From positions 40,888 through 104,887 of the forward strand of contig DUBO01000014.1 in the NCBI GenBank assembly GCA_012960245.1: a stretch of DNA of 64,000 bases, written 5' to 3'. Numbering within the stretch: position 1 is the stretch's first letter; every line of letters starts with the position of its first letter. Of this stretch, positions 1 to 64,000 are shown in pieces. The notes beneath the pieces were generated by a model. That model worked only from the letters and a program-made list of their open reading frames with translations, made no database searches and had not been told where the DNA came from. Position numbers and translations under genes: made by a program. This stretch comes from Candidatus Binatota bacterium (GTDB taxonomy: Bacteria; Desulfobacterota; Binatia; UBA1149).

Positions 1-60
1 ATTCCGAGACGTCGAGGAATCCGAGAGGCAATCGATGTCTTGAATAGCCGCCCTGTAGAG

Positions 61-151
<91 letters not shown>

Positions 152-281
152 ATTAAAGCTTTTCAGCGGCCGGTAACGCGGCCAAACACGGGGACTATAC
201 TTCGCGCAGAGCGGGCTAAGCAAACACGCCTGCCGCCCGGCCGCTGCGAGTCAACGCCGCAGTTCTTCAACCCGCCCACCT

Positions 282-797
282 TCAGCCCCTGCCCCGGCGC
301 TCAGCGAAGAATTCGCCGAGCAATCGAGCTGACTCTTCGGCCAACACCCCGCCTTCTACCGTAAAACGATGGTTGAGCCGCTCGTCTTCAGCAAGACGGT
401 AGAGACTTACGGCCGCACCGGCCTTGGCATCGAGGGCACCGTACACCAGGCGTTCTATGCGCGCCTGCACAAGCGCCCCCATGCACATGATGCAAGGCTC
501 AAGCGTTACGTAGAGCGTACCCCCCGTGCGGTGGTTACCAAGGCTGGCGGCAGCAGATCTCAATACGACTATCTCGGCGTGCGCGCTGGGGTCGGTGTCG
601 CCCACTGTTCGATTGGCACCGGTCGCGACCACCCTGCCCTTCACTACCAGTAATGCGCCCACCGGAACCTCACCGGCCAGCGCAGCCGAACGTGCTTCGC
701 CGAGGGCCGAGCGCATGTACTCGGTATCTATCGCCCTGCTGGACGAACTCGCCGCCGCAGTATCAGCCACCGGAGATCTCTGTTCAGAGCGGCTCAC
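282..797 (-). CDS. tadA: tRNA-specific adenosine deaminase TadA
   Basis: This is a zinc-dependent cytidine/deoxycytidylate-deaminase-fold enzyme that converts adenosine 34 to inosine in tRNA-Arg(ACG). The active-site HAE motif (HAEIVVLR), with zinc-ligand His and proton-shuttling Glu, and the second zinc motif PCIMC are intact, as is the following MGALVQARIERLVYG segment typical of TadA. The 171 residues are slightly longer than usual because of a Ser/Ala-rich N-terminus. The GTG start overlaps the stop of the upstream small gene as GTGA, implying translational coupling. A shorter start at the internal Met (716) would give a more standard length. tRNA-Ser follows on the same strand. Confidence 0.93.
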   Translation of the reverse strand: MSRSEQRSPVADTAAASSSSRAIDTEYMRSALGEARSAALAGEVPVGALLVVKGRVVATGANRTVGDTDPSAHAEIVVLRSAAASLGNHRTGGTLYVTLEPCIMCMGALVQARIERLVYGALDAKAGAAVSLYRLAEDERLNHRFTVEGGVLAEESARLLGEFFAERRGRG

Positions 798-1084
798 TTA
801 GCCGCGGGACGGGGCGGCACCAATATCCTGGCCTTGGTGGTATCGCGCGACGGTAGCTTTGGAGGCAAGGCCGGTCGCGCGGCCTTGGGCGGCGGCACAA
901 CCCTCTTAGGCCTGGCCGACGAATCTGCCTTCTGGGCTGCGCGCCGGGCAGGCTTCGCAGCAGGCTTGACCTCGATCGCGGCCGGACCCGGCTGCTCGTA
1001 GGTTTCAGGCAACGGGTACAGCAGCGCGCCGACGGCAGCCACCACAGCTGCTAAAACAAAAATATATCCCCAGGCGCGTGGCAT
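794..1084 (-). CDS. small membrane-anchored Pro/Ala/Lys-rich protein
   Basis: This 96-residue protein has one N-terminal hydrophobic segment (about residues 5-24) and a basic, proline- and alanine-rich, low-complexity tail. It looks like a single-pass anchor with an unstructured tail. I recognise no family and no catalytic motif. It starts with ATG, and its TGA stop overlaps the GTG of tadA, so the two are probably co-transcribed. The overlap and the clean hydrophobic N-terminus are the main evidence that it is real. Confidence 0.55.
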   Translation of the reverse strand: MPRAWGYIFVLAAVVAAVGALLYPLPETYEQPGPAAIEVKPAAKPARRAAQKADSSARPKRVVPPPKAARPALPPKLPSRDTTKARILVPPRPAAK

Positions 1085-1167
1085 AGTTTCCGATCCCCGT
1101 GCACCAGCTTAGCGAAAGCCGGGCGCGCGCGCACCCCCACGGGGAGAAACGCACCGCCGGTGGGCCG

Positions 1168-3543
1168 CTAAATGCAGGTCAGGGTCACCGGCTGGCCAAC
1201 CGACTTCTGCAGCAAACGCAGGGCGTCGCTGGCAGTCACGCTGCCGCCCGCGTCAACGTCGCACACGCTCAGGGCACAAACCTGGCTGCCCACGGCCGCC
1301 TGCAACGCAAACAGTGCATCGGATGCAGTCACGATAGTATCGTTATTGGGGTCACCGCAGATAACCGCCGACAGGCAGTCAACGCCGCAGGCCTCGCCCA
1401 TCGCCCAGGTGGCATTGCCGTCATCGCAAGCCTCGCCGGGGTCAACAGTGCCGTCTCCGCAGGCCGAGCAAGTTCCGTTGTCAGTGCCCTGGCACACACC
1501 CAGCACGCAGGCATCGGCGCTCGTGCAGGTGTCACCGTCGTCACAGGAACCCGATGCCTCTGTATGGAGGCATCCGGACGGCACACAGCTGTCGTTGGTG
1601 CACACGTTACCGTCATCGCAGTTCGCGTGGGACACCGTGTTCACGCAGGTGTTGGTGCCAAGGTCGCAGCTGTCATCGGTGCAGACAACACCGTCATCGC
1701 AGCTCGTTGGATGCAGGCAATTCCCACTGGATTGATCGCAGACGTCCACCGTGCAGCCGTTGCCATCGTCGCAGATAGGTACCCCGGGATAACCCGGGGT
1801 CTGAGCTATGCAGGTCTCCAGCTGGCAATCTGCCGCGCAACCGTCACCGTCAACAAGGTTGCCGTCGTCACAGCTCTCCCTGTAATCGATTTCGTTGTTA
1901 CCACATACCGGGCATCCGATCAGGGTCTCGTCGAGCGACAGTACAACCGCGGGAGTAGCCGTTGCGGCAAGCGTGGGTACCTTGGCCGGGTCACGATAAA
2001 TGACCTCGTTCCGGCCGCCGACGACACCAGCCTGCAGCTTGCTGCCCGCGGCGAAGCCACCGCTCTCGCGCAGGGTGATCGTGTTAATGCCGTAATCTCC
2101 ATTGGTGTTGAGGTCGGCCGTAGAGGTGGTGCTCAAACGACACAGGTCAAGCGTGATCGATCCGTTGGCGACACCAAGGGCGGTGCCGGTAGATTTCACC
2201 GTGCCTGACAAGGCAGTGTCACCTGTCGTGGCACCGAGGTCGACCGAACCTCCCTCGCCTGCCGTTCCCGACGCGTCTATCAAGCCGTCCACGACGAGAG
2301 CGCCATCAGGGTCCAGGGACACGGTTCCACCAAAGCCGCCGCTCACGTCTATTTCCGAACTGGTCCCCAGTGTCACGTCGTTGCCCGAAAAATCGGCTAT
2401 AGACACGTCGCCGCCGGTACCCTCGGAACCCTTGGCGTTGGCCCTTATCTGTCCATCGACCGTGATATTGCCGGAGGCAGACAGGTCTATGGCCCCGCCA
2501 TCACCGTCGGGCAAAGCGCCCACAGCGCTCAGGCGCACAAATTCGCCCAACACGATGTCGCCCTGTACGTCCAGGTCAAAGTCTCCGCCCCAACCGCCGA
2601 AGCCCTCGACCGGCCCCTGCCCGTCGGAGCTCAAGATCACGCGGTTGGCGTTGGTCCCACCGCTCAGGATCATGTCACCGCCCGAGTAGATGCTTATCGA
2701 GCCACCATCCTCGGCGTCCCCGGTAGCGTTAACCGAAATGTCTTCGGATACCGTTACCACCGTGCCACCGTCCAGGGTGATATCTCCGCCACCGCCGCCG
2801 CCCTTGCTGGTCAACTCCGCAGTAGTGCTGACACTCCCAGCCAGCGACCGAATTTCTATGGTACCGCCCCAGCCGAAGCTCTTGCCGTTAGCGTCGATTT
2901 TTCCGTTGACGGCGGCATCTCCCCTGGCGATGACGGTAAAATCACCACCGACGGACTCTTCAAGCACCGAAGTACCAAAAACGTTGTTGTTACCGCTCAG
3001 GGTGACGTCTCCCCCCGCCAGGAAAATAAGTGCCGCTGGAAAATCGGCGTTGGCCTGTATGTTTGAGCCTATGGTCATGTTGCCCGTGCTACCGGCCGAG
3101 CAGGTGCCGCCCGGGCCACCCGGCACGGTGCAGGTGCCGTCGCTCACGCAGGGTGTGCTGCCGTCTCCCGAACAAGCACGACGGGTAGCGATGATGGCCG
3201 TGGCTCCTTCCCAATCTCCGAAAGAGTCCTTGCCTCGCATCTTCAACGCGTTGCCCGTGGCAGTTACGTTGAACTCACCGCAGAGAAACTGCGTGCCGGC
3301 GCCGTTGCCGAAGTCGAGCTTGCCTCCGATTACCAGGTTCACCGTCCTCAGGCCAAAGTCGATGATCGCCGCGCTGTCAATTAACACCGTGGAGCTTATG
3401 ACGCAGGGGTCGTCTGTGACCAGGCAGATCTCGTCGGCCGTTGTGACCGCGGCTGCCGGAAGCGCCGATGTCAAAGTGAAGGCGAGAGCCGAGACCAACG
3501 AGAAGGCAACGCGGCCAAGCGAGCTGTGGCTGTAATATTTCAT
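1168..3543 (-). CDS. secreted beta-helix-like protein with cysteine repeats and C-terminal dockerin
   Basis: This is a 791-residue exported protein. A signal peptide (about 1-32, ending in ALPAAA) leads into roughly 500 residues of Gly/Ser/Thr/Asp-rich repeats with alternating hydrophobic residues (GGDITLDGG-, SASGNITVDG-like), resembling filamentous-haemagglutinin or polymorphic-adhesin beta-helices. From about residue 555 come cysteine-rich repeats including CDDGN..DGDGC (the Myxococcus-type motif). The last 60 residues hold two dockerin-type calcium loops (DPNNDTIVTASDAL and DVDAGGSVTASDAL), each followed by a helix. A structural or adhesive surface protein displayed through its dockerin is inferred. 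The start overlaps the stop of the upstream 246-aa secreted protein as ATGA. No enzymatic motif is seen. Confidence 0.85.
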   Translation of the reverse strand: MKYYSHSSLGRVAFSLVSALAFTLTSALPAAAVTTADEICLVTDDPCVISSTVLIDSAAIIDFGLRTVNLVIGGKLDFGNGAGTQFLCGEFNVTATGNALKMRGKDSFGDWEGATAIIATRRACSGDGSTPCVSDGTCTVPGGPGGTCSAGSTGNMTIGSNIQANADFPAALIFLAGGDVTLSGNNNVFGTSVLEESVGGDFTVIARGDAAVNGKIDANGKSFGWGGTIEIRSLAGSVSTTAELTSKGGGGGGDITLDGGTVVTVSEDISVNATGDAEDGGSISIYSGGDMILSGGTNANRVILSSDGQGPVEGFGGWGGDFDLDVQGDIVLGEFVRLSAVGALPDGDGGAIDLSASGNITVDGQIRANAKGSEGTGGDVSIADFSGNDVTLGTSSEIDVSGGFGGTVSLDPDGALVVDGLIDASGTAGEGGSVDLGATTGDTALSGTVKSTGTALGVANGSITLDLCRLSTTSTADLNTNGDYGINTITLRESGGFAAGSKLQAGVVGGRNEVIYRDPAKVPTLAATATPAVVLSLDETLIGCPVCGNNEIDYRESCDDGNLVDGDGCAADCQLETCIAQTPGYPGVPICDDGNGCTVDVCDQSSGNCLHPTSCDDGVVCTDDSCDLGTNTCVNTVSHANCDDGNVCTNDSCVPSGCLHTEASGSCDDGDTCTSADACVLGVCQGTDNGTCSACGDGTVDPGEACDDGNATWAMGEACGVDCLSAVICGDPNNDTIVTASDALFALQAAVGSQVCALSVCDVDAGGSVTASDALRLLQKSVGQPVTLTCI

Positions 3544-4280
3544 CGCGCCACCTCCCCGTTGCTATCGTCGTTCTCAACGCCACTCAGGTCGTTACCGCTC
3601 GCCCTGAGGCGTGACTGCTCGCCGTTGCCGGCAAGATCGGCCTGCACGCTGTTGCCCGTTCCGGCCAGCCGCGCGCCGCTTTTCAGGTTGCCCGTGGAGC
3701 TCACGCCGCGAAGTACGCCGTTGTTGCCACCCAGGTCGAGACCATGACGACCGTTAGAGCTGCTGCTCACGTTTACTAATTCTACCCCGTCGCCCCTGGC
3801 CACGAGGCCGTCGCGGCGATTGGCGCGCAGGCCAAGATCTTCTACCCTGGCCAGGCTCGAACGACCGCCGGCTCTCAGGCCGTAAGTAAATCCAACTATT
3901 TCGGAACCAGCGCCGCCTCTTACCAGGGCGCCACCGACACCACCCGACACGACGTTAACGCCAGTGCCCAGGCCCGACCCCAGCAACGAGTTACCGCCCA
4001 GGTCGAGGGTAACGGTCTGGGCACCCCGCGGCGCGCGTATAGTCAATCCGTTGTGTGAACAGGGCGCGTCGGCCACGACCGGATCGTCGGCACGCAGTGT
4101 TGCGCTGGACACCAGCACGTCGCCGCAGGAGCAGGCCACGCGTTGTCCGCCAACGTTGTCGCCGCAAGCCGCCGCAAGTGCCGAGGACGACGCGAGCAGG
4201 CAGACCGATAGCGCTACCGTCGCAACCCCGGCCGTATAAAAGAAATGCCAGCGAACCGGCAGATGGAGATTATTTTGCAT
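3540..4280 (-). CDS. secreted right-handed beta-helix-like protein
   Basis: This 246-residue protein has an N-terminal signal peptide (hydrophobic core around residues 13-36, ending in SSALAAA). The rest consists of short Gly/Asn/Leu-rich strands (LDLGGNSLLGSG, NGRHGLDLGGNNGVLRG) like the rungs of a pectate-lyase or NosD-type parallel beta-helix. Four cysteines lie near the mature N-terminus. It lacks recognisable lyase catalytic residues, so the role is probably structural or carbohydrate-binding. Its last codons overlap the start of the 791-residue dockerin protein (ATGA), so the two are likely made together. The 256 bp upstream (4281-4536) is the shared divergent promoter region with the crotonase gene; I see no confident promoter box there. 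Confidence 0.75.
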   Translation of the reverse strand: MQNNLHLPVRWHFFYTAGVATVALSVCLLASSSALAAACGDNVGGQRVACSCGDVLVSSATLRADDPVVADAPCSHNGLTIRAPRGAQTVTLDLGGNSLLGSGLGTGVNVVSGGVGGALVRGGAGSEIVGFTYGLRAGGRSSLARVEDLGLRANRRDGLVARGDGVELVNVSSSSNGRHGLDLGGNNGVLRGVSSTGNLKSGARLAGTGNSVQADLAGNGEQSRLRASGNDLSGVENDDSNGEVAR

Positions 4281-4536
4281 AGTCGTGCTTCCCGTGGAGG
4301 GGGGTCCGGAGCCTGCCCCTGCCTTGATACTTGTTCAATTGTACCACTGCCCGTTGGGCTAAGTCAGGGAAAAAAGGCCGCCCCCCCTATGCCCTACGCT
4401 GTGCGTCAAAGCTAGTTCCTGGCTCGCACCAACCCCCGCGCCCGGTTACTACTGCAACTGGTGGAGACTGTTTATAACGGCAGTCGGTATCAACACTAAC
4501 AGGACGCCGACCCCCCCCCAGGTGGGAGGAGCAGCA

Positions 4537-5310
4537 ATGAGCGTAAGAATAGAAACCGACCAACAGGTCTGCACCGTGATCATCAACAGGCCCGAGAGGC
4601 GCAACGCCGTCGATCGGGAAACAGCCGAACAGCTAGCCGGGGCCTTTGCCGACTTCGAGCGGAACCCGGCCCTGGCAGTGGCCGTACTTTGGGGCGCAGG
4701 CGGAACGTTCTGCGCAGGCGCCGATCTCAAGGCCGTGGCCGAGGGCCGCGGCAATCGCGTGACCGCCGACGGTGACGGCCCCATGGGCCCCACCCGCATG
4801 CAGCTGTCCAAACCCGTACTGGCCGCGGTAGAAGGCCACGCCGTGGCAGGTGGACTGGAGCTGGCGCTGTGGTGCGACATGAGAGTGGCCGCGCGCTCGG
4901 CGGTGTTCGGCGTTTTCTGCCGTCGCTGGGGCGTACCACTTGTAGACGGTGGCACAGTGCGCCTGCCCCGCGTGGTGGGCGCGGGCCGGGCGATGGACAT
5001 GATACTCACCGGCCGGCCGGTGGCGGCCGAAGAAGCCCTGGCCATGGGCCTGGCCGACCGCGTGGTCGAAGACGGTTTCGCCCGCCGCGAGGCCGAGAGC
5101 CTGGCGGCACAGATCGCGGCGTTTCCGCCCGAGTGCATGCGGGCCGACCGGGCCTCGGCGCAGCAACAGTGGAGCCTGGACGAAACAGCCGCACTGGCCA
5201 ACGAGTACCGCCACGGCATGAAGGCCCTCAACGCGGGCGAAGCCCGGGAAGGGGCTGCCCGCTTCAGCCGCGGCGCGGGCAGGCACGGCAGCTTCAACGA
5301 CCTCGGTTAA
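4537..5310 (+). CDS. enoyl-CoA hydratase/isomerase (crotonase) family protein
   Basis: This 257-residue crotonase-fold enzyme acts on an acyl-CoA. Family signatures are present: VIINRPERRNAVD at the N-terminus, the oxyanion-hole segment FCAGADLKAVAEG, and GGLELALWCDMRVAA, which keeps the first catalytic Glu of enoyl-CoA hydratases. The second Glu region is altered (VPLVDGGTVRLPRVVG), as in many EchA paralogues, so the exact reaction (hydration, isomerisation or hydrolysis) is unclear. I chose the ATG at 4537 because GGGAGGAG lies six bases upstream; an in-frame GTG at 4522 would place the ribosome site inside the coding region. It stands alone between the divergent secreted proteins and the glycosyltransferase cluster. 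Confidence 0.88.
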   Translation: MSVRIETDQQVCTVIINRPERRNAVDRETAEQLAGAFADFERNPALAVAVLWGAGGTFCAGADLKAVAEGRGNRVTADGDGPMGPTRMQLSKPVLAAVEGHAVAGGLELALWCDMRVAARSAVFGVFCRRWGVPLVDGGTVRLPRVVGAGRAMDMILTGRPVAAEEALAMGLADRVVEDGFARREAESLAAQIAAFPPECMRADRASAQQQWSLDETAALANEYRHGMKALNAGEAREGAARFSRGAGRHGSFNDLG

Positions 5311-5492
5311 ATTGTGGGCACTGGAACCGCCCCTTTCTCCACCCACCCACGGCCCCTTCTTGCAACGGCGGGTGAGCGGCTGTATTGAGGGGTGCTGCGG
5401 ATCGGGTTCGATCGCCCCCAGCTGCGGCTGAAACGGGCCGGGATCACAGTTCTTCACCCACCCGAAAAAGGACAAAGCGACAGTATATTTCC

Positions 5493-6764
5493 ATGTCAGG
5501 CACACCCCTGCGCATCGCCATGTTTACTTATAGAGGCAACCCGAGATCGGGGGGCCAAGGCATATACATGCGCCTGCTCAGCCGCGAGCTGGTCGACATG
5601 GGCCACGAGGTCGACGTATGGAGCGGCCAGCCCTACCCGGAGTTGATGGACGGCGTAGGCCTGGAAGAAATTCCCAGCATGGACCTGTGGACACGCAAGA
5701 AGCGAGGCTTTCGCCTGCCCACGCGAGAGGAGTGGCGCGACCCCATCAACCGTACCGAGTACTACAAAACAGTAACCGGCGGTTTCCCCGAGATGCTGAC
5801 CTTCTCGCAGCGTGTAGCGCGCCGCTTTCACTCCAACGGCGTGAAAGACGCCTATGACATCATCCATGACAACCAGAGCCTGGGCCCAGGCCTGCTCGAG
5901 CTCAAGCGCTACGCACCGGTGGTCGCCACCATTCACCACCCCATCACCCGCGACCTGGACATAGCCCTGAAATCCACATGGTCCCCCGTAAAACGCCTGG
6001 GCATGCACCGCTGGTACAGCTTTCTTCCCATGCAGATGGAAGTCGCGCGCGGCATGGACCGCATCCTCACGATCTCCGACGCAGCCTCCGAAGACATCGC
6101 CCACGACTTCAAGCTTGACCGCTCGCGTATGCGCAACGTGGGCAACGGTATCAACCTGGCAACTTTCCGTCCCTTGAACGGCCCGCCAGCCGACGAAAAC
6201 CGAATTATGACCACCCTGTCGGCCGACTCGCCGCTGAAAGGGTTTTCGTACCTCCTGCACGCCATGGCCGAGCTCAAGCGCAGGCGGCCGGCATTGCGGC
6301 TCACAGTGATCGGCGCGCCGGGAGAACACACCAACACTGCGAGATTGGTGCGCGGACTCGATCTCGAAGACAGCGTTCACTTCACTGGCAAGGTAGAGGC
6401 CGAGGATATTGTCCAGCACTACTCCCGCTCCGCCCTGGCGGTTGTTCCGTCGCTGTACGAGGGCTTCGGATTCCCGGCGGGCGAGGCCATGGCCTGCCGC
6501 GTGCCTGTCATATCTACGACCGCCGGGGCGCTGCCGGAGGTGGTGGGAACCGACGGGACCACGGGCATGCTCATCAAGCCGGGCTGCTCGAAGAGCCTGG
6601 TCGAGGCCATTGACGGCCTGCTCAACGACCCCGAGCGCCGCCGCGACCTGGCAGAGGCCGGACGCAAACGCGTGGTCGATCTTTTCTCGTGGCGGCGAGC
6701 GGCCGAGCGCACGGTAGACGTGTACCGCGAAGCCCTCGAAGAAAAACGGACATCTTCGTGCTGA
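5493..6764 (+). CDS. GT4-family (GT-B fold) glycosyltransferase
   Basis: This 423-residue retaining glycosyltransferase has a GT-B fold. The N-terminal domain has the glycine-rich loop GNPRSGGQGIYMRLLSREL (acceptor side). The C-terminal domain has the nucleotide-sugar signature SLYEGFGFPAGEAMACRVPVI with the EX7E-type glutamates, then TTAGALPEVVG. Sugar and acceptor cannot be told from sequence. The ATG at 5493 is preceded by a weak AAGGA; a longer frame upstream lacks homology-like content. Its stop lies inside the start of the methyltransferase (GTG at 6758), which itself overlaps the next gene, so the three are a coupled unit. The 182 bp upstream holds no gene and no clear regulatory element. 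Confidence 0.9.
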   Translation: MSGTPLRIAMFTYRGNPRSGGQGIYMRLLSRELVDMGHEVDVWSGQPYPELMDGVGLEEIPSMDLWTRKKRGFRLPTREEWRDPINRTEYYKTVTGGFPEMLTFSQRVARRFHSNGVKDAYDIIHDNQSLGPGLLELKRYAPVVATIHHPITRDLDIALKSTWSPVKRLGMHRWYSFLPMQMEVARGMDRILTISDAASEDIAHDFKLDRSRMRNVGNGINLATFRPLNGPPADENRIMTTLSADSPLKGFSYLLHAMAELKRRRPALRLTVIGAPGEHTNTARLVRGLDLEDSVHFTGKVEAEDIVQHYSRSALAVVPSLYEGFGFPAGEAMACRVPVISTTAGALPEVVGTDGTTGMLIKPGCSKSLVEAIDGLLNDPERRRDLAEAGRKRVVDLFSWRRAAERTVDVYREALEEKRTSSC

Positions 6765-7486
6765 CCGTAGAGTTTGACAGGCTGCCGCTCGGACCGGGCT
6801 CGCGCGTGCTTGATCTCGGCTGCGGCGACGGTCGGCACGCGCGCCATACCAGGCGGCTGCCGGGCGTGTCCACCTACGCCATGGACATAGGCGAAGGCGA
6901 GACCAGCCGCACCACCAACACGCTCGAAGAGATGGACAAAACGCCAGAGACCATGGGCGGCGTATCCCCCGACGCGGGCCCCTGGACCGTGGTGCGCGGC
7001 AGCGCCTACGAGCTACCGTTTGCCGACGCGAGCCTGGACTGCGTGATTTTTTCCGAGGTACTCGAGCACCTGCACGAAGACCGCGCCGCCCTGGCCGAGG
7101 TGCACCGGGTGCTCAAGCCCGGCGGCACACTCGCTCTTTCGGTTCCCCGCGAGGGACCGGAAGCCGTATGTTGGGCGCTGTCGAGCGAGTACCGCAATTC
7201 GGAAGGCGGCCACGTGCGAATCTACCGCCGTAACAAACTCAGGCAGCTGCTCGTGGATAGCGGATACGAGGTCGTCGCCAGCCACTTCGCCCACGCACTG
7301 CACTCTCCCTATTGGTGGCTCAAGTGCCTGGTGGGCCCTTCGCGCGAGGGCATATGGCCCATTGACCTCTACCACCGGCTGCTTGTGTGGGACCTGATGA
7401 AAAAACCCTTCATCACGCAGGTGATGGAGAACACGCTCAGCCCCTTCATAGGCAAGAGCGTGGTCTTCTACGCGGTGAGGGCATGA
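6758..7486 (+). CDS. class I SAM-dependent methyltransferase
   Basis: This 242-residue protein has a Rossmann-type SAM fold. Motif I is VLDLGCGDGRHAR, motif II/III spans VVRGSAYELPFADASLDCVIFSEVLEHL, and the post-motif is VLKPGGTLALSVP. This is the Methyltransf_11/UbiE-like arrangement that often acts on small molecules, sugars or lipids. The GTG start at 6758 overlaps the end of the glycosyltransferase (GTGCTGA), and its stop overlaps the ATG of the next gene (ATGA). The gene order suggests it methylates a product of the neighbouring glycosyltransferase; that is inference. Confidence 0.88.
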   Translation: MLTVEFDRLPLGPGSRVLDLGCGDGRHARHTRRLPGVSTYAMDIGEGETSRTTNTLEEMDKTPETMGGVSPDAGPWTVVRGSAYELPFADASLDCVIFSEVLEHLHEDRAALAEVHRVLKPGGTLALSVPREGPEAVCWALSSEYRNSEGGHVRIYRRNKLRQLLVDSGYEVVASHFAHALHSPYWWLKCLVGPSREGIWPIDLYHRLLVWDLMKKPFITQVMENTLSPFIGKSVVFYAVRA

Positions 7487-8592
7487 AGCTGATGAACGAT
7501 AACAGCAGGCTGCTGACCCCGGAACAGGCTACGCAGACCGGCCTCTGGCTGGTCGATGCCCAGGAGTCGAAGGGCGAACTGCCGTGGCTGCCGGGCGGCA
7601 AGTTTGACCCATGGAACCACGTGCACGGGGCCATGGGCCTGGCGGTGGCCGGGCATTTTGAGCAGGCGAGAAAAGCCTTCCACTACCTCGCCGCCACCCA
7701 GGAAGCCGACGGCGCCTGGCCGCGCTGGCGGGTGGCCGAACGCATAACCGACGCCGCCCACGAGACCAACCAGGCGGCCTACGTAGCCTCGGGTCTGTGG
7801 CACCTTTACCTGGCCACCGAAGACGAAGAATTCCTGGCCGAGACCTGGCCCATGGTCGAGCGCGCTCTCGACTTCGTGGTCGCGCTGCAGTTCAACGACG
7901 GCTCCGTGGCCTGGGCCCGCAAGAAGAACGGTCGGCCCGCGCGTTACCCGCTTCTCACCTGCAACAGTTCAACGCACGGCAGCCTGGTGTGTGGGCTGCG
8001 CATCGCCGAGCTGCTGGGCCACGACAAACCGGAGTGGCAGCGCTCGGTGCTGGCGCTCGGTGACATACTGCGCGACGACCTGCAGCGCTACTACCGGGAA
8101 ACACTGGCCCCCGACCCGCCGGGAAGATTCTCGATGGACTGGTACTACCCTGTCCTTGGTGGCGCCGTGCGCGGCGTGGCAGGCCGCCAGCTGCTGCTCG
8201 ACGACAAGCAGGTAGCTCGCTTTCTCGAAGAAGGAAGCGGCCTGCGCTGCGTCGCCGAAAACCGCTGGTTCACCGTGGCCGAGACCCTCGAGTATGCCAT
8301 GGCGCTCGACGCGCTTGGCCTTGATAAACGCGCACGCGAAGTCGCCCGCTGGGTGCTCGAACACCGCACCGAGCACGGGGCCTACCAGATGGGCATCGTG
8401 CTGCCCCAGCGTGCCTACTTTCCGGCCGACGAGTTTTCGCCCTGGAACGCGGCCACCGTGTTGCTGGCTGACGACGTGCTCGCCCAGCAGAGTGCAACCG
8501 CCGAGTTCTTTCGCTCTCTCGATGGCGACGACTTCCTGGGCGAGGACATAAAGCCCACCGGCACCGGCGACTCGCTTCCGGTCACGGCCTGA
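7483..8592 (+). CDS. alpha/alpha-barrel (prenyltransferase/terpene-cyclase or six-hairpin glycosidase-like) protein
   Basis: This 369-residue soluble protein has repeated helical hairpins carrying W, H and NQAAYVASGLWHLYLAT-type segments, including the QEADGAWPRW and QFNDGSVAWAR motifs. QxxDGxW repeats occur in squalene-hopene-cyclase and prenyltransferase toroids, and similar W-rich repeats in six-hairpin glycosidases. I see no DxDD cyclase motif, so catalysis is uncertain. The ATG at 7483 overlaps the methyltransferase stop (ATGA). As the last member of the glycosyltransferase-methyltransferase unit it probably acts in the same pathway, perhaps on a glycolipid or polysaccharide. Confidence 0.75.
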   Translation: MKLMNDNSRLLTPEQATQTGLWLVDAQESKGELPWLPGGKFDPWNHVHGAMGLAVAGHFEQARKAFHYLAATQEADGAWPRWRVAERITDAAHETNQAAYVASGLWHLYLATEDEEFLAETWPMVERALDFVVALQFNDGSVAWARKKNGRPARYPLLTCNSSTHGSLVCGLRIAELLGHDKPEWQRSVLALGDILRDDLQRYYRETLAPDPPGRFSMDWYYPVLGGAVRGVAGRQLLLDDKQVARFLEEGSGLRCVAENRWFTVAETLEYAMALDALGLDKRAREVARWVLEHRTEHGAYQMGIVLPQRAYFPADEFSPWNAATVLLADDVLAQQSATAEFFRSLDGDDFLGEDIKPTGTGDSLPVTA

Positions 8593-8623
8593 GCGTCAGC
8601 GCCCACTGCTGCCGCGGCGGCGG

Positions 8624-9697
8624 TCAGTCTTTGCGCGTCGGTGTCAGGGCTTCCATCGGGTAGTCGGGCTTGCCCTCTTCAGCAAGGGCAAAAAACTCCG
8701 GCCCGAAGGGATCCTTGCCGCGAATGGGCATGGAGCCACGTCGTATCGTCCAATCGCTCGGCGCCAGCTCGTCGGCGCGAACAAAGTGGCGCTCGGCCGC
8801 TTCTCCTCTTTGCTGCCCGTGCAACCACCAGGCCAGCGCGCGCTCGGCCCGCGCGAGTTGGCTGGCCGCGTCGGGTTCGATGCGCAGCGAATCAACTTCG
8901 TCCCGGGGAAGCGCCCCTTCGCCCGTGCGGACCCAGGCGCGCAGCATGTCGAGATAAGGCTCGGACAGCTTGCCGTGAAAGTCCGTGAAAATATCGGTGC
9001 CGAACTGGGAATCGTGGGGACGACAGATACGCCCCTGCTCATCGATCCAGATCATGGTCGGTACGTTGACCACGTGGTACAGCTCGGCGACCAGGTGCTC
9101 GGTGTCGATCACACTGGGGTGCGTGGGCGACGCGCGCTCGATGAACTCTCGGACATCGTCGGCGCAGCGATCGAACGCCACGGTGAACGGAACAAAATTG
9201 TCGGGACCGAGCTCCTCGTACAGCGCCTGCCAGACCGGCAGATCCTCCCGGCATCCTCACCAGGAGGCGTGAGCGATGAGCAGCACCTTTTTGCCACGGT
9301 GATCTGACAGCCTGTGCATACGTCCCGATAAATCGGGCAGTTCGAAGTCCGGCGCCTGCCCACCGGCCAGCGAGAGCACGCGTTCTTCTATGCCCGTGCC
9401 AAGCAGCGCAACGCCCTCTTGTTGGTCGATGGCCAGCGGGCGCCCGAGCAGCTCGGCCAGTGTCTCCAGATCCATGGACGACGTACCGTCGCTCGATTCA
9501 CCGCCAGAGATCGCCAGGCAGACGTCGCCACGGCAGAGACCCTGCTCCTTGAGCGACCAGCCGAGCGCACGCTCTATGTCGGCCGGTTTCAACAACACGC
9601 GGTCGCCGTCGCGCTCAAGATCCAGTTCCGTGGCCCCGAGGGGAGTTCGTCCCCCGTCGCTTAACTTCTCGTCGTCGATCAGGATAAATTTACTCAT
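8624..9697 (-). CDS. redoxin/TlpA-like selenoprotein with in-frame UGA (Sec147)
   Basis: The frame runs from the ATG at 9697 to 8624 with one internal TGA at 9257-9259. Reading it as selenocysteine gives 357 residues. Residues 1-105 are an unrecognised N-terminal region. Residues 108-250 form a thioredoxin fold: APDFELPDLSG, strand KKVLLIAHASW, then U147-G-C149-R at the redox-active position, and a cis-proline at NVPTMIWID. Homology-like content continues smoothly across the TGA (GCREDLPVWQALYEELG), with no frameshift and no other stop. A SECIS-like hairpin follows the TGA. GAGG sits eight bases before the ATG. A peroxide or disulfide reductase role with a UxC pair is inferred. The methyltransferase gene upstream is 15 nt away, so they are probably one operon. 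The alternative, a degenerate gene, is less likely. Confidence 0.87.
9227..9241 (-). promoter_or_regulatory. candidate bacterial SECIS hairpin for the UGA at 9257-9259
   Basis: In the mRNA, CUGCC pairs perfectly with GGCAG around the apical loop GGUCU. The loop begins about 20 nt after the UGA. Bacterial SECIS elements need a short stem whose apical loop lies roughly 16-37 nt past the UGA with G at one of its first two positions. GGUCU is also what I recall of the E. coli fdhF apical loop. The hairpin lies inside the coding sequence, as expected in bacteria, where SelB binds it. Folding was done by eye. Confidence 0.7.
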
Positions 9698-9712
9698 CAA
9701 AGCATCCTCGGT

Positions 9713-10372
9713 CTATTTTTTGCGTCGCAGGGCGCCGAGGGTCAGCGTAGGCTCCAGCTCTTCGAAGTCGCCCGAGGCCACCGCACGGCGGTAGACCTCT
9801 ATGGGAGCCTGCCCACCCTCGTCGGGGTCGGGAAAAAGATCGTGGATGGCCAGTATGCCGCCGGGCAGCAGCCGGTCGGACCAGGCCTCGTAGTCACCGT
9901 GGGCGGCCCTGAAGGTGTGCCCACCGTCGATAAAGAGCATGCCCAGGGGCGCGGTCCACAGCGGCGCAGCCACCTCGGTGGTGGTCACAAGCAGTACAGT
10001 GTTGTCCTCCAGGCCGGCTATCCTCAGGTTGCGCCGGAGCTCACCCACCGAATCCATGGCGTGCACCTTCTCGTCCCACAGTTCTTCGTCGTGCCAGGGC
10101 TGACCCTGCTGATTTTCTTCGGAGCCGCGGTGATGGTCGAGGCAGACAAGCCGCCCACCCACCTCGCGCACGCCGCAGCCGAGAAAAATCGACGACTTGC
10201 CGCAGTAGCTGCCCACCTCGAGCACCGGGCCCAGCCGGGCGCCCTCGCGGGCAAGCTCGTACAGGCGCAGGCCCTCTTCTTCGGCCATGAAGCCCTTGGC
10301 CTTGCGCGCGACCTCGCGCGCGAAGGGATCCATCTCGCGGGTTCCCAGGGACTCTACTTTTTCGACGGCCAT
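9713..10372 (-). CDS. class I SAM-dependent methyltransferase
   Basis: This roughly 219-residue protein fits the Methyltransf_24/cephalosporin-hydroxylase-like group. It has a SAM-binding glycine loop (VLEVGSYCGKSSIFLG), an acidic residue at the end of strand 2 (VCLDHH), the LFIDGGHTFRAAHGDYEAW segment and GGILAIHDLFPDP. The DGGHTF and HDLF motifs suggest a metal-assisted O-methyltransferase-like core. I chose the ATG at 10372; an in-frame GTG at 10381 is possible. It precedes the selenoprotein gene by 15 nt on the same strand, so the two are likely co-transcribed. It is divergent from the quinone-reductase gene. Confidence 0.82.
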   Translation of the reverse strand: MAVEKVESLGTREMDPFAREVARKAKGFMAEEEGLRLYELAREGARLGPVLEVGSYCGKSSIFLGCGVREVGGRLVCLDHHRGSEENQQGQPWHDEELWDEKVHAMDSVGELRRNLRIAGLEDNTVLLVTTTEVAAPLWTAPLGMLFIDGGHTFRAAHGDYEAWSDRLLPGGILAIHDLFPDPDEGGQAPIEVYRRAVASGDFEELEPTLTLGALRRKK

Positions 10373-10496
10373 CGCACCCACACCATGCGGGCATCCAAGC
10401 TGGATGGCAGCCCAAAAGCAACGGCTGCGGCTTTGCCGGCGGGCGGGATCAGTACCCTGCCTTGGTTCATCGGCGCGGGCCTGTTACTTGGGCGGA

Positions 10497-11489
10497 ATGA
10501 AAGCCGTCGTATGCAAGGAACACGGGCCGCCGGAAAAGCTGGTCCTGGAAGAAACCCAATCAAGGCCCCTGGCCGGCGGGGAGTTGCGCGTTGCCATCCA
10601 CGCCGCGGGCGTTAACTTTCCCGACACGCTGATCATACAGAACCTCTACCAGTTCAAACCCGAGCTGCCGTTTACACCCGGTGGAGAGTTCACCGGTGTG
10701 GTGACCGAGGTGGCCGACGACGTTACGACCCAGTCGGTCGGCGACCGAGTGGTCTGCATGCAGCTCACGGGCGGGTTTGCCGACGAGGCCGTCGTGCCCG
10801 CCGCTTCGTGCATGCCCGTGCCTGGGGGCCTGGACATGGTAACCGCCGCCGGCGTGACCATGACCTACGGCACCTCGCTGTACGCACTGAAGGACCGCGC
10901 GAAGCTGAAGGCGGGTGAAACCCTGCTCGTGCTCGGAGCCGCGGGCGGCGTGGGCATTGCCGCCGTGGAGCTGGGCAAGCTCATGGGCGCGCGCGTGATA
11001 GCCGCCGCGGGCAGCGACGAGAAGCTGGCGTTCTGCCGTGAGCGCGGCGCCGACGAAGTCATCAACTACGACAGCGAAGACCTCAAGCAGCGCACGAAAG
11101 AACTCACCGGCGGCAAGGGAGCCGACGTAATCTACGACGCCGTGGGAGGCGACTACTTCGACAAGGCCATCCGGGCGATCAACTGGGAAGGCCGCATGCT
11201 CATCATCGGTTTTGCCAGCGGCCGTATACCCGAGTTGCCCGTGAACCTGGCCCTGCTCAAGGGCTGCCAGGTGGTAGGCGTGTTCTGGGGTTCGTTCACC
11301 ATGCGCGAGCCCGAGGCCAACGCGGCCAACATGGCACAACTGGGCGAGTGGTATTCGTCGGGTGCGCTTAATCCCCACGTCTGCGAGCAAGTGCCGCTGG
11401 AGCGCGCCGGCGAAGCGCTACGCTTGATCCTCGACCGCAAGGCCCGCGGCAAGGTAGTGCTTGTGACCGACAACATCGAGGCTGCCTGA
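10497..11489 (+). CDS. NADPH:quinone oxidoreductase (zinc-free MDR family)
   Basis: This 330-residue medium-chain dehydrogenase/reductase has no structural-zinc cysteine cluster. It has an N-terminal GroES-like domain (VNFPDTLIIQNLYQFKPELPFTPGGEFTG), the Rossmann NADPH loop VLGAAGGVGIAAVELGKLMGARVIAAAGS and the quinone-reductase-type GADEVINYDSED segment. It probably reduces quinones or enoyl groups with NADPH in the cytosol. The ATG at 10497 matches the family's MKAVVCKEHG start. The LMW phosphatase gene follows after 13 nt. Confidence 0.9.
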   Translation: MKAVVCKEHGPPEKLVLEETQSRPLAGGELRVAIHAAGVNFPDTLIIQNLYQFKPELPFTPGGEFTGVVTEVADDVTTQSVGDRVVCMQLTGGFADEAVVPAASCMPVPGGLDMVTAAGVTMTYGTSLYALKDRAKLKAGETLLVLGAAGGVGIAAVELGKLMGARVIAAAGSDEKLAFCRERGADEVINYDSEDLKQRTKELTGGKGADVIYDAVGGDYFDKAIRAINWEGRMLIIGFASGRIPELPVNLALLKGCQVVGVFWGSFTMREPEANAANMAQLGEWYSSGALNPHVCEQVPLERAGEALRLILDRKARGKVVLVTDNIEAA

Positions 11490-11502
11490 GGGCGAGGACC
11501 GG

Positions 11503-12018
11503 GTGGGCGACACCAAGCCTGACAGCGCCAAGCCCGATGCAGATGTAGTGCGCGTGCTCATGGTCTGCATGGGCAACATCTGTCGTTCGCCCACTGCCGA
11601 GGCGCTGCTGCGCGCCCGCGTTGAGCTCGAAGGATTATCGAAGCTGGTCGACATAGAATCAGCCGGCACCGGGGCCTGGCACGAGGGCGAAGGCGCCGAC
11701 ACGCGCGCAGCCCGGACGGCGGCCAGCCGCGGCGTGGACCTGTCGGAACACAGCGCCCGCCGCGTGCGCGACGATGACTTCGATACCTTCGACTTCGTGG
11801 TGGCCATGGACAGCCACAACATGGACCTGCTCAACTCGGCCTGTCCCGTCCACCTGCGCGACCGCCTGTCGCTGCTGCTCGAGTACGCACCGCAACTGGG
11901 GTTGAGCGAAGTGCCGGACCCCTACTACGGCAGTGGCGACGGTTTCGCGCGAGTGTTTGACCTCATCGACGCGGGTACTGCGGGCCTGCTCGAGGCCATC
12001 AAAAAACGTATGAAATAG
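11503..12018 (+). CDS. low-molecular-weight protein-tyrosine phosphatase family protein
   Basis: This 171-residue LMW-PTP has the P-loop C(X)5R-S as CMGNICRSP, with catalytic Cys and phosphate-binding Arg, followed by TAEALLRARVE. The general-acid loop is VPDPYYGSG. The start is GTG at 11503, giving a hydrophilic N-terminal extension of about 16 residues; a start nearer VRVLMVCMGN is possible. Members dephosphorylate phosphotyrosine on bacterial kinases or sugar transferases, or act as arsenate reductases; nothing nearby decides between these. It lies 13 nt after the quinone reductase and 50 nt before the epimerase, so the three probably form one unit. Confidence 0.92.
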   Translation: MGDTKPDSAKPDADVVRVLMVCMGNICRSPTAEALLRARVELEGLSKLVDIESAGTGAWHEGEGADTRAARTAASRGVDLSEHSARRVRDDDFDTFDFVVAMDSHNMDLLNSACPVHLRDRLSLLLEYAPQLGLSEVPDPYYGSGDGFARVFDLIDAGTAGLLEAIKKRMK

Positions 12019-12068
12019 GGTCGCGATGGGCTGGAAACAGCGTTGTCGGCAGGCTAGAAGGTACCCCC

Positions 12069-12977
12069 TTGCTCAAGAACAACAGGATACTGATTACCGG
12101 CCCTGCCAGCCAGGCCACTTTTCCGATCGCCCGCGAGCTCGCCCGCAACAACACGGTATACGGCCTCGCCCGTTGGTCTAACCCCGATGACCGCAAGAAA
12201 GTAGAAGCGGTAGGCATTGAAACCCTCGCGGCCGATCTTGCCGACGACGCGCTCGACCACCTTCCCGACGGGCTCGACTACGTTCTCAATTTTGCGAACG
12301 TAAAGACCGGCAGCTTTGACTACGACCTGCGCGCCAACGTGGAGGGCGTGGGCCGCCTGATGAGTCGCTGCCGCGACGCGCGAGCGTTTCTCTACTGTTC
12401 GTCCACCGCCGTGTACGAAGCCAACGGCCGCCATGCCTTCAGCGAGAGCGACCCCCTGGGCGACAATCACCGCGCCTTGTTTGCCACCTACAGTATCGGC
12501 AAGATCGCCGCCGAATCGATGGTGAGGTTCTGCGCGCGTGAGTTTGAGCTGCCTTCTATAATCTGCCGACTCAACGTGCCCTACGGTAACAACGGCGGCT
12601 GGCCTGGCTTCCATCTCGAAATGATGGCTGCGGGCATGGAGATCCCCCTGCACAGCAGCGACGGCCCCTGCCTGTACAGCCCCATACACGAAGACGACTA
12701 CACGGCTACCATTCCCGCGCTGCTCGGAGCCGCCAGCGTGCCCGCCACCACCGTCAACTGGTGTGGCGATGAAACCGTGGGCATCGAGGACTGGTGCAAT
12801 TACATGGGCGAACTCACCGGCCTGGAGCCGAGGTTTGCGCGCAGCGACGCCACACTGGAAAGCGTGATCACCGACCCCACCCGGCTCAACGAGATAACCG
12901 GACCGCGCTCAACCGTGGGTTGGAAAGACGGTATCAAGCGCATGGTTGCCGCGCTCCACCCCGAATTACTGGCTTGA
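12069..12977 (+). CDS. NAD(P)-dependent epimerase/dehydratase family protein
   Basis: This 302-residue extended short-chain dehydrogenase has an atypical Rossmann loop (ILITGPASQATFPIA rather than GxxGxxG). The Ser and the Tyr/Lys pair are intact (YCSSTAVYE and YSIGKIAAE), and NVPYGNNGG is the typical nucleotide-sugar epimerase segment. The substrate is unknown. The likely start is the TTG at 12069, with AGAAGG about eight bases upstream. The C-terminal WKDGIKRMVAAL helix is complete, so the protein is not truncated. Confidence 0.85.
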   Translation: MLKNNRILITGPASQATFPIARELARNNTVYGLARWSNPDDRKKVEAVGIETLAADLADDALDHLPDGLDYVLNFANVKTGSFDYDLRANVEGVGRLMSRCRDARAFLYCSSTAVYEANGRHAFSESDPLGDNHRALFATYSIGKIAAESMVRFCAREFELPSIICRLNVPYGNNGGWPGFHLEMMAAGMEIPLHSSDGPCLYSPIHEDDYTATIPALLGAASVPATTVNWCGDETVGIEDWCNYMGELTGLEPRFARSDATLESVITDPTRLNEITGPRSTVGWKDGIKRMVAALHPELLA

Positions 12978-13058
12978 CCTACCCCCGGCTGTTGCGCTAT
13001 TTTGCCCGGGTACGACAACCACGGCGCGCTTCTCTGCGCCACCATGCGAGGCCAGCAC

Positions 13059-14396
13059 ATGACTACACCCCACCGTCGATCCCCTGCCCCTATGATCCAG
13101 TCGGCTGCCCTCAGCGCCGTGATGACCCTGGCGCTGCTGCTGTCTTCGGCCGCCCTGCCCACGCGGGCCGAGGCCGAGGCCAAGCCCGGCGACGTCATCA
13201 CCCGTCATAACGCCGAGAAGGTAAAGGGCATGGTTGCCGAGGGCGTTTACTGGGCAGTGCAGAACGGCATGGAACTCGACATCGTCCCCTACGAGCACAT
13301 TCCCGTGCCGAGCCCCTACAAAGCGGCTACTGAAAAGTACTCAGGACAGACCAGCATCGGCGATCACGGAGAATTGCTCAACTGGGTGGCTGGCAGGCCC
13401 TTTCCTGATGTTGACCCCAATGATCCCACGGCCCCCAACAAGATCATGTACAACTTTCATCGTACCCACTACTTCAGCGATGACATCAATCTTCATCTTG
13501 TCGATGCCGATACCGGCTCGCTCTACGTCGATTCCAAGGGACAACGACACTACAATGTCGAAAGACACTTCGTTGCGGAGTATATCAGGCTGATGCGTTT
13601 TGACGGACGCCTTCACCACGAACCAACACCATCGTACAGCCCGCAGGACAATCCAGACAAGGCCTTTCAGAAAGCCGGCCTGTACCCGCTTATAGAACCG
13701 TTCGACCTCAAGGGAGTAGGTGGTGTCACGATCCGTTACCAGGATCTCATCCACCACGACGACACCTGGTTGTATATACCCTCGCTGAGGAGAGTCCGTC
13801 GTATGTCTACGGCCCAGCGCAGCGATGCTTTGTTCGGACAGGATATCGACGTGGACAGTCACGGCGGCTACGCCGGCCAGATTCCCTGGTTCAAGTGGAA
13901 ACTCCTCGGGGAAAAGCCCATGTACGCCTCGCTGCACGGCGTGCGCCTGCCCCCGGAGCCCTGCAAGGACGACGGCGGCATGACCTTCTGCGAAAACTGG
14001 GAGCTGCGCCCCAACGTGTACGTCATTGAGGGCACACCCATGGCCCCCTCATACGCTTATTCCAAGCGCGTGATCTTCGTGGACAAGGAGACCTACTTTA
14101 TCGTCTACTCCGACCTCTACGACCAGGGCGGCGAACTGTGGAAGGTCGTCATGCAGAGCATACGCACGTCCAAGCGCCCCAACCCCATGGTAGACTACGA
14201 ATACGACGAACCGCGCATGTTCATCTACGCCTTCTCCGTGATCGACATGCAGATGATGCACGGCACGCGCGCCGCCATACCCGGCATGGCTTTTCCCGAT
14301 GAACCCGGCTGGTACATTGACATTGGTTTTGACCACGAGAACTCGCCATCAGAAAATTGGTTCACGATCCCGGGGCTGATCTCCGCCGGCCGCTGA
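13059..14396 (+). CDS. DUF1329 outer-membrane-associated protein
   Basis: This 445-residue exported protein has a signal peptide (hydrophobic stretch at about residues 12-32, cleavage near PTRAEA). It carries the features I associate with DUF1329 (LolA/LolB-like fold): YIPSLRRVRRMS, DIDVDSHGGYAGQIPWFKWKLLGEKPM and RPNVYVIEG. In other proteobacteria such proteins sit beside RND/MMPL-type exporters and are thought to help lipids or hydrophobic compounds cross the envelope; no such exporter is next to it here. The ATG at 13059 has CGAGG seven bases upstream. A TauE/SafE exporter follows 56 nt downstream. Confidence 0.88.
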   Translation: MTTPHRRSPAPMIQSAALSAVMTLALLLSSAALPTRAEAEAKPGDVITRHNAEKVKGMVAEGVYWAVQNGMELDIVPYEHIPVPSPYKAATEKYSGQTSIGDHGELLNWVAGRPFPDVDPNDPTAPNKIMYNFHRTHYFSDDINLHLVDADTGSLYVDSKGQRHYNVERHFVAEYIRLMRFDGRLHHEPTPSYSPQDNPDKAFQKAGLYPLIEPFDLKGVGGVTIRYQDLIHHDDTWLYIPSLRRVRRMSTAQRSDALFGQDIDVDSHGGYAGQIPWFKWKLLGEKPMYASLHGVRLPPEPCKDDGGMTFCENWELRPNVYVIEGTPMAPSYAYSKRVIFVDKETYFIVYSDLYDQGGELWKVVMQSIRTSKRPNPMVDYEYDEPRMFIYAFSVIDMQMMHGTRAAIPGMAFPDEPGWYIDIGFDHENSPSENWFTIPGLISAGR

Positions 14397-14452
14397 CGAG
14401 TTCGACGGCCAGCGCTATTGTGGGTTGGCCTGCTGTTCGCTAGCCTTAGTGG

Positions 14453-15244
14453 ATGTTCGATCCCTGGCTCAGCCTGAGCGGCTTTGTCGTCGGCGTGCTC
14501 ATAGGCATGACCGGCGTTGGCGGTGGCGCACTCATGACGCCGTTGCTGATCATGGTGTTCGGCGTGCGGCCGCTGCACGCGGTGGGTACCGACCTTGTCT
14601 ACGCCACCATTACCAAGCTCTTCGGATCCTGGCAGTACATCAAGCGCGGGCAAGTTAATTTCCCCTACGTCAGGTGGCTGGCGCTGGGGTCGGTGCCCTC
14701 GGCGTTGTTCGCCGTATTCGTGCTCACCCCGTGGTTCGAGCGCAGTGGCGTTGACGTGGACGCGTTCACCACCCGCGCCCTGGGCGTCATGCTGGTCGTG
14801 ATCGGAGTGGTGTCGGCTCTCGAGCGACGCTTCTTTGCCGGCCGGCTGCGCGACTCTGAATTCATTCGCAGCGAGCTGGTGCAGACCAGGATCAAGGAAG
14901 TCATACTCGTGGCCGGTGGCGTACTCATAGGCCTTGGCGTTGGCCTGACCTCGGTCGGTTCGGGCTCGCTGCTCATGGCCATACTGCTGCTGGTGTCTGA
15001 GCTGAGGGTGCTGGTGCTGATCGGAACCGACCTCGTACACGCCACCCTTCTCATGGGAACAGCCGGCCTCGCTCACTTCAGTCGCGGCAACGTGGACCTC
15101 GTAATGGTTGCCACGCTGCTCCTGGGTTCCATACCGGGAACGTGGCTGGGTGGCAGGCTGGCACAAGTGGTACCGACGAGCCCATTGCGCTACGCGCTGG
15201 CCGCGCTGTTGGCGGCGACCGGGGTCAAGTTGTTCGTCGGCTGA
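14453..15244 (+). CDS. TauE/SafE family sulfite/organosulfur exporter
   Basis: This 263-residue integral membrane protein has about seven to eight hydrophobic helices in two pseudo-repeats. The glycine-rich signature GMTGVGGGALMTPLLIMVFGVRP in the first half is echoed by GVGLTSVGSGSLLMAILLL in the second, and each is followed by a VGTDL or IGTDLVHAT segment typical of TauE/SafE transporters. These export sulfite, sulfoacetate or related organic anions. No sulfur-metabolism gene is adjacent, so the substrate is open. The start is ATG. Confidence 0.92.
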   Translation: MFDPWLSLSGFVVGVLIGMTGVGGGALMTPLLIMVFGVRPLHAVGTDLVYATITKLFGSWQYIKRGQVNFPYVRWLALGSVPSALFAVFVLTPWFERSGVDVDAFTTRALGVMLVVIGVVSALERRFFAGRLRDSEFIRSELVQTRIKEVILVAGGVLIGLGVGLTSVGSGSLLMAILLLVSELRVLVLIGTDLVHATLLMGTAGLAHFSRGNVDLVMVATLLLGSIPGTWLGGRLAQVVPTSPLRYALAALLAATGVKLFVG

Positions 15245-15306
15245 GGCCGAAACAACGGCGCCAAGGGGACGTCTCCACCCCCCAGCCGCCGCGCATCAAG
15301 CAAAGA

Positions 15307-15891
15307 TCAGAAGTCGTAGATAAACGTCAGCGACGCCGAGTCGAGCGAAGCGTTAGAAGAGTTAGGAGCGGCCTCACTGCCGTTGGGCAAACCCCACACC
15401 TTGTCAAAAGTGAGGCGGGCCTTGAGCAGATCAGAAGCCCGGCACTGCACGCCAATGGTGGCGGTAAAATCCTGCCCGTCTTCGCCGCTGTCGTCTTTCT
15501 CCCAGAACAGCAGTCCACCACCCAACACGAGATCCAACGGTCCCTCGTTACGCGACTTGAACAGGATGCTCATGGGATAGGTGAGTACGCCCGCGACGTG
15601 TACGCCCATGACGTCGTCTTTTCCGCTGGCAAACTCGGCGTCGAGGACATGGAGCCAGCCGATTTCGGCGGCCAGGTAGTCGCTGATCCCGCTGAGTTCA
15701 CGGCCAGCGTGAATGCTGTAGCCCTTGGATCCGTGGTCATTGAGATCGGTAAACTGGCCACCGGCCCTCACGTACCAACCGTTGGCCGCCGCTTCGACCT
15801 CGCCGCCGTCGTCCCCGGCCAGCGCCGGTGCCGGCATGGCCAGCATGCTCACGGCGAATACAGTAACTGCCAATCGGGAAATAAACTTCAT
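15307..15891 (-). CDS. small outer-membrane beta-barrel-like protein
   Basis: This 194-residue exported protein has a signal peptide (about 1-25, ending APALAG), alternating amphipathic strands, glycines at the turns (GGGLLFWEKDD, GWYVRAGGQF) and a C-terminal aromatic Phe (FIYDF), as expected for BAM-assembled barrels. The size fits an 8-strand OmpA/OmpW-type barrel. I cannot assign a specific function. It converges on the TauE/SafE gene and is divergent from the lipoprotein gene at 16071. Confidence 0.72.
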   Translation of the reverse strand: MKFISRLAVTVFAVSMLAMPAPALAGDDGGEVEAAANGWYVRAGGQFTDLNDHGSKGYSIHAGRELSGISDYLAAEIGWLHVLDAEFASGKDDVMGVHVAGVLTYPMSILFKSRNEGPLDLVLGGGLLFWEKDDSGEDGQDFTATIGVQCRASDLLKARLTFDKVWGLPNGSEAAPNSSNASLDSASLTFIYDF

Positions 15892-16012
15892 CTCTGCCCC
15901 CTCGGTCCAAGGTGATTAATTCCGGGCGATTAGTCCCGGGTGAATGTTGATCGAAAAGCCTTGTACGGCAAGGTTCTTTTTTAGCCCAGCCCACTCCCCT
16001 TGTCCACGCCCA

Positions 16013-16038
16013 CTAAAGGGGGGGGCGTCCCCCTTTAG
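16013..16038. repeat. perfect 10-bp inverted repeat in a divergent intergenic region
   Basis: CTAAAGGGGG and CCCCCTTTAG flank a six-base spacer. The element lies between the divergent small barrel gene (15891) and lipoprotein gene (16071), about 30 bp from the lipoprotein start. Neither side has a T-tract, so it is not a canonical intrinsic terminator. It could be an operator or a 5'-UTR hairpin. Confidence 0.6.
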
Positions 16039-16070
16039 AAATCATCGGCCAAGGATGCTATAAAGGGGTG

Positions 16071-16598
16071 ATGCCAATTGAATTCAGGATGATATCCAAG
16101 GTTCCGATCACGCTCGCAGGCATAGCCCTGGTGGCCTTCCTCGCCGCTATGGCAGGTTGCCAGGAAGGTGCCACTCCTCCGGCCGGAGAAGCGCTGCAAA
16201 CCCCTGCTGCAGCTGTTGAATCTGCCAACCAGTTCGCCGTAACCTTTGCAATACGCAACCCCATTGCCAACGTCGCTGCGCTACAGTTTGACGTCAACTA
16301 CAGCGGCGGGGAGTTCTCGGGCGTGGGTGGCGACGTAGAGTGCAGCAGCCCGTTTTCCGGGGCCATCGCCACCTTCAACAATAAGGGTGGCGGACTGCTT
16401 TCGGGGGCAGTCATAGATATCTCGGGCTTTGCCACACCCGCCGACATCGCCACCTGCGTGGTAACCGCCGAGAGTCAGCCCGGGCCCGACGATTTTAACG
16501 TCAACCCGGTAGACTCGAGCGACGCCTCGTCGCAGCCGCTTGTTCCGGCGCCCGACATGGCGGCTACCGAGATCCACCCGGTAACTACGGGCGGCTGA
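16071..16598 (+). CDS. lipoprotein with cohesin-like beta-sandwich domain
   Basis: This roughly 175-residue protein has a lipoprotein signal: a hydrophobic stretch then lipobox LAAMAGC, giving lipidated Cys near residue 29. The mature part, FAVTFAIRNPIANVAALQFDVNYSGGEF, then a single cysteine, GAIATFNNKGGG and a C-terminal ATCVVTA strand, resembles the cohesin/CBM-like sandwich (integration of VTV strands with LQFDVNY). This is a resemblance by eye. If right, it could anchor the dockerin found on the 791-residue secreted protein at 1168. A GTG three bases upstream could also start it. The C-terminal 40 residues are disordered (Ser/Asp/Pro). Confidence 0.6.
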   Translation: MPIEFRMISKVPITLAGIALVAFLAAMAGCQEGATPPAGEALQTPAAAVESANQFAVTFAIRNPIANVAALQFDVNYSGGEFSGVGGDVECSSPFSGAIATFNNKGGGLLSGAVIDISGFATPADIATCVVTAESQPGPDDFNVNPVDSSDASSQPLVPAPDMAATEIHPVTTGG

Positions 16599-16635
16599 CG
16601 CCGAGCTGCCTGGCGTCCTCTACTCGGAGGTATTC

Positions 16636-17712
16636 CTACTGGCCGCAGGCGCTGGGAGCACTGGGAGCACCGCAGCCCTCGCCTGCTGCGCAGTCCTCGA
16701 TCTTGCCACAGCCTCCTTCCGCGGGAGCAGCCCCGGAGGCAGCCCCCGCCTTGGCCTGGCTGGCGGCGCGGCGGGCCTTACAGCCGCAGCCACCCACGAC
16801 TGCGTGTGAGCCCTGGCTGGCCTGGACCTGCATGATAGCCCTGGCCTCGGCCTGCTCGGCGGGCCCGGCCTCCAACGACACCTCCTGCTTAAGCGACAGC
16901 ACCCAGGCTGCAAGGTCGCGCAGCTCCGAAGGCGTCGCCGCTTCGCCGTAAGCCGGCATTGCCGTACCATCCAGCCCCGTGGCCAGGGTCAGGTAGACAT
17001 CGTCAGCCGACGGTCCGCGCTTGAACGGCCGGGTGGCAAAATCGGGGGGTGGCAACGGTCTGCCCCTCCAGTCTTCGAGCGCGGCGGCCGATGGCCCGTC
17101 GCCGCGGCCGCGCTCGCCGTGGCAACTCGCGCACTCCAGCTTCACATACAAAGCCTTGCCTTCTTCGGCCCGGCCCGCAGCCGACGGAAGCGTCAGCGCG
17201 GCAGCCGCATCGCCGTGCTGCCCGGCGGCCAGCACCAGCACCTGCTCCACCAGGGCCCAGCGTTCGATCTCAGCGAGGTCGGCAAAGGGCATCATGGCCG
17301 TACCACGCAGGCCCCCGCTCAGGGTGTGAAAAAGATCATCGCGCGTGGGGAGCGAGCCGCTTGGCGTCGACCTGAACTTGAACAGGCCGGCAGTAAAATC
17401 CCGTGGCGGGGGTTGCAGGGCGGCCGCGCGTGGGCCGTCTCCCCCACCCTGCTTGCCGTGACAGTTGGCGCAGTAAACACCGAACAGCTCAGCCCCCAGG
17501 CGGCGCAACGACTCGTCGGGCACGGGCGCCACAGACTCAGCCTCATGCACAACCACGCCACCGGATAACCAGTGCCTCAGCAGAAACCACTGCTTCTCGC
17601 GCTCCACGCTGTATCCGTCGGGCACCGAGACGGCTGCCGCTGTCGCACCCACCCCCACAGTCCACGAAAAAGCGAACAGGGTCACCAGGCACAACGCTGC
17701 TGATTTTTTCAA
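16636..17712 (-). CDS. exported di-haem cytochrome c with cysteine-rich C-terminal tail
   Basis: This 358-residue protein has a signal peptide (about 1-27) and two CxxCH haem sites: CANCH in the first half and CASCH in the second, each followed by GD/GRGDGP and a distal Met region (GTAMMPFADL; GTAMPAYGEA). Two cytochrome c domains of about 100 residues are therefore fused, like periplasmic electron carriers or oxidase-associated subunits. The last 70 residues form an unusual Cys/Gly/Ala-rich tail (GGCGCKARR.., GGCGKIEDC.., GCGAPSAPSACG) not typical of cytochromes, perhaps metal-binding. Its ATG overlaps the stop of the PPOX gene (ATGA), so the two are coupled. Confidence 0.9.
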   Translation of the reverse strand: MKKSAALCLVTLFAFSWTVGVGATAAAVSVPDGYSVEREKQWFLLRHWLSGGVVVHEAESVAPVPDESLRRLGAELFGVYCANCHGKQGGGDGPRAAALQPPPRDFTAGLFKFRSTPSGSLPTRDDLFHTLSGGLRGTAMMPFADLAEIERWALVEQVLVLAAGQHGDAAAALTLPSAAGRAEEGKALYVKLECASCHGERGRGDGPSAAALEDWRGRPLPPPDFATRPFKRGPSADDVYLTLATGLDGTAMPAYGEAATPSELRDLAAWVLSLKQEVSLEAGPAEQAEARAIMQVQASQGSHAVVGGCGCKARRAASQAKAGAASGAAPAEGGCGKIEDCAAGEGCGAPSAPSACGQ

Positions 17713-18179
17713 GCGAGATCTCCTTGCGGGCTTTCTACAGGTGGCGTAGCCCCCGCAACGGCCAAGGTTATTTCTATCATGCGCCGGCTGCCCTTTCTGC
17801 CACCGAGCGTAGAAAGCAGGTCAACCGCTGCCAGCTGCCAACCGTATTTCTGCTTAAGCAACGCCCACCCCCTGGCCTCGACTTCCACGTCAACGGCGTC
17901 GTTGCCGTCCAACAGCCGTGCCTTACCGTCCAGCCACTGTCCCGTGATTCGCCCCAGGACGGCGCAAGCCGCCACCCTCACCCGCCGGTCACGGCCCAGG
18001 CGTTTCACCTTCCAGGCGTCGCCGGCCGTAAACACGTAGTAACAGCCGTCCTCACCGGCAAACCATACCGGGGTGGCCACCTGACTGCCGTCGCGACGAA
18101 AGGTCACCAGGTTCAGGTATTGCTCGCCGGCCAGCGCGTCGCCGGCCAGGTCTTCGCCTTTTGATGCTCGCGTGTCCAC
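17709..18179 (-). CDS. PPOX-class (F420-type) flavin/deazaflavin oxidoreductase
   Basis: This 156-residue split-barrel protein of the pyridoxamine-phosphate-oxidase-like superfamily has YLNLVTFRRDGSQVATPVWFA at the start, GCYYVFTAGDAWKVKRLGRDRRVRVAAC in the middle and a C-terminal helix. The RxDGxxVxTPVWF pattern is that of PPOX-class F420-dependent reductases rather than PdxH. I chose the GTG at 18179 because GAGG lies eight bases before it; a GTG at 18197 is also in frame. Its stop overlaps the cytochrome c start (ATGA), suggesting the two act in one redox path. It is divergent from the MFS gene. Confidence 0.8.
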   Translation of the reverse strand: MDTRASKGEDLAGDALAGEQYLNLVTFRRDGSQVATPVWFAGEDGCYYVFTAGDAWKVKRLGRDRRVRVAACAVLGRITGQWLDGKARLLDGNDAVDVEVEARGWALLKQKYGWQLAAVDLLSTLGGRKGSRRMIEITLAVAGATPPVESPQGDLA

Positions 18180-18262
18180 TAAACCATCCTCGCACACGTA
18201 TATTCAGCGCGCCGACACAGGTATACAGCAGGCCACGTGGTGTATCCACGTGCCTTCCGCCC

Positions 18263-19468
18263 ATGCCCCTGCTAGGACAACAAGCCTCACCCCCTGAGCG
18301 CGAGATATTTGTCTCCCTGGTGGCAGCCGACGCGCTGGCCTTTGCCGGTACCTGGCTGATGCCCGTGCTGCTGGGATCGCTCATCGACGGCTTGGGGCTG
18401 GATCCCGCGCAGGCCGGAGCCGTGGGTTCGGCCGAGCTCCTGTCCATGGCCGCAACGGCGCTGCTGATCGCCCCGCGCGTGGCCCTGATCTCCCGGCAAG
18501 CACTGGCGATAACCGGCGCAGTAATTGTCTTGACGGGCAACACCGCGTCAGCCTTGGTCGACTCCTGGCAACTGTTGCTGGTCACCCGCGCCGTAGCAGG
18601 CCTGGGTTCGGGGCTGCTGGTGGCAGCCTGCAACTCGACCATAGCCGCGCTGCCAGACCCCGACCGCGTGTTTGCCCGCCTGATGATAGCCGTGGGCCTC
18701 ATCGGTGCCTGCCTGCTGGCGCTGGCGCCCTTGCTGATGTTGCCCTGGGGCCACAAGGCCGGCTTCGCCGCGATGGCACTGCTGTCAGTGGCCGCGACCG
18801 GTTTTCTTATCCGGCGTCCCCTCAGGGCCCGGACCGCGGCTGCAGACGGCAACGCCCCCGCCGCCGGCCACGCCGTGGTCGGGCTGGCCCTGCTCGCGGG
18901 CGTAGTACTCGGAGCGGGGGCAGAACAGTCCTTGTGGGCTTTTTCCGAGCGACTTGGCCTGGCCGCTGGCGTGGAACCGCAGTGGACCGGGGCCGTACTG
19001 TCGCTGGCTACCCTGGCTGGGCTTGCCGGGGCGGCCCTGGCTGCGGGCATCGGCACGCGTTACGGCCGCGTGCCCACGCTGGTGGTTGGAATGGCGGCCG
19101 TGGCAATCATGCGCTGGACTGTTGTCCAGGTGGACAGCCCGGAGGGCTACGCGCTGTCGCAGGCAGCCTGGGGTTTCACTTTCTTTTTTTCTCTACCCTA
19201 CCTCGCCGGCACAGCCGCGGTGCTCGACCGCTGGGGCAGGTGGACGACAGCTGCCGTGGGCGCGTCAACGCTGGGTTACGGCCTGGGCCCACTGCTGGGA
19301 GGCAAGGTGGCCGCCGTAGGTGGCCTTCCGGCCCTCGGCCCGGAGGTGGGCATGCTGAGCTTGGCTGCGTTGGTGCTGGTTGTTCCCGCCGCACGCAGGG
19401 CGGCCCAGCTCGAAAACACACCGGCCAGGAAGGACACCCTCGCTGAGGGCGCGCACTTCAGGGAGTAA
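18263..19468 (+). CDS. MFS transporter
   Basis: This 401-residue protein has about twelve hydrophobic helices, a central hydrophilic loop (LIRRPLRARTAAADGNAPAAG) and short basic loops between helices 2-3 and 8-9 (GTRYGRVPTLVVG), as in major facilitator exporters. The substrate is unknown. The ATG at 18263 is preferred because the longer upstream frame would overlap the divergent gene's promoter. The end overlaps the convergent 980-residue cysteine-rich gene by 11 bases. Confidence 0.88.
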   Translation: MPLLGQQASPPEREIFVSLVAADALAFAGTWLMPVLLGSLIDGLGLDPAQAGAVGSAELLSMAATALLIAPRVALISRQALAITGAVIVLTGNTASALVDSWQLLLVTRAVAGLGSGLLVAACNSTIAALPDPDRVFARLMIAVGLIGACLLALAPLLMLPWGHKAGFAAMALLSVAATGFLIRRPLRARTAAADGNAPAAGHAVVGLALLAGVVLGAGAEQSLWAFSERLGLAAGVEPQWTGAVLSLATLAGLAGAALAAGIGTRYGRVPTLVVGMAAVAIMRWTVVQVDSPEGYALSQAAWGFTFFFSLPYLAGTAAVLDRWGRWTTAAVGASTLGYGLGPLLGGKVAAVGGLPALGPEVGMLSLAALVLVVPAARRAAQLENTPARKDTLAEGAHFRE

Positions 19469-22400
19469 CGGGGATGGAACCGACGTTCACGTAGACCGTA
19501 AAGTGTTCCGTGCTACGGCCGGGTCCACCGAAGCCACTCACAAGGTCGATCACGTCGCGACTGGTGGGCGGGATGCAGTAGATAGTGGCCGAAAGAATGT
19601 TGGTGGGATCGCCGAGGCCGTTCAGAGTGCTTCCACCTTCGGCGAGAATCGGGTTAGTAAAACACTCTCGCACCGCCTGCACGCAGGGCCCCGCACCGAC
19701 ATTGTCATCCGGTGTTCCGAGGAAACCGTCTATCCCGGACTCACAGTTAATGTGGGTCAGGCATTCGCCGGTACACTGCTCACCGGGCGGGCACTCGGTG
19801 TCCGAGCTGCAGGCCGTGCCGGCCACGCTGCAGGTTGAGTTGCAGCTCTCATCGAGCGCCGTCGCCGGACAGGCCCTGAAAGCGTCCAACGCTCCTTCGC
19901 AATGAAACACGTCGGGGCCAGCCGGGCAGTAGCCGTCCAGTCCGTCGCCGACCTTGGGCAGGCACTGGGGTACGCAGCGCCCGGAAGGACACGCGTCCAC
20001 GCAGGTGCCCAGACCGCAGTCGGCATCGCCGTTGCACGTGACCCGCTCGAAGGCCGGGTCGCCGCTGCAGTGCGTCGGGTTGGCCGAGCAGGTACCGCCG
20101 GGACAATCGCTGTCCTCGTCACATGCAAAGCCCTGGTTGCCGCCCCCGGCGCAGGTCGTGAACTCGCCGCCCGCGTTGTTGCCATCGGCACAGCCGGTGC
20201 CCAGCTCTGCGCCGGCGTCACAGGACGTACGGCACAGGTTGGGGCTGGTCTGCCGGTTGGAAACTCCTGGCGGACAGGGGCAGTCGAACAGCTCAAAGCC
20301 AAGCTCAGTGCAAGGTAAGGTGGAGGCCAGCGAGGTGGGGTGACTGGTGTGGGCGGCGTGAATCGACTCCACACTTCCGCCCAGGTACTTACCCGGATGC
20401 GGCGGACAGTCGCCGGACATGGCACCGTACAAGGGGTCCACGTACTCGATGCGACACGCGCGGCCCGACACGGCCCCCGGCAAAGCCTGCACGTCGGCTA
20501 TGCAGACCAGTCCCAGCTCGCAGGCACCGCCTGGACAATCGGGGGTAGCAGAGCCGCAGAGTTCGCCTTCGATCGAACAGTCCTCGTCAAAACGGCATAC
20601 ATCGCCACTGGTCTCGCAACGGCCCTCGCAGATCAGGTAGGCATTGTCTCCGCCTTCGCAGTAGCCCCCACACACCGGGCAGGGGCGATGTGAGCGCTCG
20701 CCGATGTAGGGCCTGTTGGACGATTCATAAGCCGTGGAGGTTTCGCCCGTAATGATGTTCAAGGTACCGGTCACGTCCTGGACATGATTCTGCAAGTTGC
20801 AGGCAGTAGTGCTCGCGGTCGCCACGGCGAAAGGTCCCCCGTTTGGCGAAAGGATACAGTGAGGCGAGCTGTCGCATCGGCCCCGACACTGCTCGCCGGC
20901 GGCGCAGTTGGCCTGCGAATCGCAATCGCTGCCGGCATCGACTCCGGCAGCCGTGTAACAGCGCGATTGGCAATCGGTGCTCAGGACGCAGTTGGCACCG
21001 GCGTTAACACTCCAGGCGTCGCAGATCGCGCAGTCGCTATCTTCGTCTCCACCGTCGCCGTCGCCGCGGTCGTCACAGCTTGACGCGCTCAAAGGTTCCC
21101 AGGAGCAACGCGGGGCCTGCTTGCCAGCCAGGTCGCACACCGGGTCGACACTGACACCGGTGCAGGTTGCGCCGGTGAACTCAGTGCAATCACAGTTGAG
21201 CAGGTCGAGCACGTAACCGGCGCCCTCACCCAGCCTCTGGTCGTGGGTAGCGCCGGTCCAGCCCGCGTCGGTCTCGGAACCCTGGGTGATGCTCCACCAC
21301 CTGGCCCTGGGCACGTCCCCGCAGGTGCACTCGAACAGGTCTCCGGGCGGCATACACTCGCCCGGACAGGCCGAGTCATCGCTGCCGTCGCACTCTTCGC
21401 CAAGCAACAGGTGATTGCCTGGAAGCTGGTTGACCGAATTATCGCCGCAGACGGCCTCGCGTGGGTAGGCAGCTTCGATCAACGACCGGGCGGCATAAGT
21501 GCGGTCGGCTGGAAGGTTGACCGCGTCAGAAATTTCGCGGGAAGCCTCCAGCAGGCAGGCCGTTGCCTCCCCCACGCTAGTAACCCCACCCACGCCGAGG
21601 CCGCATATGTCGAGCTCGGCCACGCCCGCGTCGCTGCACTTAGCCGCGATGCCCGAGCCGAACTTTGCCTCTGCCTTGGCTATTTTCGCTGCGAGTTTTT
21701 CATCAGCCGTCGCGCACTCCAGGGGACTGCCACTGCTCTTACCCTTGTTTATGGCGTCGCGGCACTTGGCCACGCCCTTTACTACCGTGGCAACCAACTT
21801 GACAGCAGACTTAGCAAGGGTGGCCTGGCATGACGCGGCCGCCGAAGACAGCCCACTGGACGACGAGCTGCTTCCGTAGATGAGGGCAAGGTGGTCCTCG
21901 CCGATTTCGAGCGCGACGCCTCCCACGCAGCCGGCCAGGTCATCAGCCGTATCTATCGTCGAATAGCCCGCCGCTATGCAGGCAGGCCCCGGAAACCCGA
22001 TATTGCTGATCTCGAAAGGCTTGTTTACCGCGCCGCCGCCACAGGTCTCGTCGAGTCCCGCCGTGGGCGGACAATCCGAGTCGGCCAGGCAGCCTATGAA
22101 CGTGGAACTGCTGCACACGCTGCCGCAGCTCTTGGTAGCTGTCGCGCCGACCTTGGCGACAGCCTTGTCGATCTTTACCTGCTCCTTGACCCCGGGACAG
22201 GAGCCAACGTACTTGCCGGCGATCTCCTTGTCACGACACTTGGCCGTGCCCTTGGTCACCGTGGCGGCCAGCTTGCCTGCCGACTTGGCCATCTTGCCCG
22301 CACACTTGCCCTCGTTCTTGCTAACCTGGGCCGAGGCCGGCGCGGCTGAAAGAATCAGCAGCGCTGCAACAAGGGACACAAGCTTCCAACAACGATTCAC
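19458..22400 (-). CDS. large secreted cysteine-rich protein with duplicated Cys/Lys helical module
   Basis: This roughly 980-residue exported protein has a signal peptide (VNRCWKLVSLVAALLIL..ASAQ). Two related Lys/Ala/Cys-rich helical modules follow (CAGKMAKSAGKLAATV..KCRDKEI and CQATLAKSAVKLVATV..KCRDAIN), each about 70-100 residues. Then come some 600 residues with many short cysteine knots of the type CxxDxDCPxGxxC and EECDGSDDSACPGEC, resembling Myxococcus-type eukaryotic-like Cys repeats. No enzyme motif is seen. A surface or matrix protein is inferred. The GTG at 22400 fits the signal peptide better than the TTG at 22445. A related Cys/Lys module is in the partial gene at 62587. Confidence 0.8.
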   Translation of the reverse strand: MNRCWKLVSLVAALLILSAAPASAQVSKNEGKCAGKMAKSAGKLAATVTKGTAKCRDKEIAGKYVGSCPGVKEQVKIDKAVAKVGATATKSCGSVCSSSTFIGCLADSDCPPTAGLDETCGGGAVNKPFEISNIGFPGPACIAAGYSTIDTADDLAGCVGGVALEIGEDHLALIYGSSSSSSGLSSAAASCQATLAKSAVKLVATVVKGVAKCRDAINKGKSSGSPLECATADEKLAAKIAKAEAKFGSGIAAKCSDAGVAELDICGLGVGGVTSVGEATACLLEASREISDAVNLPADRTYAARSLIEAAYPREAVCGDNSVNQLPGNHLLLGEECDGSDDSACPGECMPPGDLFECTCGDVPRARWWSITQGSETDAGWTGATHDQRLGEGAGYVLDLLNCDCTEFTGATCTGVSVDPVCDLAGKQAPRCSWEPLSASSCDDRGDGDGGDEDSDCAICDAWSVNAGANCVLSTDCQSRCYTAAGVDAGSDCDSQANCAAGEQCRGRCDSSPHCILSPNGGPFAVATASTTACNLQNHVQDVTGTLNIITGETSTAYESSNRPYIGERSHRPCPVCGGYCEGGDNAYLICEGRCETSGDVCRFDEDCSIEGELCGSATPDCPGGACELGLVCIADVQALPGAVSGRACRIEYVDPLYGAMSGDCPPHPGKYLGGSVESIHAAHTSHPTSLASTLPCTELGFELFDCPCPPGVSNRQTSPNLCRTSCDAGAELGTGCADGNNAGGEFTTCAGGGNQGFACDEDSDCPGGTCSANPTHCSGDPAFERVTCNGDADCGLGTCVDACPSGRCVPQCLPKVGDGLDGYCPAGPDVFHCEGALDAFRACPATALDESCNSTCSVAGTACSSDTECPPGEQCTGECLTHINCESGIDGFLGTPDDNVGAGPCVQAVRECFTNPILAEGGSTLNGLGDPTNILSATIYCIPPTSRDVIDLVSGFGGPGRSTEHFTVYVNVGSIPVTP

Positions 22401-22548
22401 TGGCGGCTCAAGGTCGGGCGGCTGTCCCCCGCTCGGGGAAACCAACCCACTCCACCAGAAGACTAGAAAACAATCGCTACTCTTGTCAATGGCTGCGACA
22501 CCACAATCACGCTGGGCCAGCCACTTACCCCCCCGATTGGGTGGTAGC

Positions 22549-22998
22549 TCAGGACGAAACTTCCAAACCGCTGGGCACGGCGCCCTCCATGTATACCAAT
22601 TCCTCGTCGCGTCGGCTTATGCGCCAACCGGCCTCCACGCGCACGAGGTCGTCGTCGTAGATCGCGCCCACTGTAAAAAACGAGACGCCGCCCTTGCCGT
22701 CGTCCATACCCATGGGATTGATGACATAGGTTCGGGCCGACGCGCTGTTACCATCCAGGGTGACGCTGCTGTTGCCGATAAAATGCATCATGGTCTTGAA
22801 CGGGGCCAGGGCTTTTGCCAGCCAGGCCCTCACCTCGGGGTAGTCTCCCGCTGTGCCGCCCGACGCGCTGTAGTCAACCCTGGCGTCGGCCACGAAGCAG
22901 GTGTCGAGCAGCTCCCAGTTCTGCGTGTCTATCGCGGTGCAGTAGCGCACCAGCAGGTCCTGTATATCGATTCGATCAGAAATTTCTTTACCGTTCAT
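22549..22998 (-). CDS. SnoaL-like (NTF2 superfamily) protein
   Basis: This 149-residue protein has the N-terminal helix signature IQDLLVRYCTAIDTQNWELLDTCFVADARVDYSASGG. That is the SnoaL_4/steroid-isomerase-like cone fold seen in small hydrolase, isomerase and dehydratase enzymes and in aromatic dioxygenase small subunits. The end of the fold, GWRISRRDEELVYMEG, is intact. The exact reaction is unknown. It follows the LLM oxidoreductase gene by 11 nt on the same strand, so the pair is likely one operon. Confidence 0.82.
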   Translation of the reverse strand: MNGKEISDRIDIQDLLVRYCTAIDTQNWELLDTCFVADARVDYSASGGTAGDYPEVRAWLAKALAPFKTMMHFIGNSSVTLDGNSASARTYVINPMGMDDGKGGVSFFTVGAIYDDDLVRVEAGWRISRRDEELVYMEGAVPSGLEVSS

Positions 22999-23009
22999 GT
23001 CCTCTCCCT

Positions 23010-23888
23010 TCAGCGTCTACTGGCCGCGATAACGTCGTCGGCAAACACCCGCAGCGCGTCTATCTTTACCTGCAGGGGCTCGGTGTCGACCCCCCGCTCG
23101 TAGCTGTTGCGAAAACCCACGATGCAGTCGGTGACACCCGCGTCCTGCAATCGCCTGGCGCCGTCGACGCTATAAGCATCGAGCGATATGACGTGCACCT
23201 CGAAGGGCTGCTGCTCGCGGCCGTATTCTTTTCGCAACTCGTGGAGCCTCGCTATCATTGACTCCAGTTCTGCAGGGTCACCCCCGGCGTGCATCCAGCC
23301 GTCGCCGAGGCGAGCGGCGCGCTTGAGCGCCGCCTCGGAGTGGCCGCCCACGAGCAGGGGCAGCGGCTTGCTCGGCACCGGGCAGATCTTGATCGACTCG
23401 ATGTCGTAAAACTCACCGTGGTATTCGAAGAACCCTCCCTCGCACAAGCCGCGGATGATCTCCATCATCTCGTTCATGCGACGACCACGACCCGGCCAGG
23501 GCTCATCCATCACGCGATAATCGTCGGGCCATGGGCTGACGCCCACTCCAAGGCTGAAGCGGTTGTCCGACAGCACGGCCACCGAGCTGGCCTGCTTGGC
23601 CACCAGCACCGGGTGCCTCACGGGCAGCTTGATAACAAAGGTCTGAAAGCGCAGGCGGCTGGTCACAGCCGCGAGCGCCGGCACCAGGGTGAACGGTTCG
23701 ATGAAGGGCTTGTCTTCGAGGAACCCGCGATCACCGTCCGGCGTGTAGGGATACTTTGAATCCGAGACCTCGGGATAGCATATCGAGTCGGGCACGATGA
23801 ACCCATCCCAGCCCGAGTCCTCGGCGGCACGGGCCAGCGCCGGAAAAAAAGTCGGATCGGTCATGGACTCAGCGTAAGAAAAGCGCAT
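23010..23888 (-). CDS. LLM-class (probably F420-dependent) oxidoreductase
   Basis: This 292-residue TIM-barrel protein of the luciferase-like monooxygenase family has the DGFIVPDSICYPE, LRFQTFVIKLPVRHPVLVAKQASSVAVLSDNRFSLGVGVSPWPDDY and PLLVGGHSEAALKRAARLGDGWM segments of F420-dependent members. It probably oxidises or reduces a substrate with deazaflavin F420 or FMN. It starts with ATG. It is divergent from the AMP-ligase gene at 23967 with 78 bp between them, and coupled to the SnoaL-like gene. Placed at the left edge of the catabolic supercluster, it may act on the same class of substrate. Confidence 0.88.
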   Translation of the reverse strand: MRFSYAESMTDPTFFPALARAAEDSGWDGFIVPDSICYPEVSDSKYPYTPDGDRGFLEDKPFIEPFTLVPALAAVTSRLRFQTFVIKLPVRHPVLVAKQASSVAVLSDNRFSLGVGVSPWPDDYRVMDEPWPGRGRRMNEMMEIIRGLCEGGFFEYHGEFYDIESIKICPVPSKPLPLLVGGHSEAALKRAARLGDGWMHAGGDPAELESMIARLHELRKEYGREQQPFEVHVISLDAYSVDGARRLQDAGVTDCIVGFRNSYERGVDTEPLQVKIDALRVFADDVIAASRR

Positions 23889-23966
23889 TGATGCTCCCTG
23901 CTGCGTGGCCGGGCGAACGCCGCGCAGTGAGACCGCTTATACACAAGCGGCGCCCGAGACAACAGC

Positions 23967-25526
23967 GTGTACCCCTTCGATAAGCTCGATAAGTTTCCCG
24001 ACAAGGCAGCCCTTGTCATGGCTGGTAGCGGCCGGGCCACCAGCTACGCCCAGCTGGATCGCAGCTCCAACCGCTTCGCGCAGCTGTTGCGACACCTCGG
24101 ACTGGGCCACGACGCAGCCCTGGCCCTGATGATGGAAAACCGTTCCGAGTTCTTCACCGTGTGCTGGGGAGCCCAGCGCTCGGGTCTTTTCTACACACCG
24201 GTGGCCACCCACCTGGCGACCGCTGAGATCGCTTACATCATCAACGACTGCGGTGCGCGGGCCTTCGTGACCAGCGCCGAGCAGGCCGACAACACGGCCG
24301 ACCTGCCCGGACTCTGCCCCGACGTGCAGGCCTGGTTCGTCTGCGGTGGCGAGCTGCCGGGCTATCGGTCGCTTGAAGGCGAGCTCGACGACATGCCCGA
24401 CCACCCCGTGGACGACGAGCTGGAGGGCTGCGAGATGCTCTATTCATCGGGTACCACGGGTTACCCCAAGGGCATACGCAACCCGCTCCCCGATCGCAGC
24501 GTGGGTGCAATCTCGCCGATGGCGGCGGCGCTCGCCGTCGCTTACGGCGCCGACGAGAACACCGTGTACCTGTCGCCCGCCCCGCTGTACCACTCGGCGC
24601 CGCTCAGGTTCAACATGGCCCTGCAGCGACTGGGCGCGACCTGCGTCGTCATGGAAAAGTTCGATGCCAGGAGCGCGGTTCAACTCCTGGGACAACACCA
24701 GGTGACCATGAGCCAGTGGGTACCCACTCACTTCAGTCGCATGCTGCAGCTACCCAAACAGCTGCGAGAGAAGGCCGACCTCTCGAGCCACCGCCTGGCC
24801 CTGCACGCCGCCGCGCCCTGCCCGGTGAGTGTAAAGGAGCAGATGATTAACTGGTGGGGCCCGATACTGACCGAGTTCTACAGCGCCACCGAGGGCAACG
24901 GCGCTACACAGATAAGCAGCGAGGAGTGGCTTGCGCACAAGGGCTCGGTAGGTCGTGAGCTGGGCTGCCGCGTGCACGTGGTCGACGACGATGGTGAGGA
25001 ACTGGCGGCAGGCGAGATCGGCACGGTCTACTTCGAAGGCGGGCGCAGCTTCGAATACCACAACGCCCCCGAAAAAACCGCCGACTCGCTGGACGCTCGC
25101 GGTTGGAGCACCGTGGGAGACATCGGCTATCTCGACGAGGAGGGCTACCTCTACCTCACCGACCGCAAGGCCGACATGATCATATCGGGCGGGGTCAACA
25201 TCTACCCCCAGGAAACCGAGAACTGCCTCCTGGAGCACCCCTTGGTAGCCGACGCGGCCGTGTTCGGGCTGCCCGACAGCGACTTCGGCGAACAGGTAAA
25301 AGCGGTGGTCGAAGCCATTGACCCGCTGGCGGCCAGCGGGCAGCTGGCCGACGAACTCATGGCCTGGTGCCGCGATAAAATATCGCCGCTCAAGTGCCCA
25401 CGCTCCATTGACTTCGTGGACCGCCTGCCGCGCACAGAGGCGGGCAAGCTGAGAAAGCACCTGCTCAAGGCGCGCTATGACCAGGAGCCTTCAGGCCCGG
25501 CCAGCGGGACCGGTCACTCGACGTAG
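23967..25526 (+). CDS. acyl-CoA synthetase (AMP-forming ligase)
   Basis: This 519-residue adenylate-forming enzyme activates a carboxylic acid to its CoA thioester. Motifs in order: P-loop YSSGTTGYPKG; YSATEGNG; GWSTVGDIGYLDEEGYLYLTDR with the ATP/ribose-binding Asp; GVNIYPQETE; and the catalytic Lys region TEAGKLRKHL. This is a complete FadD-type protein of normal length. The start is GTG at 23967. It overlaps the convergent Rieske oxygenase gene by 13 bases. With two further ligases nearby, it suggests several acyl substrates or steps. Confidence 0.93.
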   Translation: MYPFDKLDKFPDKAALVMAGSGRATSYAQLDRSSNRFAQLLRHLGLGHDAALALMMENRSEFFTVCWGAQRSGLFYTPVATHLATAEIAYIINDCGARAFVTSAEQADNTADLPGLCPDVQAWFVCGGELPGYRSLEGELDDMPDHPVDDELEGCEMLYSSGTTGYPKGIRNPLPDRSVGAISPMAAALAVAYGADENTVYLSPAPLYHSAPLRFNMALQRLGATCVVMEKFDARSAVQLLGQHQVTMSQWVPTHFSRMLQLPKQLREKADLSSHRLALHAAAPCPVSVKEQMINWWGPILTEFYSATEGNGATQISSEEWLAHKGSVGRELGCRVHVVDDDGEELAAGEIGTVYFEGGRSFEYHNAPEKTADSLDARGWSTVGDIGYLDEEGYLYLTDRKADMIISGGVNIYPQETENCLLEHPLVADAAVFGLPDSDFGEQVKAVVEAIDPLAASGQLADELMAWCRDKISPLKCPRSIDFVDRLPRTEAGKLRKHLLKARYDQEPSGPASGTGHST

Positions 25527-26455
25527 AACTTGCTGGCCCAGCGACGCAGGTCGCCAATGGGACCATCGCCGTCGCAGAGTATCGGCTTCTCGAGGTGCAC
25601 CTTGTTTTCCCAGATGGGGATGTCCTGGCCGAACTGGCGCTCAATTTCGCCGACAAAAGCCTTGCCCACCCCGCTGGTAGTACTCTCGTCGCCGAGCTTG
25701 CGCAGCGCACACGACAAGTGCATGTGAACGTACTCGTCGTCCACCGGTGTTCCCGAGGTCATGACCAGGGTTTCAACGACGCCCTTGAAGCGCGTGCAGC
25801 CAAAACCGAGACCGTAGGTACGAATGTCTATCGTGCCGTCGGCTTCGCCCTTGGATGTATCCACCCTCGACTGGCAGATCACGTTGAGAAAATACCCGTC
25901 CGAATCCACAACGTCTGTGGTGGCGATGTTCTTCGTGCCGTGCACGTATAAAAAGTGAGCGGCGTCGACAGTGTTCTCGGCCAGCTCCTGGTTGCGCGAC
26001 TTCACCATCCAGTCGCGCCGGGTCCACTCGGTCCAGGCCGGGTCGCCATACTCGGGTAGATCGGGGATCTCCCACTCGGGCGGCTCACCCAGGGGGTGGT
26101 ACCAGGCCATGATGATGCCGTTTTTTTCGCACACCGGCAGCGCCTCCACGGCAGCCTTGGGGGGAATGCGCTTGCAGTAAGGGATGTCCACGCAGCGGCC
26201 GTCTTCGGGCGAAAAACTCCAGTGGTGAAAGGGGCAGCGCAGACCCTGCTCGGTCACCTCACCACCATGCCCGATGTGCGCGCCCAGGTGGGGGCAGAAA
26301 GCGTCAAAGACCCGGGCCGTGCCCGCCATGTCGCGAAACAGGACGAGCTCACGGCCAAAGTAGTGTATCGGTTTCAGCTCGCCGACCCCGATTTCGTCGG
26401 AGTACGCGACCTGGTACCAGCTGAAAGGCAGCGGAAACGGAAACTCCCTATCCAT
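25514..26455 (-). CDS. Rieske non-haem iron oxygenase (KshA-like)
   Basis: This 313-residue terminal oxygenase has a Rieske [2Fe-2S] cluster bound by CPH (CPHLGAHIGHGG) and CPFH. The mononuclear iron site is ENTVDAAHFLYVHG (D-x2-H-x4-H). Size and motif style are closest to 3-ketosteroid 9-alpha-hydroxylase and related ring oxygenases. The ATG at 26455 fits the family start; an in-frame GTG at 26473 is possible. It is the last gene of the TetR/P450/fusion operon, 22 nt after the fusion gene. No reductase partner is in this window, so electrons must come from elsewhere. A second paralogue is at 52437. Confidence 0.92.
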   Translation of the reverse strand: MDREFPFPLPFSWYQVAYSDEIGVGELKPIHYFGRELVLFRDMAGTARVFDAFCPHLGAHIGHGGEVTEQGLRCPFHHWSFSPEDGRCVDIPYCKRIPPKAAVEALPVCEKNGIIMAWYHPLGEPPEWEIPDLPEYGDPAWTEWTRRDWMVKSRNQELAENTVDAAHFLYVHGTKNIATTDVVDSDGYFLNVICQSRVDTSKGEADGTIDIRTYGLGFGCTRFKGVVETLVMTSGTPVDDEYVHMHLSCALRKLGDESTTSGVGKAFVGEIERQFGQDIPIWENKVHLEKPILCDGDGPIGDLRRWASKFYVE

Positions 26456-26477
26456 TTTTTTTCTAACTCCCACTGGG

Positions 26478-29400
26478 TCAGGCGATCATGTCACCTATAT
26501 TACGAAGTTTTTCGAGTACGTCGTCGGGCAACACCGGCGGCGGCTTTCCTACCGCGTGCGAGCCCAGTATGACCTCGCAGCTGCGTTCTATAACCGACGC
26601 CATGTCGGCCGCCCGCCTGAGGCTACGGCCGGCGACCAGCAGACCGTGGTTGACCAGCATAACGGCCCAGCTGTCTTTCATGGCCTCGGCCACCGCGTCG
26701 GCGAGTTCAACGGTGCCCGGCATGATGAAGGGCACCCGCGGTATCTCGCCAAAAAACGCAGCCTCGGTAGACACGGGCACGAAGGGCAAGCCGCTGTTGG
26801 CCAGCACCGTGGCGTTGGCCGCGTGGCAGTGTATGACCGCTTCGGCCTCCGGCTTCACCCGGTAGACCACCGCGTGCATGAGGCGCTCGCTTGACGGCGA
26901 ACGGGCACCCGAATCCACGGGATCGCCGTCGAGATCGATGCGCACCAGCTGCGAAAGATCCAGCTTGCCCTTGAAAGACTGGCTGGGGGTAATCCAGAGT
27001 TCATCGGCACCCGCGCTCACCCTCGTGGTCACGTTGCCGCCGGTGGCCGTGATCAGGCCGCTCGCGTAAAGCTCGTCCACCACCTCGCACAGTGCCGTGG
27101 CTGCCTCGCCGCCGTCAGCTCCCAGATCCGCGGTTCCACTTCCATGGCTTCGGCCGTTTTCCGCCGTCGTCGGGACGGCCAGGGCCGACAGGTCGCCCAG
27201 GTCGCCGGCTTCCTCGCGCGCGGCCTTGTAAGTGGCCGCCAGCAGGGGCTCGAGGTGCTGCAGGGTCATCGCCTTGCCGGCGTCACCGGTAAAAGACAGG
27301 CGGCCGTCCATGGCAGCCTCCATGGCGTTGAGTTCGCCACCGAACATTCCGTCGAATATGGCAGCGCCCATGCTCAAGCGCACGTCGGCTCCTCCCACAA
27401 TGGCCCCCAGGCCCGCGCTCGCGCCATCGGCCGCAAGCTGCAGGTGAAAGGTCAGGGCGAGGTCATGCAACTCGAACTGCATCGTGACCTGGTTGTTCTC
27501 GGCCTCGGCTGCCAACTCTTCGCTGGCAGAAACAGCCCTTCCCCAGGCCTCCAACTGTCTGCTCATACCCTCGCGTAGATCGGCAGCGGCGGCGGACAGC
27601 TCGGCCGCTTTATCGTCTTCTTCAACGGCGGCGTCTTCAACGACGGCGTCATCGGCGCCAGGCTTCTCACGCTGGAGATCAGAAACCGCCGGACCAGCCT
27701 TTGCGAGCAAGCCTGCTATTTCTTCATCGCCCGGTTCACGACGGTCGGCCGACCAATCAAAGTCGGCCAGGACCTCGGGGTTCAAGCAGTGCCGCGGCGC
27801 TGAGCCTGCCGCCATGAGTTCGAGTTCGTCGGCGATGATGCGACCCTGGTGCACGGCGATCTCGGCCGTGTTGCCGCCGAGGTGGGGAGTCGCAATGACG
27901 TTGGCCATGGCCAGCAACGGATGGTCGGAAGCCGGCGGCTCCTCGGCAAACACATCGAGCCCCGCGCCGCCAAGCCTCCCGTCGCGCAGCGCTTCCACCA
28001 GCGCCTCTTCGTCGACGAGAGCCGCCCGCGCCGTGTTGATCAGCATCGCACCCGGCTTCATGGCCGCTAGTCGCTCGGCGTTTATCATTCCGCGGGTCTG
28101 GTCATTGACCGCAGCGTGCAGGCTCACCACGTCCGAGCGCTCCAGCAGCTCTTCGAGGCCCAACAGCTCGGCATCGTGGCGGGCCGCCTCCATGGCGTCC
28201 ACTGCCGGGTCGGACACGAGCACGCGACAGCCGAAACCGCGCAGCCGCCGCGCGACCTCGCGCCCTACCGCCCCCAGGCCCACCAGTCCGACGGTCAGGT
28301 TCCACAGCTCTACGCCGCGGAACAGGCTGAAGGCCTGCCCCATGCGACCCATGTCGCCCGCCACCGAGCCCGGTTGCCTGAGGAAATCGCCACCCGCGGC
28401 GCTGCAACGGGCCAGCGACAACATGAATGACACCGCCAGGTCGGCCACGGCTACAGCGTTGCGTCCCGGCGCGTTGAGCACCGGTACGCCAAAAGCGCTG
28501 CAGGCATCGAGATCGATGTTGACCGGATCGTTACGACAGCTCACCACCACCCTCAGGCCCGGCGTGTCACGCAGTACCGTGGCATCGACAAGGTCGACCT
28601 CGGTTACAAAAACATCGTGATCGCCAAGCGCGTCTACCAGGGCAGCGCCGGTGAGCAGTCGCATGCTGCTGCGAAAATCCGAGTACTCCAGCTCTCCCAA
28701 CCGCGCCAGGCGGGCAAGCGATTCCTCGTCAAACTGGGCGGTGACCAGGAGGCTGGGCGTCAACTTCTTCTTGCGCGCCACGCCCGCCGCCTCGCCGGCC
28801 TCGAGCATGGCAGTAGTCAGCGCGCCCACGGCATCGCCATCCGCCGCCGGTGCTTGCTCGCTACGGCCCTTCCACCTGCCATAGACCTGCAGCATGGTCG
28901 CGACTTCCGCTCTCTCGGCCACCACGGTCGCGGCCAGCGGAGCAGCCTGGGCGGTTTCGGCCAGGTCGGTAAATACCCCGACCCCTGCGCCCGCACACAG
29001 CGCCGCGCCCATGGCTCCCGATTCGCAAGCACTGGCCGCGTGCACGGGGAGGTCGGTGACCTGGGCCAGCAGTTCGGGCCAGAGGCTGCTGCGCAACATG
29101 CCACCCGAGACCCTCAACAGTTCGGGTTGGTTGTGACTCAGGTCACACACGCGCTCGGCGTTGGCCCGCACACCGCAGGCCATACCCTCTACGAGAGCGC
29201 GTGCCACGTCGCGCCTCGGATCATCGCCGGGAACGCCCACCAGGTGACTCAGCAGCAGTTCTCCGACGGGCAGGCCAGGTGATTTCCAGTCGATGAGGTG
29301 GGCGCCCAGGCTCGACTGCATACCGCGTGCGCCGGCAACAGAAGCAGCCGCCTCGGCAAACAATCGTTCCACGGGCCTCGGCGAATCAGCGAAGAGCAGG

Positions 29401-30338
29401 CGCGCGGCCCACTCCAGGGATTCACCCATCGGACCGCCGTTGCTCTCGAGCACCCACAGGCCCGGCACCGCGTGGTGCGAAGTCCATAGCGCACCGTCGG
29501 GGTCAGTGACCGGCACGTCCATCACCAACTGAACGGGCAGCGAGCTGCCCGTGACAGCACACAACTCGCCGGCCTCGACGCAGGCCGCGGCCAGCAAGGC
29601 CGACTGCGAGTCGGCGGCTCCCACGGCCACAGTGGTGCCCTCGGCCAGCCCCAGCTTCTCGGCGGCCAGTGGACCCAGCTCGCCCAGCTGCGAGCCAGCG
29701 TCGAGAGGATCGGGGAAAATATCGCGGGGAATCCCCAGCCTCCCTATCCAGTCCGCACACCAGCCACGCTGGTTAAGCGAGAACAGTAGAGTTTCGCTCG
29801 CCTGCGAGGCCTCGTAGCCCGCGTTGCCGGTCATCCAGAAACCCAACCAGTCACTGGCCGACAACACGTGGGCGGTTTGTTCAATCAGCGCAGGCTGCGC
29901 CTTCAGCAGCTGCAGCAGACGCGGTCCGGGTTGTATCGCGGTCGGCCAGTGGCCGGTCACCCCCAGCAGCTCTGCGCCGTGCTGCTCCCCCAGCTCCATG
30001 GCTTCGAGCGCCGCGCGCGCGTCACGATTCGAAGCCGCCAGCAATACCTCGCCGGTCGAGTCGACAAGAACCATGGCGTGACGCGTAGCCGTGGCCGCAA
30101 CCGCCACTACATCGTCGGGCCCGGCCCCTGCCTCGGCCAGCGCCGCCCGCACGGCCTCGCCCATGCGATCGATTACGAGCCCGGTGTCCAGCTCCACCTG
30201 CAATCCGGCGCCACCCTCCACCACCACGGGCGGGCAAGGGCGCGACGCCCCGTGAACGCGACCGCTCTCGGGGTCGAACAACAGGCAGCGCACACCGCCT
30301 CCGCCCATGTCCAATCCTGCCAGGTAACGTCCGCCCAC
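26478..30338 (-). CDS. fused FGGY kinase / 2-hydroxyacid dehydrogenase / SCP2 / class II aldolase
   Basis: This single 1,286-residue frame has four recognisable enzyme or binding parts. Residues 5-490 are an FGGY carbohydrate kinase (GLDMGGGGVRCLLFD; catalytic Asp in GAADSQSAL, about 243; SGGMLRSSLW). Residues 520-855 are a D-2-hydroxyacid/phosphoglycerate-type dehydrogenase (NAD loop GLVGLGAVGREVA, about 685; Arg602; His819 in TPHLGG). After an acidic linker, residues 950-1045 are an SCP2 sterol-carrier-like domain. Residues 1078-1286 are a class II aldolase/adducin domain (TATGGNVT; zinc ligands in HCHAAN, His1170/1172, and NHG, His1231). All key residues seem intact. B. subtilis YoaC/YoaD and FucK/FucA are separate-gene analogues. 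GTG start, 2 nt after the P450 stop. The substrate is unknown. Confidence 0.92.
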   Translation of the reverse strand: MGGRYLAGLDMGGGGVRCLLFDPESGRVHGASRPCPPVVVEGGAGLQVELDTGLVIDRMGEAVRAALAEAGAGPDDVVAVAATATRHAMVLVDSTGEVLLAASNRDARAALEAMELGEQHGAELLGVTGHWPTAIQPGPRLLQLLKAQPALIEQTAHVLSASDWLGFWMTGNAGYEASQASETLLFSLNQRGWCADWIGRLGIPRDIFPDPLDAGSQLGELGPLAAEKLGLAEGTTVAVGAADSQSALLAAACVEAGELCAVTGSSLPVQLVMDVPVTDPDGALWTSHHAVPGLWVLESNGGPMGESLEWAARLLFADSPRPVERLFAEAAASVAGARGMQSSLGAHLIDWKSPGLPVGELLLSHLVGVPGDDPRRDVARALVEGMACGVRANAERVCDLSHNQPELLRVSGGMLRSSLWPELLAQVTDLPVHAASACESGAMGAALCAGAGVGVFTDLAETAQAAPLAATVVAERAEVATMLQVYGRWKGRSEQAPAADGDAVGALTTAMLEAGEAAGVARKKKLTPSLLVTAQFDEESLARLARLGELEYSDFRSSMRLLTGAALVDALGDHDVFVTEVDLVDATVLRDTPGLRVVVSCRNDPVNIDLDACSAFGVPVLNAPGRNAVAVADLAVSFMLSLARCSAAGGDFLRQPGSVAGDMGRMGQAFSLFRGVELWNLTVGLVGLGAVGREVARRLRGFGCRVLVSDPAVDAMEAARHDAELLGLEELLERSDVVSLHAAVNDQTRGMINAERLAAMKPGAMLINTARAALVDEEALVEALRDGRLGGAGLDVFAEEPPASDHPLLAMANVIATPHLGGNTAEIAVHQGRIIADELELMAAGSAPRHCLNPEVLADFDWSADRREPGDEEIAGLLAKAGPAVSDLQREKPGADDAVVEDAAVEEDDKAAELSAAAADLREGMSRQLEAWGRAVSASEELAAEAENNQVTMQFELHDLALTFHLQLAADGASAGLGAIVGGADVRLSMGAAIFDGMFGGELNAMEAAMDGRLSFTGDAGKAMTLQHLEPLLAATYKAAREEAGDLGDLSALAVPTTAENGRSHGSGTADLGADGGEAATALCEVVDELYASGLITATGGNVTTRVSAGADELWITPSQSFKGKLDLSQLVRIDLDGDPVDSGARSPSSERLMHAVVYRVKPEAEAVIHCHAANATVLANSGLPFVPVSTEAAFFGEIPRVPFIMPGTVELADAVAEAMKDSWAVMLVNHGLLVAGRSLRRAADMASVIERSCEVILGSHAVGKPPPVLPDDVLEKLRNIGDMIA

Positions 30339-30340
30339 GA

Positions 30341-31603
30341 TCAGCTCTCCCGCCCTGTCTCAAAAACCACCGGCAGCGCCGACGGCGCCCGAAAAACCTG
30401 TCCGCTCACGAAGACCTCGCCCGCCGAGGGATCCAGCGCGAGTCCGGGAAGGCGGTCGAGCACGGCGTTGAGCAACACGTGGGTCTCCATTCGGGCCAGG
30501 TGTATTCCCAGGCAAGCGTGGGTGCCGAAGGCAAAACCCAGGTGCTGTTTGAACTTGCGCGTCACGTCGAAACGATCGGGATCTTCAAAGCGCTTGGGGT
30601 CGCGATTGGCTGCCGCCATGTTGACGTGCACCACCGCGCCGGCCGGAATCTCGACACCCTGCACGGTAACGTCGGCCGTGGTCATGCGCATTATACCGGT
30701 CAACGGGGGATCCCAACGCACGCCCTCCTCTATAGCGTGGGGCAGCAGGTCTCGGTTGGCCCTGAGCAATTCGAGCTGGTCGGGGTTGTTGAGCAGCCCG
30801 CACAGCAGGTTGCTCGACGACCGGTAGGTGGTCTCGGCACCGGCCGGAGCGAGCAGCCGGAGGAAGGAATAGATGAGCTCGTCTTCGAGACGCTCGCCTT
30901 CCACCTCGGCGCTTGCCAGCACGCTGATGATGTCGTCGCCAGGCTCAGCCCTCCTGCCCCGTAGCAGGTCGGCAAAGAGATCGCGCAGCGATTGCGACGC
31001 CCGCAGCGCGCCGTCGTAGTCTATGGTGACGCTGACCAGCTCCACGGCCAATCGGTGAAAATCACGGAGACGATCAGCCGGCACACCCATCATTCCGGCG
31101 ATCACCGTTACCGGGAACGGAAACGTCAGCTCACGCACCAGGTCGGCGCTGCCGCGCTCTGCGAAACCGTCGATCAAGCCGTTGATCGTTTCGGCCACCA
31201 ACCCCGTCTCCCAGGATTCCAGGGCGCGGCGACTGAAGGCCTGGCTGAGCAGTTTACGGTGAACCGTGTGATCGGGCGGGTCCATCTCCAGTATGGTGCG
31301 ACCGAGTACCGGTCCCATCGTGATGGCGTAACCGCTGGAGGTAAAGTTACGCGAGTCGGCGAGGATGTCGTGAACGGCATCGTAGCTCACGGCCGACCAG
31401 ATCTTGAAACCCTCGGGTGCCTTGTGCCCCCCGGACATGAACTCCTGGTCGCCGGTCCATTCACGCGGGTCGACTTCGAGTACCGGCCCCATCCTGCGCA
31501 ACTCCGCCCAGCGGGTGTAGGGGTCGCGCACGGTACCGACCCCCTGGGCCTTGTTAAAGCGTTCGAAGGCGTCTGGCCCTGTTTCTTGGTTTGGCTTGGT
31601 CAC
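30341..31603 (-). CDS. cytochrome P450
   Basis: This 420-residue soluble bacterial P450 has the I-helix AGAETT oxygen-activation motif, a K-helix ExxR (EEGVRWDPP), and the haem loop FAFGTHACLG with the Cys thiolate ligand. The substrate cannot be read from sequence; class I bacterial P450s near TetR and acyl-CoA genes often hydroxylate steroids, terpenes or fatty acids. Its GTG start overlaps the TetR stop (GTGA) and its own stop is 2 nt before the fusion-gene start, so the operon is tightly coupled. No ferredoxin or ferredoxin reductase gene is adjacent. Confidence 0.94.
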   Translation of the reverse strand: MTKPNQETGPDAFERFNKAQGVGTVRDPYTRWAELRRMGPVLEVDPREWTGDQEFMSGGHKAPEGFKIWSAVSYDAVHDILADSRNFTSSGYAITMGPVLGRTILEMDPPDHTVHRKLLSQAFSRRALESWETGLVAETINGLIDGFAERGSADLVRELTFPFPVTVIAGMMGVPADRLRDFHRLAVELVSVTIDYDGALRASQSLRDLFADLLRGRRAEPGDDIISVLASAEVEGERLEDELIYSFLRLLAPAGAETTYRSSSNLLCGLLNNPDQLELLRANRDLLPHAIEEGVRWDPPLTGIMRMTTADVTVQGVEIPAGAVVHVNMAAANRDPKRFEDPDRFDVTRKFKQHLGFAFGTHACLGIHLARMETHVLLNAVLDRLPGLALDPSAGEVFVSGQVFRAPSALPVVFETGRES

Positions 31604-32292
31604 TTGCTTCTCCCTGGCTTTGGAGGCCGTTCGGCCCGCGCCGGTCTTGTTCTCACCGCGAGCCCGGTCCCCATCAACCGCCTGGCGGTCCTCAGTACCT
31701 CGTGACGATGGGCTTCTACCTGCGCCGGTTCAAGGGGGTCAAAGTCGCCCGAAGGCATGAGCGCCGGCATTGCTACGAACAAGAACAGCGTGGCACCGGC
31801 GACACTGGCCACCATGTGAGCCGGATCCACGTCGATGCGCGACAACAACGGGTCGCCCGAGTTCTCGGACGCGAAACGCTCGACAATTTTTTGTGCCTCG
31901 CCCCTGTGCTCGACCATACCGGGCAGGCCATCGCCGCCGGCATCGGCCAACTCGCGCAGTAACACCCGCGCAAAGGTCGGTCGCGCGGCCACGAAATCCA
32001 CCCAGCCCACCACCGCTGCCTCCAGCCTCTCAACAACGTCGCCTGGACCGAACAACGCCGACTCGAGGCCCACGGCGTACTCGGCAAACATGTCCGCGAG
32101 CACGGTGTGGTAGAGCTCTCTCTTGTCGCGGAAGTAGTAAACGATAGAGGCCCGGCGGATACCCACCTCACTGGCAACATCTTCCAGGCGCGCACGGTCG
32201 AAGCCCTGCTCGGCAAAAACGCGTTCGGCTGCCTGCAGTATGGCGACGCGGGTGCTGTTGCCCCGCTCACTGGAAGGAAGGACGGCCACCAC
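31600..32292 (-). CDS. TetR/AcrR-family transcriptional regulator
   Basis: This 230-residue repressor-type protein has an N-terminal helix-turn-helix (TRVAILQAAERVFAEQGFDRARLEDVASEVGIRRASIVYYFRDKRELY) and an all-alpha ligand-binding C-terminal domain. It is the first gene of its coupled run with the P450. The start is GTG at 32292, and a perfect 20-bp palindrome lies 4 bp upstream, so autoregulation of this operon is likely. Ligands of such regulators next to P450 and ligase genes are often acyl-CoAs or the substrate; here unknown. The last 20 residues are basic and proline-rich. Confidence 0.92.
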   Translation of the reverse strand: MVAVLPSSERGNSTRVAILQAAERVFAEQGFDRARLEDVASEVGIRRASIVYYFRDKRELYHTVLADMFAEYAVGLESALFGPGDVVERLEAAVVGWVDFVAARPTFARVLLRELADAGGDGLPGMVEHRGEAQKIVERFASENSGDPLLSRIDVDPAHMVASVAGATLFLFVAMPALMPSGDFDPLEPAQVEAHRHEVLRTARRLMGTGLAVRTRPARAERPPKPGRSK

Positions 32293-32296
32293 ACTT

Positions 32297-32316
32297 TCTA
32301 CCTGCGCGCAGGTAGA
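32297..32316. promoter_or_regulatory. perfect 20-bp palindromic operator candidate (TetR)
   Basis: The half-site TCTACCTGCG is followed directly by its exact reverse complement. The palindrome lies between the end of the acyl-CoA ligase gene (32321) and the TetR start (32292). Perfect palindromes of this length are typical TetR-family operators. Because it sits 4 bp from the GTG, the promoter either overlaps it, giving a leaderless or very short leader, or lies upstream within the ligase gene. Confidence 0.75.
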
Positions 32317-32320
32317 TTTG

Positions 32321-34018
32321 TCAAGCCCCGCCCCGCCCGGCCTTGAAAAGATCCTGTAATTGCCCGACTAGAGCCGATTTTTTGATCTTTCCGCTGTCGG
32401 TCATGGGCAGCTCGTTTTCACCGAGAAAAAAGATCTGCCGGGGTAGCTTGTAGGCTGAAAGCTCGTCGCGCAGGGCTGCCAGCAACTGCTCGCCGTCGAG
32501 CTCCACGCCCTGCTTGAGCAACACGACAGCCGCGACAGTCTGCCCCCGGTCGGGGTCGGGCAGGCCCACCACGTGCGCCGCCTTCACCCCGTCCACGGCC
32601 TCGAGCAGCACTTCCACCTCGCGCGGTGACACGTTGGCGCCACCTGTCTTGATCACGTCGCCCAGGCGGCCCTCGAAAAACAAGTGGCCCTGCTCGTTGA
32701 AGCTGCCGCCGTCACCGGTGTGGTACCAGCCCGCCTCATCGAACACGCTATCGCGCTGCTGCTTGTACAAACCCTGCATGAGGCTGTAGCCGCGAACGCA
32801 GATCTCCCCAGCCTCGCCCGCGCTCTTTTCACCCGCGCTCCTGTCGTTCATGCCGGCCAGCTCGAGACCGCTGTCGGGGTCGACCAGCTTGTGCTCGAGC
32901 CCGGGCACCGGGCAACCGAACGACCCCCGCAGGCTATCGGGCAGGTCAACTGTCATGTCGTACATAGTGTGCGGCCCGCCGGTCTCGGTCATGCCCAGCG
33001 AGTTGGCCCTCAGCTCAGGATCCTCGGGCGCGACCCCCGGGGGCAACAGGTCGTAGACGTTGCCACCGCGAAGCGAGGAAAGATCCCTGCCGGCAAAACT
33101 CTCGTGGTCGGCCATGGCCTTGCCGTAATGCGGCCAGCCGGTGACGAAGGTCGCCCGCTCATGTTCGAGCAGGTCGAGAGTGCGCCCGGGTTCAAAACTC
33201 TCCTCGCAGAGCAGGCAGGAGCCCGCGTGCATGGCCGCCAGCAGCGCAAATACGAAGCCGCCTACCCAGAAGAACGGCATGGGCGAGTACAGCCTGTCGT
33301 CGGCCCGCAGCCCACGAAACGTGTTGAGATTGAACGCGTGCAGCAACAGTGAGCCCTGGCCGTGCACCGCACCCTTGGGATCGGCCGTGCTGCCCGAACT
33401 GTAGACCACGAGCATCGGGTCGCTTGTTTCTACGCTGTCCTCCACGCGGCTGAGAAACCCTTCGTCCTGTTCGGGGACATCGCCCGATTCGGCCAGTTCT
33501 TCGACAGCGCCCGCCAACCACTTCCGGCGCCCGTCACCCCAGGCGTATACCCTGCGCAACATCGGCAACTCGGGAAGCAACAGCAGCTCTGCGTTTTCGG
33601 CCGCGGTGAGCGAGGGCGCCGCCTCCTCGAGTCGAGCCAGGTAGTCGTGGCCGAGAAAGGAATCTACGCAGAGCAACAACTGCACGTCGGCGTGGCGAAG
33701 CATCCAGCCCAACTCGCGGGCCTTCGAAAAAGTATTGAGCGGCACCAGCAGGGCTCCCAGCCTCGCCACGGCCAACCAGGCCACCACCCACGCGGGTCCG
33801 TTGGGCGCCAGCAGGCCCACCCTGCTGCCCTTGCCAACCCCGGCAGCCAACAGGCCCCGCGCCAGGCGAGCCGACTCGCGCTCGGCCTCGAGATAGCCAA
33901 GACGGCTATCGGCCGTAACCACGAAGTCACGCTGCCCGTGCAAGCTGACCTGCCGACGCAGAAAAGCCGGCACGGTTGCCTTGAAGTCCAGCACCGGGAT
34001 CTCACCGCTTGAATACAT
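32321..34018 (-). CDS. acyl-CoA synthetase (AMP-forming ligase)
   Basis: This 565-residue adenylate-forming ligase has the P-loop YSSGSTADPKG (one of the less common GST variants), GWYHTGDGGSFNEQGHLFFEGR, GGANVSPREVE and a catalytic Lys in TDSGKIKKSAL. The ATG at 34018 is preceded by AGG six bases upstream; a longer frame lacks family similarity. It ends 28 nt before the TetR gene, with the palindromic operator in that gap. It is divergent from the acyl-CoA dehydrogenase at 34129. It likely activates the pathway acid to its CoA ester. The ligase at 43759 looks like a closer relative than the one at 23967. Confidence 0.92.
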   Translation of the reverse strand: MYSSGEIPVLDFKATVPAFLRRQVSLHGQRDFVVTADSRLGYLEAERESARLARGLLAAGVGKGSRVGLLAPNGPAWVVAWLAVARLGALLVPLNTFSKARELGWMLRHADVQLLLCVDSFLGHDYLARLEEAAPSLTAAENAELLLLPELPMLRRVYAWGDGRRKWLAGAVEELAESGDVPEQDEGFLSRVEDSVETSDPMLVVYSSGSTADPKGAVHGQGSLLLHAFNLNTFRGLRADDRLYSPMPFFWVGGFVFALLAAMHAGSCLLCEESFEPGRTLDLLEHERATFVTGWPHYGKAMADHESFAGRDLSSLRGGNVYDLLPPGVAPEDPELRANSLGMTETGGPHTMYDMTVDLPDSLRGSFGCPVPGLEHKLVDPDSGLELAGMNDRSAGEKSAGEAGEICVRGYSLMQGLYKQQRDSVFDEAGWYHTGDGGSFNEQGHLFFEGRLGDVIKTGGANVSPREVEVLLEAVDGVKAAHVVGLPDPDRGQTVAAVVLLKQGVELDGEQLLAALRDELSAYKLPRQIFFLGENELPMTDSGKIKKSALVGQLQDLFKAGRGGA

Positions 34019-34128
34019 AAAAAACCTGCTCCCCGCCCCTATGCACTTGCACCATGTGCGACCACCGATATAGCTTCGCGCACGGGTATCCGTCAAATCG
34101 ATGGTTAGAGGAGCCCCGAAACAAGCAG

Positions 34129-35274
34129 ATGGAATTCGCGTGGAGCAAGGAAGACCAGGGGTTCAGGAAGGACCTGGTGGCATTTCTCGAAAGCGAGCTA
34201 CCCGACGACTGGCAGGAGATTTCGCGCGAAGGGCCGGGTAGCGACGCCCAGGCCGAGTTCTCACTTGGGTTCTGCGCGGCGCTGGCCGCGCGTGGTTGGC
34301 TCACGCCCCACTGGCCGACCGAGTACGGGGGCAAATCTGCCACCTCGTGGAGTCACGCCGTGCTGGGTGAAGAGTTGTGGTCACGCGGAGAGCCCCGCGG
34401 CCCGCAGTACATGAACGTCAACTGGATCGGCCCCACGATAATGGAGCACGGCAGCGATGAGCAGAAGGCGCTGCACCTGCCCGCCATAAGCGAGGGCCGG
34501 GTGCTGTGGTGCCAGGGCTTCTCCGAACCCGAAGCGGGCAGCGACCTGGTCGCGCTGCGCACATCGGCGGTAGCCGACGGCGACGACTACGTCATCAACG
34601 GCAGCAAGATCTGGACGTCCTACGCCAACCACGCCGACTACTGTTTTCTCCTCGTGCGCAGTGACCCCGAGTCGAGCCGCCACCACGGCCTGTCGGTCAT
34701 CCTGCTCCCCATGGACAGCGAGGGCATAGAGATACGCGAGATACCGTCGGTGGTTGGCAAGCGTTACTTCCACGAGCTCTTCTTCACCGACGTGCGCGTG
34801 CCGAGGAGCTGCCTGCTCGGCGAGGAAGGCGAGGGCTGGAAAACCGTGAGCTATTCGTTGCAGTACGAACGAGTGGGCGCACCGCGCTACGCGCGTGCCA
34901 CGGTTACCCTCGACCGGCTGGCCGGGCTTGCCAGGCAAAAAGGCCTGCTCGACGATCCCACCGTGGCCGAGAAGCTCGGCCGGGCCCGGGCCGCCTGCGA
35001 AGCCGCGCGAGTGCTCAGCTACAGGGTAATAGACCAACGCGCGCACGGTCTGCCGCCCAGCGCCGACACCAACGTGGCACGCATAGCGGGCACCCGGGTG
35101 GACAAGCTGGTGGGCGACCTCGCCCTCGAACTCACCGGCAGCTCGGGCCTCGAGGCGGGGACCTTTGCCAACGCTAATTTCAAACTAGCCATGACCGCCG
35201 GTGTCGCCGTGGGCGCCACCGAGGTACAGCTCAACCTCGTGGCCAGCCGCTTGCTGGGCCTGCCCCGCGAGTAG
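34129..35274 (+). CDS. acyl-CoA dehydrogenase (full-length)
   Basis: This 381-residue FAD enzyme oxidises acyl-CoA at C-alpha/C-beta. The N-terminal helical domain has LPDDW..GLG-type and WLTPHWPTEYGGK motifs. The FAD-contact segment is WCQGFSEPEAGSDLVALRTSA, then NGSKIWTS. The C-terminus is GATEVQLNLVASRLLGLP, where the usual GTSEI/YEGT pattern is changed, so the catalytic base may come from elsewhere. This resembles the large subunit of actinobacterial steroid-type FadE heterotetramers. The ATG at 34129 was chosen; upstream frames lack family content. It starts a five-gene plus-strand run to 39253. Confidence 0.9.
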   Translation: MEFAWSKEDQGFRKDLVAFLESELPDDWQEISREGPGSDAQAEFSLGFCAALAARGWLTPHWPTEYGGKSATSWSHAVLGEELWSRGEPRGPQYMNVNWIGPTIMEHGSDEQKALHLPAISEGRVLWCQGFSEPEAGSDLVALRTSAVADGDDYVINGSKIWTSYANHADYCFLLVRSDPESSRHHGLSVILLPMDSEGIEIREIPSVVGKRYFHELFFTDVRVPRSCLLGEEGEGWKTVSYSLQYERVGAPRYARATVTLDRLAGLARQKGLLDDPTVAEKLGRARAACEAARVLSYRVIDQRAHGLPPSADTNVARIAGTRVDKLVGDLALELTGSSGLEAGTFANANFKLAMTAGVAVGATEVQLNLVASRLLGLPRE

Positions 35275-35321
35275 ACCGCCGAGCTGGCAAAAGAACGCTG
35301 GACACAGAAACGAGCAATACG

Positions 35322-36284
35322 ATGGATTTTGAACTGAACCCGGAACAGGGAGCCCTGCTCGACGCCGCCGAAACCTTGCTCACACGCTCGGCGGGAACCG
35401 CGCGGGCCGAGCAACTGGCGGCGCTTTCCGACGCCGGCGAGCAGTCGGCTGATGGCTACGACCACGAGCTCGAACGCGCTCTCAACGACGCGGGTTTTAC
35501 CGGCGTTGCGCTGGTCGACGGCATGGGGCCCCTCGAGGCCACCCTGCTCACCAGCGCCATTGCTCGGCAGGCCGGCTGCGTGAGCTTCGGCGCCAACGCC
35601 ATCGTGGCCGCCCAACTGCTCGGGCGCACCATAGATGGCCCGGTCGCGCTGGCCGACACCGCCCTGCCCGGCCCCGTACGCTTTGCGGCCCAGGCAGTGT
35701 GCCTGCTGGTGGCCGACGGAGAACAGCTGCGAATAATCGAAACGCCGGCTGCCGGCCTGACCGATGTGGACAGCAATTTTGGCTACCCGATGGCCACCCT
35801 ACCTGCCGAGCTACTGGCGGCCGGCGACATCGTGGAAGGTGTAAGCGCCCATCGCATGCGCGCCTGGTGGCAGCTCGCCGCCTCGGCCGAGGCCGTCGGC
35901 TGCATGCAGGCTGCGCTGTCGTTTACCATTGATTACCTGAAAAACCGCCGCCAGTTCGGTCGCAGTATAGCCTCATTCCAGGCCGTCCAGCACCGCCTGG
36001 CCAACTGCGCGGTGATGGTAGAATCGGCGCGCTGGCTCTGCGCGGAAACCGCCTCGCGCAATGCGCCAGGCGAAGCCGCCGCCGCGACCGCTACCCACAC
36101 CATGGAAGCTGCCACGCTGTTGTTCGACGACACCCACCAGCTGAGCGGAGCCATCGGCTTTACCACCGAGCACGCGCTGCACCACTGGACCATGCGATTG
36201 CAGACCCTCAAGCTCGAACTGGGCGGCGCCGGCGCCCACGCGCGCAGCCTGGCCAGGCTTCGCTGGACGGACGCCGAGGGCTGA
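35322..36284 (+). CDS. short acyl-CoA dehydrogenase-like subunit
   Basis: This 320-residue protein has the acyl-CoA dehydrogenase fold, but shorter, with a weak middle domain. It keeps RRQFGRSIASFQAVQHRLANCAVMV (FAD/adenine side of the C-terminal helical domain) and ends in a helical segment (AIGFTTEHALHHWTMRLQTLKLELG). It lacks the SEPEAGSD motif that is clear in the gene before. In mycobacterial steroid side-chain degradation, one such short subunit pairs with a full-length one to make an alpha2-beta2 enzyme; a similar pairing with the 34129 gene is inferred. It begins 48 nt after that gene. Confidence 0.82.
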   Translation: MDFELNPEQGALLDAAETLLTRSAGTARAEQLAALSDAGEQSADGYDHELERALNDAGFTGVALVDGMGPLEATLLTSAIARQAGCVSFGANAIVAAQLLGRTIDGPVALADTALPGPVRFAAQAVCLLVADGEQLRIIETPAAGLTDVDSNFGYPMATLPAELLAAGDIVEGVSAHRMRAWWQLAASAEAVGCMQAALSFTIDYLKNRRQFGRSIASFQAVQHRLANCAVMVESARWLCAETASRNAPGEAAAATATHTMEAATLLFDDTHQLSGAIGFTTEHALHHWTMRLQTLKLELGGAGAHARSLARLRWTDAEG

Positions 36285-36292
36285 GACAAGTC

Positions 36293-37258
36293 GTGGCCAT
36301 AGATTTCGACTTCGACCCCGTCGAGCAGGCCATGGCCGACAGCGTGGCCGCGTTCTGCCACGACCGCGTTGACGCGGAGCTGCTCAGGGTCGCCGCCGAC
36401 GAGTTCCCCTTGCCGCTGTGGAAGGACATGGCGGCGCTCGGGATACTCGAACTTGCCTGCCCCGACAGCGGAGGTAGCGCCTCGGCGCTGTGCGCTGTCA
36501 GCGAACAACTCGGCCGGGCTGCTTTTCCGGGACCGCTTGCCGCCTGCGTGCTGGGTGCCGCCGTACTCGACAAAAAAGAACGAGCAGGAATCATTGCCGG
36601 CAAGGAGCTGGTGTCGCTGGCCGAGCCGCCCCTGCTTCCCTGGGGACCGCTGGCGACCCACTTCCTGGTCGTAGAAGACGGGGTCGTCCTGCGGGCCGAC
36701 GCGCCCCCCGACATGCAGACCAGCAGCACGCTGGGCGGCGAGCCCTGGGGTCGCGCGGCGATCGAGGGCAACGCCGCGCTTGCCGACAGCGATCGCGGGC
36801 TGGGCCTGTACCTGCTCACGCTAGCGGCCTGGCAGGCCGCCGCCGGCCGACGGTTGGTTGAAATGGCTGCCGAGCACGCCTCAACCCGGCAGCAGTTCGG
36901 ACGCCCCATAGCATCGTTCCAGGCGGTGGCGCACCCCCTGGCCGACAGCGTCATACGACTGGACGCCTCGACTGCGCTGGCACGCTCGGCGGCATTCGCC
37001 CTGGACACCGGGGCCGACGACGCGATGGTCGCGCTGCTGCGTGCGCGCGCTTCGGCCGACCGGGCGGCAGTTGCCGCGGCCCGGACCTGTCACCAGGTCT
37101 TCGGCGCGCTGGGGGTCAGTCTCGAAGGGCCCGTGTTCAACTACTCGCGACGCATGCTGCAAGCGGCCTCATTGCCGCCCAATGCCGGCTGGACAATGCG
37201 GCGGCTCGCCGAAGCGGCCGGGCTGCCTCCGACAAGCCTCGCGGACGCGGCGGGATGA
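36293..37258 (+). CDS. short acyl-CoA dehydrogenase-like subunit
   Basis: This 321-residue member of the same short class as the gene before it has FDPVEQAMADSVAAFCHDRV at the N-terminus, TRQQFGRPIASFQAVAHPLADSVIRLDASTALARS in the C-terminal domain, and HQVFGALGVSLEGPVFNYSRRML at the end. It lacks the SEPEAGSD stretch. It starts with GTG at 36293, only 9 nt after the previous gene, so the two short subunits are likely co-translated. It could partner with the dehydrogenase at 38138 or at 34129. Confidence 0.82.
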   Translation: MAIDFDFDPVEQAMADSVAAFCHDRVDAELLRVAADEFPLPLWKDMAALGILELACPDSGGSASALCAVSEQLGRAAFPGPLAACVLGAAVLDKKERAGIIAGKELVSLAEPPLLPWGPLATHFLVVEDGVVLRADAPPDMQTSSTLGGEPWGRAAIEGNAALADSDRGLGLYLLTLAAWQAAAGRRLVEMAAEHASTRQQFGRPIASFQAVAHPLADSVIRLDASTALARSAAFALDTGADDAMVALLRARASADRAAVAAARTCHQVFGALGVSLEGPVFNYSRRMLQAASLPPNAGWTMRRLAEAAGLPPTSLADAAG

Positions 37259-37265
37259 TAAAAGC

Positions 37266-38138
37266 ATGACGGTAAAATACGGCATAGACCTGGACGCACC
37301 GATGGACGGGCTGCTCTATGAAAAAGCTGGCGGAGTTGCCCGCCTGACCATCAACCGGCCCGAACGAGCCAACTCGTTGACGCCCGCGATGCAGCACATG
37401 TTCAGGGCAGCGTGGGAGGACCTGCGCGACGATGACTCGGTACGCGTGGCCATAATTTCGGCAGCCGGTGACCGCCACTTCTGCACCGGCTTCGATGTCG
37501 GCGAAGCCGAGGGTGACCAGGGCGACGATGTCTTCCGCGACGCGCCACTGGCCGAGTCGGTGTTCTGGTCGCCGCGACAGAACGACGTCTGGAAACCGGT
37601 CATCTGCGTGGTCAACGGCCTGTGCGTGGGCGGCGGCCTTCACTTCGTCGTGGACGCCGACATCACGGTGGCCACGCGTAACGCTGCCTTTCTCGACGCC
37701 CACGTCAACGTGGGCATGGTAGGCGCGCTCGAAAATATAGGCCTGGCCAGGCGGCTGCCCCTGGGCACGGCGCTGAGGATGACGCTGGTGGGGCGCGACT
37801 ACCGCCTGTCGGCCGAACGCGCGTGGCAGCTGGGCCTGGTCGACGAACTGGCCGACGACCGTGCCGCCGCCCATACGATCGCCAACACGATGGCGACCTC
37901 GATGCTCGCCAACTCGCCCGCCGCCATGTACGCGTCCAAGCGCGCGCTGTGGCAGTCGATGGAAATGGGTTACACCGAGGCTCTCGAATCGGGCTGGGAC
38001 CTTCTGCGCGCACACTGGAAGCACCCTGATTTCAAGGAAGGCCCGAGGGCCTTTACCGACAAGCGCCCGCCGCGCTGGAACCCCGACCCTTCGGCCTCGT
38101 CTGACGATGACGGCAAGCCGAGCGGAGACGAGGACTGA
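37266..38138 (+). CDS. enoyl-CoA hydratase/isomerase (crotonase) family protein
   Basis: This 290-residue crotonase-fold protein has LTINRPERANSLTP at the N-terminus, the oxyanion segment FCTGFDVGEAEG and VNGLCVGGGLHFVVDADITVATRNAAF. The first catalytic Glu of standard hydratases is replaced by His here (GGGLHFV), and the second Glu region (VGMVGALENIGLARRL) also differs. It may therefore catalyse another crotonase reaction, such as ring cleavage, thioester hydrolysis or isomerisation, rather than hydration. ATG at 37266, 7 nt after the previous gene. The stop shares a base with the next gene's ATG (TGATG). The acidic C-terminal tail (SSDDDGKPSGDED) is unusual. Confidence 0.87.
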   Translation: MTVKYGIDLDAPMDGLLYEKAGGVARLTINRPERANSLTPAMQHMFRAAWEDLRDDDSVRVAIISAAGDRHFCTGFDVGEAEGDQGDDVFRDAPLAESVFWSPRQNDVWKPVICVVNGLCVGGGLHFVVDADITVATRNAAFLDAHVNVGMVGALENIGLARRLPLGTALRMTLVGRDYRLSAERAWQLGLVDELADDRAAAHTIANTMATSMLANSPAAMYASKRALWQSMEMGYTEALESGWDLLRAHWKHPDFKEGPRAFTDKRPPRWNPDPSASSDDDGKPSGDED

Positions 38139-39253
38139 TGGAGCTCTCTTTCACCGCCGAGCAGGAAAACTTCCGCGCCGAACTGCGTGAGTTTCTTACT
38201 GACTGGAGTGAGCTCGAGGGTTTCCTGCTGCAGGGAACCAAGTGGAAGCAAGTCAGCCAGTTGTTCAAGGCAATGGCCGGCCGGGGTTGGCTGTCAATGT
38301 CCTGGCCACGGCAATACGGCGGCCTGGAGCGCGGACCAGCCTGGGAGTACCTGCTCTGGGACGAGATGGCGCGGGCACGCGCGGCGCGCAATCCCCTGTC
38401 TGCCGGTATCGTCGCGCGCACGCTGATACGCCACGGCAGCGAGGAACAGAAAACCCAATGGCTGCCGGCCATCCGCAGCAGCGAGCTGCACTTTGCACTC
38501 GGCTATTCAGAGCCCGAAGCCGGCAGCGACCTTGCCAGCCTGCGGTGCAAGGCCACACCCCGAAAAGACGGATACGTGATCGAAGGGCAGAAATGCTGGC
38601 AGTCCTACGCCGACGACATGGACTGCCTGTGGCTGCTCGCGCGCACGGGTGAGCAGGATGACCGGGCCCGCGGGCTGAGCCTGTTCATCGTCGACCTTGA
38701 CGCGCCGGGTGTAAGCGTGAAGCCCATCCCCATAATGGACGGCGACTCTCTCAACGAAATTTTTCTTGACGGCGTCCACGTCACTGCTGATCGCCGGGTC
38801 GGCCCCGAAAACGGGGCCTGGGCCATAATGGGCGAAGCCCTGGCCGACGAACGCCACATACAGTTTCCCCCCGGCCGCCTGCAGCGCGACCTGGCCGAGG
38901 CAATTGATTGGTTCAGTTCCCGCGGACTCGCCGACGACCCCCTGGTCAGACACCGCGTGGCCGAGCTTTCGCTGCTGGTAGAAGAAGCGCGCGTACACGC
39001 ACTGCGCGTGCTGGCGCTGATGGAAAAGGGACAGCCTGCTGGCGTAGAAGCGGCGGCCAACAAGGTGGCACACACCGATGCCTGCCAGGCCATAGCCCGT
39101 GCGCTGGTTGAACTGGGTGGTCCCGAAGCGCTGCTGCACGGCAGCCGACCCGAATTGCTCTACCTGGTATCAACCTGGGAAAGCATAGGTGGGGGTAGCT
39201 CAGAAATAATGAGGGGTATCGTCGCCAGGCAGGGCCTGGGACTCGGTCTCTAG
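38138..39253 (+). CDS. acyl-CoA dehydrogenase (full-length)
   Basis: This 371-residue dehydrogenase begins MELSFTAEQENFRAELREFL. It has GYSEPEAGSDLASLRCKA in the FAD/substrate domain, GQKCWQSYADDMDCLWLLARTG and a C-terminal IGGGSSEIMRGIVARQGLGL. The GGSSEI pattern is the usual FAD-binding end of this family. It starts one base inside the crotonase stop and is the last gene of the plus-strand run. The following 32 bp leads into a strong hairpin that terminates the convergent RRM gene. Confidence 0.9.
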   Translation: MELSFTAEQENFRAELREFLTDWSELEGFLLQGTKWKQVSQLFKAMAGRGWLSMSWPRQYGGLERGPAWEYLLWDEMARARAARNPLSAGIVARTLIRHGSEEQKTQWLPAIRSSELHFALGYSEPEAGSDLASLRCKATPRKDGYVIEGQKCWQSYADDMDCLWLLARTGEQDDRARGLSLFIVDLDAPGVSVKPIPIMDGDSLNEIFLDGVHVTADRRVGPENGAWAIMGEALADERHIQFPPGRLQRDLAEAIDWFSSRGLADDPLVRHRVAELSLLVEEARVHALRVLALMEKGQPAGVEAAANKVAHTDACQAIARALVELGGPEALLHGSRPELLYLVSTWESIGGGSSEIMRGIVARQGLGLGL

Positions 39254-39285
39254 AGCGCGGGCGTAAACCAAAGAAAAGAGATAAA

Positions 39286-39329
39286 GGTAGCGGGCCGGCG
39301 TAGTGCTAACACCACGCTGGCCCGCTACC
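39286..39329 (-). terminator. intrinsic terminator of the RRM protein gene
   Basis: A GC-rich hairpin with an outer stem of GGTAGCGGGCC paired to GGCCCGCTACC, continuing inward with small mismatches to a CTAA loop. Read on the minus strand, the hairpin is followed by a T-rich run (TTTATCTCTTTTCTTT), as for a Rho-independent terminator. It lies 6 bp after the RRM stop. On the plus strand it lacks a T-tract but may still slow read-through from the acyl-CoA dehydrogenase gene. Confidence 0.85.
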
Positions 39330-39335
39330 GAGATA

Positions 39336-39590
39336 TCAGCGTCTGTCGTTGGCCTCGTTGACCCGCAAGGTGCGGCCGTCGAGGTCCTGGCCGTCCATGG
39401 CCTCCATCGCAGACTGGGCTTCGCCATCGTCGTCGAACTCAACGAAGCCGAAACCGCGTGAGCGGCCGGTGTCGCGGTCGGTTATTACGCGCGCGCTGAG
39501 TACCGAACGTCCGTCGGCTCCGAAGGCGGCCTCCAGGCTGGCGTCGTCGGTGTTATATGAAAGGTTTCCTACGTAAAGCTTCTTTGCCAT
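39336..39590 (-). CDS. small RRM-type RNA-binding protein
   Basis: This 84-residue protein is a single RNA recognition motif. RNP2 is KLYVGNLSY, RNP1 is RGFGFVEFDD, and the end is an RxLRVNEANDRR tail. It matches the small cold-inducible RRM proteins of cyanobacteria and diverse bacteria (Rbp-like). It probably binds single-stranded RNA in the cytosol, perhaps as a cold-stress chaperone. The strong terminator and a 156-bp upstream region mark it as a separate transcript. GGAG is 13 bases before the ATG, a rather long spacing. No cold-box was recognised. Confidence 0.93.
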   Translation of the reverse strand: MAKKLYVGNLSYNTDDASLEAAFGADGRSVLSARVITDRDTGRSRGFGFVEFDDDGEAQSAMEAMDGQDLDGRTLRVNEANDRR

Positions 39591-39746
39591 TAGAATGAAT
39601 GATCTCCGAACAGTGATTGTGACGATCGGCCCCGCTCGGACCGTCGCGGTCTGAAGGTATGAATTGCGGGGTACCTGTTTGAATTGCCAGCCTCAAGGGT
39701 TGCATCGTACACCACTCACGTCAAACCGCGGGGACCCGAGCCGTGG

Positions 39747-40208
39747 TCAAGCTTCCTGCCCCGGCAACAGATCCTGCGGCCCCGGAGACTGCACGAGCTC
39801 TACCCGGCCACCGTCAGGGTCAAGTACAAAAACTGCGCCTGCAGCAAATTCCTCAAAGAAAACAAGGGTTTCCTCGAGTACGGTCACACCTCGTCGGCGA
39901 CAATCGTCCAGCGTAGCGTGCAGGTCGTCGACCCTGAGCGACAAGTGGGTCAAGCCGGGACGGTTCATGGGACGGCCGACAGGATCTGCCGATTTTTCGG
40001 TCTCCTCGAACTTGAGCAGTTCTATCGTAACGCCGTCGCGCCGAAGGTAGACCGCCTCCAGGCTGCACGCAGGCAGGCCCAGGAGCTGTGAAGGCGGGTC
40101 GCCCGAGGTCTCAAAAACCGACACCTGCTCAAATCCGAGCAGGTCTCCATAAAACGCCAGCGCCGCCGACAGATCGCTCACGCATATACCCAGGTGCGAA
40201 AATCTCAT
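39747..40208 (-). CDS. VOC-family (glyoxalase-like) protein
   Basis: This 153-residue vicinal-oxygen-chelate protein has two beta-alpha-beta-beta-beta repeats. The first begins RFSHLGICVSDLSAALAFYGDLLGFEQV, and the second GLTHLSLRVDDLHATLDDCRRRGV and FVLDPDGGRVELVQ. Metal ligands of the type His-Glu-His-Glu fit (SHLGI, IELLKFE, THLSL, VELVQ). It could be a methylmalonyl-CoA epimerase-like, glyoxalase or dioxygenase-type enzyme; sequence alone does not decide. The ATG at 40208 is the right domain start. It follows the protease gene by 49 nt on the same strand. Confidence 0.85.
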   Translation of the reverse strand: MRFSHLGICVSDLSAALAFYGDLLGFEQVSVFETSGDPPSQLLGLPACSLEAVYLRRDGVTIELLKFEETEKSADPVGRPMNRPGLTHLSLRVDDLHATLDDCRRRGVTVLEETLVFFEEFAAGAVFVLDPDGGRVELVQSPGPQDLLPGQEA

Positions 40209-40257
40209 GGCGCCAGCATAGGCCTTCAGTTCAGCATTGGCCACAGGCCGGGCGACG

Positions 40258-42372
40258 TCACTGCTCCGGGAGCACGACCAGCGACGGTACGCAGAGCAGC
40301 TTCTCCTTGGCCAGCTTCTTGAAAAGGAACTCGCCGAACTGGTTGGCGGCCAGCACACCCGTTGCCCCGTGTTTTGGCTCGGGCTTGATCTTGTAGCACA
40401 TCTGGTGCTCGTCGGGCGTGCTCATCCCCTCGGAATTCTTGTCGGTGGCCACGCAGAGCAGCGCCGGTTTTTTTATCGCGACCGCCCTTGTACCGAACTG
40501 GTCTACGACCGAAGCACTGACGTCCTTGTCCAGCTTGGCCGCGCCCTTGCTGCTCTTGACCTTGACGCAACGGTAGTGGTCGGTGGCCACGTCCAGGGGA
40601 CCGGGAAACGATGGCACGACCGCCGAATCCAGGCTCTTGCCCGCGGGCAGCATCAGCAACTTGGTCTTGACGGTATCGTAGAGGTAGCTGCCGAACTGGT
40701 TGCTCACTGTCACGCCTTCCCGTCGCAGGTGCAGCCCCTTGAGCTTGAACGCCTGCAGGTGGGTGTCAGCGTCGAGCACACCCTCGCCGTTCTTGTTAGC
40801 CGGCGTACAGAGGCCCGCTGACTTCTTCACTTCAAACGGAGCCGGCCCATCAAGCTTATCCGTCAGGGTTACCGTGCCCGACCACTTCGCCGCCCCCTTG
40901 TAGCAAAGGTAATGCTCCAGCGCGAAGTCTGGAAGCGTAGTGGTCGTGGTGGTCGAAGTCGTCGTGGTCGTAGTCGTCTGGCCGGCCAGGACTACCGACA
41001 GCGCGTGATCGCAGTCCACCCGCGGAAACGAAAGCCCGTTGGTCGCGTCGGTAACCGACACCGGCGAAGCCTCCAGCGCGGCTTCCACTTCCGCGGGCGT
41101 CGCGGCCGGGGCAGCCTGCATCAGGTTAGCTGCGCACGCGGCCGAGGCGGGCGAAGCCTGCGAGGTCCCCGCATAAGTCGACGAACCACCGCCCATGCCA
41201 GCCGATCTCGTCCAAGCGCCGGCCGCGAACAGGTCGGTAGTGGAATTACTGTTACTGAAGCAGGCAACCTGGTCGGCCGCGGTCGAGGATTCAGTGCAGG
41301 CGGAGAAAAAGGCCGGCCCCTCGTTGGAGTCCCATACCGCGCCTACCGCCACCGAGTTGGCAATGCAGGCCGGCGCTGACATCTGGGTACCGGATCCGTT
41401 GTTACCCGCAGAAACGAAAGTAAGTACGCCGTTGTTTCGAAGCGTGTCTATCGCTGTCGCGAACGCTATAGTCCACGAGTAAGTAGAATCGCAAGTCCCG
41501 CTGAACATTGTGTTGGTGCCAAGGCTCATGTTCACGATATCAACGTCCGGACGGTTGTTGATTATGTAGTCCAGGCCCGCCACCACGTCAGACGAACAAC
41601 AGAAAGCGTTGTTGCTGTCCAGTACTTTTACCGCGACGATGTCGGCGTCCGGGGCACCCCCGGCGGGTGTCATGGCACCCTTGGAAGTAATTATGCCCGT
41701 CACGTTGGTCCCGTGTCCGTGGTCATCCTCGGCAGACCCGGCACCCGATTGCGTAGCGCCTCCCCCCGGACAGCATCCCAATCCTCCGCTGCACCTGCAG
41801 GTCTCGTCTACCAGGTCATCCGAAAGATCGACGTGATCGGTGTCATATCCGCTGTCAAGTACAGCAACGGTGACACCCGCACCGGTCCAGCCGGAAGACT
41901 TGACCGTGTCAATATCCATCAATGGCAGCGCCTGCAACAAGTTGCCGCTGCCTCCCTCGTCCAGGTCAATTCGAAGCACGTTCGGGTCATCGAGCAGGAG
42001 TCCAACACCCGAAGCGGAAATGTTGCCGGCAACGGCATTGACCGACTGGAATTGGCGCAGTACCTCGAAATCAGCAGCCGACAGGCGCGAAAGTATGCGT
42101 CCCCTGGCCGATGCGACCTCCCGATTACGGACGGCGGCCGTCATACGGGATATCTCGGCGCTGCCGGCCAGCGAAAAAGCGACCATCACCCGCACCGAGG
42201 GTGAGCGCCGGAGATCGTTTACCACCCCCCGGCCTACCCTGTCGTCAGCTGCCGCGCGAGCCAAGGCCCCAGCCACGCCGTCCGCGTTGACTGCTGACAC
42301 CGACGCAAGCGGCGCGAGAAGGAACAAACCCACGACAAACAGCCCCTTAAAACAACTCGTTATTTTGACCAT
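40258..42372 (-). CDS. secreted subtilisin-like (S8) serine protease with Thr linker and C-Y-K repeats
   Basis: This 704-residue secreted protease has a signal peptide (about 1-28) and an inhibitor-like propeptide (about 55-140). The S8 catalytic domain has Asp173 (AVLDSGYD), His220 (HGTNVTG), the oxyanion Asn (SAGNNG) and Ser404 (GTSQASP). A threonine-rich linker (about 466-479) precedes two C-terminal repeats of about 100 residues, each with two halves, marked by HYLCYK.. LCTPANKNGEG and DHYRCVK.. LCVATDKNSEG. The same repeats occur in the EEP enzyme at 60620. The ATG at 42372 has GGGAGG five bases upstream. A peptidase displayed or substrate-targeted through the repeats is inferred. Confidence 0.93.
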   Translation of the reverse strand: MVKITSCFKGLFVVGLFLLAPLASVSAVNADGVAGALARAAADDRVGRGVVNDLRRSPSVRVMVAFSLAGSAEISRMTAAVRNREVASARGRILSRLSAADFEVLRQFQSVNAVAGNISASGVGLLLDDPNVLRIDLDEGGSGNLLQALPLMDIDTVKSSGWTGAGVTVAVLDSGYDTDHVDLSDDLVDETCRCSGGLGCCPGGGATQSGAGSAEDDHGHGTNVTGIITSKGAMTPAGGAPDADIVAVKVLDSNNAFCCSSDVVAGLDYIINNRPDVDIVNMSLGTNTMFSGTCDSTYSWTIAFATAIDTLRNNGVLTFVSAGNNGSGTQMSAPACIANSVAVGAVWDSNEGPAFFSACTESSTAADQVACFSNSNSTTDLFAAGAWTRSAGMGGGSSTYAGTSQASPASAACAANLMQAAPAATPAEVEAALEASPVSVTDATNGLSFPRVDCDHALSVVLAGQTTTTTTTSTTTTTTLPDFALEHYLCYKGAAKWSGTVTLTDKLDGPAPFEVKKSAGLCTPANKNGEGVLDADTHLQAFKLKGLHLRREGVTVSNQFGSYLYDTVKTKLLMLPAGKSLDSAVVPSFPGPLDVATDHYRCVKVKSSKGAAKLDKDVSASVVDQFGTRAVAIKKPALLCVATDKNSEGMSTPDEHQMCYKIKPEPKHGATGVLAANQFGEFLFKKLAKEKLLCVPSLVVLPEQ

Positions 42373-42539
42373 ATCAGCCTCCCCCGGAACAGCCCGAGAC
42401 ACTCTCAGGCAGCCCCACCAGTGTCAATGGAAAAATCCAGCGACTGCCGTTGGTCTGGTCACAGCCCACACACAACGCTATCCAAGAGCAGCAACGGCAA
42501 CGGCCACCGGCAAGCCGACCACGAGGAGGCCCCACACCA

Positions 42540-43745
42540 TTGAGCGACTCGGAAGCGACCAACGAAGAATCGGTAAAAGAAATCGAGTTTGACACCAGCG
42601 ACGTAGACCGCTGGGTGGGGGTCGACCTGGGCTGCGGGTTGCTCAAGGACCCGTTGGGCGTCAACGATTTCAGGCGTTGGGAGCAGGCCATGCAGAATCC
42701 CAACCCGCTCTACCTCGACGAAGAATACGCGGCCGCCAGCCGCTTCGGCCGCATCATTGCTCCCCAGTCTTTCGCCGTGTGCACCGACGACAGCCACGGC
42801 GCTGCACCGGCAATACAGGGAGCGATCGCCGGCACGCACATGCTCTTTGGCGGTGACGAGTGGTGGTTCGAAGGGCCACGCATAGGCGTCGGCGACCGTG
42901 TAAGGCAGAAGCGTAAGCTGCACGACTACCGCGTGACCGAAACAAAGTTTGCCGGGCCCACGATGTTTTCGCGCGGCGACACCGAGTACCTTGCCGAAGA
43001 CGGCACGTTGATCTGCAAGCAACGGTCAACCTCGATACGTTACCGGGCCGACGTGGCCCGCGAGCGCGGCGAGTTCATGGGCGACAAGGAACGGAGTTGG
43101 AGCGACGCAGAACTCGACGATCTGCAGGACAAGAAACTCGAGTACTACCAGAGCTTCCTCGACCTCGGCCACGACCGGCGCCTGGGAGTAAAAAAGGGCG
43201 ACCGCCTGCCCTCGCGACCACTGGGCCCGCACAGCGTGGCCAGCTTCACCACCGAGTGGCGATCCTACCTGATGACGGTCTGGGGAGCGTTCGGTTACGA
43301 CAGCGGCCCCACCGGCCTGTGGGACGCCGGCTGGCTGCCTGAAATGACCCGTGACCGCGAAACAGCCAAGACCGACCCAGCGCTTGCCGACGGACTCTAC
43401 CACGGGCCTTCCCGCGGCCACGTGCAGGACCGCTACGCGCAGCTCATAGGCATGCCGCGCAGCTATGGTTACGGCGCTTCGATGGGCGCGTGGATACTCG
43501 ACTACCTGGCCAACTGGGCCGGCGAGTGGAGCGACATCGTGCACAGTCGCATGCAGTTCCGCTCGCCGGCTCTGGTGGGCGACATCACTTACCTGAACGG
43601 CGAAGTTCTGGAGGTCGAAGAAGAAGAGTCCAGCGGTCAACCGCTCGCAACGGTACAGGTGACCATGACCACCCAGGACGGAAGCATCATGGCCAACGGC
43701 ACAGCCGAGCTCCGCCTGCCCACCGAAAAACTTCCGGCCGCCTAG
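42540..43745 (+). CDS. double-hotdog MaoC-like hydratase (FAS1-like dehydratase domain)
   Basis: This 401-residue protein has two hotdog domains. The N-terminal one has NPNPLYLDEEYAAASRFGRIIAPQSFAV, the hydratase-2-like motif of FAS1-type dehydratase domains. The C-terminal one has GPSRGHVQDRYAQLIGMPRSYGYGASMGAWILDYLANWAG. Such fused or paired hotdogs hydrate 2-enoyl-CoAs with bulky groups, as in steroid side-chain degradation. It starts with TTG at 42540, with GAGGAGG 10 bases upstream; the first residues are acidic. An acyl-CoA ligase follows 13 nt downstream. Confidence 0.82.
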   Translation: MSDSEATNEESVKEIEFDTSDVDRWVGVDLGCGLLKDPLGVNDFRRWEQAMQNPNPLYLDEEYAAASRFGRIIAPQSFAVCTDDSHGAAPAIQGAIAGTHMLFGGDEWWFEGPRIGVGDRVRQKRKLHDYRVTETKFAGPTMFSRGDTEYLAEDGTLICKQRSTSIRYRADVARERGEFMGDKERSWSDAELDDLQDKKLEYYQSFLDLGHDRRLGVKKGDRLPSRPLGPHSVASFTTEWRSYLMTVWGAFGYDSGPTGLWDAGWLPEMTRDRETAKTDPALADGLYHGPSRGHVQDRYAQLIGMPRSYGYGASMGAWILDYLANWAGEWSDIVHSRMQFRSPALVGDITYLNGEVLEVEEEESSGQPLATVQVTMTTQDGSIMANGTAELRLPTEKLPAA

Positions 43746-43758
43746 CGGAACGACTGCC

Positions 43759-45432
43759 TTGGCCAACGTCGCTGATCTCCAACTCGCCCTGCAAGCGGAC
43801 GCCGGACGCTACACGCTGCCGTGTTTCCTCGAAGACGTCTGCTCGTTACACGGAGACCGCGTGGCCCTGGTGGGCGAAAACGGCGCGCTCAGTTTCGACG
43901 AACTGCGGGCGGGCAGCCGCGTCCTGGCCCGCGGCCTGGTGGCCGCGGGGGTCGGCAAGGGCACGCGCGTGGCGCTGCTCATGGGCAACAGCCCGGCCTG
44001 GGTTGAAGCCATGTTCGCGGTGGCCATGACGGGTGGCGTGCTGGTACCCGTGAACACCTTTGCCACCCCCGACGAGCGCGAGTACATCCTTGCCCACTCC
44101 GACGCCGCGGTGTTGCTCTTGCAGCGATCGCTCGCGGGCAACCACTACCTCGATGAGATGCTGGCCCGTTACGACCAGCTGCGCGAGGGCCAGAACGGCT
44201 CGCTGCACATCCCCGACCTGCCCCTGCTCAGGTCGGTGTACTGCCAAGCTACAGCGCCGATGGACGAACTGCTCACGGGCGGAAAAGTCGTAGCCGACGC
44301 GTTGCTCGACCAGCTGGCGGCCGAGGTCACCCCGGCCGACGAAGCAATGATCATCTACACCTCCGGCACCACGGCCCGGCCCAAGGGGGTGCTGCACGAA
44401 CATCGCGCGCCGGTCGTGCAGTCGTGGCGCTTCGCCGAGTACATGGCCCTTGACGACAGCGACAGGGTGCTCACCGCGCAGCCGTTTTTCTGGACAGCCG
44501 GTATTACCATGTCGCTGGGCGCATCGCTCGCGGCCGGCGCGCGACTGTACACGACCGAGGTCTTTGACCCGGCCGCCGCCCTGGCGACCATCGAACGTGA
44601 AAAGATCACGACGCTGCACGCCTGGCCGCACCAGGAAAAATCCATGGCCGAGCACGACGCCGCAGCCGGCCACGACCTGTCAAGCTTGCGCTACATAGAG
44701 TTCAGCTCGCCACTCGCCCCCCTGGCCGGACTCAACGAAGACCGCTGGGGAACCTACGGGGCTTACGGACTGAGCGAAACCTTTACCGTAGCGACCTCGC
44801 TGCCCGCATCGGCCCCGGCCGAGCTACGCAGCGCCACCAGTGGTGCCGTGCTGCCGGGCAACCAGCTGAAGATAGTGGACCCCGACAGTGGTGCCGCACT
44901 GGCGGATGGTGAACGCGGCGAAATAATCCTGCGCGCGGCCACCATGATGCGAGGCTATTACAAGGTAGAACGCGAGTTGGTGTTTGACCGCGACGGCTGG
45001 TTTCACACCGGCGACGGGGGCTGGATCGACGACGACGGACTGTTGCGCTGGACGGGCCGCTTGACGGGACTGGTCAAGACCGGGGGCGCCAACGTGTCGC
45101 CGGCCGAGGTAGAAGAAGTCGCGGCAGGTTTCGCCGGGCTCAAGACCAGCGCCGCGCTGGGCCTGCCCCACCCCTCCCTGGGTGAAGCCCTGGTGCTGGT
45201 CGCGGTACCGGTTGACGGCTCCGAGCTGGACGGCGAGCAGTTGCGCGCCTGGCTGCGCGAGCGACTATCGGCCTACAAGGTGCCGCGCGCCGTGGTGGTA
45301 CTGGCCCCCCACGAAGCCGAGTACACGGGCAGCAGCAAGCTCAAGGTGGAGCCGCTCAAGGAACTCGCGCTGTCGCGGCTGTCGGCCGACGGCGGCACCG
45401 ACATCGCCGGCCACCGTTACGCTCGCCGCTAA
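43759..45432 (+). CDS. acyl-CoA synthetase (AMP-forming ligase)
   Basis: This 557-residue adenylate-forming ligase has the P-loop YTSGTTARPKG, YGLSETFTV, GWFHTGDGGWIDDDGLLRWTGR, GGANVSPAEVE and a Lys-containing end (GSSKLKVEPLK). It starts with TTG at 43759, right after the MaoC hydratase gene, and its end overlaps the convergent SDR gene by four bases. It resembles the ligase at 32321 in the GGANVSPxEVE and GDGG segments, so a duplication is possible. It likely makes the CoA ester of the pathway acid. Confidence 0.92.
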   Translation: MANVADLQLALQADAGRYTLPCFLEDVCSLHGDRVALVGENGALSFDELRAGSRVLARGLVAAGVGKGTRVALLMGNSPAWVEAMFAVAMTGGVLVPVNTFATPDEREYILAHSDAAVLLLQRSLAGNHYLDEMLARYDQLREGQNGSLHIPDLPLLRSVYCQATAPMDELLTGGKVVADALLDQLAAEVTPADEAMIIYTSGTTARPKGVLHEHRAPVVQSWRFAEYMALDDSDRVLTAQPFFWTAGITMSLGASLAAGARLYTTEVFDPAAALATIEREKITTLHAWPHQEKSMAEHDAAAGHDLSSLRYIEFSSPLAPLAGLNEDRWGTYGAYGLSETFTVATSLPASAPAELRSATSGAVLPGNQLKIVDPDSGAALADGERGEIILRAATMMRGYYKVERELVFDRDGWFHTGDGGWIDDDGLLRWTGRLTGLVKTGGANVSPAEVEEVAAGFAGLKTSAALGLPHPSLGEALVLVAVPVDGSELDGEQLRAWLRERLSAYKVPRAVVVLAPHEAEYTGSSKLKVEPLKELALSRLSADGGTDIAGHRYARR

Positions 45433-46235
45433 GAGCGCGGGGCGGGAAACGCGTCGACGGCGAGCATACCACCGTCAACCACCAGCGTTGAACCGGTCAC
45501 AAACGCCGCCGCCTCGGACGCCAGGAACACCACCACGCCCTTGATGTCCGCTTCGCCGCCCATGCGGCCCAGCGGAATCGTGTCGGCGAACTGCTGCTTG
45601 AGTTCGGGAGAGTCGTCGAGGTAGCGCATCATGTCGGTCGCAAACGGTCCCGGCGCTATCGAGTTTATGCGCACGCCCTTGTCGGCCAGCTTGACAGCGA
45701 GGTCGCGGGTGAGCGACTCGACCGCGCCCTTGCTGGCGTTGTAGGCCACCACCGGTTGTATGACCTCGCGCGAACCGCGCATGGCCGAAATCGAGCTGAT
45801 GTTGATGATAGAGCCGCCGCCCGCACCGACCATGTGGCGGGCTGCCGCCTGCGACACCAGCCACAGCGCTTTTACGTTCAGCGCGAAGACACGGTCCCAG
45901 CCCTGCTCGGGGTAGTCCAGCGTGGGAGCCGACCACACCATGCCCGCGCTGTTGACCAGCACGTCGAGGCGCCCGGCACGGACTATCACCTCGTCGACCA
46001 GGGCCGCCGGCGCGCCCTCTTCCACCAGGTTGCACTCCAGAGCCTCCACGCGGCGGCCGGTTCGGCCGGCCAGCTCCTCGGCAACGGCACTACAGTTGTC
46101 GAGCTTGCGCGAGGCCACGAACACGTCGGCCCCGGCCTCTGCCAGCCCGGCGGCCGCCCACGCACCTATGCCGCGGCCACCGCCGGTGACCAGCGCCGTC
46201 TTACCCTTCAGATCAAATAGCGGACTTGTTTCCAT
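45429..46235 (-). CDS. short-chain dehydrogenase/reductase (SDR)
   Basis: This 268-residue classical SDR has the NAD(P) loop TGGGRGIG, NSAG, and the catalytic Ser/Tyr/Lys triad (SSIS...YNASK). The end VTGSTLVVDGG is typical of FabG-like enzymes. It oxidises or reduces a hydroxyl or keto group on a CoA-bound or free substrate. The ATG at 46235 is preceded by GGAG eight bases upstream. It converges on the ligase gene and is divergent from the CoA-transferase run. Confidence 0.93.
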   Translation of the reverse strand: METSPLFDLKGKTALVTGGGRGIGAWAAAGLAEAGADVFVASRKLDNCSAVAEELAGRTGRRVEALECNLVEEGAPAALVDEVIVRAGRLDVLVNSAGMVWSAPTLDYPEQGWDRVFALNVKALWLVSQAAARHMVGAGGGSIINISSISAMRGSREVIQPVVAYNASKGAVESLTRDLAVKLADKGVRINSIAPGPFATDMMRYLDDSPELKQQFADTIPLGRMGGEADIKGVVVFLASEAAAFVTGSTLVVDGGMLAVDAFPAPRS

Positions 46236-46303
46236 CTTCAGGCTCCCGCGCCCCACCGGCCGGGGTGGCCACTGGCGCGACGCGTGTTAGTATCACGCCC
46301 GAC

Positions 46304-47503
46304 GTGGCTGGAAAATACAAAACCCCCGGCGGTCCCCTGCAGGGGGTTCGCGTGCTGGACTTCTCGGCCATGGTGTCGGGGCCCATGGCCACCAGCCTGT
46401 TGGCCGACCAGGGCGCAGACGTGATCAAGGTCGAGCAGCCCGGCTCGGGAGACCTCATTCGTTATATCGGCTGCTCGCGAGCCGGCATGTCGGCCATCTT
46501 CAACACCATCAACCGCAACAAGCGTTCGATCGCGCTCGATCTTTCCACCGAGCGCGGACTGGAGCTCGCGCTGGAGTTGGTAAAGACCGCCGACGTCGTC
46601 GTAGAAAACTTTCGTCCCGGCGTGGCCGAACGCATGGGCCTGGGCTACAAGGCGCTGCTGGCCGTCAAGCCGGAGCTGGTCTACGCGTCGATACGCGGCT
46701 TTGGTAGCAGCGGGCCGCGCGCCGACCAGCGCGTGTACGATCTCGTGATCCAGGCCCTGTCGGGCATGGCGGCGAGCCAGGGCCGCGACGGCCGCCCCGA
46801 GTTCGTGCACAACATCGTCTGCGACAAGACCTCGGCCATCTACGCGGCCCAGGCCATCTCCGCCGCCTTGTTCGCGCGCGAACGCGGCGCCGGTGGACAG
46901 CAACTCGAACTCTGCATGCTCGACGCCAGCGTCGCCTTCCTGTGGCCCGACGTCATGCAGGACCGCAGCTGGTTGGGAGACGGAGTGTCGGCACCCGCGC
47001 CGCTGGCCGACCTGCTCGACGCCCAGCCCACGGCCGACGGTTGGGTTGCCGTGCTGGCCATCTCCGACGAAGAGTTCGCCGGGCTCGCCCGCGCCCTGGG
47101 CAAACCCCAACTGGTCGACGACCCACGCTTCTCCGAGCTGCAGTCGCGCATGGAGCACGGCGCCGAAATGTCGGCGGCCATCAAGGAGGTATCCAGTACC
47201 CTGGCCAGCGCCGACTTCCTGGCCCGCCTGGAGGCCGAGGGTGTGCCCTGCGCGCCGGTCAACACCAGCGAGCAGCTCATCGACGACCCTCAAATCCTTG
47301 CCAATGGCCTGCTGCAGGAAATCGAGCACCCCCACTGCGGGCCCATGCGCGTGCCTGGGCCGGTGGCCCGCTTTGAAGGCACCCCCGCCGAGCTGCACTC
47401 GCCCTCGCCCTTGCTGGGAGAGCACAGCGACCAGCTGCTGGCCGAACTCGGACTCAACGAAAAGGAAATCGCCGTGCTGCGCGAGCAGGGAAACGTGGCG
47501 TGA
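46304..47503 (+). CDS. class III (CaiB/BaiF) CoA-transferase
   Basis: This roughly 399-residue family III CoA-transferase has GVRVLDFSAMVSGPMATSLLADQGADVIKVEQPGSGDLIR, DVVVENFRPGVAERMGLGY and GFGSSGP. The Asp in CDKTSAIYAAQ aligns by eye with the catalytic Asp that forms the acyl-anhydride and CoA thioester intermediates. The exact start is uncertain: GTG at 46304 leaves room for a promoter between it and the divergent SDR. It is the first of three consecutive family III genes joined by GTGA overlaps. Confidence 0.9.
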   Translation: MAGKYKTPGGPLQGVRVLDFSAMVSGPMATSLLADQGADVIKVEQPGSGDLIRYIGCSRAGMSAIFNTINRNKRSIALDLSTERGLELALELVKTADVVVENFRPGVAERMGLGYKALLAVKPELVYASIRGFGSSGPRADQRVYDLVIQALSGMAASQGRDGRPEFVHNIVCDKTSAIYAAQAISAALFARERGAGGQQLELCMLDASVAFLWPDVMQDRSWLGDGVSAPAPLADLLDAQPTADGWVAVLAISDEEFAGLARALGKPQLVDDPRFSELQSRMEHGAEMSAAIKEVSSTLASADFLARLEAEGVPCAPVNTSEQLIDDPQILANGLLQEIEHPHCGPMRVPGPVARFEGTPAELHSPSPLLGEHSDQLLAELGLNEKEIAVLREQGNVA

Positions 47504-48753
47504 CAAGCCCCCGGGAAAACCCCGCGGCCGAGGAAACGCAGCTGCTGGCAGGCCTGCGCGTTACAGAGCTCACGGATGAACGTGGATTCCTGGCCGGCAA
47601 GATAATGGCCGACCTCGGCGCCGAGGTCACCAAGATAGAGCCGCCCGCTGGCGACCCTGAGCGCGCGTACGGCCCCTGGCTGGGCGGCGTCGAGAAGCCC
47701 GAAGCCTCGCTTCCCTGGCTGGCCATGAATACCGGCAAGCGTTCGCTCGCCCTCGACCTGCGTCACCCGGCGGGCATGCAGGTGCTCAACGCCTTGCTCG
47801 AGAAAACCGACGTACTGCTGCTCTCCCTGGGCGTCGCGTGGGCGGAGGGCATGGGGCTCGACTGGCCACGCCTGCACGCCGACTTTCCCCGGCTGGTATA
47901 CTGCTCGATAACACCGTTCGGACTCGAAGGACCACGCGCCGGTGACGACGGCCACGACCTCGTGGTAGTGGCCGCAGGTGGCAACGCCTGGATGACCGGT
48001 GACGCCGAGGGACCGCCCCTGCGCTGCAGCATGCCCTCGTCCTACTACCACGCCGCGCCCGAGGCCGTGGTTGGCACGCTACAGGCATTGCACGCACGCG
48101 AGCTCGACGGCCTCGGACGACTCGTGGACCTCTCGATGCAGGAATGCCAGCTAGCCACCCTCATTACCGCGGCCGGTCAACAGGCGCTCGGGCGTGGCCG
48201 CGGACAACGCAGTGGAGCGCGCACCGGGGCCAGTCGCGAGATATGGCGCGCCGCGGACGGCTGGATATCATTCGGCCTGCGCGGCGGACCTGCCCGCGCC
48301 GCCAACCTGCGCGCGGTCTGCAACTGGATGGAAGAGCTCGGCAAACTCGCGCCCACCCTGCGCGATCAGGATTGGGACAGCTGGGACCCGGGCGCCGTGG
48401 ACGACGAGAAGCTGCGAAGCGTGGAAGCCGCCTTCGAAAAGTTTTTCTCGACCATGACCATGACCGAGTTGTACCAGCAGGCGCTCCAGCGCCGCGTGCT
48501 ACTGGCCCCCTGCAACGGGGCCCGCGAGATACTCGCCCAGCCCCAGCTTCGCAGCCGAGAGATGTTCGTGACCATCGACTACCCCCGGCTCGGGGCATCG
48601 GTAGAGCACCCCGCCCTGTTTGCCATGCTCGGTGGTAGCCGTGCGGGGTTGCGACGCGCGCCCCTGCCGGGCGAACACAACCCGGCCATTCTCGACGAAC
48701 TCAATCTGTCCGACGAACAGCGCCAGCTACTCATCGACGAGGGCGTAGCGTGA
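47500..48753 (+). CDS. class III CoA-transferase family protein lacking the usual catalytic Asp
   Basis: This 417-residue CaiB/BaiF-family protein has GLRVTELTDERGFLAGKIMADLGAEVTKIEPPAGDPER and the fold-typical VDLSMQECQLATLI. In the region where the other two paralogues carry the catalytic Asp (CDKTSA; TDSLSP), this one reads CSMPSSYYHAAPEAVVG, with no Asp. It may be a non-catalytic partner subunit, as in heteromeric family III enzymes such as BbsEF. Its GTG start overlaps the previous stop (GTGA) and its stop overlaps the next start, which favours equal synthesis of the three. Confidence 0.87.
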   Translation: MTSPRENPAAEETQLLAGLRVTELTDERGFLAGKIMADLGAEVTKIEPPAGDPERAYGPWLGGVEKPEASLPWLAMNTGKRSLALDLRHPAGMQVLNALLEKTDVLLLSLGVAWAEGMGLDWPRLHADFPRLVYCSITPFGLEGPRAGDDGHDLVVVAAGGNAWMTGDAEGPPLRCSMPSSYYHAAPEAVVGTLQALHARELDGLGRLVDLSMQECQLATLITAAGQQALGRGRGQRSGARTGASREIWRAADGWISFGLRGGPARAANLRAVCNWMEELGKLAPTLRDQDWDSWDPGAVDDEKLRSVEAAFEKFFSTMTMTELYQQALQRRVLLAPCNGAREILAQPQLRSREMFVTIDYPRLGASVEHPALFAMLGGSRAGLRRAPLPGEHNPAILDELNLSDEQRQLLIDEGVA

Positions 48754-49973
48754 ACAACAACACGACGGCGGGCCATGTGTTCAAGGACCTGCTCTTTCTC
48801 GAGTTCGGTTCGGGCGCCGCCGGCCCCATGGCCAGCCGCTACTTCGTGCAACAGGGTGCCACCGTGGTCAAGATCGAATCTCGCGCGCGACCCGACTTCC
48901 TGCGCTACCTTAACCGCGGCGGCGAGCAAGCCTTGGACAACTCGCCGATGTTCGTGCTGCTCAACGCCGACAAGAAGAGCCTCGCCCTCAACATGGCCGA
49001 GCAGGCGGGTCGCGAGCTGGCCTGGCGACTCATCGAGCGCGCCGACGTGGTCATCAACAACTTTGCCCCTGGCGTGATGGAAAAATGGGGCATGGACGCG
49101 ACCGCCATACGCGCGCGCAACCCGGCGGTCGTCGTGGCCAGCAGCAGCCTCTTCGGCGCCACCGGTCCCGAGCGCAACTACCCCGGTTTTGGCGGCCAGG
49201 GCTCGGCCATCGCCGGCTTCAACCAGCTCACCGGCCAGCCGGGGATGGAGCCGCACGGCCCCTGGGCCACGATAACCGACTCGCTGTCACCGCGTTACCT
49301 GGCCGTGGCGTTGTCGGCCGCACTGCTGCGACGCCGGCGCACGGGCGAAGGCTGCAGTATTGACCTCTCGCAGATAGAAGCGGCGGTATACAGCCTCTCC
49401 GAGTTGATAGTGCGCCAGGGTGCGAACGACGAAAACATCGAGCGTCGAGCCAATAGCGACCAGCGCATGGCGCCGCACGGCGTCTACCGCTGCAAGGGCG
49501 ACGACCGCTGGATTGCCGTGGCCGTGCTCGACGACGTGCGCTGGAAAATGCTGCGCGAGTTACTGGGCCGCCCCGCCTGGATGATGGAAGAAGGCCTCGA
49601 CAAGCTCGAGCTGCGCCTCGAACAGGCCGACGTACTCGATCGTTGCCTGCAGGAGTACACGGCAACGCGTGACGCCGACGAGCTCTCGCGCGAGCTCCAG
49701 GAAGCCGGCATCGAGGCGGCAGTGGTCATGGACCTGGCCCGGCTCGACGACGACCCGCAGCTGGCCGCCCGCGGTTACTTTACGCGAGTTGAGCACGAGA
49801 GCCTGGGAGAGCTCGCGCTCGAACGCGTGGGCTTCACCGTGAGCGACATGCCCGCGAAGATTGAACAGCCGGGCCCCGATCTCGGACAGCACAGCAGCGA
49901 AGTGCTGCGCGAGTTGCTGGGTCTTGACCAGGACGAAATCGACCAGCTGGGCGAACAGGGCGTACTCGCGTAA
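48750..49973 (+). CDS. class III (CaiB/BaiF) CoA-transferase
   Basis: This 407-residue family III CoA-transferase has LLFLEFGSGAAGPMASRYFVQQGATVVKIESRARPD, DVVINNFAPGVMEKWGMD and GFGGQGSAIAG. The catalytic Asp is kept in the TITDSLSPRYLAVA segment. It is the third in the GTGA-linked set, and with the Asp-less neighbour may form a heteromer that moves CoA between pathway acids. The MFS transporter gene follows after about 30 nt. Confidence 0.9.
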   Translation: MNNNTTAGHVFKDLLFLEFGSGAAGPMASRYFVQQGATVVKIESRARPDFLRYLNRGGEQALDNSPMFVLLNADKKSLALNMAEQAGRELAWRLIERADVVINNFAPGVMEKWGMDATAIRARNPAVVVASSSLFGATGPERNYPGFGGQGSAIAGFNQLTGQPGMEPHGPWATITDSLSPRYLAVALSAALLRRRRTGEGCSIDLSQIEAAVYSLSELIVRQGANDENIERRANSDQRMAPHGVYRCKGDDRWIAVAVLDDVRWKMLRELLGRPAWMMEEGLDKLELRLEQADVLDRCLQEYTATRDADELSRELQEAGIEAAVVMDLARLDDDPQLAARGYFTRVEHESLGELALERVGFTVSDMPAKIEQPGPDLGQHSSEVLRELLGLDQDEIDQLGEQGVLA

Positions 49974-50002
49974 GCGTCCCTGCTGACCGGCCGTTGCCCA
50001 CC

Positions 50003-51235
50003 GTGAACAGGATTAATAACAGGGCGACACTGGCGGCGGTGCTGCTGGGCTGCTTCATGTGCCAGGCTGGCTTGGGCTGCGGATACATTTTCGGGGCCCT
50101 GCTCAAGCACATCGTGGCCGAGTTCGAATGGTCGCGCGCGGCTTTCTCCCTGTCGGCGGCGCCGCTGCTGCTCGCCATGGGCGGCGGCCAGGTCCTGGTT
50201 GGCCAGATGGTCGAACGCGCCGGTGCCCGGGCGGTCTTGTCGTCGGCCGTCCTGCTACTGGGTGGGTCGTTGATGCTGTTCAGCACGGTGCAGAACCTGT
50301 GGCAGTTCTACCTCTACACGGCGATGTTCGGGCTGGCGCTGGCCGGCTGCGGCGATGTTGCCGTTGGTGCCGTCACCTCGCGCTGGGTGAGCAGCAATCG
50401 CGGACTGGCGCTGGCCTTCGTATACGTTGGCTCCAACGCCGGCGGCGCCCTTGTCCCCATCCTGGCCGACCAGCTGGCGGCCGCGTACTCCTGGCGAGAG
50501 GCGGTGTGGTGGATAGGCATCGGCGCCACCGCGATCATCCTCCCCTTTGCGCTTTTCGCCGTCCGCGACCGGCCACTTGATTCGCCCGACACCGACACCG
50601 ATCTGGCCGGCGGCGACGCAAGCGCGGGCAGCACAACGAGAGCCGACGCTACAGGCGGAGTCGACCTTCCCGAAGCGCTTCGAACCCCCGCGTTCTGGAT
50701 ACTCGCCTGGGCGCTGTTCAGTTTTTATTTTTACTACCTGGCCGTCAACCAGCACCTGGTCGCCTACCTGGGAGACATCGGCTACGACGACGCCCGCGCC
50801 GCCGCCGGCCTTGGACTGGCCGTGGCGCTGGGCGTGGGGAGCAAGCTCGCCGTTGGCCTGCTCGCCGACCGCCTGCCAGCGCGCAGCGTGCTGCTGGCCA
50901 ACTTCGCGCTCATAACGCTGGCCTCACTGTTGCTGCTCGGCGCGGCGCACCCCGCAATGCTGCTCGCCTTCCTTCTTACCCACGGCGTGGCCACGGCCGC
51001 CGAGAACGTGGTGATGCCGATGGCACTTATCGACTGCTTCGGCCAGCAGCACCTCGCGCGTATATACGGCGCGCTGATGTTCACGCTTTTTCCGGCCGGC
51101 GTACTCGGTTCGTGGCTGGCGGGCTCGATTTTTGACCTCTCCGGGAGCTACACCCTTGCCTTTGCCCTGTTCGCAACCTTGAATGGGTTCGCGCTGGCCG
51201 CCCTCACCCGCCTCAGACCAGCCACCGTGCTGTAA
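50003..51235 (+). CDS. MFS transporter (monocarboxylate/OxlT-like)
   Basis: This roughly 410-residue protein has about twelve transmembrane helices, with a hydrophilic loop in the middle (DRPLDSPDTDTDLAGGDASAGS) and the MFS-like motif VERAGARAVLSS between helices 2 and 3. The N-terminal GCFMCQAGLGCGYIFGALLKHIVAEFEWSRAAFSLS resembles oxalate/formate or monocarboxylate MFS porters. Its place behind the CoA-transferases suggests import of the acid substrate. The start is unsure: GTG at 50003 or TTG at 49994, with no clear ribosome site for either. Confidence 0.88.
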   Translation: MNRINNRATLAAVLLGCFMCQAGLGCGYIFGALLKHIVAEFEWSRAAFSLSAAPLLLAMGGGQVLVGQMVERAGARAVLSSAVLLLGGSLMLFSTVQNLWQFYLYTAMFGLALAGCGDVAVGAVTSRWVSSNRGLALAFVYVGSNAGGALVPILADQLAAAYSWREAVWWIGIGATAIILPFALFAVRDRPLDSPDTDTDLAGGDASAGSTTRADATGGVDLPEALRTPAFWILAWALFSFYFYYLAVNQHLVAYLGDIGYDDARAAAGLGLAVALGVGSKLAVGLLADRLPARSVLLANFALITLASLLLLGAAHPAMLLAFLLTHGVATAAENVVMPMALIDCFGQQHLARIYGALMFTLFPAGVLGSWLAGSIFDLSGSYTLAFALFATLNGFALAALTRLRPATVL

Positions 51236-51252
51236 AAGAGCGTGGCAAAACG

Positions 51253-52440
51253 ATGAACCTACACGACAATCCAGAACAGGCTTCCTTCCGCGCCGAACTC
51301 AGGCAGTGGCTGGCCGACAACCTGCCCGCTGGCTGGGGCAAGACCGTGCGCGAACCCGACGATCCAGAGGCACTTGTGGCCTTTCTCAAGCAGTGGCAGC
51401 TCAAGCTCTACGAGGGCGGCTGGGCCGGGCTCGACTGGCCCAGCGAATACGGGGGCCGCGGCGCGAGCGTGGCGGAGAGCATGATCTTCGGTGAAGAATA
51501 CGCGCTGGCCGACGCTCCCAACATGATCAACATGTCGGTGGGTGCGGCGCTGGTTGGCCCGACGCTGATCGCCTGTGGTAGCGACGAGCAGAAGCGCCGC
51601 TTTCTCGAACCCGTGCTCAAGGGCGAAGAGATATGGTGCCAGGGATTCTCGGAGCCCGGCGCCGGCAGCGACCTCGCGTCGCTGAGGACACGCGCCGATC
51701 TCGAGGGCGACCACTTCGTCGTCAACGGCCAGAAAACCTGGACCAGTTTTGCCCACCACTCGCAGTGGTGCATCCTCGTGGTGCGCACTGATCCCGAATC
51801 CGAACGGCACCGCGGGCTGAGTTTCCTGCTGGTCGATATGAACAGCCCGGGCATCACGGTGCGACCGCTCAAGGAAATGACCGGCCACGAGTGGTTCAAC
51901 GAAGTTTTTTTCGACCAGGTGAGCGTGCCCAGGGAAAACCTGGTCGGCGAGCTTCACCAGGGATGGAACGTGGTCATGACTACCCTTGCCCACGAACGCG
52001 GCAGCTCTTCGCAACACGCTCGCCTGGCCCTGCAGCTGGACAGGCTGGCACAGGCGGCCCGCGAACCGCGAGCAGACGGCAGCCGCGCGGCCGACGATCC
52101 GCTGGTGAGACAGCAACTGGCCGATTTCGCCGGGCGCATGATGATACTGCGCATGTCGGCCTGGCGACACGCGAGCACGCTTGACGCCGGCGGCGTGCCG
52201 GGCGCCGAAGGCTCCACGCTCAAGATCCTCTGGAGCGAGCTCGACCAGGAGGTCAAGTCAGCCGCCATCGACCTGCTGGGGCCGCGGGCGATGATTCCCG
52301 CAGGCGACCCCGACGCGGTGGACGAGGGCTACTGGGCCTACGAACTGCTGTGGTCGCGCGCCGCGACCATTTATGCCGGCACGTCCGAAGTCCAGCGCAA
52401 CATCATCGCAAACCGAGTACTGGGGCTGCCAAGACGATGA
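51253..52440 (+). CDS. acyl-CoA dehydrogenase (full-length)
   Basis: This 395-residue dehydrogenase has MNLHDNPEQASFRAELRQWLADNLP, GLDWPSEYGGRGAS, WCQGFSEPGAGSDLASLRTRA, NGQKTWTSFAHHSQW and a C-terminal YAGTSEVQRNIIANRVLGLPRR. The last motif has Ala where many enzymes have the catalytic Glu (YEGT), so the base may be elsewhere, as in several FadE paralogues. It starts with ATG at 51253. Its stop overlaps the Rieske oxygenase ATG (ATGA). Confidence 0.92.
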   Translation: MNLHDNPEQASFRAELRQWLADNLPAGWGKTVREPDDPEALVAFLKQWQLKLYEGGWAGLDWPSEYGGRGASVAESMIFGEEYALADAPNMINMSVGAALVGPTLIACGSDEQKRRFLEPVLKGEEIWCQGFSEPGAGSDLASLRTRADLEGDHFVVNGQKTWTSFAHHSQWCILVVRTDPESERHRGLSFLLVDMNSPGITVRPLKEMTGHEWFNEVFFDQVSVPRENLVGELHQGWNVVMTTLAHERGSSSQHARLALQLDRLAQAAREPRADGSRAADDPLVRQQLADFAGRMMILRMSAWRHASTLDAGGVPGAEGSTLKILWSELDQEVKSAAIDLLGPRAMIPAGDPDAVDEGYWAYELLWSRAATIYAGTSEVQRNIIANRVLGLPRR

Positions 52441-53414
52441 CCACCGCCAAATCGACCTCCGACGATAGGCGCTTCCCCTTTCCCGCTGTAGCGAACGGCT
52501 GGTTTCGCCTGGCCTACTCCGACGAACTCGCTGCCGGGCAGGTACTGCCGTTGTCGCTGCTCGACCGTGAACTGGTGCTCTACCGCGACGAGGAGGGCGG
52601 CGCGCACGCGGTGGACGCTTACTGCCCGCACCTGGGTGCCCACCTTGGCCACGGCGGCAAGGTTGATGGTTCGGGCATACGCTGCCCTTTTCACAACTGG
52701 CTGTGGGAAGCCGACGGCAGCTGCGGTGATATTCCTTACAGCGATCACATTCCGCCACGGGCCCGCATACACTGCTGGGCACTGTCCGAGAGCAACGGCA
52801 TCATCATGGCCTGGCACCACGACGCCGGACTCCCGCCCACCTTTGAAATCCCGACCCTACCCGAGTTGGAGTCAGCAGACTGGTCTCCGCTGGTGGTACG
52901 CAGGTGGACCATCAAGAGCCGCTGGCTCGACATGAACGAAAACGCAGTCGACCAGGCGCACTTTGAGTATGTACACGGCACCGCTACGCAACCGGCCACC
53001 ACTGCCGAGGTCGAGGGCCACCTTCTCAAGTGCCGCTCGCGCATGAAGATGTCGACTCCCCGCGGCAAGATTGACGGCGGCATCGACACCGACGACCACG
53101 GCCCCGGCTTCCAGGTCGTACGCGTGCACGGAGAACTCGAAACCCTGATGATCAACACCGCCACTCCCATAGACGATGAACTCACCGACGTGAGCTTTGC
53201 GTACAGCATCAAGGCCGATGGCGACGACAAGCTCATCGAGGGAATCGGTGCCTCCATCATCCGCGATCTTGAAAAACAGATGGCCCAGGACATCGTCATC
53301 TGGGAACACAAGCGCTACCACCGCCGGCCGTTGCTCTGCGAAGCCGACGGCCCGCTGTCGGTTTACAGGCAGTGGATGTCCCAGTTTTTCAGCGAGGGAG
53401 CCGTTAGGTCATGA
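52437..53414 (+). CDS. Rieske non-haem iron oxygenase (KshA-like), second copy
   Basis: This 325-residue oxygenase has the Rieske motifs CPHLGAHLGHGG and CPFHNW, and an iron site in ENAVDQAHFEYVHGT. It matches the oxygenase at 25514 closely in length, motif order and many shared segments (NGIIMAW, PTLPELESADW-like), so the two look like paralogues with separate substrates or steps. It starts inside the stop of the dehydrogenase (ATGA), and its own end overlaps the amidohydrolase-like start (ATGA). No ferredoxin or reductase gene is near. Confidence 0.92.
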   Translation: MTTAKSTSDDRRFPFPAVANGWFRLAYSDELAAGQVLPLSLLDRELVLYRDEEGGAHAVDAYCPHLGAHLGHGGKVDGSGIRCPFHNWLWEADGSCGDIPYSDHIPPRARIHCWALSESNGIIMAWHHDAGLPPTFEIPTLPELESADWSPLVVRRWTIKSRWLDMNENAVDQAHFEYVHGTATQPATTAEVEGHLLKCRSRMKMSTPRGKIDGGIDTDDHGPGFQVVRVHGELETLMINTATPIDDELTDVSFAYSIKADGDDKLIEGIGASIIRDLEKQMAQDIVIWEHKRYHRRPLLCEADGPLSVYRQWMSQFFSEGAVRS

Positions 53415-54223
53415 AGCGGGTAATAGACGCCTGGGTCAACGTAAACATGTCGGAGCTGGGGACGCCCGACTACCTGCTCGAGGTCGCCGAAAAATACTTC
53501 AAGCAGGGCGACGATTTCTTCCGCGACTACAGCATAGAAGAGATGACGGCCACCATGGACGAGCTGGGTGTGGAGCGAGCCATCCTGACCACCGACGTCA
53601 GCAAGCCCTCGGCCCACGTCCTGTCCTTCATCGAAAAACAGCCCGACCGCTTTGCCTTGGGCGTGCACCTGGACCCCCGCCGGCTGATGAAGACGGTGAA
53701 CGAGCTGGCGGCCATGGCCGCGTCGCAGCCGCTGGTGCTGGCCCGTATCACGCCGTTCTACTTTGGCCTGCCGCCCACCGACCCGGTTTACTACCCGGTG
53801 TACAGTAAGTGCATCGAACTCGGCCTGCCGCTGACCATCAACACCGGCATACCCGGCCCACCCGCACCCGCGGCCTGCCAGGACCCACTGCACCTTGACC
53901 GGGTGTGCCTGGATTTTCCTGATCTCAAGCTGGTGATGGCGCACGGCGCCGACCCCTGGTGGGGTGTTGCCTGCCGGCTGATGCTGAAGTACCCGAACCT
54001 CTACATGATGACCTCGGCTTACCTGCCGAAGTACCTGCCCACCGAGCTATTGGTTTTCATGGAAAAGCGCGCGCCGGGCAAGGTCATGTTTGCCAGCGAC
54101 CACCCGGCGATCCCGATCGGCCGCTGCGTGGAAGAAGCCCGCCGCCTGCAGTTGGACGACAGTACTCTTGCTGCCTACCTGCACGGCAACGCCGCACGCC
54201 TGTTCTTCGGCGAAGACGGCTGA
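53411..54223 (+). CDS. amidohydrolase-superfamily protein without the HxH metal motif
   Basis: This 270-residue TIM-barrel protein of the amidohydrolase_2 type (as in decarboxylases and ring hydrolases) has VCLDFPDLKLVMAHGADPWW and KVMFASDHPAIPIGRCVEEARRL. Members usually begin IDxHxH, which holds the first metal; here it is IDAWVNVN, with neither His. Later His and Asp residues are kept. It may use one metal or none. It ends the plus-strand run of CoA-transferases, transporter, dehydrogenase and oxygenase, and overlaps the oxygenase stop (ATGA). Confidence 0.82.
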   Translation: MKRVIDAWVNVNMSELGTPDYLLEVAEKYFKQGDDFFRDYSIEEMTATMDELGVERAILTTDVSKPSAHVLSFIEKQPDRFALGVHLDPRRLMKTVNELAAMAASQPLVLARITPFYFGLPPTDPVYYPVYSKCIELGLPLTINTGIPGPPAPAACQDPLHLDRVCLDFPDLKLVMAHGADPWWGVACRLMLKYPNLYMMTSAYLPKYLPTELLVFMEKRAPGKVMFASDHPAIPIGRCVEEARRLQLDDSTLAAYLHGNAARLFFGEDG

Positions 54224-54229
54224 ACCCGT

Positions 54230-56440
54230 CTACTGCTTGGCCTTCGCCTTGAACGTCGAGGCGGTGTTCTTCTTTACGTCGGCAGTAGTAAACACGGTTC
54301 TCCAGCACTGGCCGTCGCTGTTGATCAACCCCACCCCGAGCTGGGTGTCAGCCGCGAACATGGCCTCGGCAGAAAATGAAGCCGCCAGCGGCACGTTTGC
54401 GCCCTTGGCCAGCATTATGATCTTCGACTTGCCGGCGGCACCCGAGCCCATCTTTATCTTCGACAACCCATCGGCCACTCCCAGTTTGTCCTTGTACTTC
54501 CAGCCCTTGTTGCCTGCCTTGGCAAAGGGTACCCCGGGCCCCACGTCGAGCTGCGTGGAGTAAACAGCGGTGCCACCCTGGTAGTCATAAACGCAGAGGG
54601 AATACGTCGTTTCCTCGTCGAGGTCCCCGAAGTCAGCCACGGTGAGGGCCTCGCCCTTTATCCAGGCCCACTTGAGCTTGTCCTTGCTGTCGTCGTCCTT
54701 GTCGCTCACGGCGAACTGGACCTTGGCGGCATCGAGGCAGCTGTATTCCGCCACCGCTACGTTGTTGCAACCGGTGACCGCGTCGCAGAGGTCCACCGTG
54801 CAGGAGTCACCGTCACCACAGACCAACGGAGCCACGTCTATAATGCAGCCGCCCGCCCCGTCACATATCTCAACGCCGTTACACACGTCACCGTCCGAAC
54901 AACCCGCGCTGTTGGGCGTGTAAGCGCAGTCGCCGGCCGGCAGCGTGCAACTGTCGTCGGTGCATGGGTTGGCGTCATCGCAGTCGGAATCCTGGGCGCA
55001 AGCTTCCACGCGCTTGACCATGGTGAAGCTGTCGCTCACCGCACCGCCCTGCTGGATGTTGCTCACGGTCACCGAGCTACCGTTAAAATCCAGCACCACC
55101 GATCCGCCAACGTCCTCGGCAAAATACATCACCGGGTGCAGGGAGGCCAGGCCCAGGCGATAGCCGCCCGAGTGACCGGCTACGATGTGCACCGCCCCCT
55201 CGTTGGAGTTCAGGCCCGGCGACTTGGAGTAGGCGCCGTCACCGGCCGGACTGCCGTCGCCCGCGTCGAGCACGTGGCCGGCAGCCGAGATGGTGGCGAA
55301 GTCGGGCGTGGCGAGATCAGGCGCCGCGCCACAGGAAGGACAGTAGACGCCGTTAACGAGAAAGGATCTTTCGTAGGCGTGCGAGTGCCCCGTGAGCACG
55401 AGGTCAACGCCACCGGCTTCGAGGAGGCTCAACGCGTTCTCGCGCATATTCTGGTGGCGGCCCTGGCCGTCGCTGAACAGGTCCGAGTCGTGGGTACCCT
55501 TGGTGTAGGGCGGGTGATGCCAGAAGGCGATCAGCCAGGGCTGCGTGGTCGCCGCAAGATCCTCGAACAGCCACTGCATCATCGCCGAGCCGGCCGTGGC
55601 AGACGAGAAATGTGAGTCCAGCGAGATGAAGTGAGCATTGCCGTAGTCGAACGAGTAGTAGAGCTCGGTGCCAGACGCCACGCCCCCCGACTGGCCAGCG
55701 GTAGGCGGCGAGAAAGCTTCGAAATAAGGGCCGGTTTCGGTCACCGGGTCTGATCCGGTGACCCCGGTTTCATCGTGGTTGCCGGGCGTGGGCCAGCCCA
55801 CGTGGTTGCGCAGGATATCGGCGTAGACCCCGAAGTAGTTGTCGGTAAAGGCAGTCAGTGTACCCCAGGGGTAAGCGATGTCTCCGGCGTGAATGACGAT
55901 GTCCGGGTTACCGCCCATGAAGGCCAGCGCCTGGTTGCGTATGATCAACTGGTTGATGCCCGCACCCGAAACACCGAGGCTGCCCGAATCACCGATCAGC
56001 CAGGCCGTGAACGGGGCCGCGCTGCCCGCGGCCGGGGCGGTGTCGAACCAGTGGTCGGCATCGTCGCCCGCGTGTACGGTGCTGCTGCTGCCCACGCTAT
56101 AGTAGTAGCGCGTGCCGGGTACGAGGTCGGTGAGCGAGACGTCGTGGGTTTTGACCGACGGCAGGCGCGTGGATTCACTGGTGAGCAGGCCCGGGGCTGA
56201 ACCGTACTGTACCCGGCTGTCCTCCGGCGTGCTGGTGCGCCAGGAGATAGTGGCCGAGGTGCCCGACAGTGCCTGCAGGTAAGGGTCTCGGTCGAGCTGC
56301 GCCTGCGCCGGCTGAGCCGCCGCAAGCAGGCCGAGTGCTGCGACCCCCACTGCCAGCAGTACGGGCAACACGGCCCCCTCGGCCCGTCCGATGTTGCTGC
56401 CCAGAAAATCTGTCGGGTTCTTCGTGTTCATAATGGTCAT
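54230..56440 (-). CDS. secreted purple-acid-phosphatase-like metallophosphoesterase with cysteine repeats
   Basis: This 736-residue exported enzyme has a signal peptide (hydrophobic core about 24-42), then an N-terminal fibronectin/PAP-like domain (DPYLQALSGTSATISWRTS...). The metallophosphoesterase core has ligands in GDSG, HAGDIAYPWG, PGNHDE, FWHHPPY and GHSHAYERSF, so a dinuclear site looks complete. It ends with Cys-rich repeats (CDDANPCTDDSCTLPAGDC; CSDGDVCNGVEICDG) and a beta-rich tail. It likely hydrolyses phosphomonoesters outside the cell. It overlaps the TPR gene upstream (ATGA at 56437-56440); an internal ATG at 56431 has a better-spaced GAGGG. Confidence 0.92.
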   Translation of the reverse strand: MTIMNTKNPTDFLGSNIGRAEGAVLPVLLAVGVAALGLLAAAQPAQAQLDRDPYLQALSGTSATISWRTSTPEDSRVQYGSAPGLLTSESTRLPSVKTHDVSLTDLVPGTRYYYSVGSSSTVHAGDDADHWFDTAPAAGSAAPFTAWLIGDSGSLGVSGAGINQLIIRNQALAFMGGNPDIVIHAGDIAYPWGTLTAFTDNYFGVYADILRNHVGWPTPGNHDETGVTGSDPVTETGPYFEAFSPPTAGQSGGVASGTELYYSFDYGNAHFISLDSHFSSATAGSAMMQWLFEDLAATTQPWLIAFWHHPPYTKGTHDSDLFSDGQGRHQNMRENALSLLEAGGVDLVLTGHSHAYERSFLVNGVYCPSCGAAPDLATPDFATISAAGHVLDAGDGSPAGDGAYSKSPGLNSNEGAVHIVAGHSGGYRLGLASLHPVMYFAEDVGGSVVLDFNGSSVTVSNIQQGGAVSDSFTMVKRVEACAQDSDCDDANPCTDDSCTLPAGDCAYTPNSAGCSDGDVCNGVEICDGAGGCIIDVAPLVCGDGDSCTVDLCDAVTGCNNVAVAEYSCLDAAKVQFAVSDKDDDSKDKLKWAWIKGEALTVADFGDLDEETTYSLCVYDYQGGTAVYSTQLDVGPGVPFAKAGNKGWKYKDKLGVADGLSKIKMGSGAAGKSKIIMLAKGANVPLAASFSAEAMFAADTQLGVGLINSDGQCWRTVFTTADVKKNTASTFKAKAKQ

Positions 56441-57405
56441 CCCTCTTCTTCACCGCCGGTATTTCCACCCACGGTGGCCAGTCTCGATTTCATTTCCAGC
56501 GCGCGTTGCAACGCGGGCGCGAGTTTCAGCGCCGCCTCGACGTCGGCCCTCGCGGCCACGGCGTTACCCATTGCCTCGTGGACGCGCGCGCGATCCAGCC
56601 TGCTTATGGCAGTGTCACGGATAGCTACCCGTCGGCCTGCCTCGGTCAACGCGCGGTCGAGCTCGGCAGACGCGTCGTCCGTCCGTTTGCCTAGTTGAAG
56701 TGCGCGCGAGCGCAGGATGCTCCACGCGGCACCCTTGCGATCCGGCGCCCGCGGATCGTCTATGATCCTTAGTGCCGCTACGCCCTGGCCACGCTCAAGC
56801 TCCGAGCGGACCAGCGCCATCTCGAGTAGCACTGCCCTGCCCAGGCGACCTATGCCCTCGCGGTAACAGGCCACGGCGGCGTCGTAGTCGCCCAGCTCCT
56901 CGAGCAATTTACCACGGGCGACGAAAACCACGATGTCGGGGACCAGCTGCAACGACGACGCGTAGTCGCGCAGCGCGTCCAGCTTGCGCCCCGCCGCGAC
57001 CAGCAGCCGAGCGCGGGCGTTAAGAGTGGCCACCGTGGGTTCGCCCTTAGCGAGGAACCTATCAAGACGACTAAGCGCCTTTTTGTTCTCGCCGAGTATT
57101 TCATACACGAGCCCACGCTCACCCCGGGCTGAGCGTGCTTTTAATCCCAGCTCACGCGCGAGTTCGAGGTCGGCCAGTGCCTGTCGGGCTTCGCCCCGGG
57201 CGCGGTGAAAACGCGCACGCTTGAGCAGCTGTCTTGCGCGGTAGCGAGCGGCGAGGTTCTGGTCAGCCACGCGCTCGCCCAGGCGCACGATAGACTCTGG
57301 TTTGTCGCTGTGCGCACGAGCCAGCTGGGCACCTGCCCAGGGCTGCGCGATTGCGAAGAAGCCGATCGAGGCGACGGCAAGAAACCTGTAGAGCAAAACC
57401 TGCAT
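56437..57405 (-). CDS. exported TPR-repeat protein
   Basis: This 322-residue protein has a signal peptide (about 1-26, QPWAGA) and then helical repeats of about 34 residues: ARARFHRARGEARQALADLELARELG, GLVYEILGENKKALSRLDRFL, GKLLEELGDYDAAVACYREGIGRLG and VHEAMGNAVAARADVEAALKLAP. These fit tetratricopeptide repeats, which act as docking scaffolds. Its stop overlaps the start of the secreted phosphoesterase, so it may help that enzyme or its export. The 121 bp upstream holds a GC-rich hairpin near 57460-57476. Confidence 0.85.
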   Translation of the reverse strand: MQVLLYRFLAVASIGFFAIAQPWAGAQLARAHSDKPESIVRLGERVADQNLAARYRARQLLKRARFHRARGEARQALADLELARELGLKARSARGERGLVYEILGENKKALSRLDRFLAKGEPTVATLNARARLLVAAGRKLDALRDYASSLQLVPDIVVFVARGKLLEELGDYDAAVACYREGIGRLGRAVLLEMALVRSELERGQGVAALRIIDDPRAPDRKGAAWSILRSRALQLGKRTDDASAELDRALTEAGRRVAIRDTAISRLDRARVHEAMGNAVAARADVEAALKLAPALQRALEMKSRLATVGGNTGGEEEG

Positions 57406-57526
57406 GGGGGCAGCCCACCAGTGTTAACCCAGCTACCAGCCGCTTGTCCAGAGCAGCGCCCCCCCGGTCGGGGGGCCAAGTCGGTTTTTATGACCCGGGA
57501 CGTCCGCCGGGCCCCGGTTTTGTCGC

Positions 57527-58669
57527 TCAGGCTGGCTTTTCCAACACGTGAATCGCGCAGGCGCTGCCCAGCCCTATGACGTGGGTCAGGCCCAGGCGGG
57601 CACCTTCTACCTGCCGCGCGCCGGCCTCGCCGCGCAGGTGGGTAGAAACCTCGTAGATGTTGGCTATGCCAGTGGCCCCCAGGGGGTGTCCCTTGGAAAG
57701 CAGACCTCCGGAAACGTTGACCGGTATGCGTCCGCCCAGCGCCGTTTCGCCCTCGTCTATCAAGCGGCCGGCGTCACCGTCCTTGCACAGTCCGAGGTTT
57801 TCGTAGTGAAGAATCTCGGCGGTAGCGAAACAGTCGTGCAACTCAACGAGGTCGAGGTCGTCCGGCCCGACGCCCGCCATCTCGTAGGCCACCGCGGCCG
57901 CGTTGCGGGTGCAGGTGTTGATATCCGGCATCACGAGATCGCGGTCACTGTACGGGTCGCTGGTAAGGGCCGACGCCCTCACCTTGACGGCGCGCCCCGA
58001 GCCCAGCTCGCGCGCCTTTTTTTCCGACACCAGTACCGCCGCGGCCGCGCCGTCGACGTTGACCGAGCACATGAGCTTGGTGTTGGGGTACGAGATCATC
58101 TCGGCGCCCATCACGTCTTCGAGCGGGGTCTCCTTCTGGTACATGGCCTTGGAGTTCATCGTGGAATGATGGTGATTCTTGACCGACACCTGGGCGAACT
58201 GCTCAAAGGTGGTGCCGTAACTACGCGTGTGCTCCACGCCGGCCTCGGCAAAGACGCAGGGCATGATGCCCGACCCCAGCAAACCCTCTTTCGAGATTCC
58301 CTTGGAACCGCCCGCGCCGCCCAGCAGGCCACGGCCCATCTGCTCGACACCGACCGCCAGCACGACATCGTACAAGCCGGCCTTCACCCCCATCCAGGCC
58401 TCGCGAAAGGCAGTGGCACCGGTTGCGCAGGCGTTGGCCACGTTGACCACCGGTATGCCGGTCTGCCCGATCTCCTGCAGAACGCGCTGGCCTACCATGC
58501 CGCCTGCCTGCCCGAGATTGCCGCACCACGCGGCCTGCATGTCGCCCATGTTCAGGCCCGCGTCGTCGAGCGCCAGCAGCGCCGCCTCGGCACCCAGTGA
58601 TGTCAGGCTACGATCGGGAAATCGCCCGAAGCGGATCATGTCTACGCCCTGTATATATACGTCACCCAT
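57527..58669 (-). CDS. SCPx/lipid-transfer-type thiolase
   Basis: This 380-residue thiolase-fold enzyme has the nucleophile region NVANACATGATAFREAW (catalytic Cys in NACATG), ELHDCFATAEILHYENLGL with the His, GLLSKGHPLGATGIANIYE and GLGSACAIHVLEK. These are features of SCPx and Ltp-type thiolases, which cleave branched or side-chain 3-keto- or hydroxyacyl-CoAs. Together with the DUF35 protein encoded next door it may form an Ltp2-DUF35-style aldolase. It starts with ATG at 58669, 63 nt after the DUF35 gene. Confidence 0.92.
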   Translation of the reverse strand: MGDVYIQGVDMIRFGRFPDRSLTSLGAEAALLALDDAGLNMGDMQAAWCGNLGQAGGMVGQRVLQEIGQTGIPVVNVANACATGATAFREAWMGVKAGLYDVVLAVGVEQMGRGLLGGAGGSKGISKEGLLGSGIMPCVFAEAGVEHTRSYGTTFEQFAQVSVKNHHHSTMNSKAMYQKETPLEDVMGAEMISYPNTKLMCSVNVDGAAAAVLVSEKKARELGSGRAVKVRASALTSDPYSDRDLVMPDINTCTRNAAAVAYEMAGVGPDDLDLVELHDCFATAEILHYENLGLCKDGDAGRLIDEGETALGGRIPVNVSGGLLSKGHPLGATGIANIYEVSTHLRGEAGARQVEGARLGLTHVIGLGSACAIHVLEKPA

Positions 58670-58732
58670 CTTGTTCCTCGTCTGTCCTGTTCTACCCGGC
58701 TCGCGCCGGCCGGCTTGTCAACGGCTGTTCCT

Positions 58733-59161
58733 TCAGGCTGCCGGCCTGAAAAAATACGAAACGTAACTGTTACCGTCGCCGTCCTTGCGACCGGCGTCGT
58801 CAAAAAACACATCTACGGGCATGCCCAGCTCCACCGAGCCAGGCTCGGGCTCAACACCAACGAGGTTGCCCTTCACTGTACCGCCACCCTCGAGGTCGAC
58901 TATGGCCGAAACAAAAGGGACCTCCACGCCGGGAAACGACCGGTGCACGATAGAAAACACGTGCAGGGTGCCGCGATCCGAAAGTTTTACAGCTTCGAAC
59001 TTTTCGCGCGAAAAGCACTTTCCGCAGGCCATGCGCTGGCCCAGGTACACCGCCCCGCAGGACGAGCACTTCTGTCCTTCCAGGTAGGGGTCGGCGCCCT
59101 CTGGCAACTTGATGTAAGGCACCGCCGGCAGCGGGCCACTCGATTCTACTTTTTCACTCAT
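58733..59161 (-). CDS. Zn-ribbon/OB-fold (DUF35) acyl-CoA-associated protein
   Basis: This 142-residue protein has a rubredoxin-like zinc ribbon (CSSCG.. CGKC) followed by an OB-fold (GTLHVFSIVHRSFPGVEVPFVSAIVDLEGGGTVKGNLVG). DUF35 proteins pair with Ltp/SCPx thiolases, forming retro-aldolase complexes in steroid side-chain degradation. It sits between the acyl-CoA dehydrogenase and the thiolase on the same strand. It may shape the acyl-CoA entry site. The order and pairing fit that role; the substrate is inferred. Confidence 0.93.
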   Translation of the reverse strand: MSEKVESSGPLPAVPYIKLPEGADPYLEGQKCSSCGAVYLGQRMACGKCFSREKFEAVKLSDRGTLHVFSIVHRSFPGVEVPFVSAIVDLEGGGTVKGNLVGVEPEPGSVELGMPVDVFFDDAGRKDGDGNSYVSYFFRPAA

Positions 59162-59258
59162 CTGCTCTCCGGACTCCTGTTCAGGCCTGCGCCACCATGC
59201 CGCGACACGTTTTGATGACTAGCAGTGCGCGGTGGTTGATGGAACCCCGCCGGGCGTG

Positions 59259-60413
59259 TCAGCCGTGCGACGCGCAGCTGTAGGCACCAACGTCGAGCAT
59301 CGCGCGGGCCACCTGCTCGCGGCACCAGGAAGGGTCGCCGAGCTCGTGGTACTGCGCCCTTGCCCGGCGGAAAAAAAGATGAATGTCACTCGCCCAGGTA
59401 AAGCCCATGCCACCGTGCACCTGTATGCCTTGCTCGGCGACCTCGACGGCTGCCTGCGACGCCGCTGCCTTGGCCATGCAGGCAGACACGTGGGCGTGAG
59501 GCTCACCCGCATCGCAAGCCCAGGCAGCGTAAAGAGCCGCCGAACGCGCGCATTCGACGGCCACCAGCATGTCGGCGCACTTGTGCTGTATGGCCTGGAA
59601 GCTGCCTATCGGGCGACCAAACTGCTCGCGCACCTTCGCGTAGTCGACCGTAATTTCGAGCACGCGCGACGCAAGTCCACAGGCTTCGGCAGCCAGTGCG
59701 ACGCGACCGAGATCAGAAGCGCGGGCGACCGCTGCCAGTGCTTTTTCGCCCGAAGCGAGGAGGCAGTCGGCGTTGGCCTTCACAGAGGCGAACGCTACCG
59801 TGCACAGCCGCCGACCACGGTCTATGTAATCGTGCCGCGTGATCTCCAGGCCCTCGATGCCCGCGTCGACAAGCAACAACGCGGGCGCGTCTTCAAGCGA
59901 CACCGGTACGAGCAAGTGGCCAACGTCGCCGACACCCGGCACGGCTTCGATCACGCCATCGAGCACGAAGCCGCCTCCGTCGGGCGAGCAGCGCAGGCTG
60001 TCCGAGCTCCCGGCCGCGCCCTGGCCCAGCAAGGCGACGGTGCGGCTACCGTCGGCCACCGCGGCAGCAAGTTCGTGTGCCGCGCTGCTGTTCTCGGCGC
60101 CAGGCTGTGCGGCCGCGAGCAGCGCGCTCACGCCGACTACACTCGAGGCCACGAAAGGGCCCGGCGCCAGTACGCGCCCCATCTCTTCTGCCAGCAGCGC
60201 CAGCTCGACCGCACCCAGGCCGGTACCCCCGTTTTCGGGGGGAACCAGCAGCCCGCTCCAGCCCATGTCGGCCAGCCCCCGGCCGAAGGAGGCCGGAACA
60301 TCCTCGCCGTCGAGCAGCACCGAGCGCACAAGCTCCATCGGACATTCGCGCTCCAGCCAGCCACGCGCGCTGTCGCGCAAAAGCTGCTGTTCATCTGTAA
60401 ATCCTGCGTCCAA
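59259..60413 (-). CDS. acyl-CoA dehydrogenase
   Basis: This 384-residue dehydrogenase begins DAGFTDEQQLLRDSARGWLERECP. It has GWSGLLVPPENGGTGLG in the N-terminal domain, YAKVREQFGRPIGSFQAIQHKCADMLV, and GIQVHGGMGFTWASDIHLFFRRARA, the usual C-terminal FAD segment. The middle beta-domain is short, without SEPEAGSD. It starts with TTG at 60413, with GGAG seven bases upstream. It is the first gene of the minus-strand run with DUF35 and thiolase, so the operon could give dehydrogenation followed by C-C cleavage. Confidence 0.9.
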   Translation of the reverse strand: MDAGFTDEQQLLRDSARGWLERECPMELVRSVLLDGEDVPASFGRGLADMGWSGLLVPPENGGTGLGAVELALLAEEMGRVLAPGPFVASSVVGVSALLAAAQPGAENSSAAHELAAAVADGSRTVALLGQGAAGSSDSLRCSPDGGGFVLDGVIEAVPGVGDVGHLLVPVSLEDAPALLLVDAGIEGLEITRHDYIDRGRRLCTVAFASVKANADCLLASGEKALAAVARASDLGRVALAAEACGLASRVLEITVDYAKVREQFGRPIGSFQAIQHKCADMLVAVECARSAALYAAWACDAGEPHAHVSACMAKAAASQAAVEVAEQGIQVHGGMGFTWASDIHLFFRRARAQYHELGDPSWCREQVARAMLDVGAYSCASHG

Positions 60414-60547
60414 ACTCCTTCTCCCGGGGGAAAACGGCCCCGCAAATCCCTTTTCTAGTCAACAGTGGCGGCCATTGGAAGGGCTCGCCGCAGCAGGGCA
60501 CATCCCCCGGGAACCGCAGACCAGTGCCGCGACCCGGTATTTTGCCC

Positions 60548-60583
60548 TTGACAGAAAGCGGATTTGCTGCGCGTGGTTATAAG
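60548..60583 (+). promoter_or_regulatory. weak promoter-like boxes before the EEP gene
   Basis: TTGACA (60548-60553) and TATAAG (60578-60583) are exact or near-exact sigma-70-type boxes, but 24 bases apart, well beyond the usual 17. If TATAAG is a real -10, transcription would begin near 60590, which agrees with a start codon at 60620 rather than the upstream GTG at 60524. This is a weak call. Confidence 0.25.
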
Positions 60584-60619
60584 GCCGAGCGGGCTCGTGC
60601 CCCCCGGCCGGGGCGTAGC

Positions 60620-62587
60620 TTGAAGACAATATCGCGCATCCCCGGCCGCCGTCCACTCATGGCGGCGGCCCTTAGCGTGGCAGCGTTCGCAGCGTTGCCC
60701 GGCGCCGAGCTGCAGCCGTTGTCAGCCACCGATGCGCTGGCGGCCACCGACGCCTTTGTCTGCTACAAGGCGAAAAAATCCAAGGGGTCCACGAAATTCG
60801 GCGGCGCTGCCGGGGTTGCCCTCAGCGATCACTTTGAAACTACTCCCCTGGACCTCAAGAAAGCCGCGTCACTTTGTCTGCCCGCGACCCTGGACGGAGT
60901 CACGCCCGCCGACGACAGCACCCACCTTGAAAGCTACAAGGGCAAGGCTCCCAAGGCTTCGCCAAAACACGAACGCAGAAGCAGCTACCGGGTGGTCGAC
61001 CAGTTTGCCGAGCACTTCATGGACACGGTCAAGGCCGAGTCGCTCATGGTACCCACGGCCGCCAGCAGCGCCGCACCGCCCGTGGCACCCGACCCCCTCA
61101 ACCACGACGTCGATCACTTCAAGTGCTACAAGGTCAAGAAGCCACGCGGCTACACCGTGCCGGCAGCCGTGCAGGTGGACAGCTCGTTCAACCAACCTGT
61201 CGACCTCGAGCTGAAGAAACCCAAGCGCCTGTGCCTGCCCGTGGACAAGAACGGAGAGGGCATAAAGGACTCCGACGCGCACCTGCTCTGCTACCAGGCC
61301 AAGAGGGTAAAAGGCCAGGCCAAGTTCGCCAAGGTGAGCGACACCTTCACGGCCAACCAGTTCGGCGATGAAAAGCTCGACTCAGTAAAGGAGAAGATGC
61401 TCTGCGTGCCCACCGTGTCGGTGCAGGGCTGCGGCGACGGGCTCATCAACGAGCCGGGTGAGCAGTGCGACGACGGCAACAACGACAACGGCGACGGCTG
61501 CGCCGCTGACTGCACGGCCGAGCTCCCCTTCGCCATCAAGCTGGCGAACCTCAACATGCTGCAGGACATAACCCCGGGTGTTGTGGGCTACGACGACATC
61601 GACGACCGCATTACCCTGTTGGCAGCGCAGGTCGTGGCCGCGGACCCGGACGTGATCACCCTGCAGGAGGTGGTGCTGGGACCCAACGGTTCAGCCGCCG
61701 GCCTGGTCGCCGAACTCGCGGCAACGCACGGGCTCACCTACTTTTACGCCGAACACGGTTTCGGTTCGGGACAGGCGGTGGTCAGTCGCTGGCCGGCGTC
61801 GGCCGAGGAGTGGGAGATACTCCCCGACATTGAACTGGTGGCCTCGTTTCCCGACCGCCGCGTGTTCGGCCGCATAGTGGTTTCGTCGCCCGCGGGACAA
61901 CTCGACGTATACCCCGCCCACCTCTGCGCCTTCTGCAATGACAGCGAGCGCGATGTGCAGGCAGCCTCCTTCGCCGACTTCGTGGCGCGCACTCACAGCA
62001 GCGGACACCCGGCCGTGGTAGGCGCTGACTTCAACGCCCACAAGGGCAGCGCGGGGGACCAGCAGGCGAGCAGCGATCCCGCCATACTCACGCTCGAGGC
62101 CCTCGCTTGGACAACCCTGTTCGACGGAAGCGACGCTCCCTGTAACGCCCCCGTCGACCGCAGCGGCTGCACCTCGGGCATAGACAACCTCACCGACGCC
62201 GCCGATACGACCGCCAGCCGCATCGACAACATCATGCTGGTACCTGCGGCACTGCACCCCCTGTCGGGAACTGTTTCGGACGCGAGCGAGACCGGGCCGA
62301 CGACTCGCTTTGCCGATACACCGGGCGTGGACGGCAACGCCCGGTGTAGCTTCGAGCCGGCGCTGCCCTGCGCTGTTGACGGCGAATGCCCGGCCGGAAG
62401 CCACTGCGAAGACTACGACCCTTCGCCGCTTTGCCGAAGGGATACGCCCGTATCATGCCTCACCGACGGCGACTGCCCTGGCGACCTTGCCCCCGATACC
62501 TGCGCAACCACGCTGTGGACCTCGGATCATGTCGGGCTGCAGACCACTATCTCGCTTGAAACCCCGACCCCTCGGAGGAAGAACTGA
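60620..62587 (+). CDS. secreted endonuclease/exonuclease/phosphatase-family enzyme with C-Y-K repeats
   Basis: This roughly 655-residue exported protein has a signal-like N-terminus (basic then LMAAALSVAAFAALPGA). Four half-repeats of the type FVCYKAKKSKG.. LCLPATLDG and DHFKCYKVKKPRG.. LCLPVDKNGEG are shared with the protease at 40258. A CGDGLINEPGEQCDDGN..DGC motif follows. From about residue 310 an EEP domain begins with LNML, LQEV (metal Glu), YPAHL, GADFNAHKG, RIDNIMLV and SDHVGL (catalytic His), so the nuclease/phosphatase site looks complete. TTG at 60620 is a tentative start. Its stop overlaps the next ATG (TGATG). Confidence 0.85.
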   Translation: MKTISRIPGRRPLMAAALSVAAFAALPGAELQPLSATDALAATDAFVCYKAKKSKGSTKFGGAAGVALSDHFETTPLDLKKAASLCLPATLDGVTPADDSTHLESYKGKAPKASPKHERRSSYRVVDQFAEHFMDTVKAESLMVPTAASSAAPPVAPDPLNHDVDHFKCYKVKKPRGYTVPAAVQVDSSFNQPVDLELKKPKRLCLPVDKNGEGIKDSDAHLLCYQAKRVKGQAKFAKVSDTFTANQFGDEKLDSVKEKMLCVPTVSVQGCGDGLINEPGEQCDDGNNDNGDGCAADCTAELPFAIKLANLNMLQDITPGVVGYDDIDDRITLLAAQVVAADPDVITLQEVVLGPNGSAAGLVAELAATHGLTYFYAEHGFGSGQAVVSRWPASAEEWEILPDIELVASFPDRRVFGRIVVSSPAGQLDVYPAHLCAFCNDSERDVQAASFADFVARTHSSGHPAVVGADFNAHKGSAGDQQASSDPAILTLEALAWTTLFDGSDAPCNAPVDRSGCTSGIDNLTDAADTTASRIDNIMLVPAALHPLSGTVSDASETGPTTRFADTPGVDGNARCSFEPALPCAVDGECPAGSHCEDYDPSPLCRRDTPVSCLTDGDCPGDLAPDTCATTLWTSDHVGLQTTISLETPTPRRKN

Positions 62588-64000
62588 TGGTAAAGACTTT
62601 CTCGGTACTGGGCCTGGTCGGGTTGGCGTTGGCGGTTGCCACGAATTCGACGGCGGGCGTTGACCCGGATCTCAAGTGCCAGGCCGGCAAGTACAAGGCG
62701 GCTGCCGTCAAGACCCTGGGCCTGGCCAAGTGCAGTTCGAAGGCCGCGCGCGACGGCGCAACTACCGACGCTGGCTGCCTTGCCACCGCCGATTCGAAGT
62801 TCTCCAAACTGTTTGCCAAGGCCGAAAAGAAAGTCACCTGCGCCGAACCCGGCGACGAAGCCACGGTCGGTACTGCCATAGACGGCTGGCACGCGCTGAT
62901 CGAAGCGGCGCTTGACGCGGGTAGCGGCGACAACAAGTGCCGATCGGACAAGCTGAAGGTGGCAGGCAAGGCCGCCTCGGGCATGTTAAAGGGGGTAGCA
63001 AAAGAAACGATAAAGAACGACGCGGTGAAGTTCGGTAAGTCTTTTCGCAAGGCGAGAAGCAAGCTGCAGAAGATCTTCGGCAAGGCGGATTCCAAGGGCG
63101 GGTGCATAACAACCGGCAACGGAAACGCCGTCGAGGACGACATCCACGATTTAGTAGAGGGGCTGGTGCCCTCCGATGAGCCTGCCTGCGACCCGGAGTT
63201 ACTCTACGGCGCCGAGGGCAACCGCCTGCACCGCTACGATCTCGACACCATTGACAACGGCCCCTTGCTCGAAGACATTCTCATTGCCGCCGCGGGCGAC
63301 GAACGTCGCCTGTCGCTTGCCGACAACCGCGACATCAACGGCATGATCTGCGCACTGGCCGACGGCAGCGGCAGGTTCGTGGCCGGCGAAGATACCGGCC
63401 AGCCCACCCCTCCCGCGGGCTGGGGCGTATTCGAGGCCGACGGCACACAGGTGGGCAAGCTCACTCCCAGCTATCCCGACGCCGGGCCGGAACCCTACGG
63501 CTGCGCGGTCGACCCCGTGTCGGGCAACCTGTTCACCACCTCGGTGGGCAACCAGGCCAGCGGGGTTTTCAACGGGCAGCTCATCATGTGGTTCGCGCCC
63601 TTTGACCACTACCCAGGCGCCCCCGGGACTTACCCAAATAACGACCTCAGCAACAACTCCTGCAAAATTGCCACTGATATCGGCACAGCCGGCAACGTGG
63701 CCATCGATGAACTGGGCCGCATCTACGTTGCTTCGGCGCGGGGCCTGCACGTACGGCGATACTCGCCACCCTTCCCGACCGGCCCCGACGCGGCCGGTGG
63801 CTGCGGCTCGCTGGACTCGACCGGTGCCCCGATGGCCGACACTGTCACCGTAGAGGTGTTCGTGGCCGACCCCGAGAACGTGGGTACGCCCACTGGCATA
63901 ACCCCGGCTCCCGGCGGCAACTGGTACATATCGAGCGTCCTCACCGGGATGATTTCGGAGTACAACAGCGACGGCGACTTCCTGCGACGCATAGTCGAAC
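62587..64000 (+). CDS. secreted Cys/Lys-rich protein with beta-propeller-like part (partial, right edge)
   Basis: The ATG at 62587 is preceded by GGAGGA (about 8 bases), and the frame stays open to the end of the window (about 471 codons). A signal peptide (MVKTFSVLGLVGLALAVATNSTAG) is followed by a Lys/Ala/Cys-rich helical module (CQAGKYKAAAVKTLGLAKC, then TLGLAKCSSKAAR-like repeats to about residue 190). This resembles the modules in the 980-residue protein at 19458. The rest has NHL/SMP30-like blades (YGAEGNRLHRYDLDTIDNG; GWGVFEADGTQVGKLTP; GNVAIDELGRIYVAS). The function is unknown and the C-terminus lies beyond the window. It is coupled to the EEP enzyme. Confidence 0.8.
   Translation, partial: MVKTFSVLGLVGLALAVATNSTAGVDPDLKCQAGKYKAAAVKTLGLAKCSSKAARDGATTDAGCLATADSKFSKLFAKAEKKVTCAEPGDEATVGTAIDGWHALIEAALDAGSGDNKCRSDKLKVAGKAASGMLKGVAKETIKNDAVKFGKSFRKARSKLQKIFGKADSKGGCITTGNGNAVEDDIHDLVEGLVPSDEPACDPELLYGAEGNRLHRYDLDTIDNGPLLEDILIAAAGDERRLSLADNRDINGMICALADGSGRFVAGEDTGQPTPPAGWGVFEADGTQVGKLTPSYPDAGPEPYGCAVDPVSGNLFTTSVGNQASGVFNGQLIMWFAPFDHYPGAPGTYPNNDLSNNSCKIATDIGTAGNVAIDELGRIYVASARGLHVRRYSPPFPTGPDAAGGCGSLDSTGAPMADTVTVEVFVADPENVGTPTGITPAPGGNWYISSVLTGMISEYNSDGDFLRRIVE

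Follow-up and report, generated by a model that had tools for sequence, protein, structure and literature searches.

The window, by which we mean the whole stretch of 64,000 nucleotides analysed, holds a single gene whose product joins an FGGY kinase, a D-2-hydroxyacid dehydrogenase, a sterol-carrier-like SCP2 domain and a class II aldolase. Bacteria whose labels span four or more phyla encode this four-part protein, often under a putative conserved switch. Three consecutive enzyme steps, combined with a lipid-binding domain in one polypeptide and kept together over such distances, predict a pathway. The reading that we favour, while holding it tentatively, is that of a catabolic enzyme with three activities and a lipid-binding domain of its own, acting on a hydrophobic substrate with a sugar-like end.

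The frame starts with GTG at position 30338 and remains open across 1,286 codons; the first-pass annotation had singled it out, and it proved to be real and intact, with its strand now corrected to minus (Table 1). Its four-part architecture was borne out by Pfam, all matches lying above the curated cut-off: FGGY_N at residues 5-249 (96.8 bits; cut-off 28.8), FGGY_C at 367-451 (52 bits; cut-off 27), 2-Hacid_dh at 532-853, 2-Hacid_dh_C at 668-821, SCP2 at 941-1029 (the weakest match, 39.1 bits; cut-off 21.3) and Aldolase_II at 1082-1257. The SCP2 assignment is confirmed by the predicted fold, as the AF2 model (pLDDT about 95 across the domain) matches the human SCP2-like domain (8af3; Z 13.5, rmsd 2.2 over 112 residues), as well as MFE-2 and the alkylsulfatases SdsA1/Pisa1.

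Table 1. Features of the fusion gene and its surroundings in the window
Feature	Position	Strand	Basis
Four-part fusion gene	26478..30338	minus	1,286 aa; open frame; four Pfam domains, shared by 24 full-length homologues
FGGY kinase domain, residues 5-451	28986..30326	minus	Pfam; phmmer (LsrK 5ya0); D10 and D243 present
D-2-hydroxyacid dehydrogenase domain, residues 532-853	27780..28745	minus	Pfam; R771/E800/H819; motif alignment
SCP2 (sterol-carrier-like) domain, residues 941-1029	27252..27518	minus	Pfam; AF2 model; fold matches
Class II aldolase domain, residues 1082-1257	26568..27095	minus	Pfam; phmmer to FucA
Rieske oxygenase, KshA-like	25514..26473	minus	Directly downstream of fusion; Pfam KshA_C 141 bits; PDB KshA 4qdc E 1e-48
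Cytochrome P450	30341..31603	minus	Directly upstream of fusion, same operon; Pfam
TetR-family regulator, first operon gene	31600..32292	minus	Pfam; 4-bp overlap with P450 start
Putative TetR operator, perfect 18-bp palindrome CTACCTGCGCGCAGGTAG	32298..32315	.	Just downstream of TTGACA box (32319-32324)
AMP-forming acyl-CoA ligase	32321..34096	minus	Upstream of operator; Pfam; related ligases adjoin fusion in other loci
Divergent acyl-CoA dehydrogenase / enoyl-CoA hydratase genes	34054..39253	plus	Pfam
Individual divergent genes	34054-35274, 35322-36284, 36293-37258, 37041-38138, 38138-39253	plus	Pfam

The key residues were said to be retained in all four parts, and the active-site residues that we checked are indeed present in the window protein. 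In the kinase these are the aspartates of the phosphate-binding hairpin (D10) and of the catalytic base (D243), as aligned to LsrK; in the dehydrogenase, GxGxxG and the triad R771/E800/H819, together with the CRxxPVN and PGRNA motifs of a kinase-associated subfamily; and in the aldolase, the zinc site E1151/H1170/H1172/H1231 and the FucA-like phosphate-site residues T1099, N1102, S1149 and S1150. Across 25 aligned four-part proteins, D10 is conserved in all 25 and D243 in 24, the single loss being in homologue L086, while GxGxxG, the dehydrogenase triad and the zinc site are invariant. Since dN/dS between the window gene and a public relative of 96% identity amounts to 0.04-0.11 in each of the four domains, all four are under purifying selection.

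The architecture had been thought to lack a known counterpart. It is not unique: all four domains were found in 25/25 proteins scanned, the window's own and 24 homologues from other genomes (43-51% identity to the window protein). FGGY_N and FGGY_C were both matched in 25/25, and the Alkyl_sulf_C family in 16/25. Carriers belong to the window's class, the Myxococcota, other deltaproteobacterial MAGs, the Chloroflexota and Mycobacterium, and make up about 1-6% of the sampled genomes in several groups, so that a restriction of the fusion to the window lineage was rejected. A same-genus genome holds the gene at 96% identity. That the junctions could stem from misassembly, or from a chance fusion in one metagenome bin, was suggested by one same-genus genome in which the gene lies in two pieces; however, runs of N mark the break in that relative's public contig, and many independent, unrelated genomes, named Mycobacterium and Bellilinea strains among them, hold intact full-length homologues. 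The artefact is thereby refuted, and we give it a negligible probability. Nothing describing the four-part fusion was found in the open-access literature; its parts are known families, and the architecture, the operator and the glucuronidase partner (see below) appear to be undescribed in the literature searched.

The coupling to a P450, a TetR regulator and a Rieske oxygenase, which had also been pointed out at first pass, stands. The operon runs in the order TetR, P450, fusion and Rieske oxygenase, neighbouring genes being a few bp apart or overlapping by 4 bp; the P450 frame ends 2 bp ahead of the fusion start codon. PDB relatives of the P450 include PikC and the steroid C26-monooxygenase CYP142. 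The putative operator occupies the same position in related genomes, ahead of the operon and as a single copy per genome, and is conserved across lineages; the TetR cluster beside the fusion is conserved in 9 loci. We looked for this palindrome at the TetR genes that lie beside separate dehydrogenase-kinase pairs in the window's class and did not find it there, and the TetR of those pairs is therefore probably a different one.

In other carriers, the fusion repeatedly has genes for TetR regulators, P450s, ligases, acyl-CoA dehydrogenases and SCP-x-type thiolases as neighbours, and the combination of P450, KshA-like oxygenase, acyl-CoA ligase and acyl-CoA dehydrogenase is repeated in several lineages. 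An aldehyde dehydrogenase gene adjoins the fusion in the Chloroflexota, where the genes overlap, and in 4/5 Mycobacterium loci. Three Chloroflexota genomes carry, in the same gene row, a beta-glucuronidase with an SCP2 tail of its own, a fusion for which the open-access literature likewise yielded no description; three glucuronidase relatives from genomes of the same order that lack the four-part fusion show no match beyond the glucuronidase part. The proposal that the substrate is glycosylated or hydrophobic thus gains independent support. The three genomes are close relatives, and the arrangement is one evolutionary event. In Bellilinea, the fusion lies behind a DeoR/LsrR-type sugar regulator (it scores against both DeoR and LsrR), together with a transporter and with no lipid genes among the annotated neighbours, a context that fits ordinary sugar use.

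None of the fusion's domains reached a curated equivalog cut-off. The earlier equation of kinase plus aldolase with FucK/FucA was right for the aldolase, whose best solved relatives are FucA and which retains the zinc and phosphate residues, but not for the kinase, which is nearer to LsrK (5ya0, its nearest solved relative, over 460 residues by phmmer) than to FucK; moreover, a dehydrogenase replaces the isomerase. The autoinducer-2 kinase is also the closest among NCBIfam kinase models, yet its equivalog cut-off is far off (186.7 vs 528 bits), and the fusion kinase is joined to three other domains. The dehydrogenase falls short of the 3-phosphoglycerate dehydrogenase cut-off (208 vs 454 bits), and the aldolase of the L-fuculose-1-phosphate aldolase equivalog/subfamily cut-offs (100.7 and 96.5 vs 264 bits) and of that of OtnC (93.5 vs 250 bits). 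OtnC, 3-oxo-tetronate 4-phosphate decarboxylase, belongs to an acid-sugar pathway in which oxidation and phosphorylation precede cleavage by a class II aldolase fold; the logic of the steps is shared, but the fusion has an FGGY kinase instead of an OtnK-type one. The first-pass annotation also likened the kinase plus dehydrogenase to YoaC/YoaD of B. subtilis, a pair of FGGY kinase and 2-hydroxyacid dehydrogenase; we know of no aldolase or SCP2 fusion to it. A glycerate/phosphoglycerate role has been guessed for YoaDC in a review (PMC2885750).

A close parallel was seen in plasmid records of Paracoccus, Sinorhizobium and Klebsiella, where the FGGY kinase, 2-hydroxyacid dehydrogenase and class II aldolase lie side by side, but as separate genes with no SCP2 domain and with about 36-37% identity to the fused domains. 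The RxxPVN and PGRNA motifs of the fused dehydrogenase recur in theirs but not in general phosphoglycerate dehydrogenases. The Klebsiella and Sinorhizobium sets are accompanied by sugar ABC transporters, and the Paracoccus set by CoA-transferase and acyl-CoA synthetase genes. MFE-2 and SdsA1/Pisa1 likewise combine an SCP2 domain with an enzyme of hydrophobic substrates in one chain (in SdsA1/Pisa1, a hydrolase acting on alkyl substrates), although their catalytic domains are entirely unlike those of the fusion.

In the catabolic scheme that we favour, the SCP2 domain would hold the hydrophobic part of a molecule ending in a polyol or sugar acid, the kinase would phosphorylate the terminal hydroxyl, and the dehydrogenase would oxidise the adjacent hydroxyl with NAD, in place of the isomerase step of a fucose-type pathway. 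The FucA-like domain would then cleave the carbon chain, so that a DHAP-like triose phosphate leaves and the hydrophobic remainder ends as a shortened aldehyde, which the aldehyde dehydrogenase of the Chloroflexota and Mycobacterium could convert to an acid and the AMP ligase to a CoA ester. The core would be left to the acyl-CoA dehydrogenases, the P450 and the Rieske oxygenase, and the substrate or a product of its breakdown would lift repression by TetR. This scheme is favoured by intact, conserved domains and active sites kept together across distant bacteria, by the adjacent separate genes with their common dehydrogenase motifs, by the FucA zinc and phosphate residues, by the SCP2 fold with its matches to MFE-2 and SdsA1/Pisa1, by the adjoining aldehyde dehydrogenases and the glucuronidase-SCP2 protein, and by the recurring lipid-type neighbours and single-copy operator. 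Against it, no known substrate was found for fused or separate kinase-dehydrogenase-aldolase sets and no equivalog cut-off was reached, the carboxylate normally required by 2-hydroxyacid dehydrogenases would be missing from a plain polyol lipid, the glucuronidase evidence counts as one event, the kinase aspartate is lost in L086, and both the Bellilinea context and the Actinomycetota, where a kinase-dehydrogenase fusion exists without SCP2 and no common lipid-gene partner was seen, are at odds with it. A narrower version, in which the fusion would be a retro-aldolase that acts on membrane or natural-product lipids seated on SCP2 and trims their sugar-like tails, is unlikely. Its concrete case would be the tetrol tail of bacteriohopanepolyol, phosphorylated at C35, oxidised at C34 and cleaved between C33 and C32; besides DHAP, this would yield a C32 hopanoid aldehyde, from which the aldehyde dehydrogenase would make C32 hopanoic acid, a compound common in sediments. 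Just 8/28 carrier genomes have a hopene cyclase above cut-off, and the window genome has none, so that most carriers would be degrading a foreign lipid.

A serious if rather doubtful contender is that the fusion unites a conventional catabolic route for sugar acids or polyols, for the sake of stoichiometry or substrate channelling: the substrate would be small and water-soluble, and the SCP2 domain would aid only assembly or membrane attachment. The sugar ABC transporters of the Klebsiella and Sinorhizobium sets, the SorC/DeoR-type regulator adjoining the fusion in Bellilinea and the SCP2-less Actinomycetota fusion all argue for it, whereas the presence of SCP2 in 25/25 four-part proteins, its low dN/dS in the window's genus, the oxygenase and acyl-CoA gene context of several lineages and another enzyme with an SCP2 tail in the Chloroflexota row argue against it. 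Class II aldolases are reversible, and the domain might instead condense, building a polyol head on a lipid whose core is tailored by the P450 and Rieske oxygenase; the macrolide-tailoring PikC among the nearest solved P450 relatives and the compact operon with its own regulator agree with such biosynthesis. We consider it improbable, given a kinase in the same chain that points to activation for breakdown, the catabolic signatures nearby (KshA-type oxygenase, acyl-CoA dehydrogenases, enoyl-CoA hydratase and CoA ligases) and an operon in which no glycosyl- or acyltransferase was seen. More improbable still is the breakdown of an autoinducer-2-type signal by phosphorylation, oxidation and cleavage: the kinase's nearest relatives in NCBIfam and PDB and the LsrR match of the Bellilinea regulator suggest it, but the LsrK cut-off is missed widely (187 vs 528 bits), neither LsrF/LsrG-type partners nor an Lsr transporter occur among the annotated neighbours, and many carriers show a lipid-type context.

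To our knowledge, the hydrophobic, sugar-like substrate class predicted by the favoured scheme lies outside known sugar pathways. With all steps in one protein and one operator in the window lineage, one expression construct plus one screen for inducers could be enough to uncover the pathway, and a whole route for what are probably greasy sugar-like molecules is thus testable in one protein. The family also offers clear intermediates for the origin of a multienzyme, namely separate genes, two-part and four-part chains, and three-part chains by loss. No SCP2 or aldolase genes adjoin the Actinomycetota two-part fusions within the stretches read, and the trees support an order in which separate genes would have given rise to the kinase-dehydrogenase fusion and this, in turn, to the four-part chain.

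The reading frame that the first-pass annotation had assigned to a four-part protein is real and lies on the minus strand, opening with a GTG codon. A Pfam search over its 1,286 residues placed all four domains in one chain, each above its curated cut-off, in the order FGGY_N/FGGY_C, 2-Hacid_dh with its NAD-binding domain, SCP2 (the weakest match) and Aldolase_II. All 25 full-length proteins scanned, 24 homologues besides the window's own, carry the same four domains, and the catalytic residues checked, which the first-pass annotation had noted as kept in the window's protein, were invariant in these 25, bar the kinase catalytic aspartate D243, which aligns with alanine (GGNAIQ) in the homologue at L086, whose kinase may be inactive. 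In two further homologues (at L030 and L080) the frame stays open for approximately 370-420 codons ahead of the point where the kinase begins, which may be a true N-terminal extension or just the openness expected of GC-rich DNA. Among members of the window's genus, dN/dS ranged from 0.04 (aldolase) to 0.11 (dehydrogenase), the linkers showing higher values (0.18-0.37). A model of the SCP2 domain by itself, built on a 26-sequence alignment, reached a pLDDT of about 95 over the domain; its best structural matches were the SCP2-like domain of human MFE-2 (Z 13.5, rmsd 2.2 over 112 residues) and the SCP2-like C-terminal parts of alkylsulfatases. A second model, of residues 500-1286, had a mean pLDDT of 82, confidence being low in the two linkers that flank SCP2, and since pTM was only 0.53 this model does not fix the relative placement of the domains.

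The fusion is not an assembly artefact, as the gene recurs at 96% identity in a same-genus genome, in two pieces flanking an assembly gap in another, and at 51% in a genome from another family of the window's order. Nor is the architecture unique: a scan of named genomes revealed full-length copies in (i) Mycobacterium ostraviense, simiae, innocens, attenuatum and persicum, (ii) Bellilinea caldifistulae and other Chloroflexota, and (iii) one Myxococcales MAG and several deltaproteobacterial MAGs. Strong matches occurred in 7/148 genomes of the window's class (one being the three-part form), and the counts were 5/178 for a Mycobacterium genus sample and 4/400 for a Chloroflexota phylum sample; the phylum of the Myxococcales MAG yielded matches, some partial, in 17/284 genomes. 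Overall, the four-part protein is real and conserved. No description of it was found in the open-access literature searched, so that it is apparently undescribed; being built of known parts, it is not categorically new.

Among solved proteins, the kinase is nearest to the autoinducer-2 kinase LsrK (E 6e-47), with gluconate, glycerol and xylulose kinases ranking behind, and it scores far below the LsrK equivalog cut-off. The proposed likeness to the FucK/FucA pair holds for the aldolase, which is FucA-like and retains the zinc ligands and phosphate-site residues, the kinase being more LsrK-like than FucK-like. The dehydrogenase is phosphoglycerate-dehydrogenase-like and carries RxxPVN and PGRNA motifs. 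Klebsiella, Sinorhizobium and Paracoccus dehydrogenases encoded next to FGGY kinases share these motifs, whereas two general phosphoglycerate-dehydrogenase-type sequences in the same alignment lack them; their two invariant arginines in the four-part proteins, R602 and R626, would fit a substrate bearing a phosphate. The same three enzymes occur in other bacteria as a plain set of separate genes, and the four-part protein amounts to a fusion of this set to which SCP2 has been added.

The dehydrogenase tree groups every four-part protein, together with the three-part dehydrogenase-SCP2-aldolase protein of G038 nested within, in a single clade (99/98). The sister of this clade (99/96) comprises stand-alone dehydrogenases of TetR-dehydrogenase-kinase gene sets from the window's class; the kinase tree, whose sequences came from a quicker search, recovered the same sister pair. 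Actinomycetota harbor two-part FGGY kinase-dehydrogenase fusions (L112-L121; mostly 890-1,020 aa), with sample matches to this part in 12/396 genomes and no SCP2 or aldolase gene beside them in the stretches read. A quick tree placed them between the separate genes and the four-part clade, with support of 97 for two-part plus four-part and of 85, which is not strong, for the four-part side. The trees fit a stepwise origin, and the simplest reading would be stepwise fusion followed by spread over phyla through gene transfer. In G038 a kinase gene stands on its own, some 3 kb upstream of the three-part gene, a form that probably arose by kinase loss.

The reported coupling to P450, TetR and Rieske genes was borne out: on the minus strand an AMP ligase, a perfect 18-bp palindrome, TetR, P450, the fusion and a KshA-like Rieske oxygenase follow one another, and from TetR onwards neighbouring genes are a few bp apart or overlap by 4 bp. 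The TetR cluster adjoins the fusion in nine loci, the window's among them, and the P450 cluster in four. Eight genomes of several lineages have the palindrome before the TetR-(P450)-fusion operon, as a single exact copy in G000, G002, G003, G153, G154, G864 and G884 and a single copy with one mismatch in G747; G937 has a two-mismatch copy at the same place. In G151 the only copy is some 160 kb away from the fusion, flanked by a similar AMP ligase and a TetR gene. The pattern read backwards occurred in 0/32 genomes, and no copy of the palindrome turned up in those carriers, Mycobacterium and Chloroflexota for example, that lack this TetR beside the fusion. Together these results argue strongly for a dedicated pair of repressor and operator, with TetR predicted to bind the palindrome.

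Coordinates of the four-part gene, its homologues and associated features
Feature	Location	Strand	Remark
Four-part gene	window 26478-30338	-	GTG start at 30338
Putative TetR operator	window 32298-32315		perfect 18-bp palindrome CTACCTGCGCGCAGGTAG, before TetR, beside TTGACA box
Palindrome locus of G151	L102:1-2309	+	
Beta-glucuronidase-SCP2	L082:4284-6446	-	also in L083, L093, L094
Four-part homologue, Ala at D243	L086:3798-7595	+	
Long upstream frame	L030:6840-11792	+	
Long upstream frame	L080:7412-12541	-	
Dehydrogenase-SCP2-aldolase protein	L039:12706-15492	+	three-part
Cysteine-rich protein	window 19458-22445	-	995 aa, no Pfam match
Relative of cysteine-rich protein	L038:3671-6700		G003
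Subtilase-family peptidase	window 40258-42402	-	DUF7450 repeat at C-terminus

A FucA-type aldolase requires a phosphorylated carbon beside a keto group, with a hydroxyl beyond. The kinase would phosphorylate a terminal polyol carbon and the dehydrogenase would oxidise the adjacent hydroxyl, yielding an aldolase substrate without an isomerase; cleavage, by the chemistry of the family, would give DHAP and an aldehyde, and intermediates might be channelled along the chain. The SCP2 domain, the P450, KshA and acyl-CoA genes and a glucuronidase-SCP2 partner point to a hydrophobic remainder of the substrate. Acyl-CoA ligases, acyl-CoA dehydrogenases or SCP-x-type thiolases lie near the fusion in other loci, and an aldehyde-dehydrogenase-like gene follows it in 4/5 Mycobacterium loci. 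The partner is a beta-glucuronidase (567 bits, above the NCBIfam equivalog cut-off of 544) that ends in an SCP2 domain of its own and is encoded some 1 kb beyond the fusion in three Chloroflexota genomes, an arrangement that is one evolutionary event, as these are closely related. At both fully read loci the space between the two genes is taken up by one for an EamA-type transporter, and the fusion follows an aldehyde dehydrogenase gene that overlaps it; three other genomes of the same order without the fusion have a 49-51%-identical glucuronidase, the match stopping before the SCP2 tail. An ordinary role in the use of sugar acids, in which SCP2 would serve for assembly or tethering, stays a serious alternative to the hydrophobic substrate, since in Bellilinea the fusion sits behind a DeoR/LsrR-type sugar regulator.

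Elsewhere, the window encodes a subtilase-family peptidase and a cysteine-rich, probably secreted protein, a relative of which directly follows the Rieske gene in G003.
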